From assembly GCA_015179125.1 (NCBI GenBank), contig WHVA01000148.1:161227-225226 (forward strand): a stretch of DNA of 64,000 nucleotides. The letters run 5' to 3'. The translations under genes were made by a program, and so were the position numbers. The DNA comes from Gautieria morchelliformis. Lineage: Eukaryota; Basidiomycota; Agaricomycetes; Gomphales; Gomphaceae. Below are positions 1-64,000 of this stretch, one piece after another. The notes below the pieces were generated by a model. It was not told where the DNA came from, did not search any database, and was given only the letters and a program-made list of their open reading frames with translations. Position 1 is the stretch's first letter. Every line of letters starts with the position of its first letter.

Positions 1-142
1 GCATGTGTTGTTTCTTGCTCATTGCTTTGCTACCGTCACATCACTGAAATAACGTACCCTCGTCGCTTCTCACCATTGCTATCCCAGTCTAACATCATCA
101 TCACTTGCTGTAGTACTTCTTGCTGTCATTGCTCGGTATGCT
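1..142. other. Left flank, no gene seen
   Basis: Unique-looking flank before copia element A. I see no coding signal here. Confidence 0.5.
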
Positions 143-147
143 CTCAG

Positions 148-636
148 TGTTAGCAACTAGGGGCTATGGCAGGGAAGGTTCGGTAGAGTTCTTAGAAAGC
201 TAGAATCAAATACACTCTCTCAGTGAATTTATTGTCACTGATGTATTAATACAATACCTAGAATCAAATACACTACATGATTTTCAGTCAACATGCTATG
301 TAAATATGAAAGATACTACTCGCCTCTCTCAGTGAATTTATTGTCACTGAGAGAGGAGTACAATCCTGTCTCAGAATGCATATACGTGCACCCGGCCCTT
401 TAGCGCCCATGGGCTCGCGCGTCGAAGTCATTTCAAACTCCGCTGGGTGCAGCCGCCTGTGAAAGTAGAAATAACAGAATGAAATGGAGAGATAGAGAGT
501 GACTGGAAAATTTCGAAAATAAGCAGAGAAATGGATGCATGGTACAAGAACAATGTGAGAAACAATTGGAAACACCACACAATAAATTGAACATATTATG
601 CTTGATTTTGGTGCAGGAGCATAAATGCACCCAACA
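148..636 (-). repeat. 3' LTR of copia A
   Basis: 489 bp, TG...CA. It contains a perfect 13-bp stem (323-335 with 344-356, 8-nt loop) and a partial second copy of that motif. The polypurine tract lies immediately upstream in the sense direction, at 637-650. Confidence 0.93.
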
Positions 637-650
637 CGCCCCCTCAAGCT
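637..650 (-). other. Polypurine tract of copia A
   Basis: Read on the minus strand this is AAGCTTGAGGGGGCG, directly before the 3' LTR and just after the pol stop (650-652). It is the expected primer site for plus-strand DNA synthesis. Element B has the identical tract. Confidence 0.75.
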
Positions 651-3600
651 TAATATATTCCGATTTTCTCGTTGAGGATTCTCACTCTAGGACTAGGAAG
701 TCCTTTAGTGAGAAGATCGGCTAGCATGTGTTCCGTTGGTAGGTACACAAGCTTAATTTCTTCATCTTCGACTATATCTCGGATGAAATATAATCTAATG
801 TCGAAATGCTTGGTCCTCGTGTGTTGTTGAGTGCCATAGACAATGGCAATGGCTGATTGATTGTCTGAATAAAGTTTGATGGGACAATTCAGCGGTTGGA
901 ACACTTCAGAAATAAAGTGGCGCATCCATAAGGCTTCTTTGCTCGCATGAGTCAGAGCAACGAATTCGGCTTCAGTTGATGATAGGGCTACTATGGATTG
1001 TTTTTGACAACTCCATGATACTGTCCCTCCATCAATCTGAAAAATATAAGCCGAGTATGAGTGCCTGTGCTCTTGAGAAGCCCAATCCGCATCTGAATAC
1101 CCAATGAGGCCGTCTTGATTCTTCCCAAGTGTCAATTTGTAGTCCATCATGCCTTTTAGATATTTAAAGACACGTTTGACTGCATGCCAATGTGTTGGAC
1201 CTGGGTTTTCGAGGAATTGAGAAAGTAATGACACTGCGAATGCAATGTCTGGTCGAGTGGCTACTGCTGCCCACATCAATAATCCTATCGCTTGTCTGTA
1301 TGGAATTCTTGACATCTTCTGTTGGTCTTCATCTGTAGAAGGGCATTGGTCTCTGGATAATTTAACGGCTGGGTCGAGAGGCGTTGAAAATGTTTTGGCA
1401 TCATCCAGGTTGAATTTTTTGATGATTTTTTGGATGTATGCGGCTTGTGATATTGCAATCGATTTGTTATTCCAATCTCTTTCGATTTTGAGGTTCAAAA
1501 TCCAATGAATCTCGCCTAGATCTTTCATACTAAAAACCTGGGCAAGGTCATGCTTTACCTCATCGAGGATTGGTTGACTCTCAGCTGTGATAGTGAGGTC
1601 GTCTACTGCCGTCGCAATAATCGCATGCCCTCTCGGTCCACGTCTGCAAAATACAGCTCCATCCGAAGCTGATTTAGTGAATCCTAACTTGAGAAATTCA
1701 CCACTCAGACGTTTGTACCATTCCCTTCCAGATTGTTTGAGGCCGTAAAGTGCTTTCTTCAGCAGGAGGACATCATCTTTGTCTCCGGTCTCATATCCAT
1801 ACGGCTGTCTCATGTAAATAGGTTCTGGCAGTGTAGCATTCAAATACGCACTGTCCACATCCATTTGGTGAATAGGCCAGTTGTTCCTGGCAGCAATGGC
1901 ACATATAATCCGTAAGGAAGTCATCCGAGCAACAGGTGCATAGGTTTCATTGTAGTCGACTCCAAAACTTTGTGTAAAGCCTTGGGCGACCATCCTCGAT
2001 CTAGGTGTAATGGGTTCACCTTCTGGGTTGCGTTTCCAGAGGAATACCCATCTATTTCCGAAAATATTTGCCCCAGGAGGTGGTTTAACCACTTCCCATA
2101 CACCTTTGTCGAGTAGCACCTTGTACTCTTTATCCATCGATGCTTTCCACATAGGATCATTTAAAGCTTCATCTGCATTGCTAGGCTCAGTCTGATTCAA
2201 ATCCGGCAGCACCTTATCTTTGTTTTGATCGGAGGTCGAAAGTGTACTGATGGCAAGGTTATAATCACTGATGCCGTCAGTGACAGAGGATAAATCTTGT
2301 TCGAATAATTTGTCTTGATGGTCCTCAATGTCCTCGTAAGCTAGTGTAGTGATATCTGCACCAGCATGTCTCTTAGTTTGAGATCTTGTTACGGGACCAC
2401 TTGGGGCCGGCTGCACCTGCTGCTGACGGATCCTCTCGCTTCTCCTTGTTGGAGCAGCTTCTTTAGGTCTGACATCAACAGTCTGACTGGGTTGCAGCTC
2501 TTTCAGACGTTCCTCTGGTTCATCATCGTCAATTTCCTCGATCTTTGCCTCTTCGCTGACTAAGCGACTAGGCATAGGTGCTGGCGCCGAGATGGCCTGT
2601 ATCATTTTTCTGGACGTAGGTAGCTGTGACTCTTCAATAGAAATGATTGGAGCTTTGCCCCCCTTCATCTCTGAGTCAAATATAACATTCCGCTCAACAG
2701 AAACCTTCTGAGAGTCAGGCCAGTAGATGCAGTGACCATGGCTCTGTCCAGAGATTCCTATCCACCGAGCTCTTTTGGCACGGGCTGCTAGTTTGTTTCC
2801 CTCTTTGACTTTAACGTAGACTTCAATTCCCCACACGTGTATGTCCTTCAGGTTCGGTTTCTCGTGATGGATCATTTCAAAAGGGGTTTTGTCTGGCAAA
2901 GCTCTTGTGTGTGTCCGATTCCTAAGATAGTTGGTGTGCAAAAATTGCATGCCCCCATAGAGTCTTAGGAAGACTTGATTCCAATAGCATGGCACGAGCT
3001 CTTTCAACTAGAGTTCGGTTTAGACGTTCAGCAACACCATTCGACTCTGGGGTGTCGTGTACGGTTAACCGATGCTTCGTGCCTTGCTTGGCCAAATGCT
3101 GTTCGAATTCCGAGCTTGTGTATTCGCCCCCTCTGTCGGAAACAAGTGCTTTGATGTGCACGTTCCTCTGTCGAAGCATCAAGGCCTCGTAGAGTTTGTA
3201 TTTTGAAAATGCTTCCGATTTGTTTGCCATCAAATAGATAACCGATTCCCTTGAGTAGTCGTCGATGAAAGACACATAATAGAATTTCTTGTCAATTGTA
3301 GAGTGTCTCGCTGGTCCCCCGACATCAGAATAAATTCTGTCACCGAATTTTGATGATCGGCTTCTGGGTTCCTGAGGAAGTGATTTACGTGCAATCTTCG
3401 CCTGAATGCACGCATCGCAAACAACCTTGTCACCTTTTGAGCTCAATTCAATGCCTAATATCATGCCACGTTTGAGCAAATGCTGTAGGGACTTTTGTGA
3501 AATGTGCCCCATTTTCTGATGTATCTCCATGGCTGATGCGCATACATGCGCTTCGGCACTTGTGTGTTGTAAATCAAATCGATATAAGCCATTCAGCTTC

Positions 3601-4901
3601 GGTGCTTGCATCAATATCCTGCCTTTACGATTGGATATTGTGCATTTCTGATCAGCTATTTGTGTGTTATAGCCTGCATCATCGCACCGGCCAATCGAGA
3701 TCAGGGTAACAGCCATTTTGGGCGCGTAGAACGTATCCTTCAATGTAATGTTCACAGTCTTATCTCCAACCTTGTTAGATAGCACGAGTGAGCCTGAACC
3801 GAAGGCATCAAAAGTGCCTTTGTTGGCTGCACGAATTGTGCACGGCTGTGAGAATGGACTGTAATCCCTCAATAAATTCTTGTGAGGGGTCATATGTGCG
3901 GTCGTTCCAGTGTCGAGGATAACAACAGTGTCCAGAAATAAACTACTCAAATTAGAGCAGTCGAAGTTGGCGAAAGCGGCTGGACTGCCACTCTCATCCT
4001 CCTCAGAGGACACTTCTTCGGCAACATTCGCCTTGGCTTTGCCCTTCTTCTTTTTGGCTTTCGCTTTCTTCTTCTGACGTGGCCCCTGGCCTTCTTTACC
4101 ACCTCCTTTAGCCCAGCAACTCTCTATAGCATGTCCAGGCTTGTGGCAATTAGTGCATGTAGACACCTTCGGGTCTTTCCGGCCCTTCTGCCCTTTCGTA
4201 GATGAACCAATAAATGCCTGCTCTTCTTGTGAAATATTGAGAGTCTTTCTCCTGTCGTATTGAGCCTTTAGTACTCTGATAATATCATCAGGCACTAGGG
4301 GCATTCCACATTCTTCGAGCGACGTGGTAAGGGCATTCATAACTGCCTCATAGGAGGGTGGAAGTGATGCAAGGATAATGTCGGTGAACTCTCCTTCAGA
4401 AATTCTGGCTCCCATCTCATTGAGACGAGCATAGAGGTCTTGGGCTTTGTCCAAGTGATCTCTCAAGTCTCCATCCTCAGGACACCTCATACTGCGAAGC
4501 TGTCTCTGTAGGTTGGTGAGGACCATCTTGGGCTTTTTGGTCATCTCATTGACCAATGCATCCCAGACTTCTTTTGCTGTATGTCTCTTCTGTAGCATCA
4601 GAGCTAGTGACTCTGACACTGAGACGATTATTTGGGTTTTTGCCTGTCCTTCTCTGGCAAGATACTTCTCCAGCTTCTCCTCAGCCTTCTCAATCTGAGT
4701 TTCCTCAGCTTCTGTGAGAATATGGCCTGGGGGCATGACTGGAGGATCAGGAGGTCGAATGGCTCTCCCTTCTATATGCCTGAGTAGATTTTTGGACTCA
4801 AAATAACTTGTGAGAGTAGCTCGCCACAGAGGTCAATTACTTCCATCTGTTGCAAGCTTCTCCACACCCAAAAGCTTCTGCGAAGTGTCTGCGGGGCCCA
4901 T
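650..4901 (-). pseudogene. Copia A gag-pol, two lesions
   Basis: Copia polyprotein. The start ATG (4899-4901) lies inside the primer-binding site. Codon 23, Trp (TGG) in copy B, is TGA here (4833-4835). The frame reopens at 4736 and runs through Gag, a CX2CX4HX4C knuckle (CTNCHKPGHAIESC), protease (DTGTTAHM), the integrase HHCC region and the DDE core (DRGGEY, ESNGVAERLNR). Near 2939-2943 one extra base in a T-run shifts the frame. The second open part (650-3007) holds the integrase end, RT (DVDSAYLNA, TAVDDL) and RNase H (SDADWASQ, SSTEAEF). Everything outside the two lesions is open, so the copy is young. It could move only with proteins supplied in trans. Confidence 0.93.
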
Positions 4902-4907
4902 AACCCT
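4892..4907 (-). other. Primer-binding site of copia A (half-tRNA iMet type)
   Basis: The minus-strand sequence AGGGTTATGGGCCCCG abuts the 5' LTR. It resembles the Drosophila copia primer site, which pairs with the anticodon arm of initiator tRNA-Met rather than its 3' end. The assignment rests on known copia biology; the fungal tRNA itself is not in this window. Confidence 0.7.
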
Positions 4908-5396
4908 TGTTAGCAACTAGGGGCTATGGCAGGGAAGGTTCGGTAGAGTTCTTAGAAAGCTAGAATCAAATACACTCTCTCAGTGAATTTATTGTCACTG
5001 ATGTATTAATACAATACCTAGAATCAAATACACTACATGATTTTCAGTCAACATGCTATGTAAATATGAAAGATACTACTCGCCTCTCTCAGTGAATTTA
5101 TTGTCACTGAGAGAGGAGTACAATCCTGTCTCAGAAGGCATATACGTGCACCCGGCCCTTTAGCGCCCATGGGCTCGCGCGTCGAAGTCATTTCAAACTC
5201 CGCTGGGTGCAGCCGCCTGTGAAAGTAGAAATAACAGAATGAAATGGAGAGATAGAGAGTGACTGGAAAATTTCGAAAATAAGCAGAGAAATGGATGCAT
5301 GGCACAAGAACAATGTGAGAAACAATTGGAAACACCACACAATAAATTGAACATATTATACTTGATTTTGGTGCAGGAGCATAAATGCACCCAACA
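4908..5396 (-). repeat. 5' LTR of copia A
   Basis: 489 bp, TG...CA, over 99% identical by eye to 148-636, followed by the CTCAG target duplication. Confidence 0.93.
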
Positions 5397-5617
5397 CTCA
5401 GTTGCTTCCATATGTACCAACCAAATTTTTCAATACCTTGCACAATTGTAGTCCTCATACAGACCAAACAATGTAATCTGGCTACTGAATAGAATAGCCA
5501 AGTCTTATCAATTTTTGCACAATGCATTAGCAGATGATAGTGTGGGCAATTAATGGTATATTGGGGAAATAACACGAAAAGAATCTACCCTTTAAGAAGA
5601 ATGTCCCGGGGAACATT

Positions 5618-7909
5618 CTATGGGACTCGATGCTTTCGTCGCAGCTCAGCCACCATCAACTTATTGCATCGCCAAATCATCTCATCCAGAAAAGAATTAT
5701 ACCGGTCTACCCTCGTCTCTGGAACCATGGCCTGAAAACCTCCAAACCATGCGTTCGTCTGTTCTGCAACAGACGAGTTAAACCGCCAATGTCCTTCGGA
5801 TGTTGTTAGTTCGGGCCATATGAGAGGGTTTCAGTTTTCTTTGCACCATTTATGTTTCTTACTATGTTTGCAGTCTTAGTGGAAAACATCTACAGGCAAG
5901 GCACATCTGTCAAAGTAAGTGTCTCCCTCAGCCACAAGCATTGCTGAAATGATGCAGTTTGTGTCCATCCAAAGGACCTTGGGGAGTGAGGCTTTCGTGG
6001 GGAAGAGTCCCCGCCAGAACTCCTACAAGTATATCAAACAGTGTACAGACATCACAAATTATATAAATAACTCACTTGAACACCGTTGGGACCTTCTGAC
6101 CCATAAAATGTTGCACGCCCGAGTATTACACCACAAGATGCAACACACAACTCTTCGTTATGTGTGCGTTTGCGTCCAAAACGTGCTCTAATTTTTTGGT
6201 TACCTGTATCTGGTTTACTTGGGCAGTCATCCACATCGGCAGGCATATCGGCAGGCTGTAAGATCCTTTGACCGTTCTCCACGATGATCCCGATCTCTTC
6301 ATCATGTAGACCATCTCCTTCATTCTGTAAAAATGTCTCCTCGACACTGTCTTCTGATCGGATTGTGTTATGGTCCATGCCAGAATGCTCTGTAGCTTCG
6401 TTAGGCATGGTGGAGCTGGTCTGACTGAGCTTATGGCGTTCCAGCCTTGCCTTCAGTTGAAACATCCCCTTACCTGCCTTGGAATAGTACTCCTCACACG
6501 CACGATGATCGACGTGGTTGCATGTTTTGTAGCCAGGCTCGACTTGTTCTTTGCATGAGACAACCGCACATTCATACCTCTTATGGTTGTGATAATCACA
6601 ATATATTGCCTGGTTGTTCAGAAGAGGGTTCTTGCAGTTGAGTGCGCCAGCACAGCATGGGTGTCCGAGGGTAATGCCGTCCATAACCACGGAACGAACT
6701 TTACCTATACATAGATGTCGATTTGGCAGAAAAGACATACATTAGTGGATGGCATACACATCTCCCCATTGTCGTCCTGAGACACATGTGTGCATACTTC
6801 ACATGCATGATTCCATTCTGCCTGCCCGGTTCCCATCATATGAAGTGTTTGCGCTTGTAAAGCCGGGCGTAACCTGTGTCTTTGCTTGATTTGCAACTTG
6901 AAGTATGGTAGAATTAGCTGTGTGATCTATAAGAAGGCTGTGGATGAAGAATGAGTCCCATATGTCGTCATGGTATAGATAGAGCTTTGGGCGCCAGTCA
7001 GGAGGAAGCAGTGTTTTGATATATTCAGGCGCAAAAGATAAATTGTATATGCGCACACAATTGGTTGCAGAGGTCCTAATTGCATGCACATTGAGCACTA
7101 GTTTTAAACTTGCAATAAAGTTCACATACCAGGCGCAGTTAATCATCGTTGCAAATATTTCACAGAGGTTCGTCTCGATAAAGAAACGTTGCAAGGCCTG
7201 GATGTAATCAGGTACCCCTGGGTAGTACATTCGAACAGATGTGCTGACTCAGTAATTATAATAATAGTGTGTCTGACAATCTATTCAGGTAGCATGAGAC
7301 TGGAGTTCTTTCCTATGAAAGCATCACTCACTTCTGCAGAGAAATGAGGAGTTATAGCCCGGCAGCACTCCATAGTCTTTATTGAGGACTGTAGCTGCAA
7401 ACTTGATTGGCTCACAAAGTTCTTGGAGCTTCGTGTCTACACCGGCCCTTGTTCGGCTAGTGCAGGCCGTATTAATGCAGGTCCGATGAGGAGGGTAGAA
7501 TTCATAAAATGCTGTGAGCTGAAAGCTTCAATGGTTATTTAGTACAGGGAAATGGTGAGAGAAACTCACCGACACTGTAAGTTGGACCGTATCTCAAGAA
7601 TAGCGGAAGCAGTGCCGCTTGCCTCATCCTCAACCGTAGGCGATTGTCAGCCTGTTCAATCCATCCGATCCCCTTGAAAACCTCCCACAAAATCTTGGTG
7701 TTATCATAGGAGAGATCGAGAGAATCTCGTAGGAAACAATGGATGCTGCCAGGGAGGGTATCGGGTGGATCTGTGACCTCAGAGTGCTGGCTCCAGAGTA
7801 TTCGTTCCTTAAGGTGGCATATGAGATCGATGAATGTCACGAGAGTGTCGAACGGGAGCCGTGTGAGTGCCGGATACTCCAAGAAAATTGCTAGGAGATC
7901 ATGGCCCAT
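5618..7909 (-). pseudogene. KDZ-associated CxC5/CxC6 cysteine-cluster gene, decayed
   Basis: A multi-exon minus-strand gene resembling the CxC5/CxC6 proteins found alongside KDZ (Kyakuja-Dileera-Zisupton) transposases in mushrooms. Supported exons are 7909-7570, 7511-7332, 7247-7130 and from 7075 on, with short GT-AG introns. Recognisable blocks are RTCINTACTSRTRAGV, ATNCVRIYN, EWNHACEVC, VMDGITLGHPCC, GRKRTHNEEL and a C-terminal block with WRFNSSVAEQTNAWFGGFQA (about 5730). Decay signs are an apparent frame slip near 6880, an in-frame TAA at 5876-5878 and an in-frame TGA at 5831-5833. The final stop is at 5618-5620. The cysteine clusters suggest zinc binding. No KDZ transposase lies next to it. 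The family call rests on recalled motifs, not a search. Confidence 0.75.
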
Positions 7910-9104
7910 GGTGAGTGGCGTATTTGTGTTCGCGTACAACTTAATCTAAGTCGAGTCAAGGTCCGTGTCTTCGTGTGTGCGGTGACTGGTCTATATCCGC
8001 AGGATGGATGGTGAGGCTGGGAGCGGCTGCGAAGTACTCAATAACCGAGGGTGGTTGTCTGTGCTCAGGAGATCTGTTATGGTGGTGATGCACCGATCTA
8101 TATCCACCCAATGTATCCGGTGAGCGTGGCCGACGACAAGCAGAGTTATCAGTGCCCAAGTTCTATATAATAATTGAATAATAATTGAATTATAATTTGT
8201 TGTGGGTGTATGTGCCCACAATTACTAAACATTAGGGTTTAGTGGTCCATGGACCAAGTCCATGGACGAGTTGTGAACGGCCAGGTCGTTCTCAGAGTTT
8301 GGCTTCAAGCCGAGAGGTTCGGGGGTCAGATATCAGACAGAGGGACTGAAGTAGGAGGATCTAAGTCAATATCTGAACTGAGGAAATAGAATACATGATG
8401 GGGGGTTTATATATGAAAAGCAGGGCTTAGCAAAAGGGCATCAATGCCCTGATCAAGCAGATAAGAAAGATAAGGGACAATCAAACAGGAATGGTATGGA
8501 GGTTAATCAAAAAGGTCATGTGATACAGCATATATGAGTATATAATATATATTATGCTGTTCATACTAACTTCTCCTGTACATGACATTGTCTGCACTGT
8601 GATAAATTACCTCTGCTAATCATGCGCAACAGACATGCCAGATGGGACCAACAATGCCTTGGTTGTTAGTGCTACAACACACCATGATCAAGAGTGCATC
8701 TATTGATACTAAAACATATTCACTCTGATGTAGTTTCACAGTGAGGATGAAGCTCACAATAAAGGTACCGCTGGTCTGAAGATGTCAAAGAAACACATAT
8801 TTGTAACCACATTTGCAAGGGGCTGGAACTTCAAGAATTAAATTAGGCGCAGTATCTTAGTCAGCAGATATCAGAGGGATCTTTCTATATTTAGTAATTA
8901 GTGCTTCAATTGACATCCTTGGCTCCCGTTCGCATTTTCTTAGAAAAAAGTCCCACTCTTTAACTTAACCATGTCTGTGACACCTACATAAGTCTGTAAG
9001 CTTTTTGATGGCAATGTCAACCTCTTCCATTAGGTTTGAGGCAGGATTTGTATGCACTCGAGTACATCAACAAAGTGCAATGTGTGAAGATACATGTGGT
9101 CATG
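7910..9104. other. Gene-poor stretch upstream of the CxC gene
   Basis: No convincing gene. Around 8243-8270 the palindromic decamer GTCCATGGAC occurs twice, separated by CAA. From 8500 to 9100 the sequence is AT-rich and without long ORFs. Confidence 0.5.
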
Positions 9105-9371
9105 AATATCACACAGGAATGGCTGTTACTGGAGAGGAGAGTGTGAACAGTTGTTTCCATTGAGGAAATGGATGGAATTGATGTCCCTTCCCAGATTGAC
9201 CTTCCATTCAAGGTCAACTTGTGTTATGTCTTCCAGGACAATGAAAATAGCTTCTTTGTCCTGGACCTTATGCTGGGTGGGATTTATTATGAATATCACA
9301 CAGGGATGACTCTTACTGAAGAGGTGAACATGGAAAGTTGTTTCCATTGAGGAAATGGATGGAATTTATTC
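9105..9371 (+). repeat. Two direct repeats of about 80 bp
   Basis: The segment starting GAATATCACACAGGAATG (9106) recurs at about 9291 with minor changes. Both copies run through TTGTTTCCATTGAGGAAATG into GGATGGAATT. Spacing is about 185 bp. No coding frame explains the conservation. Confidence 0.7.
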
Positions 9372-9978
9372 TTAATGTGATCATCAGATTTAAAAGAATA
9401 GATAATATTCTTTTATGCTCAGGGACTGGGGATGCTACAGTCATCCTAATGTGCGGTGCCTGTGCAGGCTGATTAAGCTCAGCCTGGTGTATTGTACTCA
9501 AGGCCGTCAATCACATGATTGGGTCAAGGAGAAGACAGGGTCAATTTAGATCAGGAACAAAGGTTCCAAAGCTTTTGCTTTTGGAACAGTTTAGTAGACA
9601 GCAATAGTGAACTCAACAATGAATCAAATACATTTGTCCCCTTACATCTTATGAAGTGAACATGATATGTTTTTATTCAGAATTTCCTTATGTCTTAAAT
9701 TGTAAACAAAAGGAAGAAGTCTTCGCCATTTCCCATAGTTTCAAATGATTACTGGATTTGCTCTTTTTTCATTATTTTTTGCTGTGGGTTATGGTAAACA
9801 AAGAGCATGCATGACATCTCAGCATGCACAGTTAGCCAAAGGGCACAATTGTTGGTAAGCACAAATTTGCAAATTTGGCATTTTGAGCTGGCTTATGGAC
9901 ACCATAATATATCCAACGTTTAAAATGTGGATGGAGTCTTGCAGTATGACGCGGAGAACGCACTTTTAATATTTTAAG

Positions 9979-10118
9979 CGTTTACAGGCAGAACAGCACG
10001 TTTACAGACAAGCCAGCGCGCTTACAGACAAACCAGCGCGTTTACAGGCAAGCCAGCACGTTTACAGACAAGCCAGCGCATTTACAGGCAAGACAGCGCG
10101 TTTACAGACAAGCCAGAG
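9979..10118 (+). repeat. 20-bp minisatellite, 7 units
   Basis: Seven head-to-tail 20-bp units of the form CGTTTACAGACAAGCCAGCG, with substitutions only and no length change. Degenerate units continue to about 10225 (TTTACACC, ACTTACAGTGACCAGCG). Confidence 0.9.
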
Positions 10119-10279
10119 CGTTTGCAGCGCATTTCCAAAGTGATCGGCGCATTTCCTTTAATTTTTGAAGTGTATACAGACAAACCAGCGCGTTTATGGA
10201 GTGATCAGCGCACTTACAGTGACCAGCGCGTTTACACCATGGACCTTGAGTCGGAGTCGGTCATTGCTGTAAATGGACA

Positions 10280-10540
10280 ATTGGACAGGACGCCTCCTCG
10301 CACGCACCCTCGCACGCATCCACGACGCCGCTCGATCCTGCCACCTCCCACGCTACCACCTCCACGCGCCACCACACGCCCCCTCACACAACGCCGCTCG
10401 ACGCTGTCACCACACACGCGCCACCTCGCACGCACCCTCGACCCGCTCGATGCTGCCACCACACGCGCGCCACCTCACAGACACCCATGACGCCACTCGA
10501 CGCTGCTATCACACAGGCGCCACCTCGCTCCGCCCGCCGC
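10280..10540 (+). repeat. C-rich degenerate tandem repeat
   Basis: Imperfect repetition of CGACGCTGCCACC and ACACGCGCCACCTC blocks with extreme C bias. The open frames in all registers here (Pro/Thr/His-rich) result from the composition, not from a gene. Confidence 0.7.
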
Positions 10541-10560
10541 CTGCGCTTTATTCCCCGTTG

Positions 10561-13425
10561 CCGTCCCCGTCGCCTTCTGGCTCTCCCACGGACTCGCGCG
10601 GTGACGCGCCTGTCGCGGCGCTGGAGGCGGAGGCGGAGTCCGAGGAGGTAATGGGGTCTGCGCCCCGCTTGTCCACGTTGGCGCTGGCGTAGAGCTCCGC
10701 CCTGTCGCCGGGTGCGTATGCGTCTGTCGGTGTGCGGTCCAGGTCTGCGTCGGCGCTAGGATCAAGATCGGGCGCGGGCGAGGGCTCGGTGCACCACCGC
10801 ACCGCGTGCTCCTGCACACTGGGGCATGTTCCAGATGCGGTGGCGATGCGGCCATGCCCTGGCGTGTGAGAGTGGGGGACGATAGCGCGTCCTGCGCTCC
10901 TGCTCCCAGGCGACCCGGCCGCCGACGTGTGCGCGTGGGGTTGTGAGGAGTCGTGGGCGAGCGGGGGGAGTCTAACCGTGCGGAGTGGGGCGACTCGATC
11001 CTTGGGCGCGGGTGCGGGTGCGAGGGTGCGGGTGCGAGCGAGGGAGCAGGAGTGAGCGTCAAATAGCGCCGTGGAGTTACATAATTCTCCCTCTCATGAC
11101 ACCCTACCACCACTATCCATGAGGACACAGCAGTTTTATTTTGAGGGGATTATGGTGGACACATGGCTTGCCAGGGCTCAGCCTATACTTCCCTATGCAC
11201 CATATGCACCTTATGAAGTGTCTCATTAATTTTAGAGATACCATCTTGCATCCCAATATTGGGCCTCAAAGAGTTCAGATACTCTGACTGAGTGACAGAT
11301 GTGCAGTACAAATTGCACATGAGCCTGTTTGAATCTGCTGCTGTGACCTTTTCACAATATCTTTCAAATGCTGTCGGACTCTCAGCCTGACCCAATTTGC
11401 CTCAAAGCACATGTTACTGTGAGAAAACTCAACAATCTTCTCTCTTGGTTCTATTACCAGTAAGAGTTTTCTGCTCAGTAGGACTAGGCTGATCTAGTGT
11501 ATAAGATACAGTCCAGTTGTGTTATGTCTTGGGATCTTGCTTTGGAGCGCAGCACCCGGTTGGTGAAGCAGGCGGCCCGTCCAGACTTGAAAAAGGACAG
11601 GGCCCAGTGGATATACGCTATAGAGCTCGACGCGTCGAATCCGTTACCGTTGCCCGCGTCGTCCATATCCGAGTCAACTCGGAAAGATCTTGGATGAAAA
11701 GGGAGCAAGAGTTCAGTACGTCGAGGAGAGCGGGAAAGTGTTTGGGAGCAACGACAGGTCCGTAGAGCAAAAGACCGAAGCTAGATGGGCGCAACTCCCG
11801 GCGACGAGACCGGTGACCCGCCTGAGGACCGACGCTGACATGGGCCCTGCGATCGCGTCCTGCTCGCCCCGGTCCACGAATGACGTGGGGCAACCTTTAA
11901 TTTTGGTTTTATCCATGAGACGACACCGTGAGACCTGGGGAGTACCTAAGTACCTCCCAGCTGCAGCGGTAGAGGGTCAGCCACGTTCCACGAGGTTAGC
12001 CAGTGTCCCGCCGGGAGTCCTCGACCTGAGTACTGGCCTGCGAGTGGTTCCAGCGCATTCCTGTCATTATCTTCCACCATGACTGATGCATCAACACACG
12101 GTCCGAGTCAGCAGCTGTATAGAAGCAGCCTGAAATAGGGACTGAGTATGGACAACAGTGCTGAAATTGATTCAGTTCCAGCACCCGAGACAAGTAATTT
12201 CACCAGGATGTCTCTGGCAGTGCCCAGGTTCAAGCTATTTCATGAACAGATACATTCCGAGAGCAACGCTGCAAAATCACACAACATACCAGACCAGAAG
12301 ACGCCTCACCCTGCTCCAATTCGGCTTCTGCGTCTCCTGCCTCACTCGACATGTCATCAATCAGTGCGGTCGTGGCATCAACGACAGTCTGGACTGGGGC
12401 CTCGAACGCAAAATCACGAGCCAGGACCTGCCCAGGTATACGTAACGGCCCAGGAATCTCCTTCGCTTCAGGTGCCTATCTATCCGTTCTCCAGCACCGA
12501 CCATACATATATATATCCATCTCCACGGATAGATGGACGAGCTTGCACGAATACCATGTACCTCAGTGCTGATATGGGCATGCGGCACAGCCATGGGACT
12601 CCCGATGTCAACCCCAATCGAAGCCGGCGGCGGATCCCCATTGGCAGTCCGATGACTGCAATTCTTCCTGCGGAGATGAGTCAGGATGAGGCTACGTTCA
12701 TCTCCTCACAAAGGGATGCGATGGAGACGGATGCGGCGGCGTAGGAAGCGACGGTGAGGAATACCCACGCAAGTGGGAGAGGCTCTCGCCGAAGGGCAAG
12801 ATCGTCAGGATCACTGGTAAATAGCCACATGCTTCTGGTCCATATCTCCGTTCCCGCGCCCTATGCCCTCTTCCCCTTGTTCATACCGATGTCACTGCTC
12901 ACGTCTGCGTTGCATATGCTGTAGTTTATGTCCGCTGTCAACGCGCAAATTGAAATCCTAGGGTAATTACAAAGGGTCTCTCCTCGGACTTCTTCAGTAT
13001 TGCTTACCGGTGCCGTAAACCTCCTGGATTCTTGTGGGTTTGAAAAGGTGTCTGCGGTCCGTGCGCTTGGCGTGGTGCGCTATCGTCAACGATGACGTTG
13101 AATTAAAGTTCACTGCCGGGTGAGATAGTATTTTTGGCAATAGATTGAGTTGAATTATGTTAGTGATTAGCTTCAATAAGGTGTGGTCTGATTGTAAAAG
13201 AAGCTGTGATCGACTTTTGAATAGCCAAGGGTGCTTCACGTGGTTTTCGGCAAGCGGCACTTGGAACTTTTGAACTGTTATCATGCGCGCGGTGGCTATC
13301 TTACGCACAGGCTCCATCATTTAAGCCCCACTCAAAGCTCTGCAAACTTCAACTTGCTTCACAGTTTGGACTTGACCACATACGTATCTGTCCTCCATCC
13401 ATCAGTCCTATCACAATTACAAATC
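10561..13425. other. GC-rich then mixed DNA, no gene supported
   Basis: 10561-11060 is very GC-rich and open on the minus strand as a Pro/Ser-rich frame without domain features. 11060-13425 has only short ORFs; the longest on the plus strand is 12148-12744. I recognise none of them and found no consistent splice pattern. Confidence 0.45.
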
Positions 13426-13710
13426 ATGCCCAGAGAAATTGATGCAACCAATGCTAGCTTTACAGTAAGGCAAGGAAGTTTATGTGGATGATACTTGACT
13501 TAGTGTGATGCTGTGCAGGCGGGGGAAATCATCTGGGTGAGATACCCAGACTCTCAAGACTGGGTCCAAGCGACCTTTTATTCATATGGATTTTCAACCA
13601 CAGTACATTGCCATTTCATTCAAGTTAAGTCTACATGTCTCACATATGTTTCCCTTCATCAGAGGGTTCGCGGTAGGCGAAAGACCAAGATCGGGGTTGT
13701 TGCTATATGA
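13426..13710 (+). CDS. Possible small three-exon gene, 63 aa, unknown function
   Basis: Predicted by splicing only. Exons are 13426-13464, 13519-13623 and 13663-13710; introns of 54 and 39 bp begin GTAAGG and GTTAAG and end CAG. Each exon is a multiple of three, so all junctions are phase 0, and the frame ends at a TGA. The product begins MPREIDATNASFT, contains EIIWVRYPDSQDW and ends with a basic segment RVRGRRKTK. I do not recognise a family. It lies about 420 bp left of the Harbinger terminus. The second intron is short for this lineage, which lowers confidence. It could be a relic of a longer gene. Confidence 0.35.
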
Positions 13711-14152
13711 GTTGGGGACGCTTACAGGACGCGTGTCCTATTTCCATGGAAAGATGTCACGGATTCTCCGTGATTTGGAGAATAAACTATAATGACCAGA
13801 CATTTGAATTGTAATACTTGCAAGCAAAATAGGACTATCCCAATTATCAAGATAACCTCAGGAATCGCCTCGCAGGCCAATAAGACCCGTGACAGAAATA
13901 GGGAGGAGGGGAGAATGCAAGTGAGATACGCTGCGCAGCTCATGTCATTCCAGGCGATAGCTGTTTGTAAGATTTCATTGAATGGATACCTCAGGTAAGA
14001 CTGGGATAAGGAACATTGGATGGAACAACATATAAGACCGCACATGCGCTTTGCAATTACTCGTTGGCGAGAAATTTCATTACTCAGAGGGCCAAGTGAA
14101 CGATGGCGCGCGAAGCTGATAGTTCCTAAAATAGGGCTGATCACAGTAGAGG

Positions 14153-14280
14153 ATTTGAGTAGGATTTGATGAGGATTTGACGGAGGATTTCGATTTCTTT
14201 AGAACACCCGACAATGCCCCGAAATCGCGATTTAACTGTGATTAGCCCGATTTGAAACTGGATTTGAGTGGATTTGAGCA
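14153..14280 (+). repeat. Subterminal GGATTTGA repeats, left end
   Basis: GGATTTGA/GGATTTC motifs occur at irregular 10-14 bp spacing after the inverted repeat and again at 14260-14278. The right terminus (22396-22520) has a denser set, in both orientations. Such arrays are typical transposase or accessory-protein binding sites; that role is inferred. Confidence 0.6.
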
Positions 14281-14348
14281 AGGTGATGCCGGACACGGCA
14301 GGATTGAAGTTCTCAACCGGCAGACGGCTCCATATACGTCTTTCCATC

Positions 14349-15796
14349 ATGACCATCATGACTGCAAGGAACGAGCTCACCGACACCCTCGTTCAGCACC
14401 TTATGTTGGAACTCGTTGTAGAAGAGGACACTGAATTGGATGCTTACTTATATGACACAGCGTCCGAGAGCTCAAACTCAGATGTGGAGAGGTTATTAGG
14501 GTCTGATGAGCTCGTTGAAGTGCTAAAAGACTTGCATTCTCGCCGGTATCTTCAACCAAGGGTTGACATCAACAAACTGATGTCTCTTCTTTTGGTAACT
14601 CTTGCGGAGTACAAGCACACACGGCCGGAGTTTTTTCGCCGCTATTTGCGAGTGTGGCCAGAAACCTTCGATTCACTTCTCGAAAAGATCTGTAATGATG
14701 AAGTTTTTTTGAACAACTCTAATAACCATCAGCTGCCAGTGGAACCGCAAGTTGCTGTTACACTTTACCGGTTTGGTCACTTTGGAAATGCCGTTAGTGT
14801 GCAGGAGGTAGCATTGTGGGCAGGATGGGGTTTTGGGACAGTCGATCGGTGCACACGGCGGGTCATGAAAGCCCTATGTCGAACACAATTCCGCCGAGTT
14901 GCTATCAAGTGGCCGGATGAGGTAGAAAAAACACGAGCAAAAGACTGGGTAGAGGAGGTCTCAGGTCCGGAATGGCGTGACGGATGGCTCATGGTAGATG
15001 GCACTCTCGTGCCTTTATTCCAACGCCCTGGATTTTACGGTAACACATGGTATGATCGCAAAAGTAACTACTCGATGAATGTGCAGGTGAGTTATTCATC
15101 GTATGGCATTGAAGTGTCGCTAACTAGCCTACAGCTCATTTCAATTCCTGACCTCCGAATTATTGACTATGGGGTAGGTTTACCAGGGAGTCAGCATGAT
15201 TCCCGGGCATGGAATGAGACTCGGTTGCCCAAAGAACATGCCTCTTTGTTAGAAGTAGGTGAATGGGTATGGGCAGATTCAGCATACCCGCTCCAGAAGT
15301 GGTTGTGCACACCATACAAAAAGTACGCAACACAGTTTGATATTACAGGTTTCGAGGGTGTCATTTTTGATATATGTACAGACCAGAAAAGGACACACCG
15401 GATAACAGACATTTTAACTACTGGGTTTCAAGAATTCGTGTTAAATCCGAACATTGTGTTGGATATGTCAAAGGCCGGTTCTGCTCGCTGCGGGGCTTGC
15501 GCATTCAGATAAACCAACCCCAGCATCTGAAATTCACATCGCTCTGGATCACCGCCTGTATAGCTGTACATTGCTTCGCAATGACTCATGAGGCTGGCCA
15601 GGACATCACTGCAGATGAATTCTTCCGTGAGGGGTTACGCATTGTTGCTGAAGAGAGAACAACGAGCGTGGAGGTCAATATAATAGACCATACTGACGAT
15701 GAGGTGTCAAGGGATGTTACGCTCCTTGAGGGAAGAGTGAAGCGTGAGCAGCTGAAGGGGTTTCTCTTAGAAAGACTCCACACAGAGTCTCATAGC
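14349..15796 (+). CDS. PIF/Harbinger DDE transposase, 3' end cut off by copia B
   Basis: DDE superfamily nuclease that would cut and move the Harbinger element. Splicing introns 15087-15134 (48 bp) and 15323-15381 (59 bp) gives a continuous frame. Catalytic residues are visible: D in LMVDGTLVP (14997), D in GSQHDSRAW (15198) and E in VKSEHCVGYVKGRF (15449). An N-terminal helical region comes before the catalytic core. I chose the ATG at 14349; 14286 is an in-frame alternative. The codons at the right edge (...HTESHS) run straight into the LTR. The last three codons and the stop now sit at 24134-24123 on the other strand, beyond the inversion. The only break is the copia insertion, so the transposase was probably intact until then. 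Confidence 0.88.
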
Positions 15797-16294
15797 TGTT
15801 GGGTGCATTTATGCTCCTGCACCAAAATCAAGCATAATATATCCAATTTGTTGTGTGGCCTTCCAATTTCTTCTCACATTGTTCTTGTATTATGCATCCA
15901 TTTCTCTGGTTATTTTCGAAATTTTCCACTCATTCCTTATCTCTCTATTTCATCTTGTTATTCCTACTTTTACAAGCGGCTGCACCCAGCGGAGTCTGAA
16001 ATGACTTCGACGCGCGAGCTCTTGGGCGCTAAAGGGCCGGGTAGTAGTACATGCGCAGTGGAACACATTTCCCCCTCTCTCAGTGACCACTAAATTCACT
16101 GAGAGAGGCAAGTAAATTAGTCTAGTAGTCTTTACATTTATTGACCTAGAAATCCTCTGTAGTGAATTGATTTCTAGGTAGTGTATAATATATTTATAGT
16201 GACCACTAAATTCACTGAGAGAGTGAATTGATTTCTAGTCTATTCTTTTGAATAACAAGTCCATACCTACTGCCTATAATTCCTGTCCTCCACA
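15797..16294 (+). repeat. 5' LTR of copia B
   Basis: 498 bp, TG...CA, flanked on the left by ATAGC (15792-15796). It carries the same 13-bp stem found in LTR A (16074-16086 with 16096-16108), with a different loop. Confidence 0.94.
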
Positions 16295-16310
16295 GGGTTA
16301 TGGGCCCCGG
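16295..16310 (+). other. Primer-binding site overlapping the gag start codon
   Basis: GGGTTATGGGCCCCGG directly follows the LTR. The ATG at 16300-16302 is both the gag initiator and the complement of a CAU anticodon, as expected for half-tRNA iMet priming of the Drosophila copia type. Confidence 0.7.
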
Positions 16311-19300
16311 AGACACTTCTGAGAAGCTGTTGGGTGTTGAGAAGCTTGCTACTGATGGAAGTAATTGGCCATTGTGGCGAGCCACTCTCATCAGCTATTT
16401 CGAGTCCAAAAATCTGCTCAAGCATGTAGAAGGGAGAGTCACTCGACCTCCTGATCCTCCAGTCATGCCCCCAGGCCATATTCTAACAGAAGCTGAGGAA
16501 ACTCAGATGGATAAGGCTGAGGAGAAGCTGGAGAGATACCTTGCTAGAGAAGGACAAGCCAAGACCCAAATCATTGTCTCAGTGTCAGAGTCATTAGCCC
16601 TGATGCTACAGAAGCAGAAGACAGCAAAAGAGACTTGGGATGCACTGGTCAATGAGATGACCAAAAAGCCCAAGATGGTCCTCACCAGCCTGCAGAGACA
16701 ACTCCGCAGTATGAGATGTCCTGAGGATGGAGACTTGAGAGATCACTTGGACAAGGCCCAAGACCTATATGCTCGTCTTAATGAGATGGGAGCTAGAGTT
16801 TCTGAAGAAGAATTCATGGACATCATCCTTGCGTCACTTCCACCATCCTATGAGGCAGTCATGAACGCCCTTACCACTTCGCTTGAAGAATGCGGGATGC
16901 CATTGGTCCCTGATAATATTATTAGGGTACTAAAGGCTCAGTATGACAGGAAGAAAACACTCCCGCAAGAAGAGCAGGTGTTTATTGGTTCATCTACTAA
17001 GAAGGACCAGAAGGGGCAGAAGGCGCATGTATGCACCAACTGCAAAAAGCCTGGACATTCCATCGAAAATTGCTGGGCTAAAGGAGGTGGTAAAGAAGGC
17101 CAAGGACCACGTCAGAAGAAGAAAGCCAAAGGCAAGAAGAAGAAGAAGGGTAAAGCAAAAGCGAATGTTGCCGAAGAAGAGTCTACTTCTGAGGAAAGTG
17201 GTGATGGGCATCTTGCCTTCACCAATTTCGATGAGTGCTCTAATTTCAATTTGAGCACATCCTCAGGAGTTATAGTCATACTCGACACCGGAACGACATC
17301 GCATATGACTCCTCACAAAAATTTATTGAGGGACTACTGTCAATTCTCACAGCCGAGGACTATCCGAGCAGCCAACAAAGGTACTTTTGATGCCTTCGGC
17401 TCAGGACTGCTCGTATTATCCAATAAGGTTGGAGATAGAACAGTAGAAGTCACGTTGCAAGATACATACTATGCACCCAAAATTGCTGCTACCCTCGTCT
17501 CGATCGGTCGGTGCGATGATGCTGGCTACGACATTCGACTCGGTGGCCAGAAATGCACAATATCTAACGCTACCGGAAAGGTATTGATGCAAGCACCGAA
17601 GGTCAATGGTTTATATCGACTAGACCTCCAGTCACCAAGTGCTCAAGCCCATATGTGTTTATCTGCCATGGAAATTCATCAAAAGATGGGGCACATCTCG
17701 CAGAAGTCCCTACAACATCTATTAAATCATGGCATGATATTGGGCATTGAACTGAGCTCCACAGGCGATAGAATTGTCTGCGATGCGTGTATTCAGGCCA
17801 AGATTGCACGCAAACCTCTTCCTCGAGAACCCAGAGACCGAACATCAAAATTCGGTGACAGAATTTATTCTGATGTCTGGGGACCTGCAAGACACCTCAC
17901 GATCGATAAGAAGTCATATTATGTCTCCTTTATCGATGACTACTCAAGAGAATCGGTGATCTATCTCATGGCGAACAAATCAGAAGCATTCTCAAAGTAC
18001 AAGCTCTACGAGGCTTTAATGCTTCGACAGAGAAATGTGCACATCAAAGCACTTGTTTCTGATCGAGGGGGCGAGTATATGAGCTCTGAATTCGAACAGC
18101 ATCTAGCCAAACAAGGCACGAAGCATCAGTTGACGGTACACGACACACCAGAGTCCAATGGTGTTGCGGAACGCCTGAACCGAACCCTCACTGAGAGAAC
18201 TCGTGCCATGCTGCTAGAATCAGGCCTTCCTAAGATATTATGGGGCTATGCGATACAGCATGCCAATTATCTTAGGAACAGGACGCATACAAGAGCTCTA
18301 CCAGATAAAACGCCCTACGAGATGATTCACCATGAAAAACCGAATCTCAAAGACATTCACGCGTGGGGAACTGAAATTTATGTTAAAATCACTCAGGGAG
18401 ATAAATTGGCAGCTCGTGCCAAGAGAGCTCGTTGGATAGGAATTTCTGCGCAGAGCCATGGTCATTATATTTATTGGCCTGACTCGCACAAAGTTTCTGT
18501 CGAGGGAACGTTGTGTTTGATTCAGAGATGAAGAAGGGAAAGGTCCCAATCATTTCTATTGAGGAATCCAAGCTACCCACGTCTAGAGAAGAGAAGAAGG
18601 CCATTCCGGCATCAGTGCCTGTGCCCGGTCGCTTAGTCAGCGAAGAGGCAAAGATCGAAGAAATTGATGAAAGTGCACCGGAAGAATATCTTGAAAAACT
18701 GCAACCTATTCAGGGAGTTGATGACAGACCTAGAGAAGCTGAACCGATAAGGAGAAGCGAAAGGATCCGTCAACAACAAGTGCAGCCGGCCCCATCAGGT
18801 CCCGTAACAAGATCTCAAACCCAGAGACAAGCTGGCGCACATATGACTACGCTAGCTTACGAGGACGTTGAGGACCATAAAGAAGATTTATTCGACCAAG
18901 AATTATCCTCCGAGATTGATGGCATCAGTAGCTATGAGTGTGCCATCAGTGCGTTTCTAACCGACGGTCAAAACAATAACAAGGCGCCGGATTTGAATCA
19001 AATTGAACCTAGCAATGCAGACGAAGCTCTGAATAATCCTATATGGAAGAAATCAATGGACAAAGAGTATGAGGCCCTAATCGACAAGGGAGTGTGGGAA
19101 CGAGCCAAATCACCTCCTGGAGCCAATATTGTCGGTAATAAATGGGTCTACCTTTGGAAGCGTAATCCAGAAGGGAAACCAATAATGCCTAAATCGAGAA
19201 TGGTCGCCCAAGGCTTCACACAGAAGTTTGGAGTCGACTATGATGAGACATACTCACCTGTTGCTCGGTTATCCTCCCTACGGATCATATGCGCCATTGC

Positions 19301-20543
19301 TGCTAGGAATGACTGGCCTATCCATCAAATGGACGTGGACTATGCATACCTCAATGCTACGTTGCCCGAACCTATTTACATGAAGCAGCCGTATGGATAT
19401 GAGTCAGGAGACAAAGGCGAAGTGCTACTTTTGAAGAAAGCACTCTACGGCCTCAAGCAATCTGGAAGAGAATGGTACAAACGTCTAAGTGGTGAATTCC
19501 ACAAGTTAGGATTCACTACGTCAGCCACAGACGGGGCTGTATTTTATAGACGTGGCGGAAAGGGGCATGTGATCATTGCAACAGCTGTGGACGACCTTAC
19601 CATCACAGCTGAGAATCAGTCAGTCCTGGACGAAGTCAAACGAGATCTTGCTCAGATCTTCAGTATGAAAGATCTAGGCGAGATTCATTGGCTATTGAAT
19701 CTCAAAATCGAAAGAGACTGGCAGAAGAAGACCATTGCAATTTCACAACCTGCATACATCGAGAAGATCATCAAAAAATTTAATCTCGAAGATGCAAAGA
19801 CTTATGCTACGCCTCTTGATCCAGCCGTAAAATTATCTAAAGACCAATGTCCTTCTACAGAGAGAGGCAAGAAAGCCATGTCGAAGTTTCCATACAGGCA
19901 AGCTATAGGATCACTGATGTGGGCGGCTGTAGCCACTCGACCTGACATTGCATTTGCGGTGTCATTACTCTCGCAATTCCTCGAAAATCCAGGTGGCACA
20001 CATTGGAATGCAGTCAAACGTGTCTTCAAATATTTGAAAGGCACGAAGCATTACAAGCTCACACTTGGAAGAAATCGAGACGGCTTGATGGGGTATTCAG
20101 ATGCGGATTGGGGTTCACAGAGTCATAGGCGTTCGTATTCGGCATACTTATTTCAGATTGATGGAGGCACTGTTTCATGGAGTTGCCAGAAACAGTCGAT
20201 AGTAGCCCTCTCATCAACTGAAGCCGAATTCGTCGCCCTGACCCATGCGGGCAAAGAGGCTCTTTGGATGCGCCATTTTATTTCTGAAATATTCCAACCA
20301 CTGAACAGACCCATCCAAGTTTATTCAGACAATCAATCAGCCATTGCCATCACGTATGGCACCCAACAACACACGAGAACCAAGCATTTCGACATCCGAT
20401 TATATTTCCTTCGAGATATAATCAAAAATCAACAAGCCAAGCTCGTTTATTTGCCAACCGAACAAATGTCGGCAGATATCCTCACTAAAGGACTTCCTAG
20501 TCCTAGAGTGAAGATTCTCAACGAGCAAATTGGAATATATTAA
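16300..20543 (+). pseudogene. Copia B gag-pol, single frameshift
   Basis: Copia polyprotein with one lesion. Residues 1-230 are Gag, followed by a CX2CX4HX4C knuckle (CTNCKKPGHSIENC, near residue 245) and a Lys-rich linker. Next come protease (DTGTTSHM, near 328) and the integrase HHCC zinc site (IHQKMGH ... CDAC, 457-494). The integrase core has D in YSDVWG, D in VSDRGGEY and E in ESNGVAERLNR. About one base is lost near 18500-18506 relative to copy A, ending the first frame at 18531. The second frame (18513-20543) is open through RT (DVDYAYLNA, ALYGLKQSGREWY, TAVDDLTI) and RNase H (SDADWGSQ, SSTEAEFVAL, RTKHFDIRLYF). A programmed shift is unlikely because copy A reads straight through this point. 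Confidence 0.93.
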
Positions 20544-20547
20544 GCTT

Positions 20548-20556
20548 GAGGGGGCG
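20548..20556 (+). other. Polypurine tract of copia B
   Basis: GAGGGGGCG directly before the 3' LTR, four bases after the pol stop TAA (20541-20543). Confidence 0.75.
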
Positions 20557-21053
20557 TGTTGGGTGCATTTATGCTCCTGCACCAAAATCAAGCATAATAT
20601 ATCCAATTTGTTGTGTGGCCTTCCAATTTCTTCTCACATTGTTCTTGTATTATGCATCCATTTCTCTGGTTATTTTCGAAATTTTCCACTCATTCCTTAT
20701 CTCTCTATTTCATCTTGTTATTCCTACTTTTACAAGCGGCTGCACCCAGCGGAGTCTGAAATGACTTCGACGCGCGAGCTCTTGGGCGCTAAAGGGCCGG
20801 GTAGTAGTACATGCGCAGTGGAACACATTTCCCCCTCTCTCAGTGACCACTAAATTCACTGAGAGAGGCAAGTAAATTAGTCTAGTAGTCTTTACATTTA
20901 TTGACCTAGAAATCCTCTGTAGTGAATTGATTTCTAGGTAGTGTATAATATATTTATAGTGACCACTAAATTCACTGAGAGAGTGAATTGATTTCTAGTC
21001 TATTCTTTTGAATAACAAGTCCATACCTACTGCCTATATTCCTGTCCTCCACA
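20557..21053 (+). repeat. 3' LTR of copia B (recombinant)
   Basis: 497 bp. It differs from the 5' LTR by a missing A near 21038 in the last 20 bases. The LTR at 24140-24637 has the undeleted version there. The right flank is ACAAC (21054-21058), which is not B's own duplication. Both facts fit a crossover inside this LTR. Confidence 0.9.
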
Positions 21054-21058
21054 ACAAC

Positions 21059-22375
21059 GACATCGCAGGGCCAATGCTTCAACCATGAACAGACGCCTCG
21101 GCTATAACCAAGACGGCACCACCACACAGCATTTGTAACGTCTCTCACAATGGAGCGGCATAGTGCCCTCGGTCTGAGATCACACCACTACACCTCACCT
21201 CGTCGACGGACACACAACAGAATAGGTCGAAGCGGGGCACAGGTCAGGCCCTCAGCTTGAACGAGTTCAACGAAAACTTCCGTACATCACCGTCCGGTCT
21301 TGCGGAGAAAGAGCTTAGGGACAGAAAGTTTCCCCTTGCCAGGAATATGCCCAAGAGGGACGCAGAAGGTGTTTCCGTGAATGACACACTCAATCCAGAT
21401 GACGACCTGTATGGGTCCGGCATCGATGGTCATGCAACAGCAGATGGCCTGTATGTGGGCGACATGTCATGTCCGAATGGTCCTGTGACCTGCATGAACG
21501 TGCGCATGTCCCCGATGCACCTGCAACGATGCGCTCAATTCAGACGACTTCCCAACTGCTGGGGTTTTTTGGCATGGATGGTTCTATCCTCAGCACGACC
21601 TCCTCAAAGTGTAACAGCGAAAACGCCTCCTGGGCGCGTAAGCCCGAACCTACGCGCCGCGGAGCGCAATACCCCTGCTTGTTCCGGACTTACGTGTTGT
21701 TAACGTCCTGATCAATAATTGCCGCTGAATATTGGTTCTCGGATAGACGTCCAGGATTGACTAGGTAGTTATCCGATGCTTAGATATTTCAGTAGGGTAC
21801 GAAACTTACAAGTTGATGTCCATCACAATGATACTGAGAATTTTTCCAAGTAGAAGCACGCTGCGGTAAATCCAGTATATGAACTGGTCTTTGCTCCCAG
21901 TACCGCGAGTCGGGGTACTTATGCCCAAGTAATGGTAAGGAAAGGTGCCAATCTTTATTATTTAATCATCCCTCTGCTCGACGCATGCTCCAAACGCACA
22001 CACGCATACCCATGTCCCGTCCCTCGGATGTCGCCATGAACCAGGTGTCCTGCCTACCAGTAAAGTTGTATATTTAACACCCTATGAATGTGGAGGCATC
22101 ATAGTGAGTTGGTGCGCTGGGATTTAACTCTTTTTCACTGATCATATACAGGCGATGGCTATCGCTGGGAACGTCAGTTGTGCTCTCCTGTCCTCACTCC
22201 TGCTGGCCGTTGGTCTTCCGACTCTCTTAAATGGGCAGCGTAAATCTCCAGACGCATCCGCTACCTTTGCTCGTTAACAGGTCGCGTGAGTGTTTCCATC
22301 ATGTTTATCGTCTCTCACTCATTCCCTCTTAGAGTATTTGTGATCTTCCTCCTTTGTTCAGACTTGGTCCAAAGC
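21059..22375. other. Host flank inside the inverted segment, no gene supported
   Basis: A 148-codon plus-strand ORF (21257-21703) and shorter ones are present without recognisable motifs. Before the inversion this DNA lay between the Harbinger element and the solo LTR. Confidence 0.45.
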
Positions 22376-22378
22376 ATT

Positions 22379-24134
22379 AGGGCTGATCACAGTAGAGGAT
22401 TTGACCTGGATTTGATGGGGATTTGAGAAATGGATTTGGATGTCAAATCCATCCAAATCCTCAAATCACCTCCAGGAGGTGATTTGGGATTTGCGCGTGG
22501 ATTTGGATTTGGATTTTGGCCGGCTGGAGCGGCGGACCTTAAACTCTTGCTGCGTGAAATTTTCGTTAGGGACGATGAGCCCAAGGAAGCGAAAACGTTC
22601 TAACCCTGTCACTGCGACTCAGATCAGTCTGGCCACTGACGTTCCAGCAGATGCGCTGTCCATCCCGCAATTGGAGGCTCTGTTGGCCATGGCGCAGGCC
22701 AAGGGTGACGAGCGTGCCAGCAAACGACCTCGTAAACCAACCATTAAGGCTCTGGCCGCCGCAGAACAGCCTTGTTCCAAAGGGAAAAAAGGTAAGGGTA
22801 AGGGTAAGGAGGTGGAAGATGGTATGGCTATATTGCCGGTTCCGTGAGTTCCACTGCATTATTCAGACTGTATCTGTAGCTGACGTTCCGGTCAGTTGGG
22901 CTAAGGAGCATGACCTCACAGACCTACTTCTTACAGTCCTCGAGGATGATCCAGTGATGTGCGCTTCCCTAGGGATGGACAAGGGGGCTGAGATATGTAA
23001 CAAAAGCTCGCCGAAGACTGTGACCGACCATTATCGCACCATCGCACAGCGTGTCTTGATTCCACATGCCTCTGACCGCTGGAGAGATGCACCGCCAGAT
23101 CAGATGGGGAAAGTAGTGAAAAACCGGATTAATCTGTGCGTTTCTAGTTCGATATCATATCCTATTAACTAAATTATCGATGCAGGCTCAAAAAGACCTT
23201 TACAGCTGAAAAGGAGCTGCTCGGAGCAACTGGAGCGGGTTTAGTAGAGACAGAAGAGACAGAACTGGATATACTACCGGGAAGTGAGATTGAGAACATT
23301 TGGGGTGCGTCACTTGTTATTTCCCATGAATTACTAACATATCTATATATGTACAGGGCAAATAAAAGAACGCTTCCCATGGTTCCATCGAATGCAGCGG
23401 TTGATGGGAACCAGCCCGCTTGTTATGCGTGCGGCAATAGCCCATTCGACCTCAAAGCTTGACCTCGATGTCCTCGATCGCGTGCCCTGTGACTCTGGGG
23501 TAGGAAACGAAGAAGTACAAGTAAACTCACCAGACGCACCTCTCTCCCCTCTATACACACTCTCCCCTCCCTCCGATGATCCAATTGACGCCGACTACCT
23601 GCAGCCTAGTTCGCCGACATCTACTATAGATAGACCTCTACCTAAAACAGATGTACCTGTAAAACGGGAAGCTGCACCTGCCTTGACGGCCGCCTCACAA
23701 CGCAAGGGCATACTTGAGGGGCTTTCAGGTATGCAGGAGGTAAGACGGGCAGCAACAGAACGTCTGGCTAGCAGCCAGAACCGCTCCAAAGAAGAACGAG
23801 TATGGATACAGGCACAGACAGACCTGGCCCGTGAAAAGCTACAGCTCAAACATGCAGCGGAAAAGGAAAGGTTAGATCAGGCGCATGAGTTGGCAATGCA
23901 GCGCCAGCGGTTAGAGTTCCAGCTCCTCGCACAGGGTGCAGGACATCAAAGGCAGGCTAACATGGTAGGAATAGAATTGGGCACACAAGCTGCGCTAGCT
24001 GGGTTTTCTGGGACAAAAGCCCTTAGTGCTGGTGCGTCTTCGTTGGATGTGACATTCGCCGATGACAACATCATTCCCTGGGCAGACTTTATGCCATCCA
24101 GTACTAGTTCTTCATCTTAGTACTACTCTAGATA
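22379..24134 (-). mobile_element. PIF/Harbinger transposon, right arm (inverted)
   Basis: Starts with the same 26-bp terminal repeat as 14133-14158, followed by dense subterminal GGATTTG/CAAATCC motifs to about 22520 and then the second Harbinger gene. In its original orientation this arm followed directly on 15796. Its last bases (24134-24123, minus strand) encode the final transposase codons and stop. Confidence 0.85.
22575..24120 (+). CDS. Harbinger accessory protein, Myb/SANT-like with coiled coil
   Basis: Second gene of the Harbinger element; such proteins bind DNA and help the transposase enter the nucleus. Exons are 22575-22821, 22880-23135, 23186-23304 and 23357-24120, with introns of 58, 50 and 52 bp. 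The N-terminus is strongly basic (SPRKRKRS, KRPRKPTIK, KGKKGKGKGK), suggesting nuclear localisation. A Myb/SANT-like block starts at VSWAKEHDLTDLLLTVLEDD and runs to ...NRINLLKKTFTAEKELL. After an acidic/Pro-rich linker comes a long charged helix with REKLQLKHAAEKERLDQAHE, predicted as coiled coil. The gene is open throughout. Its stop (24118-24120) lies two bases from the displaced transposase stop (24123-24125), so the two genes were tail-to-tail. The Myb/SANT call is by pattern, not by search. Confidence 0.78.
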
Positions 24135-24139
24135 GCTAT

Positions 24140-24637
24140 TGTGGAGGACAGGAATTATAGGCAGTAGGTATGGACTTGTTATTCAAAAGAATAGACTAGA
24201 AATCAATTCACTCTCTCAGTGAATTTAGTGGTCACTATAAATATATTATACACTACCTAGAAATCAATTCACTACAGAGGATTTCTAGGTCAATAAATGT
24301 AAAGACTACTAGACTAATTTACTTGCCTCTCTCAGTGAATTTAGTGGTCACTGAGAGAGGGGGAAATGTGTTCCACTGCGCATGTACTACTACCCGGCCC
24401 TTTAGCGCCCAAGAGCTCGCGCGTCGAAGTCATTTCAGACTCCGCTGGGTGCAGCCGCTTGTAAAAGTAGGAATAACAAGATGAAATAGAGAGATAAGGA
24501 ATGAGTGGAAAATTTCGAAAATAACCAGAGAAATGGATGCATAATACAAGAACAATGTGAGAAGAAATTGGAAGGCCACACAACAAATTGGATATATTAT
24601 GCTTGATTTTGGTGCAGGAGCATAAATGCACCCAACA
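24140..24637 (-). repeat. Solo LTR of copia B subfamily (recombinant)
   Basis: 498 bp, TG...CA, no adjacent internal sequence. It appears identical to the 5' LTR of B, including the last 20 bases where the 3' LTR of B has a deletion. Flanks are GCTAT (24135-24139, complement of ATAGC) and GTTGT (24638-24642, complement of ACAAC). Confidence 0.92.
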
Positions 24638-24642
24638 GTTGT

Positions 24643-27600
24643 GTGCCATTGCATGACACTCGTTGTGTCGCTTGCTGAGTATGTCTGGATTAAACGGCTG
24701 GGCCGTCAGTCACCGATGCAATCACGTCCATATATAAGTAAATCTCGAGCTTTGCTTCCATCGGGTCATGTGCCATTCGTACGGTGATCCTTTCATTCAT
24801 TTAGGATGCTGGCTCTGGGTCTGCCGCAGAGCTCGACTCAGATGTCATGTGATAGTTTTGGTTGAACTTATGTGCACATAAGTGTCGTGTTCGATCCTCA
24901 TATGCTCCAGTCTGCTGATGATGAAAGGCATACGATGGGATGTACGTGAAGAAGGCAAGGGGACGTAAATATGACGGTGCCACCTAGTGGGAAGCTGAGT
25001 GGGGATAGTGTGGACCATTGTTTGCTATGCATCTGCCGTCACCAGCACTGCTGGGAAGTCCATGAAGAAGTCGTTCAGTGCGTGAGTATTCGTAGCTGGG
25101 TTCACGGCACTACTGAGAGGATTCAGGTTAGGTGTACTACTGTTCTGATATGTTAGCCTCTCCATTCAAACTCCTCGCGGTTCCTGAGCCTTCTGATGTT
25201 GTCGATGTCAGCAAGTGTTTTTGACTTGGAGTTTGATGAGATGGTGTTGTGATATCGTTTGCTGCTGAATCGCCGGCTGGTTTAGATGCGGTGACGGTGT
25301 TCGGTAGGTCTTCCGATGCGTCTGGTGTGTTGGAAGTCTGGACTGAGGATTGATTGCATGACGCGAAAGAACATGCGAAAGAAAGACTACTCGAAGTACT
25401 ACGAGGAGGTGGTGGTAGCGGAGAGAGTTCTGCTGTAGTGACAGCTTAGCTAATCACCCTGTTAATCAGCCCGGCTGTAGCGCGCGGCTTCATGAACCCA
25501 GCCTAGCGCTTCCGCGTCCACCTGGGTGGAGACGCTGCCACGTCCGTAGTGTCCTATGAGAGGACAAAGCCGTCTATATTCATCAACCTTAACGCCATTC
25601 AATGTGCTGTAGTTCGGGTCTGCGTGAGTGACTCACAGTGGGGCATCATCGATCAAAGTGGCGACTACGTGTGGACTGTGTTCGAAGATGATCTGGGCAG
25701 GGATGGAATGGAGGCGGACTAGTAGTAGGAGTCTTTTCACACTTAGAGTCTATACTTAGTGCTGTATCTCAAAAGCAGTTGTCACTTGGGGCCGCAGTAG
25801 CATTCCAGCACCTCAAGCATGGAAATTCATTGATACATATATGGAAACTTCAGTATATTTGCCCAGAAATATATATATTAATTCACTGGATTTCACTGAG
25901 TGCTCCATGAGCTATCTTGAAAACTTTTAAGTGTGTGAACAACAGCAATCCAGGCCTTCGAGCACTGAAATTCTCATGATAATTACATTGAATATGTAGT
26001 TCCTATGGCACGGAAACTAAGTGACAAAGCCACTGAAAATTCTACTGGTCCAACCACTTGAATAATTTCATTGTTTTTTTCTAGGAAACCCGGTAAGCCC
26101 AAATTTCATTGGTTTGTTTCAATGGGGGCTGTTTCAATGACGTACCCACTGAAAACAGAAACCCCGTGGGGGGTAAACCCACTAGGTTTCAATTGATTCG
26201 CTATCCACAGTGACAGAGCCCGAAAGCGCCCTGCAGTAGCTGATGCTGTGCTCGCAGTATTCTGTGATCAGACGTCTGCTTCTGGGAATACTTTGTTCCT
26301 CAGACTCAGACTCGCTCTGATCCTCAAATTCCCTCGGAAGGTCGAGGGCAGAATCGCCGTAGGCTCTGGGTAGCTGTGGTATCATTTTGTGCGAGGGGTG
26401 GCGAACTGAAGGTGGCCCTCTTTCGCGTGGATAATTTGGCAGTGATGCTCCTGCTGCTCCACTTGGAAGAACACAGTGTCATCGCACGTTAGTCAACCCG
26501 GACGCAGTGATTCCGATATACATGCTGTATCATTACATTGTCTCATGTTCATGCCGAAAAGAAAGCTACCAGCGGAAAGCGCTATACTATATAGCGGGCC
26601 CTCAAGCCCGGGAACCCACAGTTTATGGGAACGGGCAGCACGCATCAGATCTTAGAGCCCGAGTGATTGACAGCGGACGGTGATCACACCAAATTAGAAC
26701 TCTAATTCTGCGGCCCCTCGGTCCATTCTCGGACCGACACTGAAAATAGCAGTGCTTCCGAAAACCAGGGCCGGGACTCAGGTCCGCGGCGTCCAAGTCC
26801 AAGTCCAAGTACAGTACTAACGCCGGGATATGATATGTGCTCACCGCCATGATCGACTGTGGCGAACATAGACTGTTTTTTTATATGTGAGTGCCACTGG
26901 GCGGTGGTGGATATTCAATATTCAGCAGTGCGCTTGGGGGCCTGCTCCGGAGCAGATCCCTGTCGGAGCTAGCGGTTAGCCGAGTCCTGGTCACCGATGG
27001 GATCAATCATCGGTTGCATGGCGATGATGCCATCCCCGGGGGACGTTGCACCGTGCACGCTTCCATTTGTGCCCCTCAGAGACGAGAGTTTGCCCCATAT
27101 ATGTTCGCGCAACGAGGATGAAACTGCATACCTGAGGCCGGGATATCTGCGTAGAAAATTTCATGCCATTGTGCTCGGTAATTGTATCATCCCCGAATTA
27201 AGGTTCTTGGCGCTAATTGCTAAAGTCCTTTGTGGGCACTGGCACTGCATCCCAGTCGTTCATTGTCATAGCTAGACTCGCAATGGAGGACGCCTTTAAC
27301 GCTCACTTATTCGAATGACGTCTATATCATGTGCCAGGATCGACGCTCAGGACCACCGTGACAGCCACTCACATGCTGAAAATGCCCAGTCCACTTTGCT
27401 CAGATCACGCGTCACGACGACTCACCTGTACGTGTGGAGTACACGATGGCCAGCGTTGTTCGATGGTCACCGGTCGCCACTGGTCGCCAACAGCCAAGTT
27501 GGCCTGGAAAATCCTGTACGCGATCTCCGAGGAGGTAAGTAGCCAGCGGAAGCAGTGCGAAACAGCCTGAGTATACACTAAGGCTCGCATTAGAAGCTTC

Positions 27601-29157
27601 ACCCAGGTCCGCCGGTCAATGCAAATAACTGCACAAACACAACCCAGGCATCAGTCGTGCACCACGTGGATCAGTGAGTGATCAGATGGATCGATGACCG
27701 GTGCCCGATATATATGTGAGGGAGGGGGCTGACGACCTCAACGCAGCTCCCAAGCAAACCTCATGCTCATGCACATGCACGCCGGCGCCAATCCGTGATT
27801 CAATCATTTTTAAACCGCCTTGAAAGCTGAAACGGCCCGCACGCTGTACGCTGTGCCATGTCATGTTACAGCATCCCCATTACTCGCGCCCTCATGCAAG
27901 TGCCGCCAGCGTTCGCACACCAATTACTGTAATTTGTCCGTGCCAAGCTTTCTGCTTCTGACACGGGCGCGTTCGACTCGGATACTGTATGGGCCCGGGG
28001 GAGGGGGACCTGAGGCCTGCCTGCTGGGGTGCGGCTGCGGCTGCGTATTCGCAGACTAGTCGGCAACGCGGTGGCACCCGCCACTGTGCACCGTGCGGTG
28101 CGAGATCGCAGTGTCCGTCACAGGCCAGGCCGTGTCGACTGCGTAACTGCGTAGACGCACGCATGCATCAGTGGCGGCCCGCCTTCTAGGCCATCGGAGC
28201 TACGCCTGTGTGTGGCCCTACTTTCAAATTCTGCGAGCCTGGTCGAGCGTTGATTTATGATTTCCTCAGACACGCTGAGCTCCGCGTCCCAAAAAAAAAA
28301 AAACCCACAGTATCTATCAAACTTTGTGAGAGCTTGGAAGACGTGCATGGTCGACGTTTTTGATCTGGGAGCATTTTGGCCTTTGTACTCGTACCCAAAC
28401 TGGACTGGAAGGCATGCCCGTCTCCCTCTCTGGACCCGCCTTGGGAAATTTTTCGAGGCTGGTCCAGAGAGGTCTGGAAATATATAGATCAAATGAAGGA
28501 ATCAGACTGCTCCCTTCGTTTTATATACATATTTCCACGTAGTTGACACGCCTACCGAGTCTGTCTCCCTTGCGTCTGCTTCTGCTTCGGTGACAGGTTA
28601 TTCGATTGGAGGCTGACCCGTGCTCCGAAAGGGAGGTGGGGAGGTAGATGAGAATCGAAGGGTCTGGTGGTCAGCGCCGGACGGTTCAAAATACTCATAA
28701 AAAGTCACTAACGGTTCCCTTTTTCGGCGCGCGTCCCAACAACCGACATCCCCTGCCCCGAATCAATGCATGCCGCGAAAAGTGTCCAAGAACGCCGCAC
28801 GCGCATGCGCAATTCAGCAGGATGCATCTCGTACGTGTTGGACTTTTTTGTGACAATCCTAGGAGCTCGAGAAAGCGATTTCGCGATGGCACGGCTAAGG
28901 TTGATCGAGAATATGGCAGCGGAAATGTCGCGGCAGGAATCGAAATCGAACAAAGTTTAGGTTGGTGGCTGTCCTTGCCTTTCCATGACGATGACGATAA
29001 TATAGACTCGTATAAACGCACAGAGATATCGAATTTGATGTAGAAATTGACCAGCCTGAGCACCGATGCCTTCATTCATTATCGGGGTAAATTCTCTTAA
29101 TGATCACAAACCCTTCATATGGACACTTAATTATGCCGTCTATGGTTTCCAGTCCAG
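24643..29157. other. 4.5 kb without a supported gene
   Basis: Only short unconnected ORFs. CACTGAAA/TTTCACTG-type motifs recur at about 25880-26160, in an AT-rich block ending in a G/C-rich palindromic stretch; this could be a decayed small transposon but I found no termini. A 12-A homopolymer lies near 28290. Confidence 0.45.
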
Positions 29158-29475
29158 ATGTCGATGCGGTGCATGGATCCAGCAGATGTCCTCAGAGTGT
29201 CAGAGATCTTTGAAAAATCCCCAATTCATCGGGGACGGCATGAGGTCTGGAGACATTGCTCAGGGTGATGTAGGCGACTGTTGGCTCTTGAGCGGCATCG
29301 CCGCCATGTCCTCGAAGCCTGGATTGATCGAGAAAATATGCGTCGTGGTGCGTTGCGCCGTGACGAGTGCCAAATGAGAAAACTCACGGCGGTTTCATCG
29401 CAGACAGATGAGCAGGTTGGGATATATGGCTTCGTCTTCTGTAGAGACGGAGAGTGGAATGATGTCATTTATTGA
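29158..29475 (+). pseudogene. Calpain-like cysteine protease fragment
   Basis: Matches the start of the calpain catalytic domain. Exon one reads NPQFIGDGMRSGDIAQGDVGDCWLLSGIAA...LIEKICVV and contains the catalytic-Cys motif GDCWLLS. A 56-bp intron follows (29348-29403, GTGCGT...CAG). Exon two reads DEQVGIYGFVFCRDGEWNDVIY and then hits a TGA where calpains continue with Asp residues. The His and Asn of the catalytic triad, which lie further downstream, are not found. Neither a start region nor a regulatory domain is seen. Calpains are cytosolic Ca-dependent or related proteases; this copy looks like a truncated relic. An unrecognised further exon is possible but I found none. Confidence 0.72.
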
Positions 29476-30224
29476 TCCTCGCGATGTCTCTCGTCGATTG
29501 TTCACTAATGTTCCCAGATTCGAGCAAGCGGATTCGCAGGTAAGCTAACATTAATACATAGGGTCACTCTACCGAGAGACTTGCCAACAGCGCCGTAACT
29601 TGTACCATAAACGCCAGAGCACACGTAAGGTGCAGTTTGATGGTGTGCGCATAATTGTAAGTTCACATGTTACTCCGTCTAGCACTCGGATGCGCGACCT
29701 TGATGGTTGTTGTGTGTACCCAACGCATCAGGCATCAGAAGTTGAGGCTGAAATCACATTCACCTTTGCCTTGCGGTAATGACTTCTTGCTGACCTGCCC
29801 TATATTGTGGAACAACCCAGGGCCATCTATACACCCTCCCGCACATACCGCGCCACGGCAAGGTAAATACAAATATCCACAGCTCGCATCACTCTCGTGA
29901 AGGTACCCTGCCGGCCCAGGGGCGCTGATTACACTATGCCTGTACAATTATACCTCAGGCGCATGCAGAACCGTCTGGAGTATGAAGCCGAGTGGATCTT
30001 ACGCCTCCTACTGCGGATTGTGAAGATGGTGATTCATGACATGTTCCATGACACGCAAGTATCAGGTCTTTCACGCAGACTAAGCATTTTGCGGGGATCT
30101 AGCGGACACGCCTGTTTGGTGCTTGTACGCAAAGAATGTATCTAATATCTAACGGCACGTGCCCAAGATAAGATGAGAACCCCGTCAGCGGTGATGAATG
30201 CCATGCGACAACTATAGGCGCGGA
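29476..30224. other. No gene seen
   Basis: Short ORFs only, between the calpain fragment and the tandem repeat. Confidence 0.4.
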
Positions 30225-30990
30225 ATGGCTACTCCATCTGGGGACAAAATCAGCAAAACGATATGGCTAGAATGGTCCGTGCTTAGCTTGATCGACGCGA
30301 CAAGCCGCACGCATCTAACACGCATTCGCAAACTTTGTAATGGGAGACCGGTAGAGATACCTATTGCCGCGAAAAGCATGAAGTACAACTTCTGTCCCGA
30401 AATAAATCGAACGTCAAAGATCGATGGTGTGGGTGCGTGGGTTCAATGCGGCTCGGCACTGCCGTCGCATCTGGTACGAGTGCTCTGATGAAGCAGCCTC
30501 GTTGTTTAGGAAAGGATTCAATGCGACTACTATATTGCACGGAATGGGATAGAAGACAAAGGCAGCATGTGCCTAGAAATGTCCGTGCTTACCTTGATCG
30601 ACGCGACAAGCCGCACGCATCTAACACGCATTCGCAAACTTTGTAATAGAAGACCGGTAGAGATACCTATTGCCGCGAGAAGCATGAAGTACAACTTCTG
30701 TCCTGAAATAAATCGACCATCACAGATCGATGGTGTGGGTGCGTGGATCCAATGCGGCTCGGCACTGCCGTCGCATCTGCGACGAGTGCCGTGACGAAGC
30801 CAGCCTCGTTCTGTTACCTGAATAGGAAAGCATAAGATGCGACTACGATATTGCACGGAATGGGATGGGTGACAAAATCAGCATATGCCTAGATATGACC
30901 GTGCTTAGCTTGATTGGACACGCTGCATCTAATACAAACTTTGGAATGGAAGACCGGTAGACCCACGACATCATGGATAACTCCTGTTCC
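30225..30990 (+). repeat. Tandem repeat, unit about 306 bp, about 2.5 copies
   Basis: CCGTGCTTAGCTTGATCGA at about 30277 recurs at 30583 with near-identical following sequence (ACGCATCTAACACGCATTCG, AGATCGATGGTGTGGGTGCG). A third, shortened and diverged copy begins near 30859. Units are separated by variants of TGCACGGAATGG. Copies one and two are over 90% alike by eye. The repeat is not protein-coding in any consistent frame. Confidence 0.85.
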
Positions 30991-31290
30991 AATGCGCCTC
31001 GGCACTGGATTACCGTAAAACCGACATAGAAACCTTGTACGGCAAGCGTCCGAGTCAACAGACGAATATGGATCCTGCGCTCACCTCCTCGGCCAGCTCA
31101 GATCGCCAAATCCCGAATCCAGCAAGTAGCTTGAAACAATCACCTTTCTTGATTCCCGGCTGTGTGATGCACCGCCGCGGCGGCAAGTGTGATCACATAA
31201 TCCTTCGGTTCTGCAACGTGTTGGAAGCATGGGTCTGGCTACAGGTTTTCGTGCGGTACAAGACTGCCAACACAGTCCGCTTTCTTTAAA

Positions 31291-32343
31291 ATGTTCGGCT
31301 CGCTGTGGAACTTCATTCACAATCTTTTCCTGTCCCTAATGTCAGACAATGAGCGACCTGTACCTCCCTTCGTCTCCGTCGAACCGGTCCTCAATCCTGC
31401 AGCGTTCTACAATAGGGTTTGCGACGTTCCGATCACCGACAGACTCGTATTCGTTGTCAGAGACATAAAGTGGTATAAACAGAGGACGTCGGTAGCCCAC
31501 GAATACCTTCTCGCACGACTCCAGAGGAGGGGGGGTTCTCAGGCAATGTACGCGACGATTGAACGAGGGCCTGCGAGGTCGGCAAACCAGGTTCAAGTCT
31601 CGTCTACCTCCTCTCCCTCGGTCCTTTCGAAGGACGTCTCTGCATATGATCTAATAACCTGCCTCAGCCAGGAAGACATGCATAAGCGTATCACCGGCGA
31701 CAGGCTCCTCGCGACGTATATATTTCCAGAGCTCCCCCTCCTTGAATTTTTTAGGATTGTCCGCATCGTTTCTCAGTACAGCCCAAACTATGAACTCGAC
31801 AGCACGATGTGTTACTGGTTTTCGGGCGTTATTATTGAGGTCGCCAGGCGGCAATTCGATCCCCACCACCCGGGCAACAGGCCTGTCTCGGCTGATCCCC
31901 CTAGAGGCGCGGGGTATTACACGGTCATCAACACCATGACGTCGCAGTGGGCGGAGGATTACAATATCATAGAACAAATATACGACGATGATTCGTCCAC
32001 CAACAAGAATCCCATTGGCCCTCAACTAGAGCTAATCAGACAGCGAGAACAGGATGCACGAGACGAGGGGTTGCGGCAGGGGATGCAGCAGGGGATGCAG
32101 CAGGGGATGCAGCAGGGGATGCAGCAGGGGATGCAGCAGGGGATGCAGCAGGGGATGCGGCAGGGGGAACGAGAACGAGCGGCACTACTCGCGGAGATGG
32201 CCAAGCGTGACCAGGAGGCAGCCAAGCGTGACCAGGAGGCAGCCGACCGGGCACAGAAGCTAATCGAAGAGGCGGCGAATGCCACAGAGGCATTCAGGGC
32301 TTTGCAAGCACAACTCCGGCGTGGCGGCGGAACCGGTGCGTAG
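31291..32343 (+). CDS. Uncharacterised 350-aa protein with QGMQ repeats
   Basis: A single uninterrupted frame from ATG to TAG and the best intact host-like ORF in the window. An alternative start is Met17 (31339). The N-terminal part has the block ITDRLVFVVRDIKWYKQRTS followed by HEYLLARL. The middle has FFRIVRIVSQYSPNYELDS and CYWFSGVIIEVARRQF. The C-terminal part is a charged helix with seven tandem Q-G-M-Q units encoded by a 12-bp repeat (32077-32165), then two copies of AKRDQEA and a probable coiled coil. The arrangement resembles an expanded, uncharacterised family in mushroom-forming fungi, from memory. I see no enzyme motif, signal peptide or membrane segment. Confidence 0.7.
   Translation: MFGSLWNFIHNLFLSLMSDNERPVPPFVSVEPVLNPAAFYNRVCDVPITDRLVFVVRDIKWYKQRTSVAHEYLLARLQRRGGSQAMYATIERGPARSANQVQVSSTSSPSVLSKDVSAYDLITCLSQEDMHKRITGDRLLATYIFPELPLLEFFRIVRIVSQYSPNYELDSTMCYWFSGVIIEVARRQFDPHHPGNRPVSADPPRGAGYYTVINTMTSQWAEDYNIIEQIYDDDSSTNKNPIGPQLELIRQREQDARDEGLRQGMQQGMQQGMQQGMQQGMQQGMQQGMRQGERERAALLAEMAKRDQEAAKRDQEAADRAQKLIEEAANATEAFRALQAQLRRGGGTGA
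32077..32165 (+). repeat. 12-bp tandem repeat inside the 350-aa ORF
   Basis: CAGGGGATGCAG repeated about seven times without frame change, encoding Q-G-M-Q. Likely length-polymorphic. Confidence 0.9.
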
Positions 32344-33763
32344 GTGGTTTCTGGAACGTCGAGCATGCATTACTTAATTTCTTCTTTAGTATGAATGCTA
32401 CCGATCACTCGCCCCGGAAACATATTCGTCCAACCGGAGAATGAGCGTTTGTGACGTGCACTACTGAAGGGATGGCGTCAACGAATGTCGTATAGAGGCA
32501 CATTGTCTAGTGGATTGATACAGGGTTTATTGACAACTTGAATGATGTGCATTTTTTACTCGCTTGCGGCGTGTTGTGAACAAGCGTCACGGCCAAATGT
32601 GGCAATCAGATAGAACTCAGACGAGTTCAGAACTGAGAACGTTGCGTACTGTCCATTGACTGTGTTATCGCCCCGTTTTTTCCGTACGTCCGACTTTCGA
32701 TCGTCCTCATTCTTGGGCCATGGCTAGCTCAACACGCCGGGCTTGCGAGTGATTAAATACTGCAAAGCTGGCATATACTGTAGTACGCCGATCCAAGTCG
32801 CATTTCAACGGTAAGGCGTACATCCTAGATCCTCCGGGTGAACGTTAACTACCAATGTCATGGTTGTGTGCAGGTCAGGCAACGAAAGTGCCTATCTACT
32901 TGTACTTCGGTGTCCCTGTTGATGATCACATCATGCCTACATCTGTCTTGGCGTGACAAACAATACTGTACCGAGTTCTTGTCAATGCACAAGAAGATTC
33001 GCCAATCAGTGACAGATGCGCTTCAAGTTTACTTTGGCCATTCCAATATCCATAGACGATGCGATGGTCAGCTAGTCCTCCCACTAAAACATACTCCCAG
33101 GGACTTTGAAATCCAAGCCAAAGTTATAAGGCACACGAGGGACGTAGTCGAATAGCGCAGCCCTTGCTCTACGCTGTAGGAAGGACTTCTTACCAGTGCC
33201 CCGGACACTGGGACTGATAAGATGTACCTGGAGAAGCTCCATAAGCAACAATTAATCTCTCAACATTACTTATAATCATTGTTGCCTTATGAATCCTCTT
33301 TCAAACCGGTAAACCATATGTTGATAGTTGTCTACCTGGTTGTGTTCTTTATTCTTGGCAACGTAGTTGTTGACATCTCGTTGATAATTGAAGGCCCCAT
33401 CAGGGAAACCGCGTAGATTTCACAAAATATTATAATGGTAATATAATATATGAAATTGTAATAAGTGCGAAAATGTCATCCCAGAGCATTATACCACCGG
33501 AATACCCAAAGGTAATATGGCAGCCATGGGGTAGCATGATGGTAGCATGTGTCCATTGTATAACCATCGGGACCCATGGGCTGCGACGATGGTCTGTGCC
33601 CACCATAATTATCACTAGTGGTATTTAATAACCAAGAAATGACCACCAAGACAGGCAATGGAAGATATATTGGTAAAGTAAGTAGCGGCCGTTACAATAC
33701 ACTATAGACACATGGGCCCTCCTCGCGTCGCTGAACCACGCCCTCATGGCATAACAGGTCCAG
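32344..33763. other. No gene supported
   Basis: One 105-codon ORF (32838-33155) without recognisable motifs, then AT-rich sequence with short direct repeats of GGTAGCATG near 33530-33550 and 33765. Confidence 0.4.
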
Positions 33764-33829
33764 TGGTAGCATGTGATTCACGACCCCATATGAGTGAACT
33801 CATATGGAGAGAAGAATCACATGCTACCA
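33764..33829. repeat. Nested perfect hairpin (16-bp outer, 10-bp inner stems)
   Basis: Outer arms are TGGTAGCATGTGATTC (33764-33779) and its exact complement (33814-33829). Inner arms are CCATATGAGT (33786-33795) and its exact complement (33798-33807), with a 2-nt loop. Confidence 0.9.
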
Positions 33830-34544
33830 TTGCAACTTGAAGTTGCGGAGGTAGCGGTGGATTGCATGGTGGTGCCTACATGAACTGTGCTTTCATCGAG
33901 CTTGATGATCAGAGTATGGTGGGTCACAATGAGGGTGTTCAGGTATAGAGAAAGAGACTCCGTGTCCGACGCGGTATCTTTATAGGTCCTGACATGGAGT
34001 GTCACATGATACAGTAGTTTGAACTTGTGCCGGTCATGGCCGGAGACACTAATTTCCACGCAGGTCTCTCATCTCCAGGAAGACTACCTGGTGTACATGT
34101 AGTAGTAATATATGGGATGGCTGAACAAATATGGTCTGTATTTGTTCAATAGGCAACTGCTGCGCCATCATGCAAGTCATCCTCAACATCCTCATACTCT
34201 TCGCCATAATCACCGGATTTTTGGACCAGTCAGACTTGAGATGTTTGGAAGTCGGGCGCACCCCGGAATTGTAACAGTGATAATACACGAGCATGGTGAG
34301 GCCAGAAATATACCCCTTTATCACAAGACATAAAGATGTCACGCAGGTTGCCATGACCTACCGCTATGAGACTAGCATGCAATCTATTGGCATCAATCAC
34401 CATAGTGCATCTTCCTGGGTCCGGTATAGCCATTGTCACAAGTGGTGATGATGTCACACCAGACCCGCGCGGTTTTCCTGAGGCCGACAGCCCCAACCTA
34501 CATATTGTAGGCAGTGAACAATGGCACATAAAGAGGACACATAC
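33830..34544 (-). other. Possible continuation of the hAT relic
   Basis: Minus-strand ORFs (34354-34049 and 34059-33817) lie where the rest of a hAT transposase would be, but I could not match them to conserved hAT blocks. The C-terminal dimerisation region was not found. Confidence 0.3.
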
Positions 34545-35493
34545 GAAGCATCTGGTGAGTTGAAGACCAGCAGGTCTTGACATCAAGTATGAGCATTTTC
34601 ATGATCTCATCTCGTTCATCACTAGTTTCCTTGTTATATATAGATGTCTCAACCTCCTCAAGCCATAAACGGCGCCTTTGAGGGCTAGATCATACAGCGT
34701 GTGCGATCTTACGAATCTGTGAATTGACCAGTAAGTTTTTAATTGGGTCAATAACATGATAGACCCACCTTAGCCACCGCACTGAGTATGTGTCCGACAT
34801 TATGCTCCTCGAGCGCTCCTTCCACTGGATTGTCTTCCTGGAACACTGTGTCTATATTGGCTTCTCAGTTGACTGGCAGAGTGACACAGTCCTGATAGTT
34901 TGCACGCTCAGCTTGTTGTCTCTGGGAGGTTGTGACGGCGCCGATACCTTCAAGAAGCTAGGGCATTAAGTATGTAAGAGAATAACAAATGCCTCAAAAA
35001 GGAGGTACACACCTTCAGAGCGGCCAAATGAACCGTGTGCGGGATGCAATGCATGCGGGCATCACTGGCCAAAAATGGAATTCCATCATTTGCACATAGG
35101 CATTCAAGTGTGTCCATCATTGTGTCATTATTGCTGGCATTATCAGCAACAATGGCCTGAACCTACATTCAGGAAGCTATCAGCCTTCCTGAACCATGGG
35201 TCAAATGTAAAGCTGACATACACACCCTTTCAGCCCATATAGTCCTAGCATTTTCCACACTGATATTGCCATGTTTGCTCTCCAATAAGTTCCTGAAAAT
35301 CAATCAGGACTTCCTCTAAGTATATGAGTGTCAGCACACCTGAATGTGTTTCAAAGGAGGTACTGTTACCTAAATTCCAACTATTTGACACATAGTGCAT
35401 GACGATAGCCAAAAACGCAAAGCCGTTGCTTGATGTCCATGTATCAAGTGACAGGCTGACTGAGGTAAAGCTCCGCGCTGGGAAAGTGTCCAT
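34545..35493 (-). pseudogene. hAT-family transposase relic
   Basis: Minus-strand fragments in order. First is SLSLDTWTSSNGFAFLAIV, then an intron, then EEVLIDFQELIGE. Next is the catalytic block DNASNNDTMMDTLE (near 35125), followed by MHCIPHTVHLAALK, LLEGIGAVTT and finally MLILDVKTCWSSTHQML. This block order is typical of fungal hAT transposases (DDE-type, RNase H fold). An in-frame TGA follows TLPVN near 34870, and several junctions need splicing or have shifted frame. The C-terminal dimerisation domain is missing and no terminal inverted repeats or 8-bp duplications were identified. It is a dead copy. Confidence 0.78.
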
Positions 35494-36003
35494 GGCCAGG
35501 TGTCCATAGACATGTGTCCATAGTAGTCACTACACACGTGACTGTATGGGATCCTGCTTTGCCGGTCAAATAGGAGAAATTCCATGTATTTTCGAAATAG
35601 TGACCTTAAAATATAGCATACTGGTATTGCTATCATTGGGGATGAACTATTTAAACTTCCTCTAAATTCCTACCATTTTTTCGCCATTTTTAATGAAGTC
35701 TTTGGCTCAAAACACTTCTATTCTGTTGCAGCCGAGTTATGGATCCACATGTATCCACAACTCTGCTTATTCAAACTCCGACGCGCGTGAGCCCGAACTC
35801 GAGCCTGTGGACACTTACGCACCCACAAACTCTGGCCAACCTACCGGTTCAGACTCAGCACTCTGGAAATAGCAATTTATTCCCAAGCCTCCATAACACA
35901 GTTTGTGCAATACAAACTCAGCCCAACCTATGCTACCATAGCAACAAGGCTATGCTAGGCTGTGCTGTGCCATGACTACACTCCTAAAATAGAATTAGGG
36001 TCA
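35494..36003. other. No gene seen
   Basis: Short ORFs only; may contain the eroded 5' part of the hAT element. Confidence 0.35.
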
Positions 36004-36858
36004 TGACTCACTGCCAAGCTGGAGTATTATTGGTCCAAAGTCTTGTGACTTGGGAAATGACTCCTGCATGACTCAGAGCCTGGCTCGGCACGTGACTCAT
36101 GCTTGGACTCTGGCGTATCATTGACTGAGAGGCCTCTTACCAATGAAAGGCTGTGTTGAGCTAATCCTCTTTAAGAATAAGGGTGTATCTTATTCTTAGA
36201 CGTGACTCATGCCTGACTCACTACCCCATTTCTGCATGACTCACCCCCTAATTGTGGGCTGCGATTGGTCAACACGAGTTCTGACTCATTACCCTTTTTC
36301 ACTCTGACTCACTACCCCATTTCTGCATGACTCAGTGCATGACTCACTCCCTAATCATGAACCGGGATTGGCCAACACATGCTCTGTGAGGGCAACACTA
36401 ATGACGAAGCCACAACCAAAGATACTCAAGGAGATAAGAGCCGATACTAGGACAATGACCAACTGTGTAGTGGGTATCCTCAGAGATCAAGCTGAGGAAA
36501 CGCCACCACACGGGCTACAGTCTTATAGCGCTGGCAAGGCTTATATAATAGGGGAGATGGAAACTTGTAGAAGGTTACGGAAAGTGACGGAAAGTGACAT
36601 GTGACAGAAAGTGACGGAAGGTTATGGAAACTGACGGAAGGTGATGGAAACTCATGGAAGGAAATAGAAACTTGTGGAAGGAAATAGAAACTTGTGGAAG
36701 GAAACACGTGAACCCTGACATGCTCTGACTCACTACCCCATTTCTGTGTGACTCAGTGCATGACTCACACCCTATTCGTGGACTGTGATTGGCCAACACG
36801 TGCTCTGACTCACTACCCTTTTTCTCAATGACTCACTACCCTATTTCTTCATGACTCA
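36004..36858 (+). promoter_or_regulatory. Cluster of 16 TGACTCA motifs
   Basis: Exact TGACTCA occurs at 36004, 36069, 36093, 36203, 36214, 36237, 36282, 36305, 36328, 36340, 36726, 36749, 36761, 36806, 36829 and 36852, all on the plus strand. Several sit in a repeated module (CTCTGACTCACTACCC...TGCATGACTCA), interleaved with inverted CCAAT boxes (GATTGGCCAACAC, GATTGGTCAACAC). TGACTCA is the consensus for Gcn4/AP-1-type bZIP factors. The cluster ends 31 bp before a TATA box. It may be the U3 region of an unrecognised LTR, or a host promoter. Confidence 0.7.
36556..36706 (+). repeat. Purine-rich degenerate minisatellite
   Basis: Units of about 18-20 bp such as GGAAATAGAAACTTGTGGAA and GAAAGTGACGGAAGG, lying between the two halves of the TGACTCA cluster. 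Confidence 0.75.
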
Positions 36859-36888
36859 TTCTAGTCTATTAATAGATAGTAGATACAA

Positions 36889-36896
36889 TATAAAAG
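36889..36896 (+). promoter_or_regulatory. TATA box
   Basis: TATAAAAG, 31 bp downstream of the last TGACTCA of the cluster. It is placed to start transcription near 36920, toward the CxC5 relic at 37653. Confidence 0.55.
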
Positions 36897-37652
36897 GAGG
36901 CCTTACTGCCCACCTTTCATCAGCCAATACATCATCATCTACTATCCACGTACCTCGTGTGACTTGCCAAGCTTGCACAGCTTACTAAGCTGCTAACCCC
37001 AGCTAGGGTTATTACACTTACTTAGTGTATTAATTCTCAGTTAAGTAGTTGCATTTCTACTTAGCCACCCGGACTAACACTCCAGGTGAAATTCTGCAGA
37101 GTGAGTCTGACAATCGATTTCCTTGTCAATTAGCTCTCCAATACCCGAGACGAACTGATCAGTGACTTTCCTGTTCAGTGACTTTCACAAATCACTTCTT
37201 AAACCCTAGTCGCTCGTTTATTGCAGTGCATTGACGTTAATCGGGTCAGTCCACTTACAAACTCTCCTGTGAAGCCATTCCTATCTTTTTGGAATACTTG
37301 GACCCCAATAGTCACCCTCGAACCTACAGACTTTTAGTTTATTGTTCAGTGCTGCTAAGAAACGTATTGCCTTCCATTCGTATTAACTTGGACTAGTTTT
37401 TACACGGATTGCAACCAAGGTACAAATATTAAATTATTTCCGGAGTTGTGCTGCAGCATTGTTTAATATTCTTTGAGTTTCGTATACGACACGTTCTGAT
37501 AGACCAAAGTGTTAGCTCTGACACCAAAGTCTTGAAGGGTTCCAAAACAGTGACACACTGACTCACCTGTTTGAGACACCACACGAATCTGAGACGCCCG
37601 GTGCAGAGGCCGCACTTAAGCTATAGTCCTATAGTCTAGTCAAAGGACTGCA

Positions 37653-38005
37653 ATGGCATCACTATGGGATCTTATGGAACATTGCCGCCACTTCCCAGAA
37701 CTATTAGCACTTAGTCCGGACCTCATCTCATCTTATATCACGTTAATTTGACACCTCAGGCCTCAGATTGTGTATACCCAGTTATTGCAGTTCTCTGACA
37801 GCGCACCGGATTGCCTACCTTCTTCTGTTCATAGCTTTGTGCGAGAGGCTTTGGAACTTGACGACTACACATCGCGTATGTGCTGGTCCACACTCAGAAC
37901 CTTTGCTTGGAGTCGTGATAAACACGCATTGTCTCCTGATCTTGCCACACTGCTACCATGGTTCATGAAGTATTGCCCTACATTTGGAATTGGTATGTGG
38001 ATTAT
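37653..38005 (+). pseudogene. Second CxC5-like (KDZ-associated) first exon, truncated
   Basis: Aligns by eye with the first exon of the CxC5/CxC6 gene at 7909-7570: similar length, a DLMEHCRHFPELLALSP-type start, then LPSSVHSFVREALELDD (compare LPGSIHCFLRDSLDLS) and LLPWFMKYCPTFGIG (compare LPLFLRYGPTYSVG). It ends at an intron donor GTATGTGG in the corresponding position. An in-frame TGA at 37749-37751 replaces the Cys codon expected from the other copy. Downstream exons are missing because an LTR-like repeat begins at 38085. Identity to the other copy is low, so this is an old paralogue and not a recent duplication. Confidence 0.7.
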
Positions 38006-38084
38006 AATTGTTAGTTTATAATGATGTCCCAATCAATGCACCAGGTGTTGCTCACTTCTACCCACCAAACTGAAAGTGTATCAT

Positions 38085-39236
38085 TGTCAAGATTGGTTTT
38101 TAGGCATTAATATCGTGTATTAGTGAACACAGCGAATGCCCGAATGACTTGTGTGAATAAGTATGCCGTTCGGTGAATAGGTGAACCAATAAATGTTCAC
38201 AAGATAAGAGGGCTGCCCGAGTGGAGCTCGCCCTATCTACAGTCCTAGCGAAATAGCCCGTGGCACTTGTCGATGTAACGTGCAAGGTGTCACGGAAGGG
38301 TTGTCTAAGTAGTGACAATCCCTTCGCCGGCGAAGGTGCTCCTTCGGAGCCCTTCGCCGTCAGCACAGAAAATAGTTCGAAGGCTAAAGTAACGAAGATG
38401 AAGTATGAGAACTCACCAGTGATGCCTAAGTCCTCTTCTGGTCGAAGATAGAAATCTCCAGGAGAAGGCTCAAAAACGATGATCACAGTGAGGTCAAGTT
38501 TGCACAAGATGGATGACGTATGATAATTGAACTGAGGAATGTACATGTGAATCCAAACTACTTATATTGAATGCTCGTAAGGTATCAGCGAATAGGAAAG
38601 AGGCCGTCATGAGTCAGGGTTGGATAGGGGTGCGCAGTCATGATACTAAGTAGATGGAATAAACATACAATAGAGTGATGGAAGAGTGCGAACATGAAAC
38701 AACGGAGAGTAAAGGTGGCAAAGGCACTTGTATGAAACCATGTTTTGGGACCCGCATGCATGCTACACTGCATGGACTTTTCGTCTACTGGGTTGATCCC
38801 ACACAACCTATGGAAGGGATGTCCCGCGAACACACTTTGGCCATATGAACACCCAAAGGGGTTGGATTGAGAAGATGATGGGGTTAGTGATGAACCATCA
38901 CGCCGGGTAAATGGTATCAATTCGTATTTGATGGCGTGCCTGCTGGCGAATGATGCGAGCAGCAAATGGCTGTTTGGCGAATGCAACGAAGGGTGAACGG
39001 AGAGGACATAGGGGAGGAGTGGTCAAAGTGAGGGGCGAAGCCGAGCGAAGGTGGAGGAGGTATGGCGAAAGGGGAGACGGGGATACCAAGGTGCAGGAAA
39101 TACACAAGTCATGACAATCTGATCATAGGAACACCATCGAAAGAGGGTTGAGCAGAGGAGGTGATAGGACCAGTGATGAACCACCAGGTCGGTCCAAAGA
39201 TGTCGATCATGCGTTGATGGTGTGGCTATGGTGAGT
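38085..39236 (-). repeat. Gypsy-type LTR copy 1, truncated by element E
   Basis: Homologous along its length to 57452-58592. It begins TGTCAAGATTGG and shares the runs TTCGCCGGCGAAGG/TTCGCTGGCGAAGG and CACGCCGGGTA. It lacks the last roughly 120 bp, where the LTR of element E starts. It lies where the rest of the CxC5 gene would be. Confidence 0.75.
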
Positions 39237-39450
39237 TGTAAGGATGTCGATCTTAAGACCTTGTATCACAAGGGCACTGCAGAACTTGACCAATGAGTGG
39301 TATTCTGAATGCTACATAGTGACAGGTAAGAGTAAGATGCGATGGGAACCGCTGGCCGGTTCCCACGCATAAACTATACGGTGGGTCCCTAAGGGGCCCA
39401 CTGGGATTATGTAATAACTATTGTACATGTAGATACATAGGTTATTTACA
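39237..39450 (-). repeat. 3' LTR of gypsy E
   Basis: 214 bp, TG...CA, about 95% identical to 43366-43573. Confidence 0.85.
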
Positions 39451-39483
39451 CCCTCCCCCTCTATAGACAACTATAGGGGTCAA

Positions 39484-41689
39484 CTACGACTCATAGGGGT
39501 CATCCATAATGGAGTCCTCTAGAGTGGGCGATACGATGACGCCGTCATCGTACGGGGCCGGTGGAGCGCGTGACTCCTCCGGGGGCACCTCCGCGTCATC
39601 GGTGGTGATTGGGTGAGGCTGGTCGGCCTCACCACTAGCGGCGGTATCCGCTTGGGTGATGAGGCCAGCGTCCTCATGGAGCATGGCCTCAACGGCCAGG
39701 TCCTCAGTCTGAGGAGGGGGCTGGAAGCACGGCAGCTCTTGGTTGAGCTGAGCGTGAGTGAGGGGTTGCGGCACCGCGGCCCTCACATGGCTGGTCTTGA
39801 GGACCTTTTGTTGGCCCTCGCGGGAGGCAGCACTGAATGCTGCGCCGGTGATGCTGCGTTGAACATAGTGTTCAATGTGTGCCACTCGCGAGCGAGTGAC
39901 CCCCGCGTAGCGGGCCAACCATCTCGCGATCTTGGCGAGGGGGATGTCGGGGCCGGCTTGGCCCCCCACGGGGAATGGGCCCGTGATGGAGAGCCGCAGG
40001 GTGGTGCTCTGAGGCGTCAGCACTTCCCTGGCATCGACGAGGCTCGACCATTGGTCTGTCGAGCCGAATAGGTCGAGTAGCCTTGCCCTGAGAGGTGATG
40101 CGACCCCTTTGACCCGGGGCGCAAGCGCCTTCAACCACATCCAGATGTCCATGTCGTCTAGGTTGAAGGTGCCATCCACATTGTCACAGATGGCTGATGG
40201 GATTCCTTCAGGGTTGTGTATCCAACCCTTTAGGGTGGCCACGATATCATGCGGGGTACCGCCTGCTATCATGAGACAATCCGTTTTGGGATTGCGAGCG
40301 CGTTGTTCGCGCTCGATGCGTTTAAATACGCTGATCATCTCATGCGTGTAAAAAGTCTGGTCGGCGGGGTTGCATATGCATGAGCGTTCGTGAGGTTCAT
40401 AAAGAACATAAGGAGAGAATAGAGATGAGAGAACAGCTACGGCTGTATGCGTGAACACCACACGCAGTGACAGCGACACTAAACACCGACTGATATGTCA
40501 CCTATCCAGTCATAAGCCTCATGGGCTAGAACAAGAGCACAATTGTTGGATATTTACTGCCTGAAGTTATCTACATGAATCACTAGCTATTTAACTATGT
40601 ACCGCAGCTACATTAGATTAGACATGGAGAAGGGTCGTGGTAGTGATCAAGTGCCGCCGGCGCATGATAATGCGCCAGTGCTCATATCTCGGTCAGGGAC
40701 CCGAAGCGCGGCTTCGGATCTTGGCCTAGGGCCATCTTCGCCAATAATAACAGCACGTACGTGTGAGTTGTGGCGTTTCTTTTGCCCGCGCTAGGAGTTC
40801 GACGAAGCGTGGGTCATCAAGCAGGCAGACGTTGTACCATTGAGTATGACGCTGTTGAGCCTTCCCTACCGGCCGTGGTAGGAGGCCCGTCTCGGAGATC
40901 GGTGGATCTCCGAGTGGGATGAGCATCCCCTCCCCTGGGTAGGGATGGTGAACTGTCCCCGCCAGTGGAGGCAGGGCCACGCCAGGCCCGATGTACTGGG
41001 CCTTGACCTGTGCTATCCGCCGTTGAAGGGCGGGGTCGTTGATAGTGTGTGGCGATGACGCCGCTAGGTAAGCACTAATCGCGCTTTCTGGGGGTGCCGC
41101 GCAATTTCTTGTGCTTTTCTTTGGCTGCTCTGCCAGCCACTGTGCCCTTTCCGGGTCGTACGTCTTCCAGATGGACGAGTCTGACTCCCATCCTTCTGGG
41201 ACGCCGTACGCAGAGTCGGAAGGCGCGCTATGCCCTCTGTCATTGTTGTCGTCGGGGTCGGCACTGACAATCGGGATGCTAGCCCCGATGTTGCGCGCGC
41301 CGGCAAAGGCGCCGTCGCGTGAGGTGGTGATGGCCCGGCCACTGGGTCCGTGGCCGGGTCATGTCGTGGCCTTTTTGAGGCAGCGTGGACCAGGGTAACC
41401 TGGAGCTGGGCTGCTCAGCTGCTGCTCCAGTTCCTTGATCTTGGCATGCTCGGTTTCGAGCGCCTTGTTGTGGTCTTCGACTGCATGTTCCAACTCCTTG
41501 ACCTCTTTGGAGGTCATGGATGTCCCGGAGGAGCTCTTCTCGCGTCACGCGTGATGCCCCTTGGGAGCCATCCCCAGGCTGCATCGATGGCGTCGCCGAT
41601 GTCTTCGTCCCACAATTTGACCTTGCAGGTGCCTGTCGCGGGCCCTTAAGTGCACGGCGTAGTCTGCGCATGTTGCGAGGCGGTTCATT
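39484..41689 (-). pseudogene. ORF P (third gypsy ORF), copy in element E
   Basis: Unrecognised protein family, present here in two blocks. The 3' block (about 40346-39484) is open to a TAG and reads MISVFKRIEREQRARNP, ATLKGWIHNPEGIPSA, DMDIWMWLKALAP, then a tail of about 160 residues that is absent from the copy at 51004-52533. The 5' block (41689-40753) has several frame slips; it keeps CADYAVHLRA and VHHPYPGEGMLIPLGDPPIS. Between them lies a 406-bp LTR-like insertion. The stop is 33 bp from the 3' LTR with only the polypurine tract between, so P occupies the env position. No signal peptide or membrane segment is visible. Confidence 0.7.
40347..40752. repeat. 406-bp LTR-like insertion in P
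   Basis: Ends TGTAAAAAG...AATAACA. It interrupts a P region that is continuous in the copy at 51004-52533. A diverged relative lies at about 57120-57451 in the opposite orientation (shared: CCGGCGGCACTTG, GTTAAATAGCTAG, GAACCTCACGA). Flanking pentamers differ only by transitions (ATGCG, GCACG), so a target duplication is possible but not shown. Confidence 0.65.
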
Positions 41690-43176
41690 TTCAGCCATCT
41701 TAAGATGGCTGCGACGAAGATTTCAAACTCTTCGAGGTCAGATCCCCCGGCGTATGGCTCGGGGTGAGCCGGCTTTATGCCGGCTTTTGCAAGCACAGAT
41801 TTCTCCGGGTCTGTGTCGGCGGCGTCTACTAACGCCACATGGATTATCCATGTGATCCTGTCATACGGCTCCAGTGGTACGGTGTCAGCCTGATCCGATA
41901 TGCCCTGGCCCTCTGTTGGGGCCATGGATCGTTTGCATGGCATCACAGCCATGCGGGGTAGGCTGTTGTATGCCCTGACGGGACCCGGGCCCAGGTTGGG
42001 CTTGGGATCGGGAGCATTTTGTGCTCTCGGATCCGGGGGAGTTTTGTGCCTGGTGTCCCCTGTCAGTGCCACGTTGCGGATCCGCAGCCTGCTGTTGTAG
42101 GCTGCGCATGCTTGTCATGCGTCCTGCATGGCTCACATGAGCTGTTCGTCGGGCTGCTGAGTGGCATGGCTTTGGGCCACCGCTTCCTCAGCGTTCTTTG
42201 CCAGCAGCTCGAGGGTCCGCATATGGCGGTGTGCGGCTGTGGCCTCTTTTCGCTGCCAGTGTGTGACTTCGAGCTCCAGGCTCTCCGTCGTCGCTTCAGA
42301 GTCAGGCTCTGAGGCAACCTGCTCCCTGACGATCTGTTGGATCGTCTTACGGCTGTCCGTGGGGCAGCCAGTTCTTCTTGGGGTTCATTTCTGAACCGCA
42401 CATCCTGTTCAACCGGGGTGGCTGGCAGCAGCATTCACTGCCTGTCCAGTTCCTTTCGCCACGGGTCTTCCGCGTTGTGGTCACGTTCACTAGCTGTGGA
42501 CTGTTGCAAGCTTTGATGTGGCGTACCGTGTTCCCCACGTGAGCGGAGGGCCGTCTGGACATCCTCCAGCATGGCAGCGTCTCGCAGCCTGATCTCCTCG
42601 GTTTGGTGGAGCTCTTTTCCAACCTTCATGAGGGCAGCAGCAATGTTATCAAACTGCGATGCGATGTGATCGTGCTTGTGGCCCGTGAGGGCGTTCGTGC
42701 AGCGCATCCTGCACCTGCTTGTTCATTGCCTCTGCCGTCTGGTTGTTGATGGCGTGAGTCCTCGAGCTCTTGAAACTTGAGCTCGAGTATTCCGAGCCCT
42801 GACTGTCATCGGGGGCTCGTCTTTTTTGTCTTTGTCCTCCTTCAGGGATGATCGTCGTTGCTTGACTTTGTGAGCGGCGGCTCGAGTCTCGGCTTTGTAC
42901 CTGTCTCGATATTGATGCTCTGCTGTCTGACGACGGCAAGACCTCTCTGCCTTTTCCTTTGTCTCTGGGCAGAGGGGATTGGGGGGGCAGCACCGGCTTG
43001 TCGCCCGGCAACGTCTCATCCTCGACCACACTCGGCGAGACATGGTCGGGGTTTTCCTCGTCCTCTATTGGGGGGACGAGGGCGGTGAGATCTATGATCT
43101 CTCTGTCTTCAGGCATCCTGGATTCTTGGCCCAGGGTAGTGTCAGCCGTCGTGTCACTGGGCTGCGCCTGTGGCAT
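41690..43176 (-). pseudogene. Gag-like region of gypsy E
   Basis: Starts at ATG 43176 (MPQAQPSD...), followed by an acidic, Ser-rich N-terminal region (REIIDLTALVPPIEDEENPD) and a basic linker. After several frame slips comes a gag-type block, AHPEPYAGGSDLEEFEIFVA followed by AILRWLKMNRL. The pattern P-x-P-Y-x-G with a following W-L-x-M-N is typical of Ty3/gypsy chromovirus Gag. Directly after MNRL the sequence becomes P (ATCADYAVHLRA), so the rest of gag and all of pol were deleted. Frame breaks near 42650, 42435 and 42070 make it non-functional. Confidence 0.65.
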
Positions 43177-43365
43177 GGACCACAAGCTCGATGCTCGTGT
43201 CCGTCTTCAACTGCGTGGAATCATCACGCTCGCAGCTGACAGTAGAGGGTCTACTGGAGGGTCTCAACGATGTTTAGTTGTCGACGCAGTGATCTTTTTC
43301 AAGATTGCTTCGAATCCACAATCAGTTGGTCACGTGGCGATCAACCGCAGGATAGTTCAAAAAGG

Positions 43366-43573
43366 TGTAAAGATGTCGATCTTAGGACCTTGTATCACAA
43401 GGGCACAACAGAACTTGACCAATGAGTGGTATTCTGAATGCTACGTAGTGACAGGTAAGAGTAAGATGCGATGGGAACTGCTGGCCGGTTCCCACGCATG
43501 AACTATACAGTGGGTCCCTAAGGGGCCCACTGGGATTATGTAATAACTAGTATACATACATAGGTTATTTACA
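43366..43573 (-). repeat. 5' LTR of gypsy E
   Basis: 208 bp, TG...CA; one 6-bp indel and a few substitutions relative to 39237-39450. The right side abuts gypsy C gag directly. Confidence 0.85.
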
Positions 43574-44757
43574 GTTCCCAAGGAACCGAGCGCTGAGCCC
43601 CCCAATCCGAGTGATCCTGGCAATGGTGGAGGAGTGGCGATGACTCCGATTCCGGTTCTGAGCATAATTCCAATCCTGAAGTAGCAGGCCCGAGACCTAA
43701 TCCCAACCCGAATGCAGCGGCAAACGGCGAGGAACAGGTTCGGCGACTGCTCACGCCTTTGGAAAGGGTCGCCGACAATGGGCTTGGTGGTGGTGGAGAC
43801 CGAAGTGACTTGAAAGCGAAACTCCAGGAACCTGACTAGTTTGATGGCTCGGACCCGAAAAAGCTCCAAGGATTTTTCTTCTCCAGTGCACGCTGAATTT
43901 CCGTGCCAAGCCCCAAGCATTCCGAGATGGTTCTACAAAAGTGAACTATGTTTTGTCCTTCCTCAAGGGAACAGCTCTGGATTATTTTGAGCCCTACCTT
44001 GCAGATGACCCTGCCGATGAACCCGCATGGGCTTCGGATTACACGGCATTCACGGAAGAGCTCTATCTGAATTTCAGTCCCTACGATCAAGTTGCGGATG
44101 CCGAAATTGAGCTTGATAATTTGGTCATGAAGGAGAACCACAAGGCAACTCGGTTTTTCGTCGAATTTTACAGGCTTGCATCCGTCCTCCAGTATAATGA
44201 TTCGGCTTTGCATTGCCCAGCCTACCTGGCTTTGGCGAAGTGAATTAAGGACGAAATGGTGCATTTTGACAAACCCTGAACCCTTGATGACCTCCGAGAC
44301 CTCGTTCAGAAAATCGACCAGAGGTATTGGGAACATCGCGGTGAACTCTCTCACGAGACTCATTCCGCTCCCAAACCCGAGGCCAAGAACGACAAGTCAG
44401 CCAACCAAAACCAAGGCTCCCAGAACAACGACCGACGTCAAGGTCAAGGTTCTGGCAACTCTAACGCCAATGCCGGTAATAACCAAGGCAAAGGCAAAGA
44501 CAAGCCGAAAGGGAATAATCAGTCCGAGGGTCAGAAAAAAACCAAACCGGACAGACTCGGCAAGGACGGCAAACTCACGCCTGCAGAACGCCAGCGTCGC
44601 ATGGATAACAACTCTGTTTAGTCTGTGCACAGAGTGGCCACCGTGCGAAGGACTGTCTGAGAGCCACGTCGGCCCAGGCAGCCACGGCTTCTGACGGGAA
44701 GACGTCCGATGATAAAGCCCATAGCTTGGCTTCGGGCGCGAAAAAATAGTCAGCCGC
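43574..44757 (+). pseudogene. Gypsy C Gag
   Basis: Capsid-type polyprotein part. After a Pro/Asn-rich start, the conserved region reads FDGSDPKKLQGFF, then NYVLSFLKGTALDYFEPYL and EELYLNFSPYDQ. Near 44600 a zinc knuckle CX2CX4HX4C (CLVCAQSGHRAKDC) is readable in a shifted frame. Lesions are TAG for an expected Gln near 43836, an indel near 43880, TGA at 44241 and 44277 (both at expected Arg), and a frame slip before the knuckle. The upstream start and 5' LTR are missing. It is not functional. Confidence 0.8.
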
Positions 44758-46732
44758 CCTATGGCCTCCGCGCATACTGAGGGTTGCGTTGACTCGGCTT
44801 GCGCATTGGGGGAGGTAAGAATCAATGCTTCTGCTCTCTGTTCCCCGAATTCTCTTGTAGTTAGTTTATCCTTGTCTCTGCTCCCCAACCAAAAGTTTAA
44901 AGCCCTAGTCGCTCCGTTTGTTTGATGGTAGTACAAATTCGGTAATTACTGAAGCTGTAGAAATACCTATCCATTTCCCCGATGGTCACACCCATTCCGT
45001 AGACTTTTATGTCACCCCCCTTGATTCGTCTGTTTCGGTAGTTCTTGGACACAACTGGCTCACCCGCTACAATCCGTTGATTGACTGGGTACTGGGCAGT
45101 ATTATGTTCTGAACTACCCTCCTGGGCAGTCCTGTGGACAACCTGCTGGCTTCGGCTGCTCGCACCTCTACGGCCGAGACTGAGCCAAACCCAAGCTTGG
45201 AAGCTCCCCGGGTGGCTCTCCTGAATGCAGCAGCATTTTACCGTGCCTGCAAACTAGAGGGTTCCCAATGTTTCCAGCTAAACCTGGCGCAACCCGAACC
45301 TGAAGCTTCGGCCTGTTCGGCATCTGTGCAACCTGATCCGGTGGATCTAAAGGATGGTCCGAAGGAGTACCATGACTTCACGGATGTCTTTAGCAAATCC
45401 AAGGGTGACACCTTGGCTCCCCACCGACCCTACGATCTAAAGATCACCTTGGAGGATGGTGCTACTCCTCAACCCCCGTTATACTCGCTCTCTACCTTGG
45501 AGCTTGCCACACTCTGAGCTTTCATTGATGAGCACCTGAATTTGGGTTACATTTGGCCCACTTGGTCCTCCCACGGAGCCCCTATCCTCTTTGTCAAAAA
45601 GAAGAGTGGCGAACTTCGGCTCTGCGTGGATTTCCGAGCACTCAATAAGATCACGAAGAAGGACCGCTATCCACTCCTGTTGATTACTGACTTGTTGGAT
45701 GCACCCCGGAAGGCTCGAATTTATACCAAAATTGATCTTCGGCATGCATTCCACCTCGTCCGAGTCGCCGAAGGTGACGAGTGGAAAACAGCATTCCGGA
45801 CCCGGTACAGCTCGTTCTAATGGCTAGTCATGCCTTTCGGCTTAACCAATGGTCCTGCGGTTTTTCAACATTTTATGAATGATGTCTTTGGAGATATGCC
45901 TGATGTATGCGTCGTGTACCTTGATGATATACTCATCTACTCCGACGACCCGGTCAAACACAGGGAACATCTCCGTGAAGTATTGCGGCGTCTTCGGAAA
46001 CACAGTCTCTATGCTAAACCCGATAAATGCGAATGGCACCGAGATTCCATGGAATTCTTAGGGTATATGCTGTCTACCAATGGCTTTACCATGTCCAAAG
46101 ACAAAGTCCAGACAATCCGCGATTGACCTGAACCTCGGAAGGTAAAAGACATACAGTCCTTCCTTGGCTTTGCCAATTTTTACCGCCACTTTATCTATAA
46201 CTATTCCGATATCATGGTCCCCCTAACCCAGCTTACCCGTAAAGGCACCACTTGGGCATTTACCGAAGAATGCTGAAAGTCTTTCAATTGCCTCAAGGAA
46301 GCTTTCACTTCAGCCCAATTCTGTTGCATTGGATTCCCGACCAGCCTATGGTCATGGAAACCGACGCCTTGGATTATGCCCTCAGCGCAATCCTGTCTTT
46401 GTTTGATGAAGAAGGCGTCCTGCACCCAGTCACTTTCCATTCCTGAACATTTTCCGGTGCTGAACTAAATTACGATGTCCATGATAAAGAGCTATTGGCA
46501 ATTTTTGAAGCATTTCAGCATTGGAGACACTATCTGGAGGGCTCCAGCTCCCCTATCGATGTTGTCACTGATCAACAAAACTTGGAGTATTTTGCCACCA
46601 CAAAGTTGCTAACCCGACAACAAACCCGCTGGTCGGAATTCCTCTCACAGTTTAACCTCATTATATGGTTCCGTCCCGGAAAGCTCGGTACAAAACCCAA
46701 CGCTCTAACTAGATGATGGGACATCTACCTTA

Positions 46733-47686
46733 GAGCTCGTTCGGCGGCGGAATTGTAATTCGCAATTAGAAAACACAATGTCAATTTGGGTGGTGCGGTA
46801 TTGTGATCTCGTTTGCTCAGTTTCAGCCCGCCGAATGTGACACTCAAAATGTGTGATTTTGCTCAATTTCACTGAAGGCAGCCGAACACTCCCAAACTGA
46901 AATTCTGTCACGTGACACAGAATTTTTCCTCTGCACTGCTGCCACCGCACCACTTCAAAGAAAGCAATGGCGCCAGTACATTCCCGATTGAGACGGGGCA
47001 CGTCGGAGAGGCTCCAGAAACACCGAATAGATACATGGCACAGGTACTCACCAGGATATACGCATCCCACACCTCTTTTGATGCCGTGACAAGCTTCTTG
47101 CCCTTGTTCCATCCGAACCCAGGTTGCTCACGCAATGTTTTTACTATCTTGTAATGTGTCTTGAGCTAACTAGTAGATTAGAAACCAGTAGTATAGAATT
47201 GAAAAGGTACTTACGCGCTACCAGCACATCTTACAGGGCCCTATTTTCTTGGCTACTGCAGGACTGAACTTTGTTGCCAATGCCATGACAACAAGACTCC
47301 AAGTGGTGGCCTTCCAGCACAATTCCGCTTGAGTACCACCCTCGCATGCTTGGAGGAGTACAGCAACGAGCTTGGCCTCCTCTTCAGCTGTCCAGTCAAC
47401 ACTTTCCTTTTTTGGCTTGTCCGATCTGGGAACCGCCATGACGTAGTGCATAGAGCGAGCTGGTGTAATGACGGAAGGCGATTTGGTTTTCAAAATAACA
47501 AGGAATTCTGGTCAGAACCAGAATTCCAACTTACCTATGAAAATTGCAATCACAGAAGTTGGCAATTTCCGAAATTGTGTCAGCCAAATGGTCACACAAT
47601 CTCACGCAATTTTCGGAATCATCTGGAATCAACGTGATCTCATTTTGGGTGTGTGATTCCATACGATTCCGTAGTCAAACAGGCTC
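46733..47686. mobile_element. Small Harbinger-type element inserted in gypsy C
   Basis: 954-bp insertion flanked by the 3-bp duplication TTA (46730-46732 and 47687-47689). Removing it with one TTA restores the pol frame exactly (DIYL then KEGG). Ends are imperfect inverted repeats, GAGCTCGTTCGG against GAGCCTGTTTGA, matching 16 of 23 bases with mostly transition differences. A TTA duplication and GAGCCTGTTTG-like ends are typical of PIF/Harbinger. It lacks a transposase but contains a Myb/SANT-like gene fragment on the minus strand. Confidence 0.82.
47053..47439 (-). pseudogene. Myb/SANT-like fragment in the Harbinger-type element
   Basis: Starts at ATG 47439 (MAVPRSDKPKKE) with the SANT-like helix pattern VDWTAEEEAKLVAVLLQA and KKIGPCK. 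An intron follows, and a second block reads EQPGFGWNKGKKLVTASKEV then WDAYIL, ending at a GTGAGT donor at 47051. Further exons are not recognisable. Such proteins are Harbinger accessory factors, so the insertion is probably an internally deleted autonomous element that kept part of its second gene. It is a different family from the Harbinger at 14133 (different termini and target site). Confidence 0.6.
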
Positions 47687-48149
47687 TTAAAGAGGGAGGT
47701 AATGACTACGGCTCAGTCAACCTGCAAAACTTCCGACCGATTTTCACTAATCAACAACTGTCGGAATCCCTCTGGGCAACTTGTCTGCTTGAACCTGCTC
47801 CGGGCAAGCATTGTGATGGACTCTGAGAAGGTTCATGCCAACATACTAGCCAACCTGGCATCCGATCCCATAGCCGCTAAGCTTCTCGGTGATAGTTCGG
47901 ACCCGAGATGGACGCAAACCGAGGATGGTTTTCTCTGCCTCGATGGACGCATATACATTCCCAATGCCAACGATCTCTGGCTCCAAGTACTCCAGTACAA
48001 ACATGATCATGTACTCTTGGGACATTTCGGTCACAACAAGACCTTAGAACTCATCAGACGGGAATACACATGGCCCACACTTCGGTCTTTTGTCATTGAC
48101 TTTTGCAAGTCCTGCACTACTTGCTTGCATTCAAAGTCACAGTGTCATC

Positions 48150-48816
48150 TATGGAAATTAAGAATGTCGAGTGTAAGGTTTATTTCGATGAGGATAGATT
48201 GCGCAGGACTTTATATGCAGTGGGGCAAGTGTGGCACAGGTAAATGTATCTCGAAACGATAGCTTGTGTGTGAAACGGGTGAGTCTAATTGACTAACAAG
48301 TGTGATATACAGCGCAGCTATTTATCCATTGTGTGGGACATGCTATGGTATAAGGGGAATAGGAGTGGGGGTAAGTGTATGTGTGCGGCTCAGGGTTTGG
48401 TGCGCCGGATGCTGCGGTGGGTATGTACTACGTGAGTTGGAAGGAGTGTTGTTCTAACTAGGGACATCAGATGTGTGGTGATTGAGAATGTAAAAAGGTA
48501 TCAGAATCGGAATGTGTCTGTTCGAAGGAAGGTGTAGGATGGAAGGGGTAAGGAGGGAATGATGTGCATGATGGACTAATCATCGAACTACTCCATGGAT
48601 GGACGCGCCTTGGGCTTGGGGTTCAGGGGTGGATCCGCTGATCGCTGGGTCATTTATGCGTTCGTGGGTCAACAGGACGTTGTAGTGGATCGTGTGGATG
48701 TGTGTGCGCTCGAGGGGAAAGGCTGATGATCAGTGGCATGTGTGTGTTGTGGGTAGGAAGGATTAGAGATTAGATAGGAGAAGTGTGAATAGATGTGTTG
48801 GAATGGAATTGTGACA
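48150..48816. mobile_element. 667-bp insertion in gypsy C integrase
   Basis: Flanked by the 5-bp duplication TCATC (48145-48149 and 48817-48821). Removing it restores the integrase frame between HSKSQ and the block before SMDFIEQ. G-rich on the plus strand and without an ORF of note. The ends read TATGG...TGACA, so it could be a solo LTR whose TG start mutated to TA. No second copy is seen here. Confidence 0.75.
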
Positions 48817-49714
48817 TCATCAGCCTTACAGCTCCCTGCAGCAGCTTCCGATACCCAAGCAACCTTGGAATTCCATCTCCATGGATTTCATTGAGCAGTT
48901 GCCGGCGTCTTCGGGATTCACTGCAATCCTTGTAGTAGTTTGCTGCTCAACCAAACAGAGCATATTCATCCCGACCTATGACACGGTCACCTCCGCAGCC
49001 CTCGCCCGCATGTTCGTCTTGCACGTTTTCTCGAAACATGGTGTCCCTAGCCACGTTACATCCGACCGAGGTTCGGAATTCGTTTCGCACTTTTTCCATT
49101 CCCTGGGCAAGGCTCTCGACATGAAACTGCATTTCACCTTGGGTTACCATCCCAAAGGCGATGGTCAAACCAAACGTGTCAACCAAACTCTGGAACAGTA
49201 CCTTCGTGTGTATTGCAATTATCAACAGGACAATCGGTCCAAATTGCTACCACTCGCCGAGTTTGCGTATAACAATGCTCCCAGTGCAACTACAGGCATA
49301 TCACCCATCTTTGCCAACAAGGGATACAACCCGAACTTCATAGTTCAACCCGAACGGGACCTCGCATCCTCCCGAGCCTGAGACTTCGCAGTTGACCTTG
49401 ACCAGCTTCACGCTGCCCTGAAAGAGCAAATTAAATCCGCTCAATCTCGGTATCAGGTCTCGGCCGACACGCATCGCACTCCCGCTCCCGAGTTCACGAT
49501 AGGATCCTCCGCATTTGTAAAAGCGCAGTTCTTCCGGACAACCCGGCCCTTGAAGAAGCTGGCCAAGAAGTACCTCGGTCCCTTTGAGATTATTGGCCAG
49601 GCCAGATCCCAAGCTTACATTCTACGCCTCCCGGATAACCTTCGGGCAGTCCACCCGGTCTTTCATGTCTCCATGCTCGAACCCGCAATCCCAAATACCA
49701 TCCTGAACCGAGTC

Positions 49715-50804
49715 GATTGGCATCGACTTCATGGGGCCCCTGCCCAAATCCAATGACTGTGACTACCTGATGGTAGTCATCGACCGACTAACGTCGCTCG
49801 TACACCTCGTACCAACCACGACGAGCATGTCAGCCAAGGGAGTAGCCTGGCTGTTTCTGAAGGAGGTTGTTCGACTCCACGGAGTTCCCAACTCCATCGT
49901 CTCGGACAGAGACTCGAAGTTCACGTCGATCTTCTGGCATGAGCTACAGCGACTCATGGGGACTAAGCTCCTCATGTCAATTGCCTTCCATCCTCAAGCG
50001 GATGGAGCCACCGAGCGGGCAAACCGCTCGATCAGCCAGATATTGCACATGGTCATCAGAGACGATCAGAAGGATTGGGCATTGAAATGCCCAATGGTTG
50101 AGGTTGCCCTCAACAGCAACGTCAGCGCGACCACAGGGTTCGCACCTTTCAAGCTGAACCATGGCTATATGCCGTGGATAGACCTCCCCATAGCCACGGA
50201 CACCCCGTTCAAGGGGGTGGCCCGGTTCGCACATCAGGCAAAATGGAACCTGATGGCGGCACATGATGCAATCATAGAGCATCAAGTGACGCAAACATTT
50301 CATGCAAACAAGAAATGTATGGCAAGCGACAGGTACGCTGCCAATGACCGCGTCTACCTTTCAACACAAAACCTAACTCTCCCGAAAGGAAGAGCCAGAA
50401 AAATAGTCCCGTGGTACATCAGACTGTACCGCATCATCGAGGCTCACAATGACACCTCGATGGTGACCCTTGATCTTCCCGATGAGCTGAAAAGCCGTCG
50501 CATTTCGCCGGTCTTCCATTCAAGCCTCGTACGGCGATACGAGGCTAACAAGGACGAATTGTTCCCTCGTCGTGAGGCCAAGTCATTTTATGACTTCGGA
50601 GCGAATGACGACGAGGAGTGGCTCGTCAATGAGATTATCACACCTCGATGGATAAACTCGATGGACCTGGAGTTCCAGGTCCGTTGGACCCTAGGTGACG
50701 TGACATGGGAACCCATGTCATCCTGCAAGGACCTTGAAGCCCTAGATAGCTATCTAGAGCTTCGTGGGGTGAGCAAGCCACAGGACCTCCCCAGAAGCCG
50801 CTAG
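49715..50804 (+). pseudogene. Gypsy D1 integrase plus chromodomain, 5'-truncated
   Basis: The C-terminal part of a chromovirus Pol, open for over 350 codons to TAG (50802-50804). It begins inside the integrase core: the first catalytic Asp in IDFMGPLPKSND, the second in IVSDRDSKFTSIF and the Glu in TERANRSISQ. The GPY/F-type region (ARKIVPWYIRLYRIIEAHND) follows. Residues from about 290 form a chromodomain (EEWLVNEIITPRW, VRWTLGDVTWEP), which in chromoviruses directs insertion to marked chromatin. The 5' part is replaced by gypsy C; the joint near 49714 shows a short TCGA microhomology. ORF P begins 119 bp after the stop. Confidence 0.87.
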
Positions 50805-50923
50805 ACGTGTCTGTCACGTGCAGACCATGTGACGCGCCGGCCACGGTGCAGTTAAATTTTCACCTCAGATCTTTCCGAGGGCACATTGCTTCTTTGAAGC
50901 CTACCACCATCATCCCCACAAAG

Positions 50924-51003
50924 ATGATGCCCCCCAAAGAGGGGATGGACATTGATCTGTCAACGTCCACAACGCGAGCAACGGCCCCAAGACAGGGGGC
51001 CGC
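50924..51003 (+). pseudogene. ORF P, first codons only (downstream of D1)
   Basis: ATG at 50924 and about 26 codons (MMPPKEGMDIDLSTS...APRQGA) match the start of the P copy at 52533. The homology stops near 51003, where the sequence becomes the antisense 3' part of that other copy. Confidence 0.75.
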
Positions 51004-52533
51004 ACGCGTGATCTCAGCGAGCGGGATGTCAGAGCCAGCTTGGCCTCTCACGGGATATGGTCCCATGATGGACAACCGCAGGCTGGTGCTCTGCAATGTC
51101 AGGCATTCCCTGGCATCGACGAAGCCCAACCATTGGTCGGTTGAGCCGAACAAGTCGAGGAGTCTAGACTTGAGAGGTGACGCGACCCCTTTGACTCGGG
51201 GCGCGAGGGCCTTCAACCACATCCAGACATCCATGTCTTCGAGGTTGAGGGTTCCATCTGCATTGTCGCGGATGGCAGAAGGAATTCCTTCGGGGTTGTG
51301 TATCCAACCCTTCAGGATGGCTGCGATGTCGAGCGGGGTGCCGCTTGCTATCACGAAACAATCCCATTTGGGATTGCAAGCGCGTTGCTCACGCTTGATG
51401 CGCTTGAACATGCCAATCATCTTGCATGTGCGTAGGAACTGCGGCGTGTCCTTCGTGCGTGCTAGGAGCTCGACGAAGCGTGCGTCATCCAGCGGGAAGA
51501 CGTTGTACCATTGAGTACGCCGTTTCTGTGCCTTTCCTACTGGTCGTGGTAGGAAGCCCATCTCGGAGATTGGCAGGTCGCCGAGTGGTATGATCACTCC
51601 CTCCCCCGGGTAGGGAGGGTGAACTGTCCCTGCTGGTGGCAGCAGGTCCACATGAGGCCCGATGTACTGGGCTTCGACCAACACTACCTGCCATTGTAGG
51701 GCAGGGTCATTGATTGTGTGCAACGGTGATGCCACCAGGTATGCGCTGATCGCACTTTCCCTTGCAATGGACAGGCCATTGTGCGTGTTGGGGGTGCTGC
51801 GCAATTTCTTGCACTTCTTTTTTGGCTGCTCAGCCATGCGCTGAGCCCTGTCTGGCTCGTATGTCTTCCAGACGGAGGAGTCGGACTCCCATCCATCTGG
51901 GACACTGTACGCCGCGTTGGACAGTGTTCTCCGCCCCTCTGTTGACGTCGGGGTGGGAGCCGATAATCGGGAAGCCAGTCCCCAGGCTGCGCACACTGGC
52001 AAGGGTGCCGTCGCACGAGGTGATGAAGGGCCAGCCACTGGGTTTGTGGCCGGGTCATGGCGTGACCTTTTTGAGGCTGCGTGTGTGAGCTGGAGCGCCT
52101 TCAGCTGCTCCTCGAGCTCTTTTATTTTGGCGCACTCGACTTCGAGCGCGTCGTCGCGGTCTTCGACCGCGTGTTGTAAGTCCTTGACCTCTTTTTTGAG
52201 GTCATGAATGTCCCACAGGGGCTCCACTCGCCTGTCATGCGCGATGCCCCTCGGGAGCCATCCCCAGGCCACGTCTACAGCATTGCCGATGTCTTCATCC
52301 TTCAGCTTCACCTTGCGGGTGCCTGTCATGGCCCGTAAGTGCGTGGCGTAAGCTGCGCAGGTATCGCAGTTGTCCGGGTGGATGATTGCCAGTGCATCTT
52401 CCCATCCTACGATCATCCAGTGTTCCTGATCCACTGGAGCTCGTAGGATGTCGGCGGCCCCTTGTCTCGGGGCCGTTGAGTGTGTCTCGGACGTTGATGG
52501 ATCAACGTCCATCCCATCCTTCGATGGCATCAT
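51004..52533 (-). CDS. ORF P, long copy (unknown protein, 3'-truncated)
   Basis: Open from ATG 52533 without stops; about 510 residues are genuine P sequence, after which the frame runs into the antisense P fragment and ends at 50860. An N-terminal block HPDNCDTCAAYATHLRA contains a CxxC pair. Residues 110-150 form a charged coiled coil (HDLKKEVKDLQHAVEDRDD). A basic Ser/Pro linker follows, then blocks PPYPGEGVIIPLGDLPIS, CKMIGMFKRIKREQRACNP, ILKGWIHNPEGIPSAIRD and DMDVWMWLKALAPRVKG. It starts 125 bp after the stop of gypsy D2 pol, in the same orientation. I recognise no enzyme, nucleic-acid-binding or envelope motif. A gypsy-encoded accessory role is inferred from position only. Confidence 0.65.
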
Positions 52534-52658
52534 CTTCGTGGGGAGATGATGGTGGTGGTGGTTGCTTCCAAGAAGCGATGCGCCTCGGAAAGATCCGAGG
52601 TGAAAATTTAACCACGCCGTGGCCGACGTGTCACATGGTGTTCACGTGACTGATGCGT

Positions 52659-53127
52659 CTAGCGGCGCTTGGGGAGGTCGCGTGGCTTTCCCACCCCCTG
52701 GAGCTCTAGATAGCTGTCTAGAGCTTCAAGATCCTTGCACGACGACATGGGCTCCCATGTCACGTCGCCTAGGGTCCAGCGGACCTGGAACTCCAGGTCC
52801 ATCGAGTTTATCCATTGATGTGCGATAATCTCGTTGACAAGCCACTCCTCGTCGTCATTTGCTCCAAAGTCATAGAATGACTTGGCTCACGATGAGGGAA
52901 CAATTCGTCGTTGTTAGCCTAGTATCGTTGTATGAGGCTTGAATGGAAGACCGGTGATATACAATGGCTTTTCAGCTTGTCGGGGAGCTCAAGGGTCACC
53001 GTTGAGGGGTCATTATGCGCCCCTGTCTCTTGCCATATGTTTCTTGTTTGCATGAAATGTTTGCGTCACTTGATGCTCGATGATTGCATCGTGTGCCGCC
53101 ATCAGGTTCCATCTGGCCTGATGTGCT
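52659..53127 (-). pseudogene. Gypsy D2 integrase end and chromodomain, decayed inverted copy
   Basis: Minus-strand homologue of the last part of D1. It starts at HQARWNLMAAHDAIIEH and loses about 40 codons relative to D1 after MARDRGA. It resumes at HNDPSTVTLELPDKLKS, hits a stop after SLIQRY, and keeps a readable chromodomain to a TAG at 52659-52661. With D1 it forms a large inverted repeat around ORF P. Confidence 0.8.
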
Positions 53128-53529
53128 GAGCTTGGCCGGATGGTCGCGCTTCGATTTGCATTTTTCGATTTGCGTTTTGGCTCCAGGTCTCCGGCCATAC
53201 ACAATCTTGAGACAATCTTATAAATACAATCAAATCAAATACTTTACATACACTATACAAATCGTCTTACATGCAGATCCACAGCTGGAAAACGCGCTGT
53301 CTTGTTTTCTTCGACCCGAGAATTTGGTCACTTCTAGCGCAATGCACAGTCATCTCAAGGGGATTGGTAACACCCCGCATGTATTTGGAGTACTCTGTGG
53401 AGGGAAGGCATATGAGAGTGGCAAACTGTAGTCAAGGTAATCTGTCCCTAGGATAAACTCTGACCCAACGTTCCACAATTCTGGATAGTTTATCTTTCAT
53501 ATAGTATGCTTTCTCAGAGAAGCCATCTC
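53128..53529. other. No gene seen
   Basis: Short ORFs, no motifs recognised. Confidence 0.4.
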
Positions 53530-53653
53530 CGAGTAGCCCACAGGGTACCTTACAGAGTTGCTTACAGGGTTGCTTACAGGATAGCATACAGAGTAGGGCA
53601 CAGGGTAGTGTACTGGTTAACATACAGGGTAGCATCCATGGTATTGTACTGGG
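53530..53653 (+). repeat. 12-bp tandem repeat, about 10 degenerate units
   Basis: Units such as TTACAGGGTTGC, TTACAGGATAGC, ATACAGAGTAGG and ATACAGGGTAGC keep a strict 12-bp period. The period and frame preservation recall the repeat in the 350-aa ORF, but the sequence is different. Surrounding ORFs show no family features. Confidence 0.8.
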
Positions 53654-56230
53654 TGGTGCAAAGCACCGAGGAGGTGCGGGCACCAAACGCCGCAGAGGAG
53701 TACAGACTGCACAGGACCATCGGACGTTGGGGAATGATGACAGAACACCATTCCAAGCACATATGCTCAATCAGCTGCCCCATACAGAGACAGTGGCCCA
53801 ATCACCAAGAGTAGCATTTACGCTACGCAAGAGAAACTTAATTTATATTTCTATTGAGCTCCATGACACGACCAGCTGATTACTATCTTGATACCATGTA
53901 GACAGCAGCTTTGTATAGCAGGTACAAGACTCTATTCCAAAGCCTAACACCTCTGTCATTACCCCCATCTTTTTCATGGCTTTATGCCTACAAATAGTCA
54001 CCCCTTTAGTTACACATAGTTTTTCGACCCATTTACCCATTATCCTGAACACTGGTAGTTATCACTATTATAGTATAAGTAGCTACCACAAATGTATGGA
54101 TTGATTATCCAGAATTTACTGTTTCACCCTCTGAAGTATCTGTAGTCTTGTTTAATAGCTACAGAACTTAAATGTCGATAGTTTTCTCCAATTCTTCGTT
54201 GGAAGTCTACTATTATTGTCTACTCTAAACTATCTCAAAAAGCAAAGCGTTTTGAGACAGCTGTCCTCTATATCGAGACCATTTCTCCATCGACGCGGTC
54301 ACGTGCCATCAGTTCCAGACACGCCTCAGAGAGCTTAGTCAGCAAATAGCAAAAGGGCAGATATAGCGGTCCCAGCCGCTTGGGGGGAGTCTGGGTAGCC
54401 AAGGTGTAATTAGCTGAGCCAAGAAACCCCCTAATAACCAAAGCTTGATATTTTTCAAGGATATTTTTCACAAAGAAACCCTTAAAAAACTCTTAAAAAA
54501 CCCTTAAAAAACCTTGAAAGACACTTTGAATTTCTTTACAATTTTCTGATATTTATTTTTACAATATTTCCCCGATTTTCTTGCCCAAAAAATTCTAACA
54601 AAAAACGTAAATTTCATTAGAATTTTTACCTTTGGAAAACCTCAGTTTCTCAAGGATTTTCATACCAAAAAAAACCTAATAAAAACTTTAAATTTTTCCA
54701 AAGTTTTTGGCTATTTTTATTACAATATTTTCAAGATTTTTTATCCCAAAAAATCTTGAAAAAAATCAAAATTTTTCACAGAGTTTCTTCATTCATAAAA
54801 GTCTCAAGAAACTTTGAATTTTTTTGTGTTTTTTTACAGTTTTATCACACTTTTTTGGGATTGAGAAATTCTTAAAAAAACTCAAAAATTTTTTAAAGTT
54901 TTTTTTTATATACAAAACACTCAAAAAACTTGGAAAATCTTCAAAGTTTTTTCACAGTTTTTTGGACCAAAAAACCTTACTATGTCTCCAGTGATACACT
55001 AAATCTCTCTATTTTTCGATCTCTTACTCAATTCGACTTCAATTAGAAGTCTAATTATATCCTCATCACATTGTACTATTGATATCTCTTAGTCTTTTAC
55101 ACTGATCATCGTCCCAAACCTCCTCTTCTAGATTACTACCCCTTAGAAAGGACTGGGACTTCACTCGTGAGTCTTCACCTCCCACCTTCACCACTTCAGC
55201 CCCTTTACTGAACCATGTCCTTTGCTGCACAAGGCATTCAGGCATTCACTGTGTTTGTACATGCTCAAACTGGAGTAAAAGAGAAAATATTTTCTATAGC
55301 ACCACATATGCTGTATGGAGGCACTGGGCACTGGAGCTTGTGGCATGTGAGTGGAACAATGAGTCAAGACTATTTGACTGTCCTTTGGAAGGGACATGGA
55401 GATCAAGTGCATATGCAGGCGCATATACATTGGATCTCAAGGAAGAAACTGATCATGCTGACTGGCTGCAGGGCAAGGACAGTCAATTATGGAGCTATTA
55501 CATGTTGATGTTTTTACCATGATTTGTAATTGCCCCCTACCCTGTCCGAATGAGCTCACAGGATCTTCCATCTAGAAATAATAGACAGAAAATAATTTCT
55601 TTTCTATAAATACAGTGACCTTACTGTATGTTACTCTATCCAGAAAAAACCCTTTGCACTCATTTGCATACACTCGAGTTGGCCCAGAAGCTGATCTCAA
55701 GTCGTACTCACTATTTCAAACAGTGTCAAAGCTCATATACTAACTAGATATTAGCTACTTGCTTTACTATTTGGTTTTATAGACCTACAAATTCTATGGA
55801 AAATTAGCTGCACTCGACAACACTTGCATCCCTGAGCCAATCACTTGGTTCAATATCAGTTATACATCACTGATCAAGTACTAGAGGATAGCCGCCCACT
55901 GCATTATCATATCTAGGTGCCCAGAATCACCATACCCATCAGGATGATGATTCTAACACCTTTGAGTATTCATTTGTTCCATCAATAAAACCAGATAAAA
56001 TACACAGATATTTCAAGAGATTAAAAAAGTCTCATGGTCTCCCAATGGCTCAAGCAACTACATATTCACCTCCTCACCCAAAGCATGATACCCACAAATT
56101 CAGGGACATCAAGCAAAAGCTTGGATATGATAATTGAATCTCTTGGAAGAGAGAACTTTTGGCTACATCCCAAGACAGAGGTCTCCACCCCACAATTCTC
56201 AGAATTGATCACATCCCTTCACTGGCAAGC
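53654..56230. other. AT-rich DNA without a supported gene
   Basis: 54470-54970 is a low-complexity tract of repeated CTTAAAAAA and AAGTTTTTT-type blocks. 55010-55140 contains GACTTC...GAAGTC and resembles 59820-59985, possibly LTR remnants of the gag relic that follows. A 97-codon ORF at 55215-55508 has no recognisable domain. Confidence 0.45.
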
Positions 56231-56860
56231 ATGAATGTCATTATGACATCTGGGATACTACATATAGGCACCATCCCACTTGATCAAACAATCACTGAGT
56301 GGACCGATCGGAATGACGCTGTATACAATCAGATCTTACTTTGCATTTCACCCAAGTTACAGACAGCCATTGGTGAAACTGATCAAGCTAAGGATGCTTG
56401 GACTATTCTCACAAGAAAGTTTGAATCAATTGACCCTATCAAGATCAGCATTGTCAGGAGCTGATATGAAAACTACCACATGATAGAAGGACAATCTGTG
56501 ATCACATACATAACAACTATGAAGGAGTATAGGAATCAACTCAAAAAGATGGGTGAAATCATTTCTGATCCCACCCATGCTGCCACCATACTCAGAAACA
56601 TCCCTGAGTCATGGAGATCCATCTCACAGACTATTAGAATGATGACATGCATCCCTGATGAGATCGAGACTAGACTCAAGGCTCATGAAGCAGACCTCCG
56701 TGCATTGGAAATTTCAGACCAGGCCACCACATTCATTGCAAAACCAAAACCAAACAAGCCTGAACCACCTAAACCACAGACTAATAACTCGCAGATCATA
56801 CACCCCCCCAACCAATCTAACTTGAAGGGGTATTACACATGTAATAACTGTTATGAATAG
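56231..56860 (+). pseudogene. Ty1/copia gag relic, N-terminal part
   Basis: A different copia family from A and B. UBN2-type Gag blocks are readable: PLDQTITEWTDRNDAVYNQI, ISPKLQTAIGETDQAKDAW, TILTRKFESIDPIKISIV. After an in-frame TGA (56462-56464) come YENYHMIEGQSVITYITTM, KEYRNQLKKMGEII, ATILRNIPESWRSISQTIRM and HEADLRALEISDQ. The frame breaks exactly at the zinc knuckle (CNNC) at about 56850, and the rest of the knuckle resumes at 58737. No complete LTR pair is evident. Confidence 0.75.
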
Positions 56861-57119
56861 GGAAATTGAACTTTACATTCATATGCACCAGTAACAAAGT
56901 CCTAACAACTTTCTGGCTCTATGTCTACACCCACATGCAATCCCAGCGCACTCTAGGGCATGCACACGCACTATCACTCACGCACACCTCTAACCGGTGA
57001 CTTTGACCCTGAGCCGGGTTCCGGGGTCGACCGAGGCACAGATACGAGATGGAGCGTGGAAGGCGCTCCATCATTCCTGATACATATATTAAACTCCACA
57101 TGATAAGGTACATACTCAA
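56861..57119. other. Start of the insertion splitting the copia gag relic
   Basis: C/A-rich sequence, no ORF. It is part of the roughly 1.9-kb insertion between the two gag parts. The host gag sequence AATAACTGT(GG)TATGAAT is present on both sides (56843-56858 and 58737-58754), as a 16-18 bp duplication. Confidence 0.5.
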
Positions 57120-57451
57120 GCACCGGTGCGTACATCATGCACCGGCGGCACTTGTTCACTCCACAGCCCCCTTTCCATCTCTATCTTAGTATAGCTTCGT
57201 TCCAAGTAGTTAAATAGCTAGCTACTGTACAATAACAATCCAGGCAGTTTAATCTCCAGTTTCTACTCTTGTTGCTGGCTTGCTGAAGCCACAGTTCCAG
57301 GTATTTTGACTGAATGTTGTTGACAGTCAGGTGTTAGCTGTAGCTGTCGCTGCACATGGTGTTAGTGCATACAACCGTCATGGATTCCCCTCTCTATTCT
57401 CTCTATATCTCTTTACGAACCTCACGATCCCATCATGCATACGCAACCCCA
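57120..57451. repeat. Diverged relative of the LTR-like insertion in P
   Basis: Matches the reverse complement of 40347-40752 over most of its length (CACCGGCGGCACTTG, GTTAAATAGCTAG, TATTCTCTC, GAACCTCACGA, CGCAACCCC). Confidence 0.65.
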
Positions 57452-58715
57452 TGTCAAGATTGGTTTTTAGGCGTTAATATCGTGTATTAGCAAACACAGC
57501 GAGTGCCCAAATAACTTGTGCAAATAAGTGTGCCGTTCGGTGAAGAAGGTGAACCAATAAATGTTCAGAAGATAAGCGGGCTGCCCAAACGGAGCTTGCC
57601 CTATCTACAGTTGTAGCGAAAGAGCCCATGGCACTCGATGATGTAACATGCAAGGTGTCACAGAAAGGTTGTTTAAGTAGCAACAATCCTTTCGCTGGCG
57701 AAGGCACTCCTTCGGAGCCCTTTGCAGACAGCACAGAGAGTAGTTCGAAGGCTAGGGTAATGAAGGTGAAGTACGAAAACACACCAGTGGTGCTCAAGTC
57801 CTCCTCTGGTCAAAGATAGGAATCTACAGGAGATGGCTCAAGACGATGATCACAGTGAGGTCAAGTTTGCACAAGATAGACGTATGATAATTGAACTGGG
57901 GAATATACATGTGAATGTAGACTACTTATATCGAATGCTCATGTGATATTGGCGAATGGGAAAGAGGCCGTCAGGAGTCAGGGTTGGATAAGGGTGCGCA
58001 GTCAGGATACAGAATAGATGAAACACGTATACAATAGAAAGAAGGAGGAGTGCAAATGTGAAATGACAGGGAGAAAAGAGGATGAAGGCACCTATGTACA
58101 AAAACACGCCTCGTGACCTGCATATATGTTACCCTGCACGGACTCTTCGTCTGCTAGGTTGATCCCACATGATCTACAGTTAGGACATTCTGCGAACACA
58201 TCCCAGCCATATGAACACCTAAAGGGGTTGCATTGGAAAGATGATGGGGCCAGTGATGGATCATCACGCCGGGTAGAGGATGTTGATCGCGTTTGATGGC
58301 GTGCCTGCTGGCAAATGATGCGAGCAGTGAATGGTCGTTTGGAAAATGTGGCGAAGGGCGAACGGAGAGAACATAGAGGAGGCATGGTCGAAGGGAGGGG
58401 CGAAGCCGAGTGAACATGGAGGAGTGGTGAAAGGGGAAACAGCGATAGCTGGGTGCAAGAAATACATGAGTCGTGACAATCCGACCATAGGAACATCAAA
58501 AGGGGGTTGAGCCAGGGAGGTGATAGGGCCAGTGATGAACCACCAAGCGGGTCAAAGGACGACGATCGTGCTTTGATGGCATGGCTATGGTGAATGATGT
58601 GAACAGCGAAGACCAATCACCGAACTCAGTGAAGGGCAATCGGAGTGAACATAGAGGTGGAGTGAGGAATGGGAGGACAGAGCGACTGGGTATAGGAAAT
58701 AAACGCGTCATGACA
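57452..58715 (-). repeat. Gypsy-type LTR copy 2 (1264 bp)
   Basis: Begins TGTCAAGATTGG and ends CGCGTCATGACA. On the minus strand it reads TGTCATGACGCG..., preceded by GGAGGG, which looks like a polypurine tract. This suggests a 3' LTR of a minus-strand gypsy with only about 20 bp of interior left. Copy 1 is at 38085-39236. Confidence 0.7.
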
Positions 58716-58736
58716 CCCTCCGGCAAGGCTTTCTAC

Positions 58737-58997
58737 AATAACTGTGGTATGAATGGCCATGCAGCGGCAAGGTGTTATGCACCTGGAGGCGGGCTTGAAG
58801 GTCAAGCACCTTGGATGAAAAATAAACAACCCTTGAAACCCACCTTCTCTAAACCCAACAATGCATTCTCATCAAATACCACAAGGATACCATCATCTAG
58901 TACCACTGATGATATAATCAGATTAGCTGAACAACAGTTTTCTGATCTGATGATATCTGTGGTCATAGTTAAGGGGGATGCTCGCAACTTTTTATAA
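58737..58997 (+). pseudogene. Ty1/copia gag relic, C-terminal part
   Basis: Continues the gag at 56231-56860. The CX2CX4HX4C knuckle reads CGMNGHAAARCY after NN-C, then APGGGLEGQAPWMKNKQ and SSTTDDIIRLAEQQFSDLM, ending at a stop. The protease and the rest of pol are missing. Confidence 0.75.
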
Positions 58998-59936
58998 ATT
59001 ACATGTAGCTTCACCCATTTTATTCTCATATTATAGAAAAGAAGAGGGTGAAAGTATATGGTAATTTTATTGTTGGGATATAAATAAATTTACTTTTGTC
59101 CCTCCCTGAGTGGCAGCTCCGCCGACAAGAATGCCTCTTCTTATTTTTTCTACCAACTTTTAATATACACTATATCATTATAACTATTCATATTAATACT
59201 CCTTTTGTCATGAAAATATCAGTAAGCCATCACCACCATCACAACCCATCCAACCACCGCCATATACGCTGCCCCACGTCTCACATACACTTCCACTCGC
59301 ACCACCCACGTCTACCCAAGCCCACACACGTCCGCACGACACATCACAGCATTCCCATCGCTCCACTGATTCGACCCTGACCCAACACCCACGGATCCAC
59401 CCAACACGAGTCGAAGCCCGAGCCCGAGGGGCATTGATCCACAGAGGAGCTAGTTGTTGAACCACATGTCCACATATCTTCCATATATCCTTCCTTCCTA
59501 ACCACAACTCATATTTCTGATACATATGACTACCTACACCCATTCCCATTCGATAGACCAGTCTCTTAGCTACCGCTGCTTCCGGACCACCATACCCCTG
59601 AGTCCAGACACCAGAAGTCGATCCACATGTCCATCTTCCGCTCTTCACACCGCAGCACACTACGTAGTTAGATAAATAGTTCAGCTCGTGTATCCACATC
59701 CCCCAGTCAATCAGAACTCACGTTGAACCACACTGGTATTTTGCGACGCACAGAACTGCGTAGTTGTTGCTGAAGAGGATACACACATTGTGTTTCCTCT
59801 ATATCTTCATCTCTATAAATCCACTCGATTCGACTTCGAGCCGAAGTCTGAATCTAAATCACTATTCTATCCACTATCAGCTGCTCTTAATCTTTCACAC
59901 TTTTCATATATATTACAAATATCTATCCGAGTACTA
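58998..59936. other. Possible LTR remnant and C-rich DNA
   Basis: TGTTGGGATATAAATAAA at 59071 follows a purine-rich AGAAAAGAAGAGGGTGAAAG and could be the start of a copia 3' LTR. 59230-59420 is C/A-rich without a gene. The block at 59820-59985 ends exactly where the NACHT gene fragment begins. Confidence 0.4.
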
Positions 59937-61380
59937 TTACTTCATATTGTACTCTAATACTCTCTCATTATAACTCTCCTGGTTGGCCCAATCCCAGATC
60001 TCCGCAATAACTGTCTCCCGAGTATCCCGAAGACATCCTTTGTCAGGATTGAACCTGGCACCGCCTGCATAGGGCATGTCAAGCAGAAGAACTCCCCCAG
60101 CTGGTTGCAAGCTGTATTAGGCGCGGGAAAGATCTCAAACCAAAAAACTCACAGAGGTCGCCGACGACATTCAGAACACGTAGTACAGTGATTTCAGTAT
60201 GAATCACGGCATGTTGTTGTAAATCCAACTTGAGTTTGTTGAAAGATTCCTGGTATTGTTTGACCTTGCTGTCGACATCCGACACTAGATTTTTCGCGGT
60301 TCTTTTCCCTGAACAAAGATCATAAGGTATGGCCATCTGACAGCGGGTCCAACATACAGAAACCCTCTGTTTTTGCGTAGGCGCGGACAAAGTAGCTGCA
60401 CTCTAACGTCTGTTGTGCCAAGGCTAAGATAATTGGCTTCTGCGATTCAATTTTCTCCAACGGCTCTGCCAGATGGACGAATGCATAAGTGTCTCCAATA
60501 ATTTTCGCCAGGCCATGGATGCTATCGTCCCGGTCCATCTGAGCAATGATCGTCTAAATAGAGTCAACCCCAGATGTCAGTTATATCTACCATGTCCATG
60601 AGTGACCCGGGAGAACCCCGGCGTTTGAACTATACCTCTGAGGCCTTATCCACAATACCGGTAAAGAGCCTGATATTTTCCACGAGGGGAGCCCAAGATG
60701 CCGATATTATATTGAAGGTATCCATGGCGGAAGTGGCGACATCGACCCCAGCCCCTGCATCAACGATTAGGGACTGCATCGGGTTCATATCATCCACCAC
60801 TTTCGCACCGCTGACTGCTTCGCTCAACTTGGCCTCCTGCGCCTCGTCGGACATCGCGAAAGACGAAATGGTGAACTCTAGGATAGTCTGAACCTCATGC
60901 ATCTTCCCTGCCTTATCTGATTTTTGCAGTTTGCGAGCAACGGCTGCTGTGTTCGATTATTACACGTGCATTGTGTCGATGAACGAAAAGGACTGACCTC
61001 CAGTTCCTCCTTCTGCAAGCAGCAACTCAACCCGTTCCCTCGCACCGCCTATGTAGTCATCACGTGTAAAGCTACGGTGCCTGTAGACTTCGATTCCTAG
61101 TACGGAAGACCCATGAAAGTCCTTGCTGGGCATGGATTTAAGTCGCGTGAAGATAACGTTGGAATTAAACGCACAAATAGAGGGACTCATTCCACGAGGC
61201 AGCATTGCCTCTCGCAGCTACCGCAGTCTTCTGGATATCCTTATCGACACAGAGTTTTACGTAGTAGTTACCAGGACGTTTGCAGAACAGTCCGACATTG
61301 GGAAGGTGATCGCATTTCAGGTCTGTTGTCGATCGGCAAGGGTCAGTATGCAATAGGCAGCGCAAACGAAAGAGTCTTTC
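59937..61380 (-). pseudogene. C2 / helical / NACHT-type NLR-like gene, cut before the P-loop
   Basis: Minus-strand multi-exon gene resembling the N-terminal half of mushroom NACHT (STAND) proteins, which act in self/non-self recognition. The first readable exon has a C2-like stretch (KRPGNYYVKLCVDKDIQKTA, AARGNAASWNESLYL). Splicing continues to VLGIEVYRHRSFTRDDYIGG. A helical effector region follows (SEAVSGAKVVDD, PLVENIRLFTGIVDKASE, IHGLAKIIGDTYAFVHLAEP, SYFVRAYAKTEGFW, KRTAKNLVSDVDSKVKQYQE). The last exon has LDMPYAGGARFNPDKGC and RETVIAEIWDW, the segment that precedes the NACHT P-loop. It then stops (59937-59939) after unrelated residues. Introns are 50-60 bp with GT-AG ends. The start codon is not certain. 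The ATPase and repeat domains are missing, so this is truncated, although an effector-only product is conceivable. Confidence 0.72.
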
Positions 61381-64000
61381 CAGCAACTTTAATTCCCGCA
61401 GGAATACTTCGGGGTGGAGAGTGAACAGTTGGCTCACTAGAGAAGTGATCGTGGACTTACGGTGCTGTCACAGTGCCCTCGACATTGTTCATAGTTCGCA
61501 GTGTTCAAGGTGGATGGTAGATGGAAGAAGACGACGAGCGGCGCAGTATCATACCAGGACTCCATACTTGGGATCTGCCTGTCATCGAAGTACAGCTCCA
61601 AGGCCCACCACCTGTCACTACTTATAGCACCATTGAATATTAGGCCCACACCCACGTGTGGTCTAGGCCTAAGTTCTTTTCTCGTGGTGGTTCTATTCCG
61701 CCAACTATTTACTTCAGCTTGGCGTCAGGTGTGGACCTGCATGTGTCGTCGACACGTCTGGCTCATCAGCCGCTCATGTCATCCGGCGTCAGCCGATCTC
61801 AACACCGGAGCAACCAGCCACGGAACGATCAAACCACTCGTACTCGTCGTCGTTTATATTTTGTATTTAAATATTTATGCATAAATAAAATACCACAAAT
61901 TTGTTAAAAATAAGGACCATTCGAATTTGAAGTTGCTTCGACGTTTATCCCACTCCCGGAGGCTCGTGATCGTCGTCGGACACGACGGCCAGGCCACCAT
62001 ACAAATAGCTATGCATAAATATATAAAGATATGTCCTCCCTATCTTCAGGCACACTAAAGTCGACGTCGGTTGAGCGGACTAGTCGGGTCACCCTTACGC
62101 TTCGCAAATACGTCTGGAATTCCTTGGAGCTTAAGTAACAAAAGTGATATGAGTTCGGCGCAAGTTCCCATGTCGAGATCCGGGCGTAAAAAACATTACA
62201 AAAATCCTGACTCCTGAATGGACCACGATTTAAAGGTAACGGGAAAATGGTCCAGCCATTCCTCTACCGCCAAGTCACTCGGTGTGTGGCGATGGGTCGC
62301 TGAACATTAGACACATCTACTCCTTTGATGATAGGAAAAGCTCGCGCTCGGGCTCTCGGTATGTCTATCCTTGCTGAATGTGTCGATATCAAGATCACAC
62401 CGTACGGCTCTGGCTGTTTGCGCGGCTCGCCATCACCAAATTCTTCGACAATCATGTCCCCAGCACGCCGGAGCACAGCATGGAAACTCCTCATCCGAGT
62501 ATTTGGTTGTGGTGTGCCATTCAGCTCAACACTCCTATGCCCGATGTCCATCAAAAATTGGCAGAGGACACTCACGGACAAGCTGAAACATCGCCAGGCT
62601 TTCAAGACAAAGACACACGTGTAAACAGATTATAAGTACTGACGAAGTTTGGATTGGGCTAACAATACTACCAATGCTCGGAAGCGTATGCTGCCAGTTG
62701 TCCTTTATCAGTTAGTACAAACGACCTGGCCGAGCAGTCAACTTACGCTTAAGATCTATCAGAAAATCTAAGAGTGAGTAAACTTTGAGATAACAGGAGA
62801 CCATGCCAACGTACTAATCTGGCTATAAGGTTCGCCAGACCACAAAAGAGTATAACACTGCCATGAGCATATTATTTCAGCTCGAAAACTAGTGATTCAA
62901 TGATTGCATGCAACCAACACGTAGCACAGAAGGCCTATAACGACCGGTCAGCTTGGAGCTACTACATCTACTACCATCAGTGTGAGAGAGCTTACCCTGC
63001 TGTAGAAGGACCCGAGTGAATGACTTCTTCTGAATCCGTGCCACATGGAGTGTGTATTTGAGCATTACTGCTATGACCACAGTGTCAAATGTTAGAGAAA
63101 ATGTTTCTTCGGCTATAGACATTAAAACCAAAGCGTCTCGACTTCAAGCCTTTGGTTATGGTAGTATATTCTTACTTCTGCAAATATGCGTCACTAGGCA
63201 GCTACATACAGTGGTATGAGCACACACCTATTCAGAAAAGGCTGTTGGATAGCGGAGTAGAATATACATCCATCGTGCACGACCACTGGCTGCGAAGTGA
63301 TGATCGAATATACATTACACTTGTCAAATGTACAGTTGAACTGAAGTCACATACAATCTGAGCGATTACAGATCCTAGACTCAAACCCCGAGTAAGACAA
63401 GTACTCCACGGTTTTGGCGGGAAATTGCGAAGGTCCGTCCAATCACCGGCACTGCAAAAAATTACAGATGGGCATTTCGAAATCGAAATTCAACACCTAT
63501 CCTTACGTTGGAGACTAGCCAGACTTAGCAATGACTTGACATCTGAAAGGTGAGCAAAGTTTGAGCAGACATTCAACACATTGAGTCCAAATGGTTGGAC
63601 AGGGCCCGGGAATGTAAGTATAAAGGCCTGTAGAAGTTTGTGAGTACAACCGCGACCGGGAGCAAGTTAGAGTAGCACCATCAACTCCCTATATTCCAAC
63701 AGCAGTATACCTATTGTAAGATAGCGACCAATGACGTAGAGCAGCGCTATAGCCCTAAACTTCCGACTCCACACTTGCTCAATTTCTTGTGGTAGGGTGA
63801 GAATAGTGTCATAGACTAGGAAAGCTGCGGCAGAATTCCAAGTGAATAATCGTGTTGAGGAACTGGATTACTCACACTCAAGGAAGCAATGGTAACATAG
63901 GCATAGTCCTGAGCACTCCTGATGTGGATGAGGGGGAGGTCAGTTTACGGTGAATTGTAATAGATATATCAAGACAGCTTACCAGTTCGACAACAGTTGG
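61381..64000. other. 2.6 kb without a supported gene
   Basis: 61381-61660 may contain the unresolved 5' exon or promoter of the C2 gene (a GTAAGT donor is visible on the minus strand near 61458). Beyond that only short ORFs; the longest is a 113-codon minus ORF at 62264-62605 that overlaps plus-strand ORFs of similar size, with no recognisable motif. Confidence 0.4.

Follow-up and report, generated by a model that had tools for sequence, protein, structure and literature searches.

What turned part of a Harbinger transposon around in the genome of Gautieria morchelliformis, and what can be said of the retrotransposon sequences that stand at both edges of the turned part? The window, that is, the whole 64,000-nucleotide stretch analyzed here, corresponds to C169:161227-225226 in a 122-Mb assembly of 1113 contigs and contains no N. 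From the letters, the first-pass annotation had proposed a 3.1-kb inversion between two copia long terminal repeats (LTRs). Comparison with other contigs of the assembly leads us to the view that recombination between opposite-facing LTRs very probably inverted segment 21054-24139. The features needed for the argument are as follows.

14130 to 14132, plus strand: AAT, left target duplication of the Harbinger element
14133 to 15796, plus strand: left part of a PIF/Harbinger-type element with its transposase (DDE_Tnp_4)
15792 to 15796, plus strand: ATAGC, left target duplication of copia B
15797 to 21053, plus strand: full-length Ty1/copia retrotransposon B (gag, integrase, reverse transcriptase), delimited by Pfam matches and LTRs
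15797 to 16294, plus strand: left LTR of B
20557 to 21053, plus strand: right LTR of B, 1 base shorter, with an A absent about 17 bp before its 3′ end
21054 to 21058, plus strand: ACAAC, exchanged duplication to the right of B
21054 to 24139, no strand assigned: segment of 3,086 bp, inverted relative to C208 and C378, in which it is reversed and contiguous with both outer flanks
21059 to 22375, minus strand: DNA inverted beside B; its place in C208 and C378 is between the right end of the Harbinger element and the site of the solo LTR
22376 to 22378, minus strand: AAT, right Harbinger target duplication, inverted along with the segment
22379 to 24134, minus strand: right part of that Harbinger element in its inverted state, with open reading frames (ORFs) at 22651-23172 and 23392-24120
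24135 to 24139, minus strand: ATAGC (as reverse complement), exchanged duplication of the solo LTR
24140 to 24637, minus strand: solo LTR of the same copia family as B, opposite-facing
24638 to 24642, minus strand: ACAAC (as reverse complement), duplication at the solo-LTR site

The Pfam domains of copia B follow the order Retrotran_gag_2, gag_pre-integrs, rve, and RVT_2. The integrase precedes the reverse transcriptase and the LTRs have the form TG...CA, which places B in Ty1/copia. The solo LTR is a single complete LTR without an internal region, and the two breakpoints are occupied by opposite-facing copies of one copia family. When each was read in its own sense, B was flanked by ATAGC and ACAAC and the solo LTR by ACAAC and ATAGC; direct reading of the flanks therefore bore out the swapped target duplications that had been described for this pair. 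Given the base composition of the window, a crosswise match of both 5-mers would arise by chance with a probability of about 1e-6. To place this exchange in context, the 5-bp flanks of 48 full elements besides B were collected from the best-scoring copies, i.e., those most similar to B. Exclusion of C973 (contig end) and C140 (5′ end not found) left 46 elements, with copia copy A of the window standing outside this set; the flanks of C271, C250, C969, C304 (second), C648, and C223 were read by eye. Some flanks are shared within the census, namely, those of C705 and C360a and, on the right side, those of C263 and C140 and of C518 and C132. The duplications were exact in 33 of the 46 elements, one base off in C969, and unmatched in 12, while those of B itself are exchanged. 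Since unmatched duplications are not rare in the family, a mismatch alone would be weak evidence, and the case for an inversion is carried by the crosswise match together with the un-inverted copies described below.

The split Harbinger element records the same change. Its termini at 14133 and 22379 now lie in direct orientation, as seen from a 92% repeat between 14132-14180 and 22378-22426. Reversal of the segment in silico turned these termini into inverted repeats, as the first-pass annotation had stated, and also placed a 3-bp AAT duplication on either side. DDE_Tnp_4, terminal inverted repeats, and a 3-bp duplication, the characteristics of PIF/Harbinger elements, are found together in the window only upon this reversal. 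AAT/AAT or ATT/ATT also flanked all seven other Harbinger copies with both ends visible, which represent five distinct flank sets, one of them being the window's own site (C208 and C378). The usual PIF/Harbinger target is TWA, to which AAT/ATT is not a letter-for-letter match. The transposase was recognized by Pfam as DDE_Tnp_4 (7.8e-16). Its frame (15374-15796) stays in phase to the end and breaks off three codons short of the stop; in the uninterrupted C208, the three codons and stop that follow it are the letters of the reverse complement of 24134-24123, in agreement with the source that had been assigned to them from the window alone. A second, Myb/SANT-like protein is expected for PIF/Harbinger elements. 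The ORFs at 22651-23172 and 23392-24120 gave no Pfam match at an E value of 0.01. For the latter ORF, the sole protein found was from Gautieria morchelliformis, a Gomphales basidiomycete, and its exons align one after another with C672 (88 to 98%).

Copies of the neighborhood elsewhere in the assembly display the un-inverted order directly. C208 contains, in one run, window positions 12200-14131, 14132-15796, the reversed segment (24134 down to 21054), and then 24638 onward, and C378 shows the same order up to window position 25842. Both match the neighborhood at about 99% identity and have no copia at either site, and each contains ATAGC once and GTTGT once, visible as short overlaps between the matched pieces. 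C1011 is uninterrupted at the B site as far as its contig end. Among the copies read at the junctions, a subset of the matches from searches scoring the best 40 candidates, the B site was uninterrupted in 12 of 13 (the exception, C279, carries a copia there) and the solo-LTR site was uninterrupted, in the un-inverted sense, in 7 of 7. ATAGC is single in the 12 uninterrupted copies, in the form ATAGG in one of these (C771), and ACAAC is single in the 7 empty sites, two of which (C781 and C648) depart from it by one base. All other copies read agree with the order of C208 and C378 at whichever breakpoint or breakpoints they cover, and both breakpoints of the inversion coincide exactly with the LTR insertions. 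The present orientation without copia B, which the first-pass annotation had named as contrary evidence, was looked for and was seen in none of the copies whose junctions were read. The opposite segment order and the two empty target sites of C208 and C378 support an inversion between two copia LTR insertions, and they do so with material beyond what was available to the first-pass annotation.

The relationship between these contigs was considered as well. The marker PF04997 matched three contigs, which is the number expected for a haploid fungus. The pairwise distances among C169, C208, and C378 are roughly equal. C208, C378, and C1011 are regarded here as paralogous duplicates or uncollapsed haplotypes and not as shown orthologues.

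The two insertions, the exchanged duplications, the empty sites, and the inverted order are direct readings of the DNA; from there, we infer the crossover, the formation of the solo LTR, and the sequence of these events in time. Two members of one copia family would have inserted in opposite orientation, one at ATAGC within the Harbinger transposase gene and the other at ACAAC, about 3.1 kb to the right and outside the Harbinger element. Each insertion would have made a matching 5-bp duplication, for which the single-copy targets at the empty sites serve as the reference. In one of the two elements, the left and right LTRs would then have recombined with each other, leaving a solo LTR. Homologous recombination with a crossover between opposite-facing LTRs of the two sites would have inverted the intervening DNA and swapped the inner duplications; the Harbinger element would have been cut in two, with its ends brought into direct orientation. 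The resulting arrangement is a rearrangement scar and not a functional device. In an alignment, the two LTRs of B and the solo LTR proved identical save for one A missing from B's right LTR. This deletion had been put forward as a trace of a crossover inside the LTRs. It is indeed present in B and missing in the solo LTR; however, it is not diagnostic, as a mutation at any time would fit equally well. The LTR alignment that had been suggested for mapping the crossover was run; with one indel as the only difference among the three LTRs, the crossover is not mappable, mapping from the LTR sequences was rejected, and a chimeric LTR is not demonstrable.

Could the orientation have been produced by the assembly and not by the genome? 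In that case, both copia insertions would be real, and the assembler would have turned the segment, actually C208-like, at the LTRs in inverted orientation. The breakpoints do lie within almost identical 498-bp repeats, the 5′ end of the family LTR (27 bases) has 2130 exact matches in the assembly (1018 forward and 1112 reverse), and near-identical paralogous regions are present. A mycorrhizal-genomes paper, which we infer to describe this very assembly, names the species, and its passages on sequencing give Illumina, PacBio, or both for the series without a species-specific technology. Against a flip by the assembler, the orientation is fixed by spanning just one 498-bp LTR; moreover, the window contains no N, and 5.2-kb copia copies were resolved despite many near-identical ones, so that long reads likely stand behind the assembly. 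We therefore consider such an artifact improbable. Import of the segment as a fragment of another paralogue, by template switching or insertion, appears less probable still. Several near-identical paralogues could have served as donors, but no second copy of the local segment is present at the site, and the duplications are exchanged exactly. The distance of the segment to C208 and C378 is also about that of the flanks. Substitutions between C169 and C208 numbered 10 in 3148 positions of the left flank, 13 in 3077 of the segment, and 5 in 1198 of the right flank; the corresponding counts against C378 were 16, 18, and 7. As the segment has about the divergence of its flanks and shares their nearer copy, a segment turned in place is favored, and we regard import as very unlikely. 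A chance juxtaposition of two unrelated elements with unmatched duplications could draw on the 12 unmatched cases in the census, but the crosswise match of both 5-mers and the un-inverted copies, which display the original order, leave it next to no credibility.

Within the favored explanation, recombination between opposite-facing LTRs, two starting points lead to the same final arrangement: the full element may have stood at ATAGC with a solo LTR at ACAAC (3.1-kb inversion), or the reverse (inversion of about 8.3 kb). The inverted state of the segment, as originally claimed, thus stands; the length of 3.1 kb is less firmly fixed, as the duplications are equally compatible with an inversion of about 8.3 kb. 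In the longer version, the solo LTR stood at ATAGC and the full element at ACAAC, and the inversion moved copia B along with the segment. It belongs within the recombination explanation and does not compete with it, and the confidence placed in this version is not to be added to that placed in recombination.

The longer version predicts exactly the observed flanks, and C279 offers a further point in its favor. At C279:149645-157534, a copia of another subtype than B sits at exactly the same ATAGC base, as if another element had stood there first, and the contig ends inside this copia. Compared with B, it shows 6 substitutions and 4 single-base gaps over the first 1.5 kb and 4 substitutions in 800 bp near the contig end, where it is identical to the C914 element. 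Over the Harbinger flank (14067-15796, 1.73 kb), C279 and C169 differ by no substitution and by 2 single-base gaps. However, the solo LTR, whose 3′ end adjoins ATAGC, carries the bases of B and not those of the C279 copia at LTR positions 175 and 495. As position 495 lies 4 bp from the LTR end, the longer version would need gene conversion of the solo LTR. Furthermore, C279 breaks off within a repeat, and its sequence there may be a mixed consensus. We consequently regard the inversion of about 8.3 kb as rather unlikely. The end of C279 may be a mixed consensus of other copies or may reflect another element that was first at ATAGC; its copia at this site is unexplained by the simplest history. 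Among the aligned LTRs, T at position 175 was found in the two LTRs of B, the solo LTR, and a solo LTR on C200, and C was found in the five others. C1037 has the bases of B at LTR positions 338 and 495. Separately, a patch of C279 within window positions 13067-13960 diverges from C169 by several per cent.

The census also yielded a second candidate pair. On C360, elements at 4555-9812 (plus strand; C360a) and 23156-28414 (minus strand; C360b) face each other across 13.3 kb. C360b is flanked by GATAG and GTTCG, and C360a is flanked by GTTCG and AGAAC, the latter corresponding to GATAG without its first three bases. The element on C705 is flanked by GTTCG and GATAG and shares with C360a the left 12 bp and otherwise the start of the right flank. 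C705 and C360b show the exact exchange; for the pair C360a and C360b, it is exact on one side only. One of the two breakpoints, the GTTCG site, was compared with uninterrupted copies, the host sequence being a high-copy repeat; all 8 copies read continue with the sequence found at the segment's far end on C360, at 1 to 2 mismatches in 36. On these observations, an LTR-mediated inversion probably occurred a second time, over about 13.3 kb. C705 was absent among the best 40 of 924 candidates matching the left flank of C360a. The host of C360:4555-28414 appears to be the coding region of another retrotransposon. C69 also carries an unmatched element; two other LTRs of this contig were read at their flanks as possible partners and lack the exchanged duplications. 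Tentatively, the copia family may be an ongoing source of LTR-to-LTR rearrangements, with the 5-bp duplications as their readable record, although on present sequence comparisons we would put this somewhat below an even chance. If true, reading the copia 5-bp duplications one copy after another could allow the past rearrangements of the genome to be pieced together.

Inversions of this kind are known from other transposable elements. The transposon Galileo generated inversion 2z3 of Drosophila buzzatii (PMC2775673, 2009), with opposite-facing transposon copies at the breakpoints, exchanged duplications, and single-copy targets in the non-inverted arrangement, as seen here. The Drosophila case concerns a natural chromosomal inversion made by a DNA transposon, with chimeric copies shown; the present one involves LTRs of copia, spans 3.1 kb (or about 8.3 kb), has a Harbinger bystander and no demonstrable chimerism, and finds its un-inverted copies on further contigs of a single assembly. 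Between human and chimpanzee, inversions mediated by L1 and Alu recombination (PMC2603318, 2008) are likewise presented as the outcome of recombination between inverted retrotransposons, with unmatched duplications separating derived from ancestral states. They differ in that the elements are non-LTR retrotransposons with duplications of 7 to 20 bp and in that the ancestral state was also checked by PCR. REANNOTATE (PMC2672092, 2008) shares the treatment of LTRs as recombination substrates and of solo LTRs as products of intra-element recombination; it differs in ignoring target duplications, and better inversion detection is left there to future work. Literature matched on exact phrases for exchanged duplications came from Drosophila, and we do not claim that such inversions are unreported in fungi. 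The mechanism is already published (Galileo; L1 and Alu), and the present inversion is a clean new case and no new mechanism. Its value lies in a clean small-scale structural change by LTR recombination: a single assembly contains the derived and the un-inverted arrangement, empty versions of both target sites are present, and a split second transposon records the flip independently. As a method, short target duplications combined with paralogous empty sites polarize a small inversion without a second species.

The surroundings of the locus are rich in similar sequence. Large parts of window positions 5900-34500 are multicopy at about 80 to 100% identity (C208, C378, C1011, C279, C22, C679, C858, and others), and judged by these matches, the stretch is a duplicated, transposon-rich region. 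Copia copy A (148-5396, minus strand) is related but older; its two LTRs, of 489 bp, share 99.4% identity, and matching CTGAG duplications stand on both sides. C378 matches the window up to 25842 and C22 from 25835, and this 8-bp overlap may point to a further insertion in that copy, with a target duplication of 8 bp.
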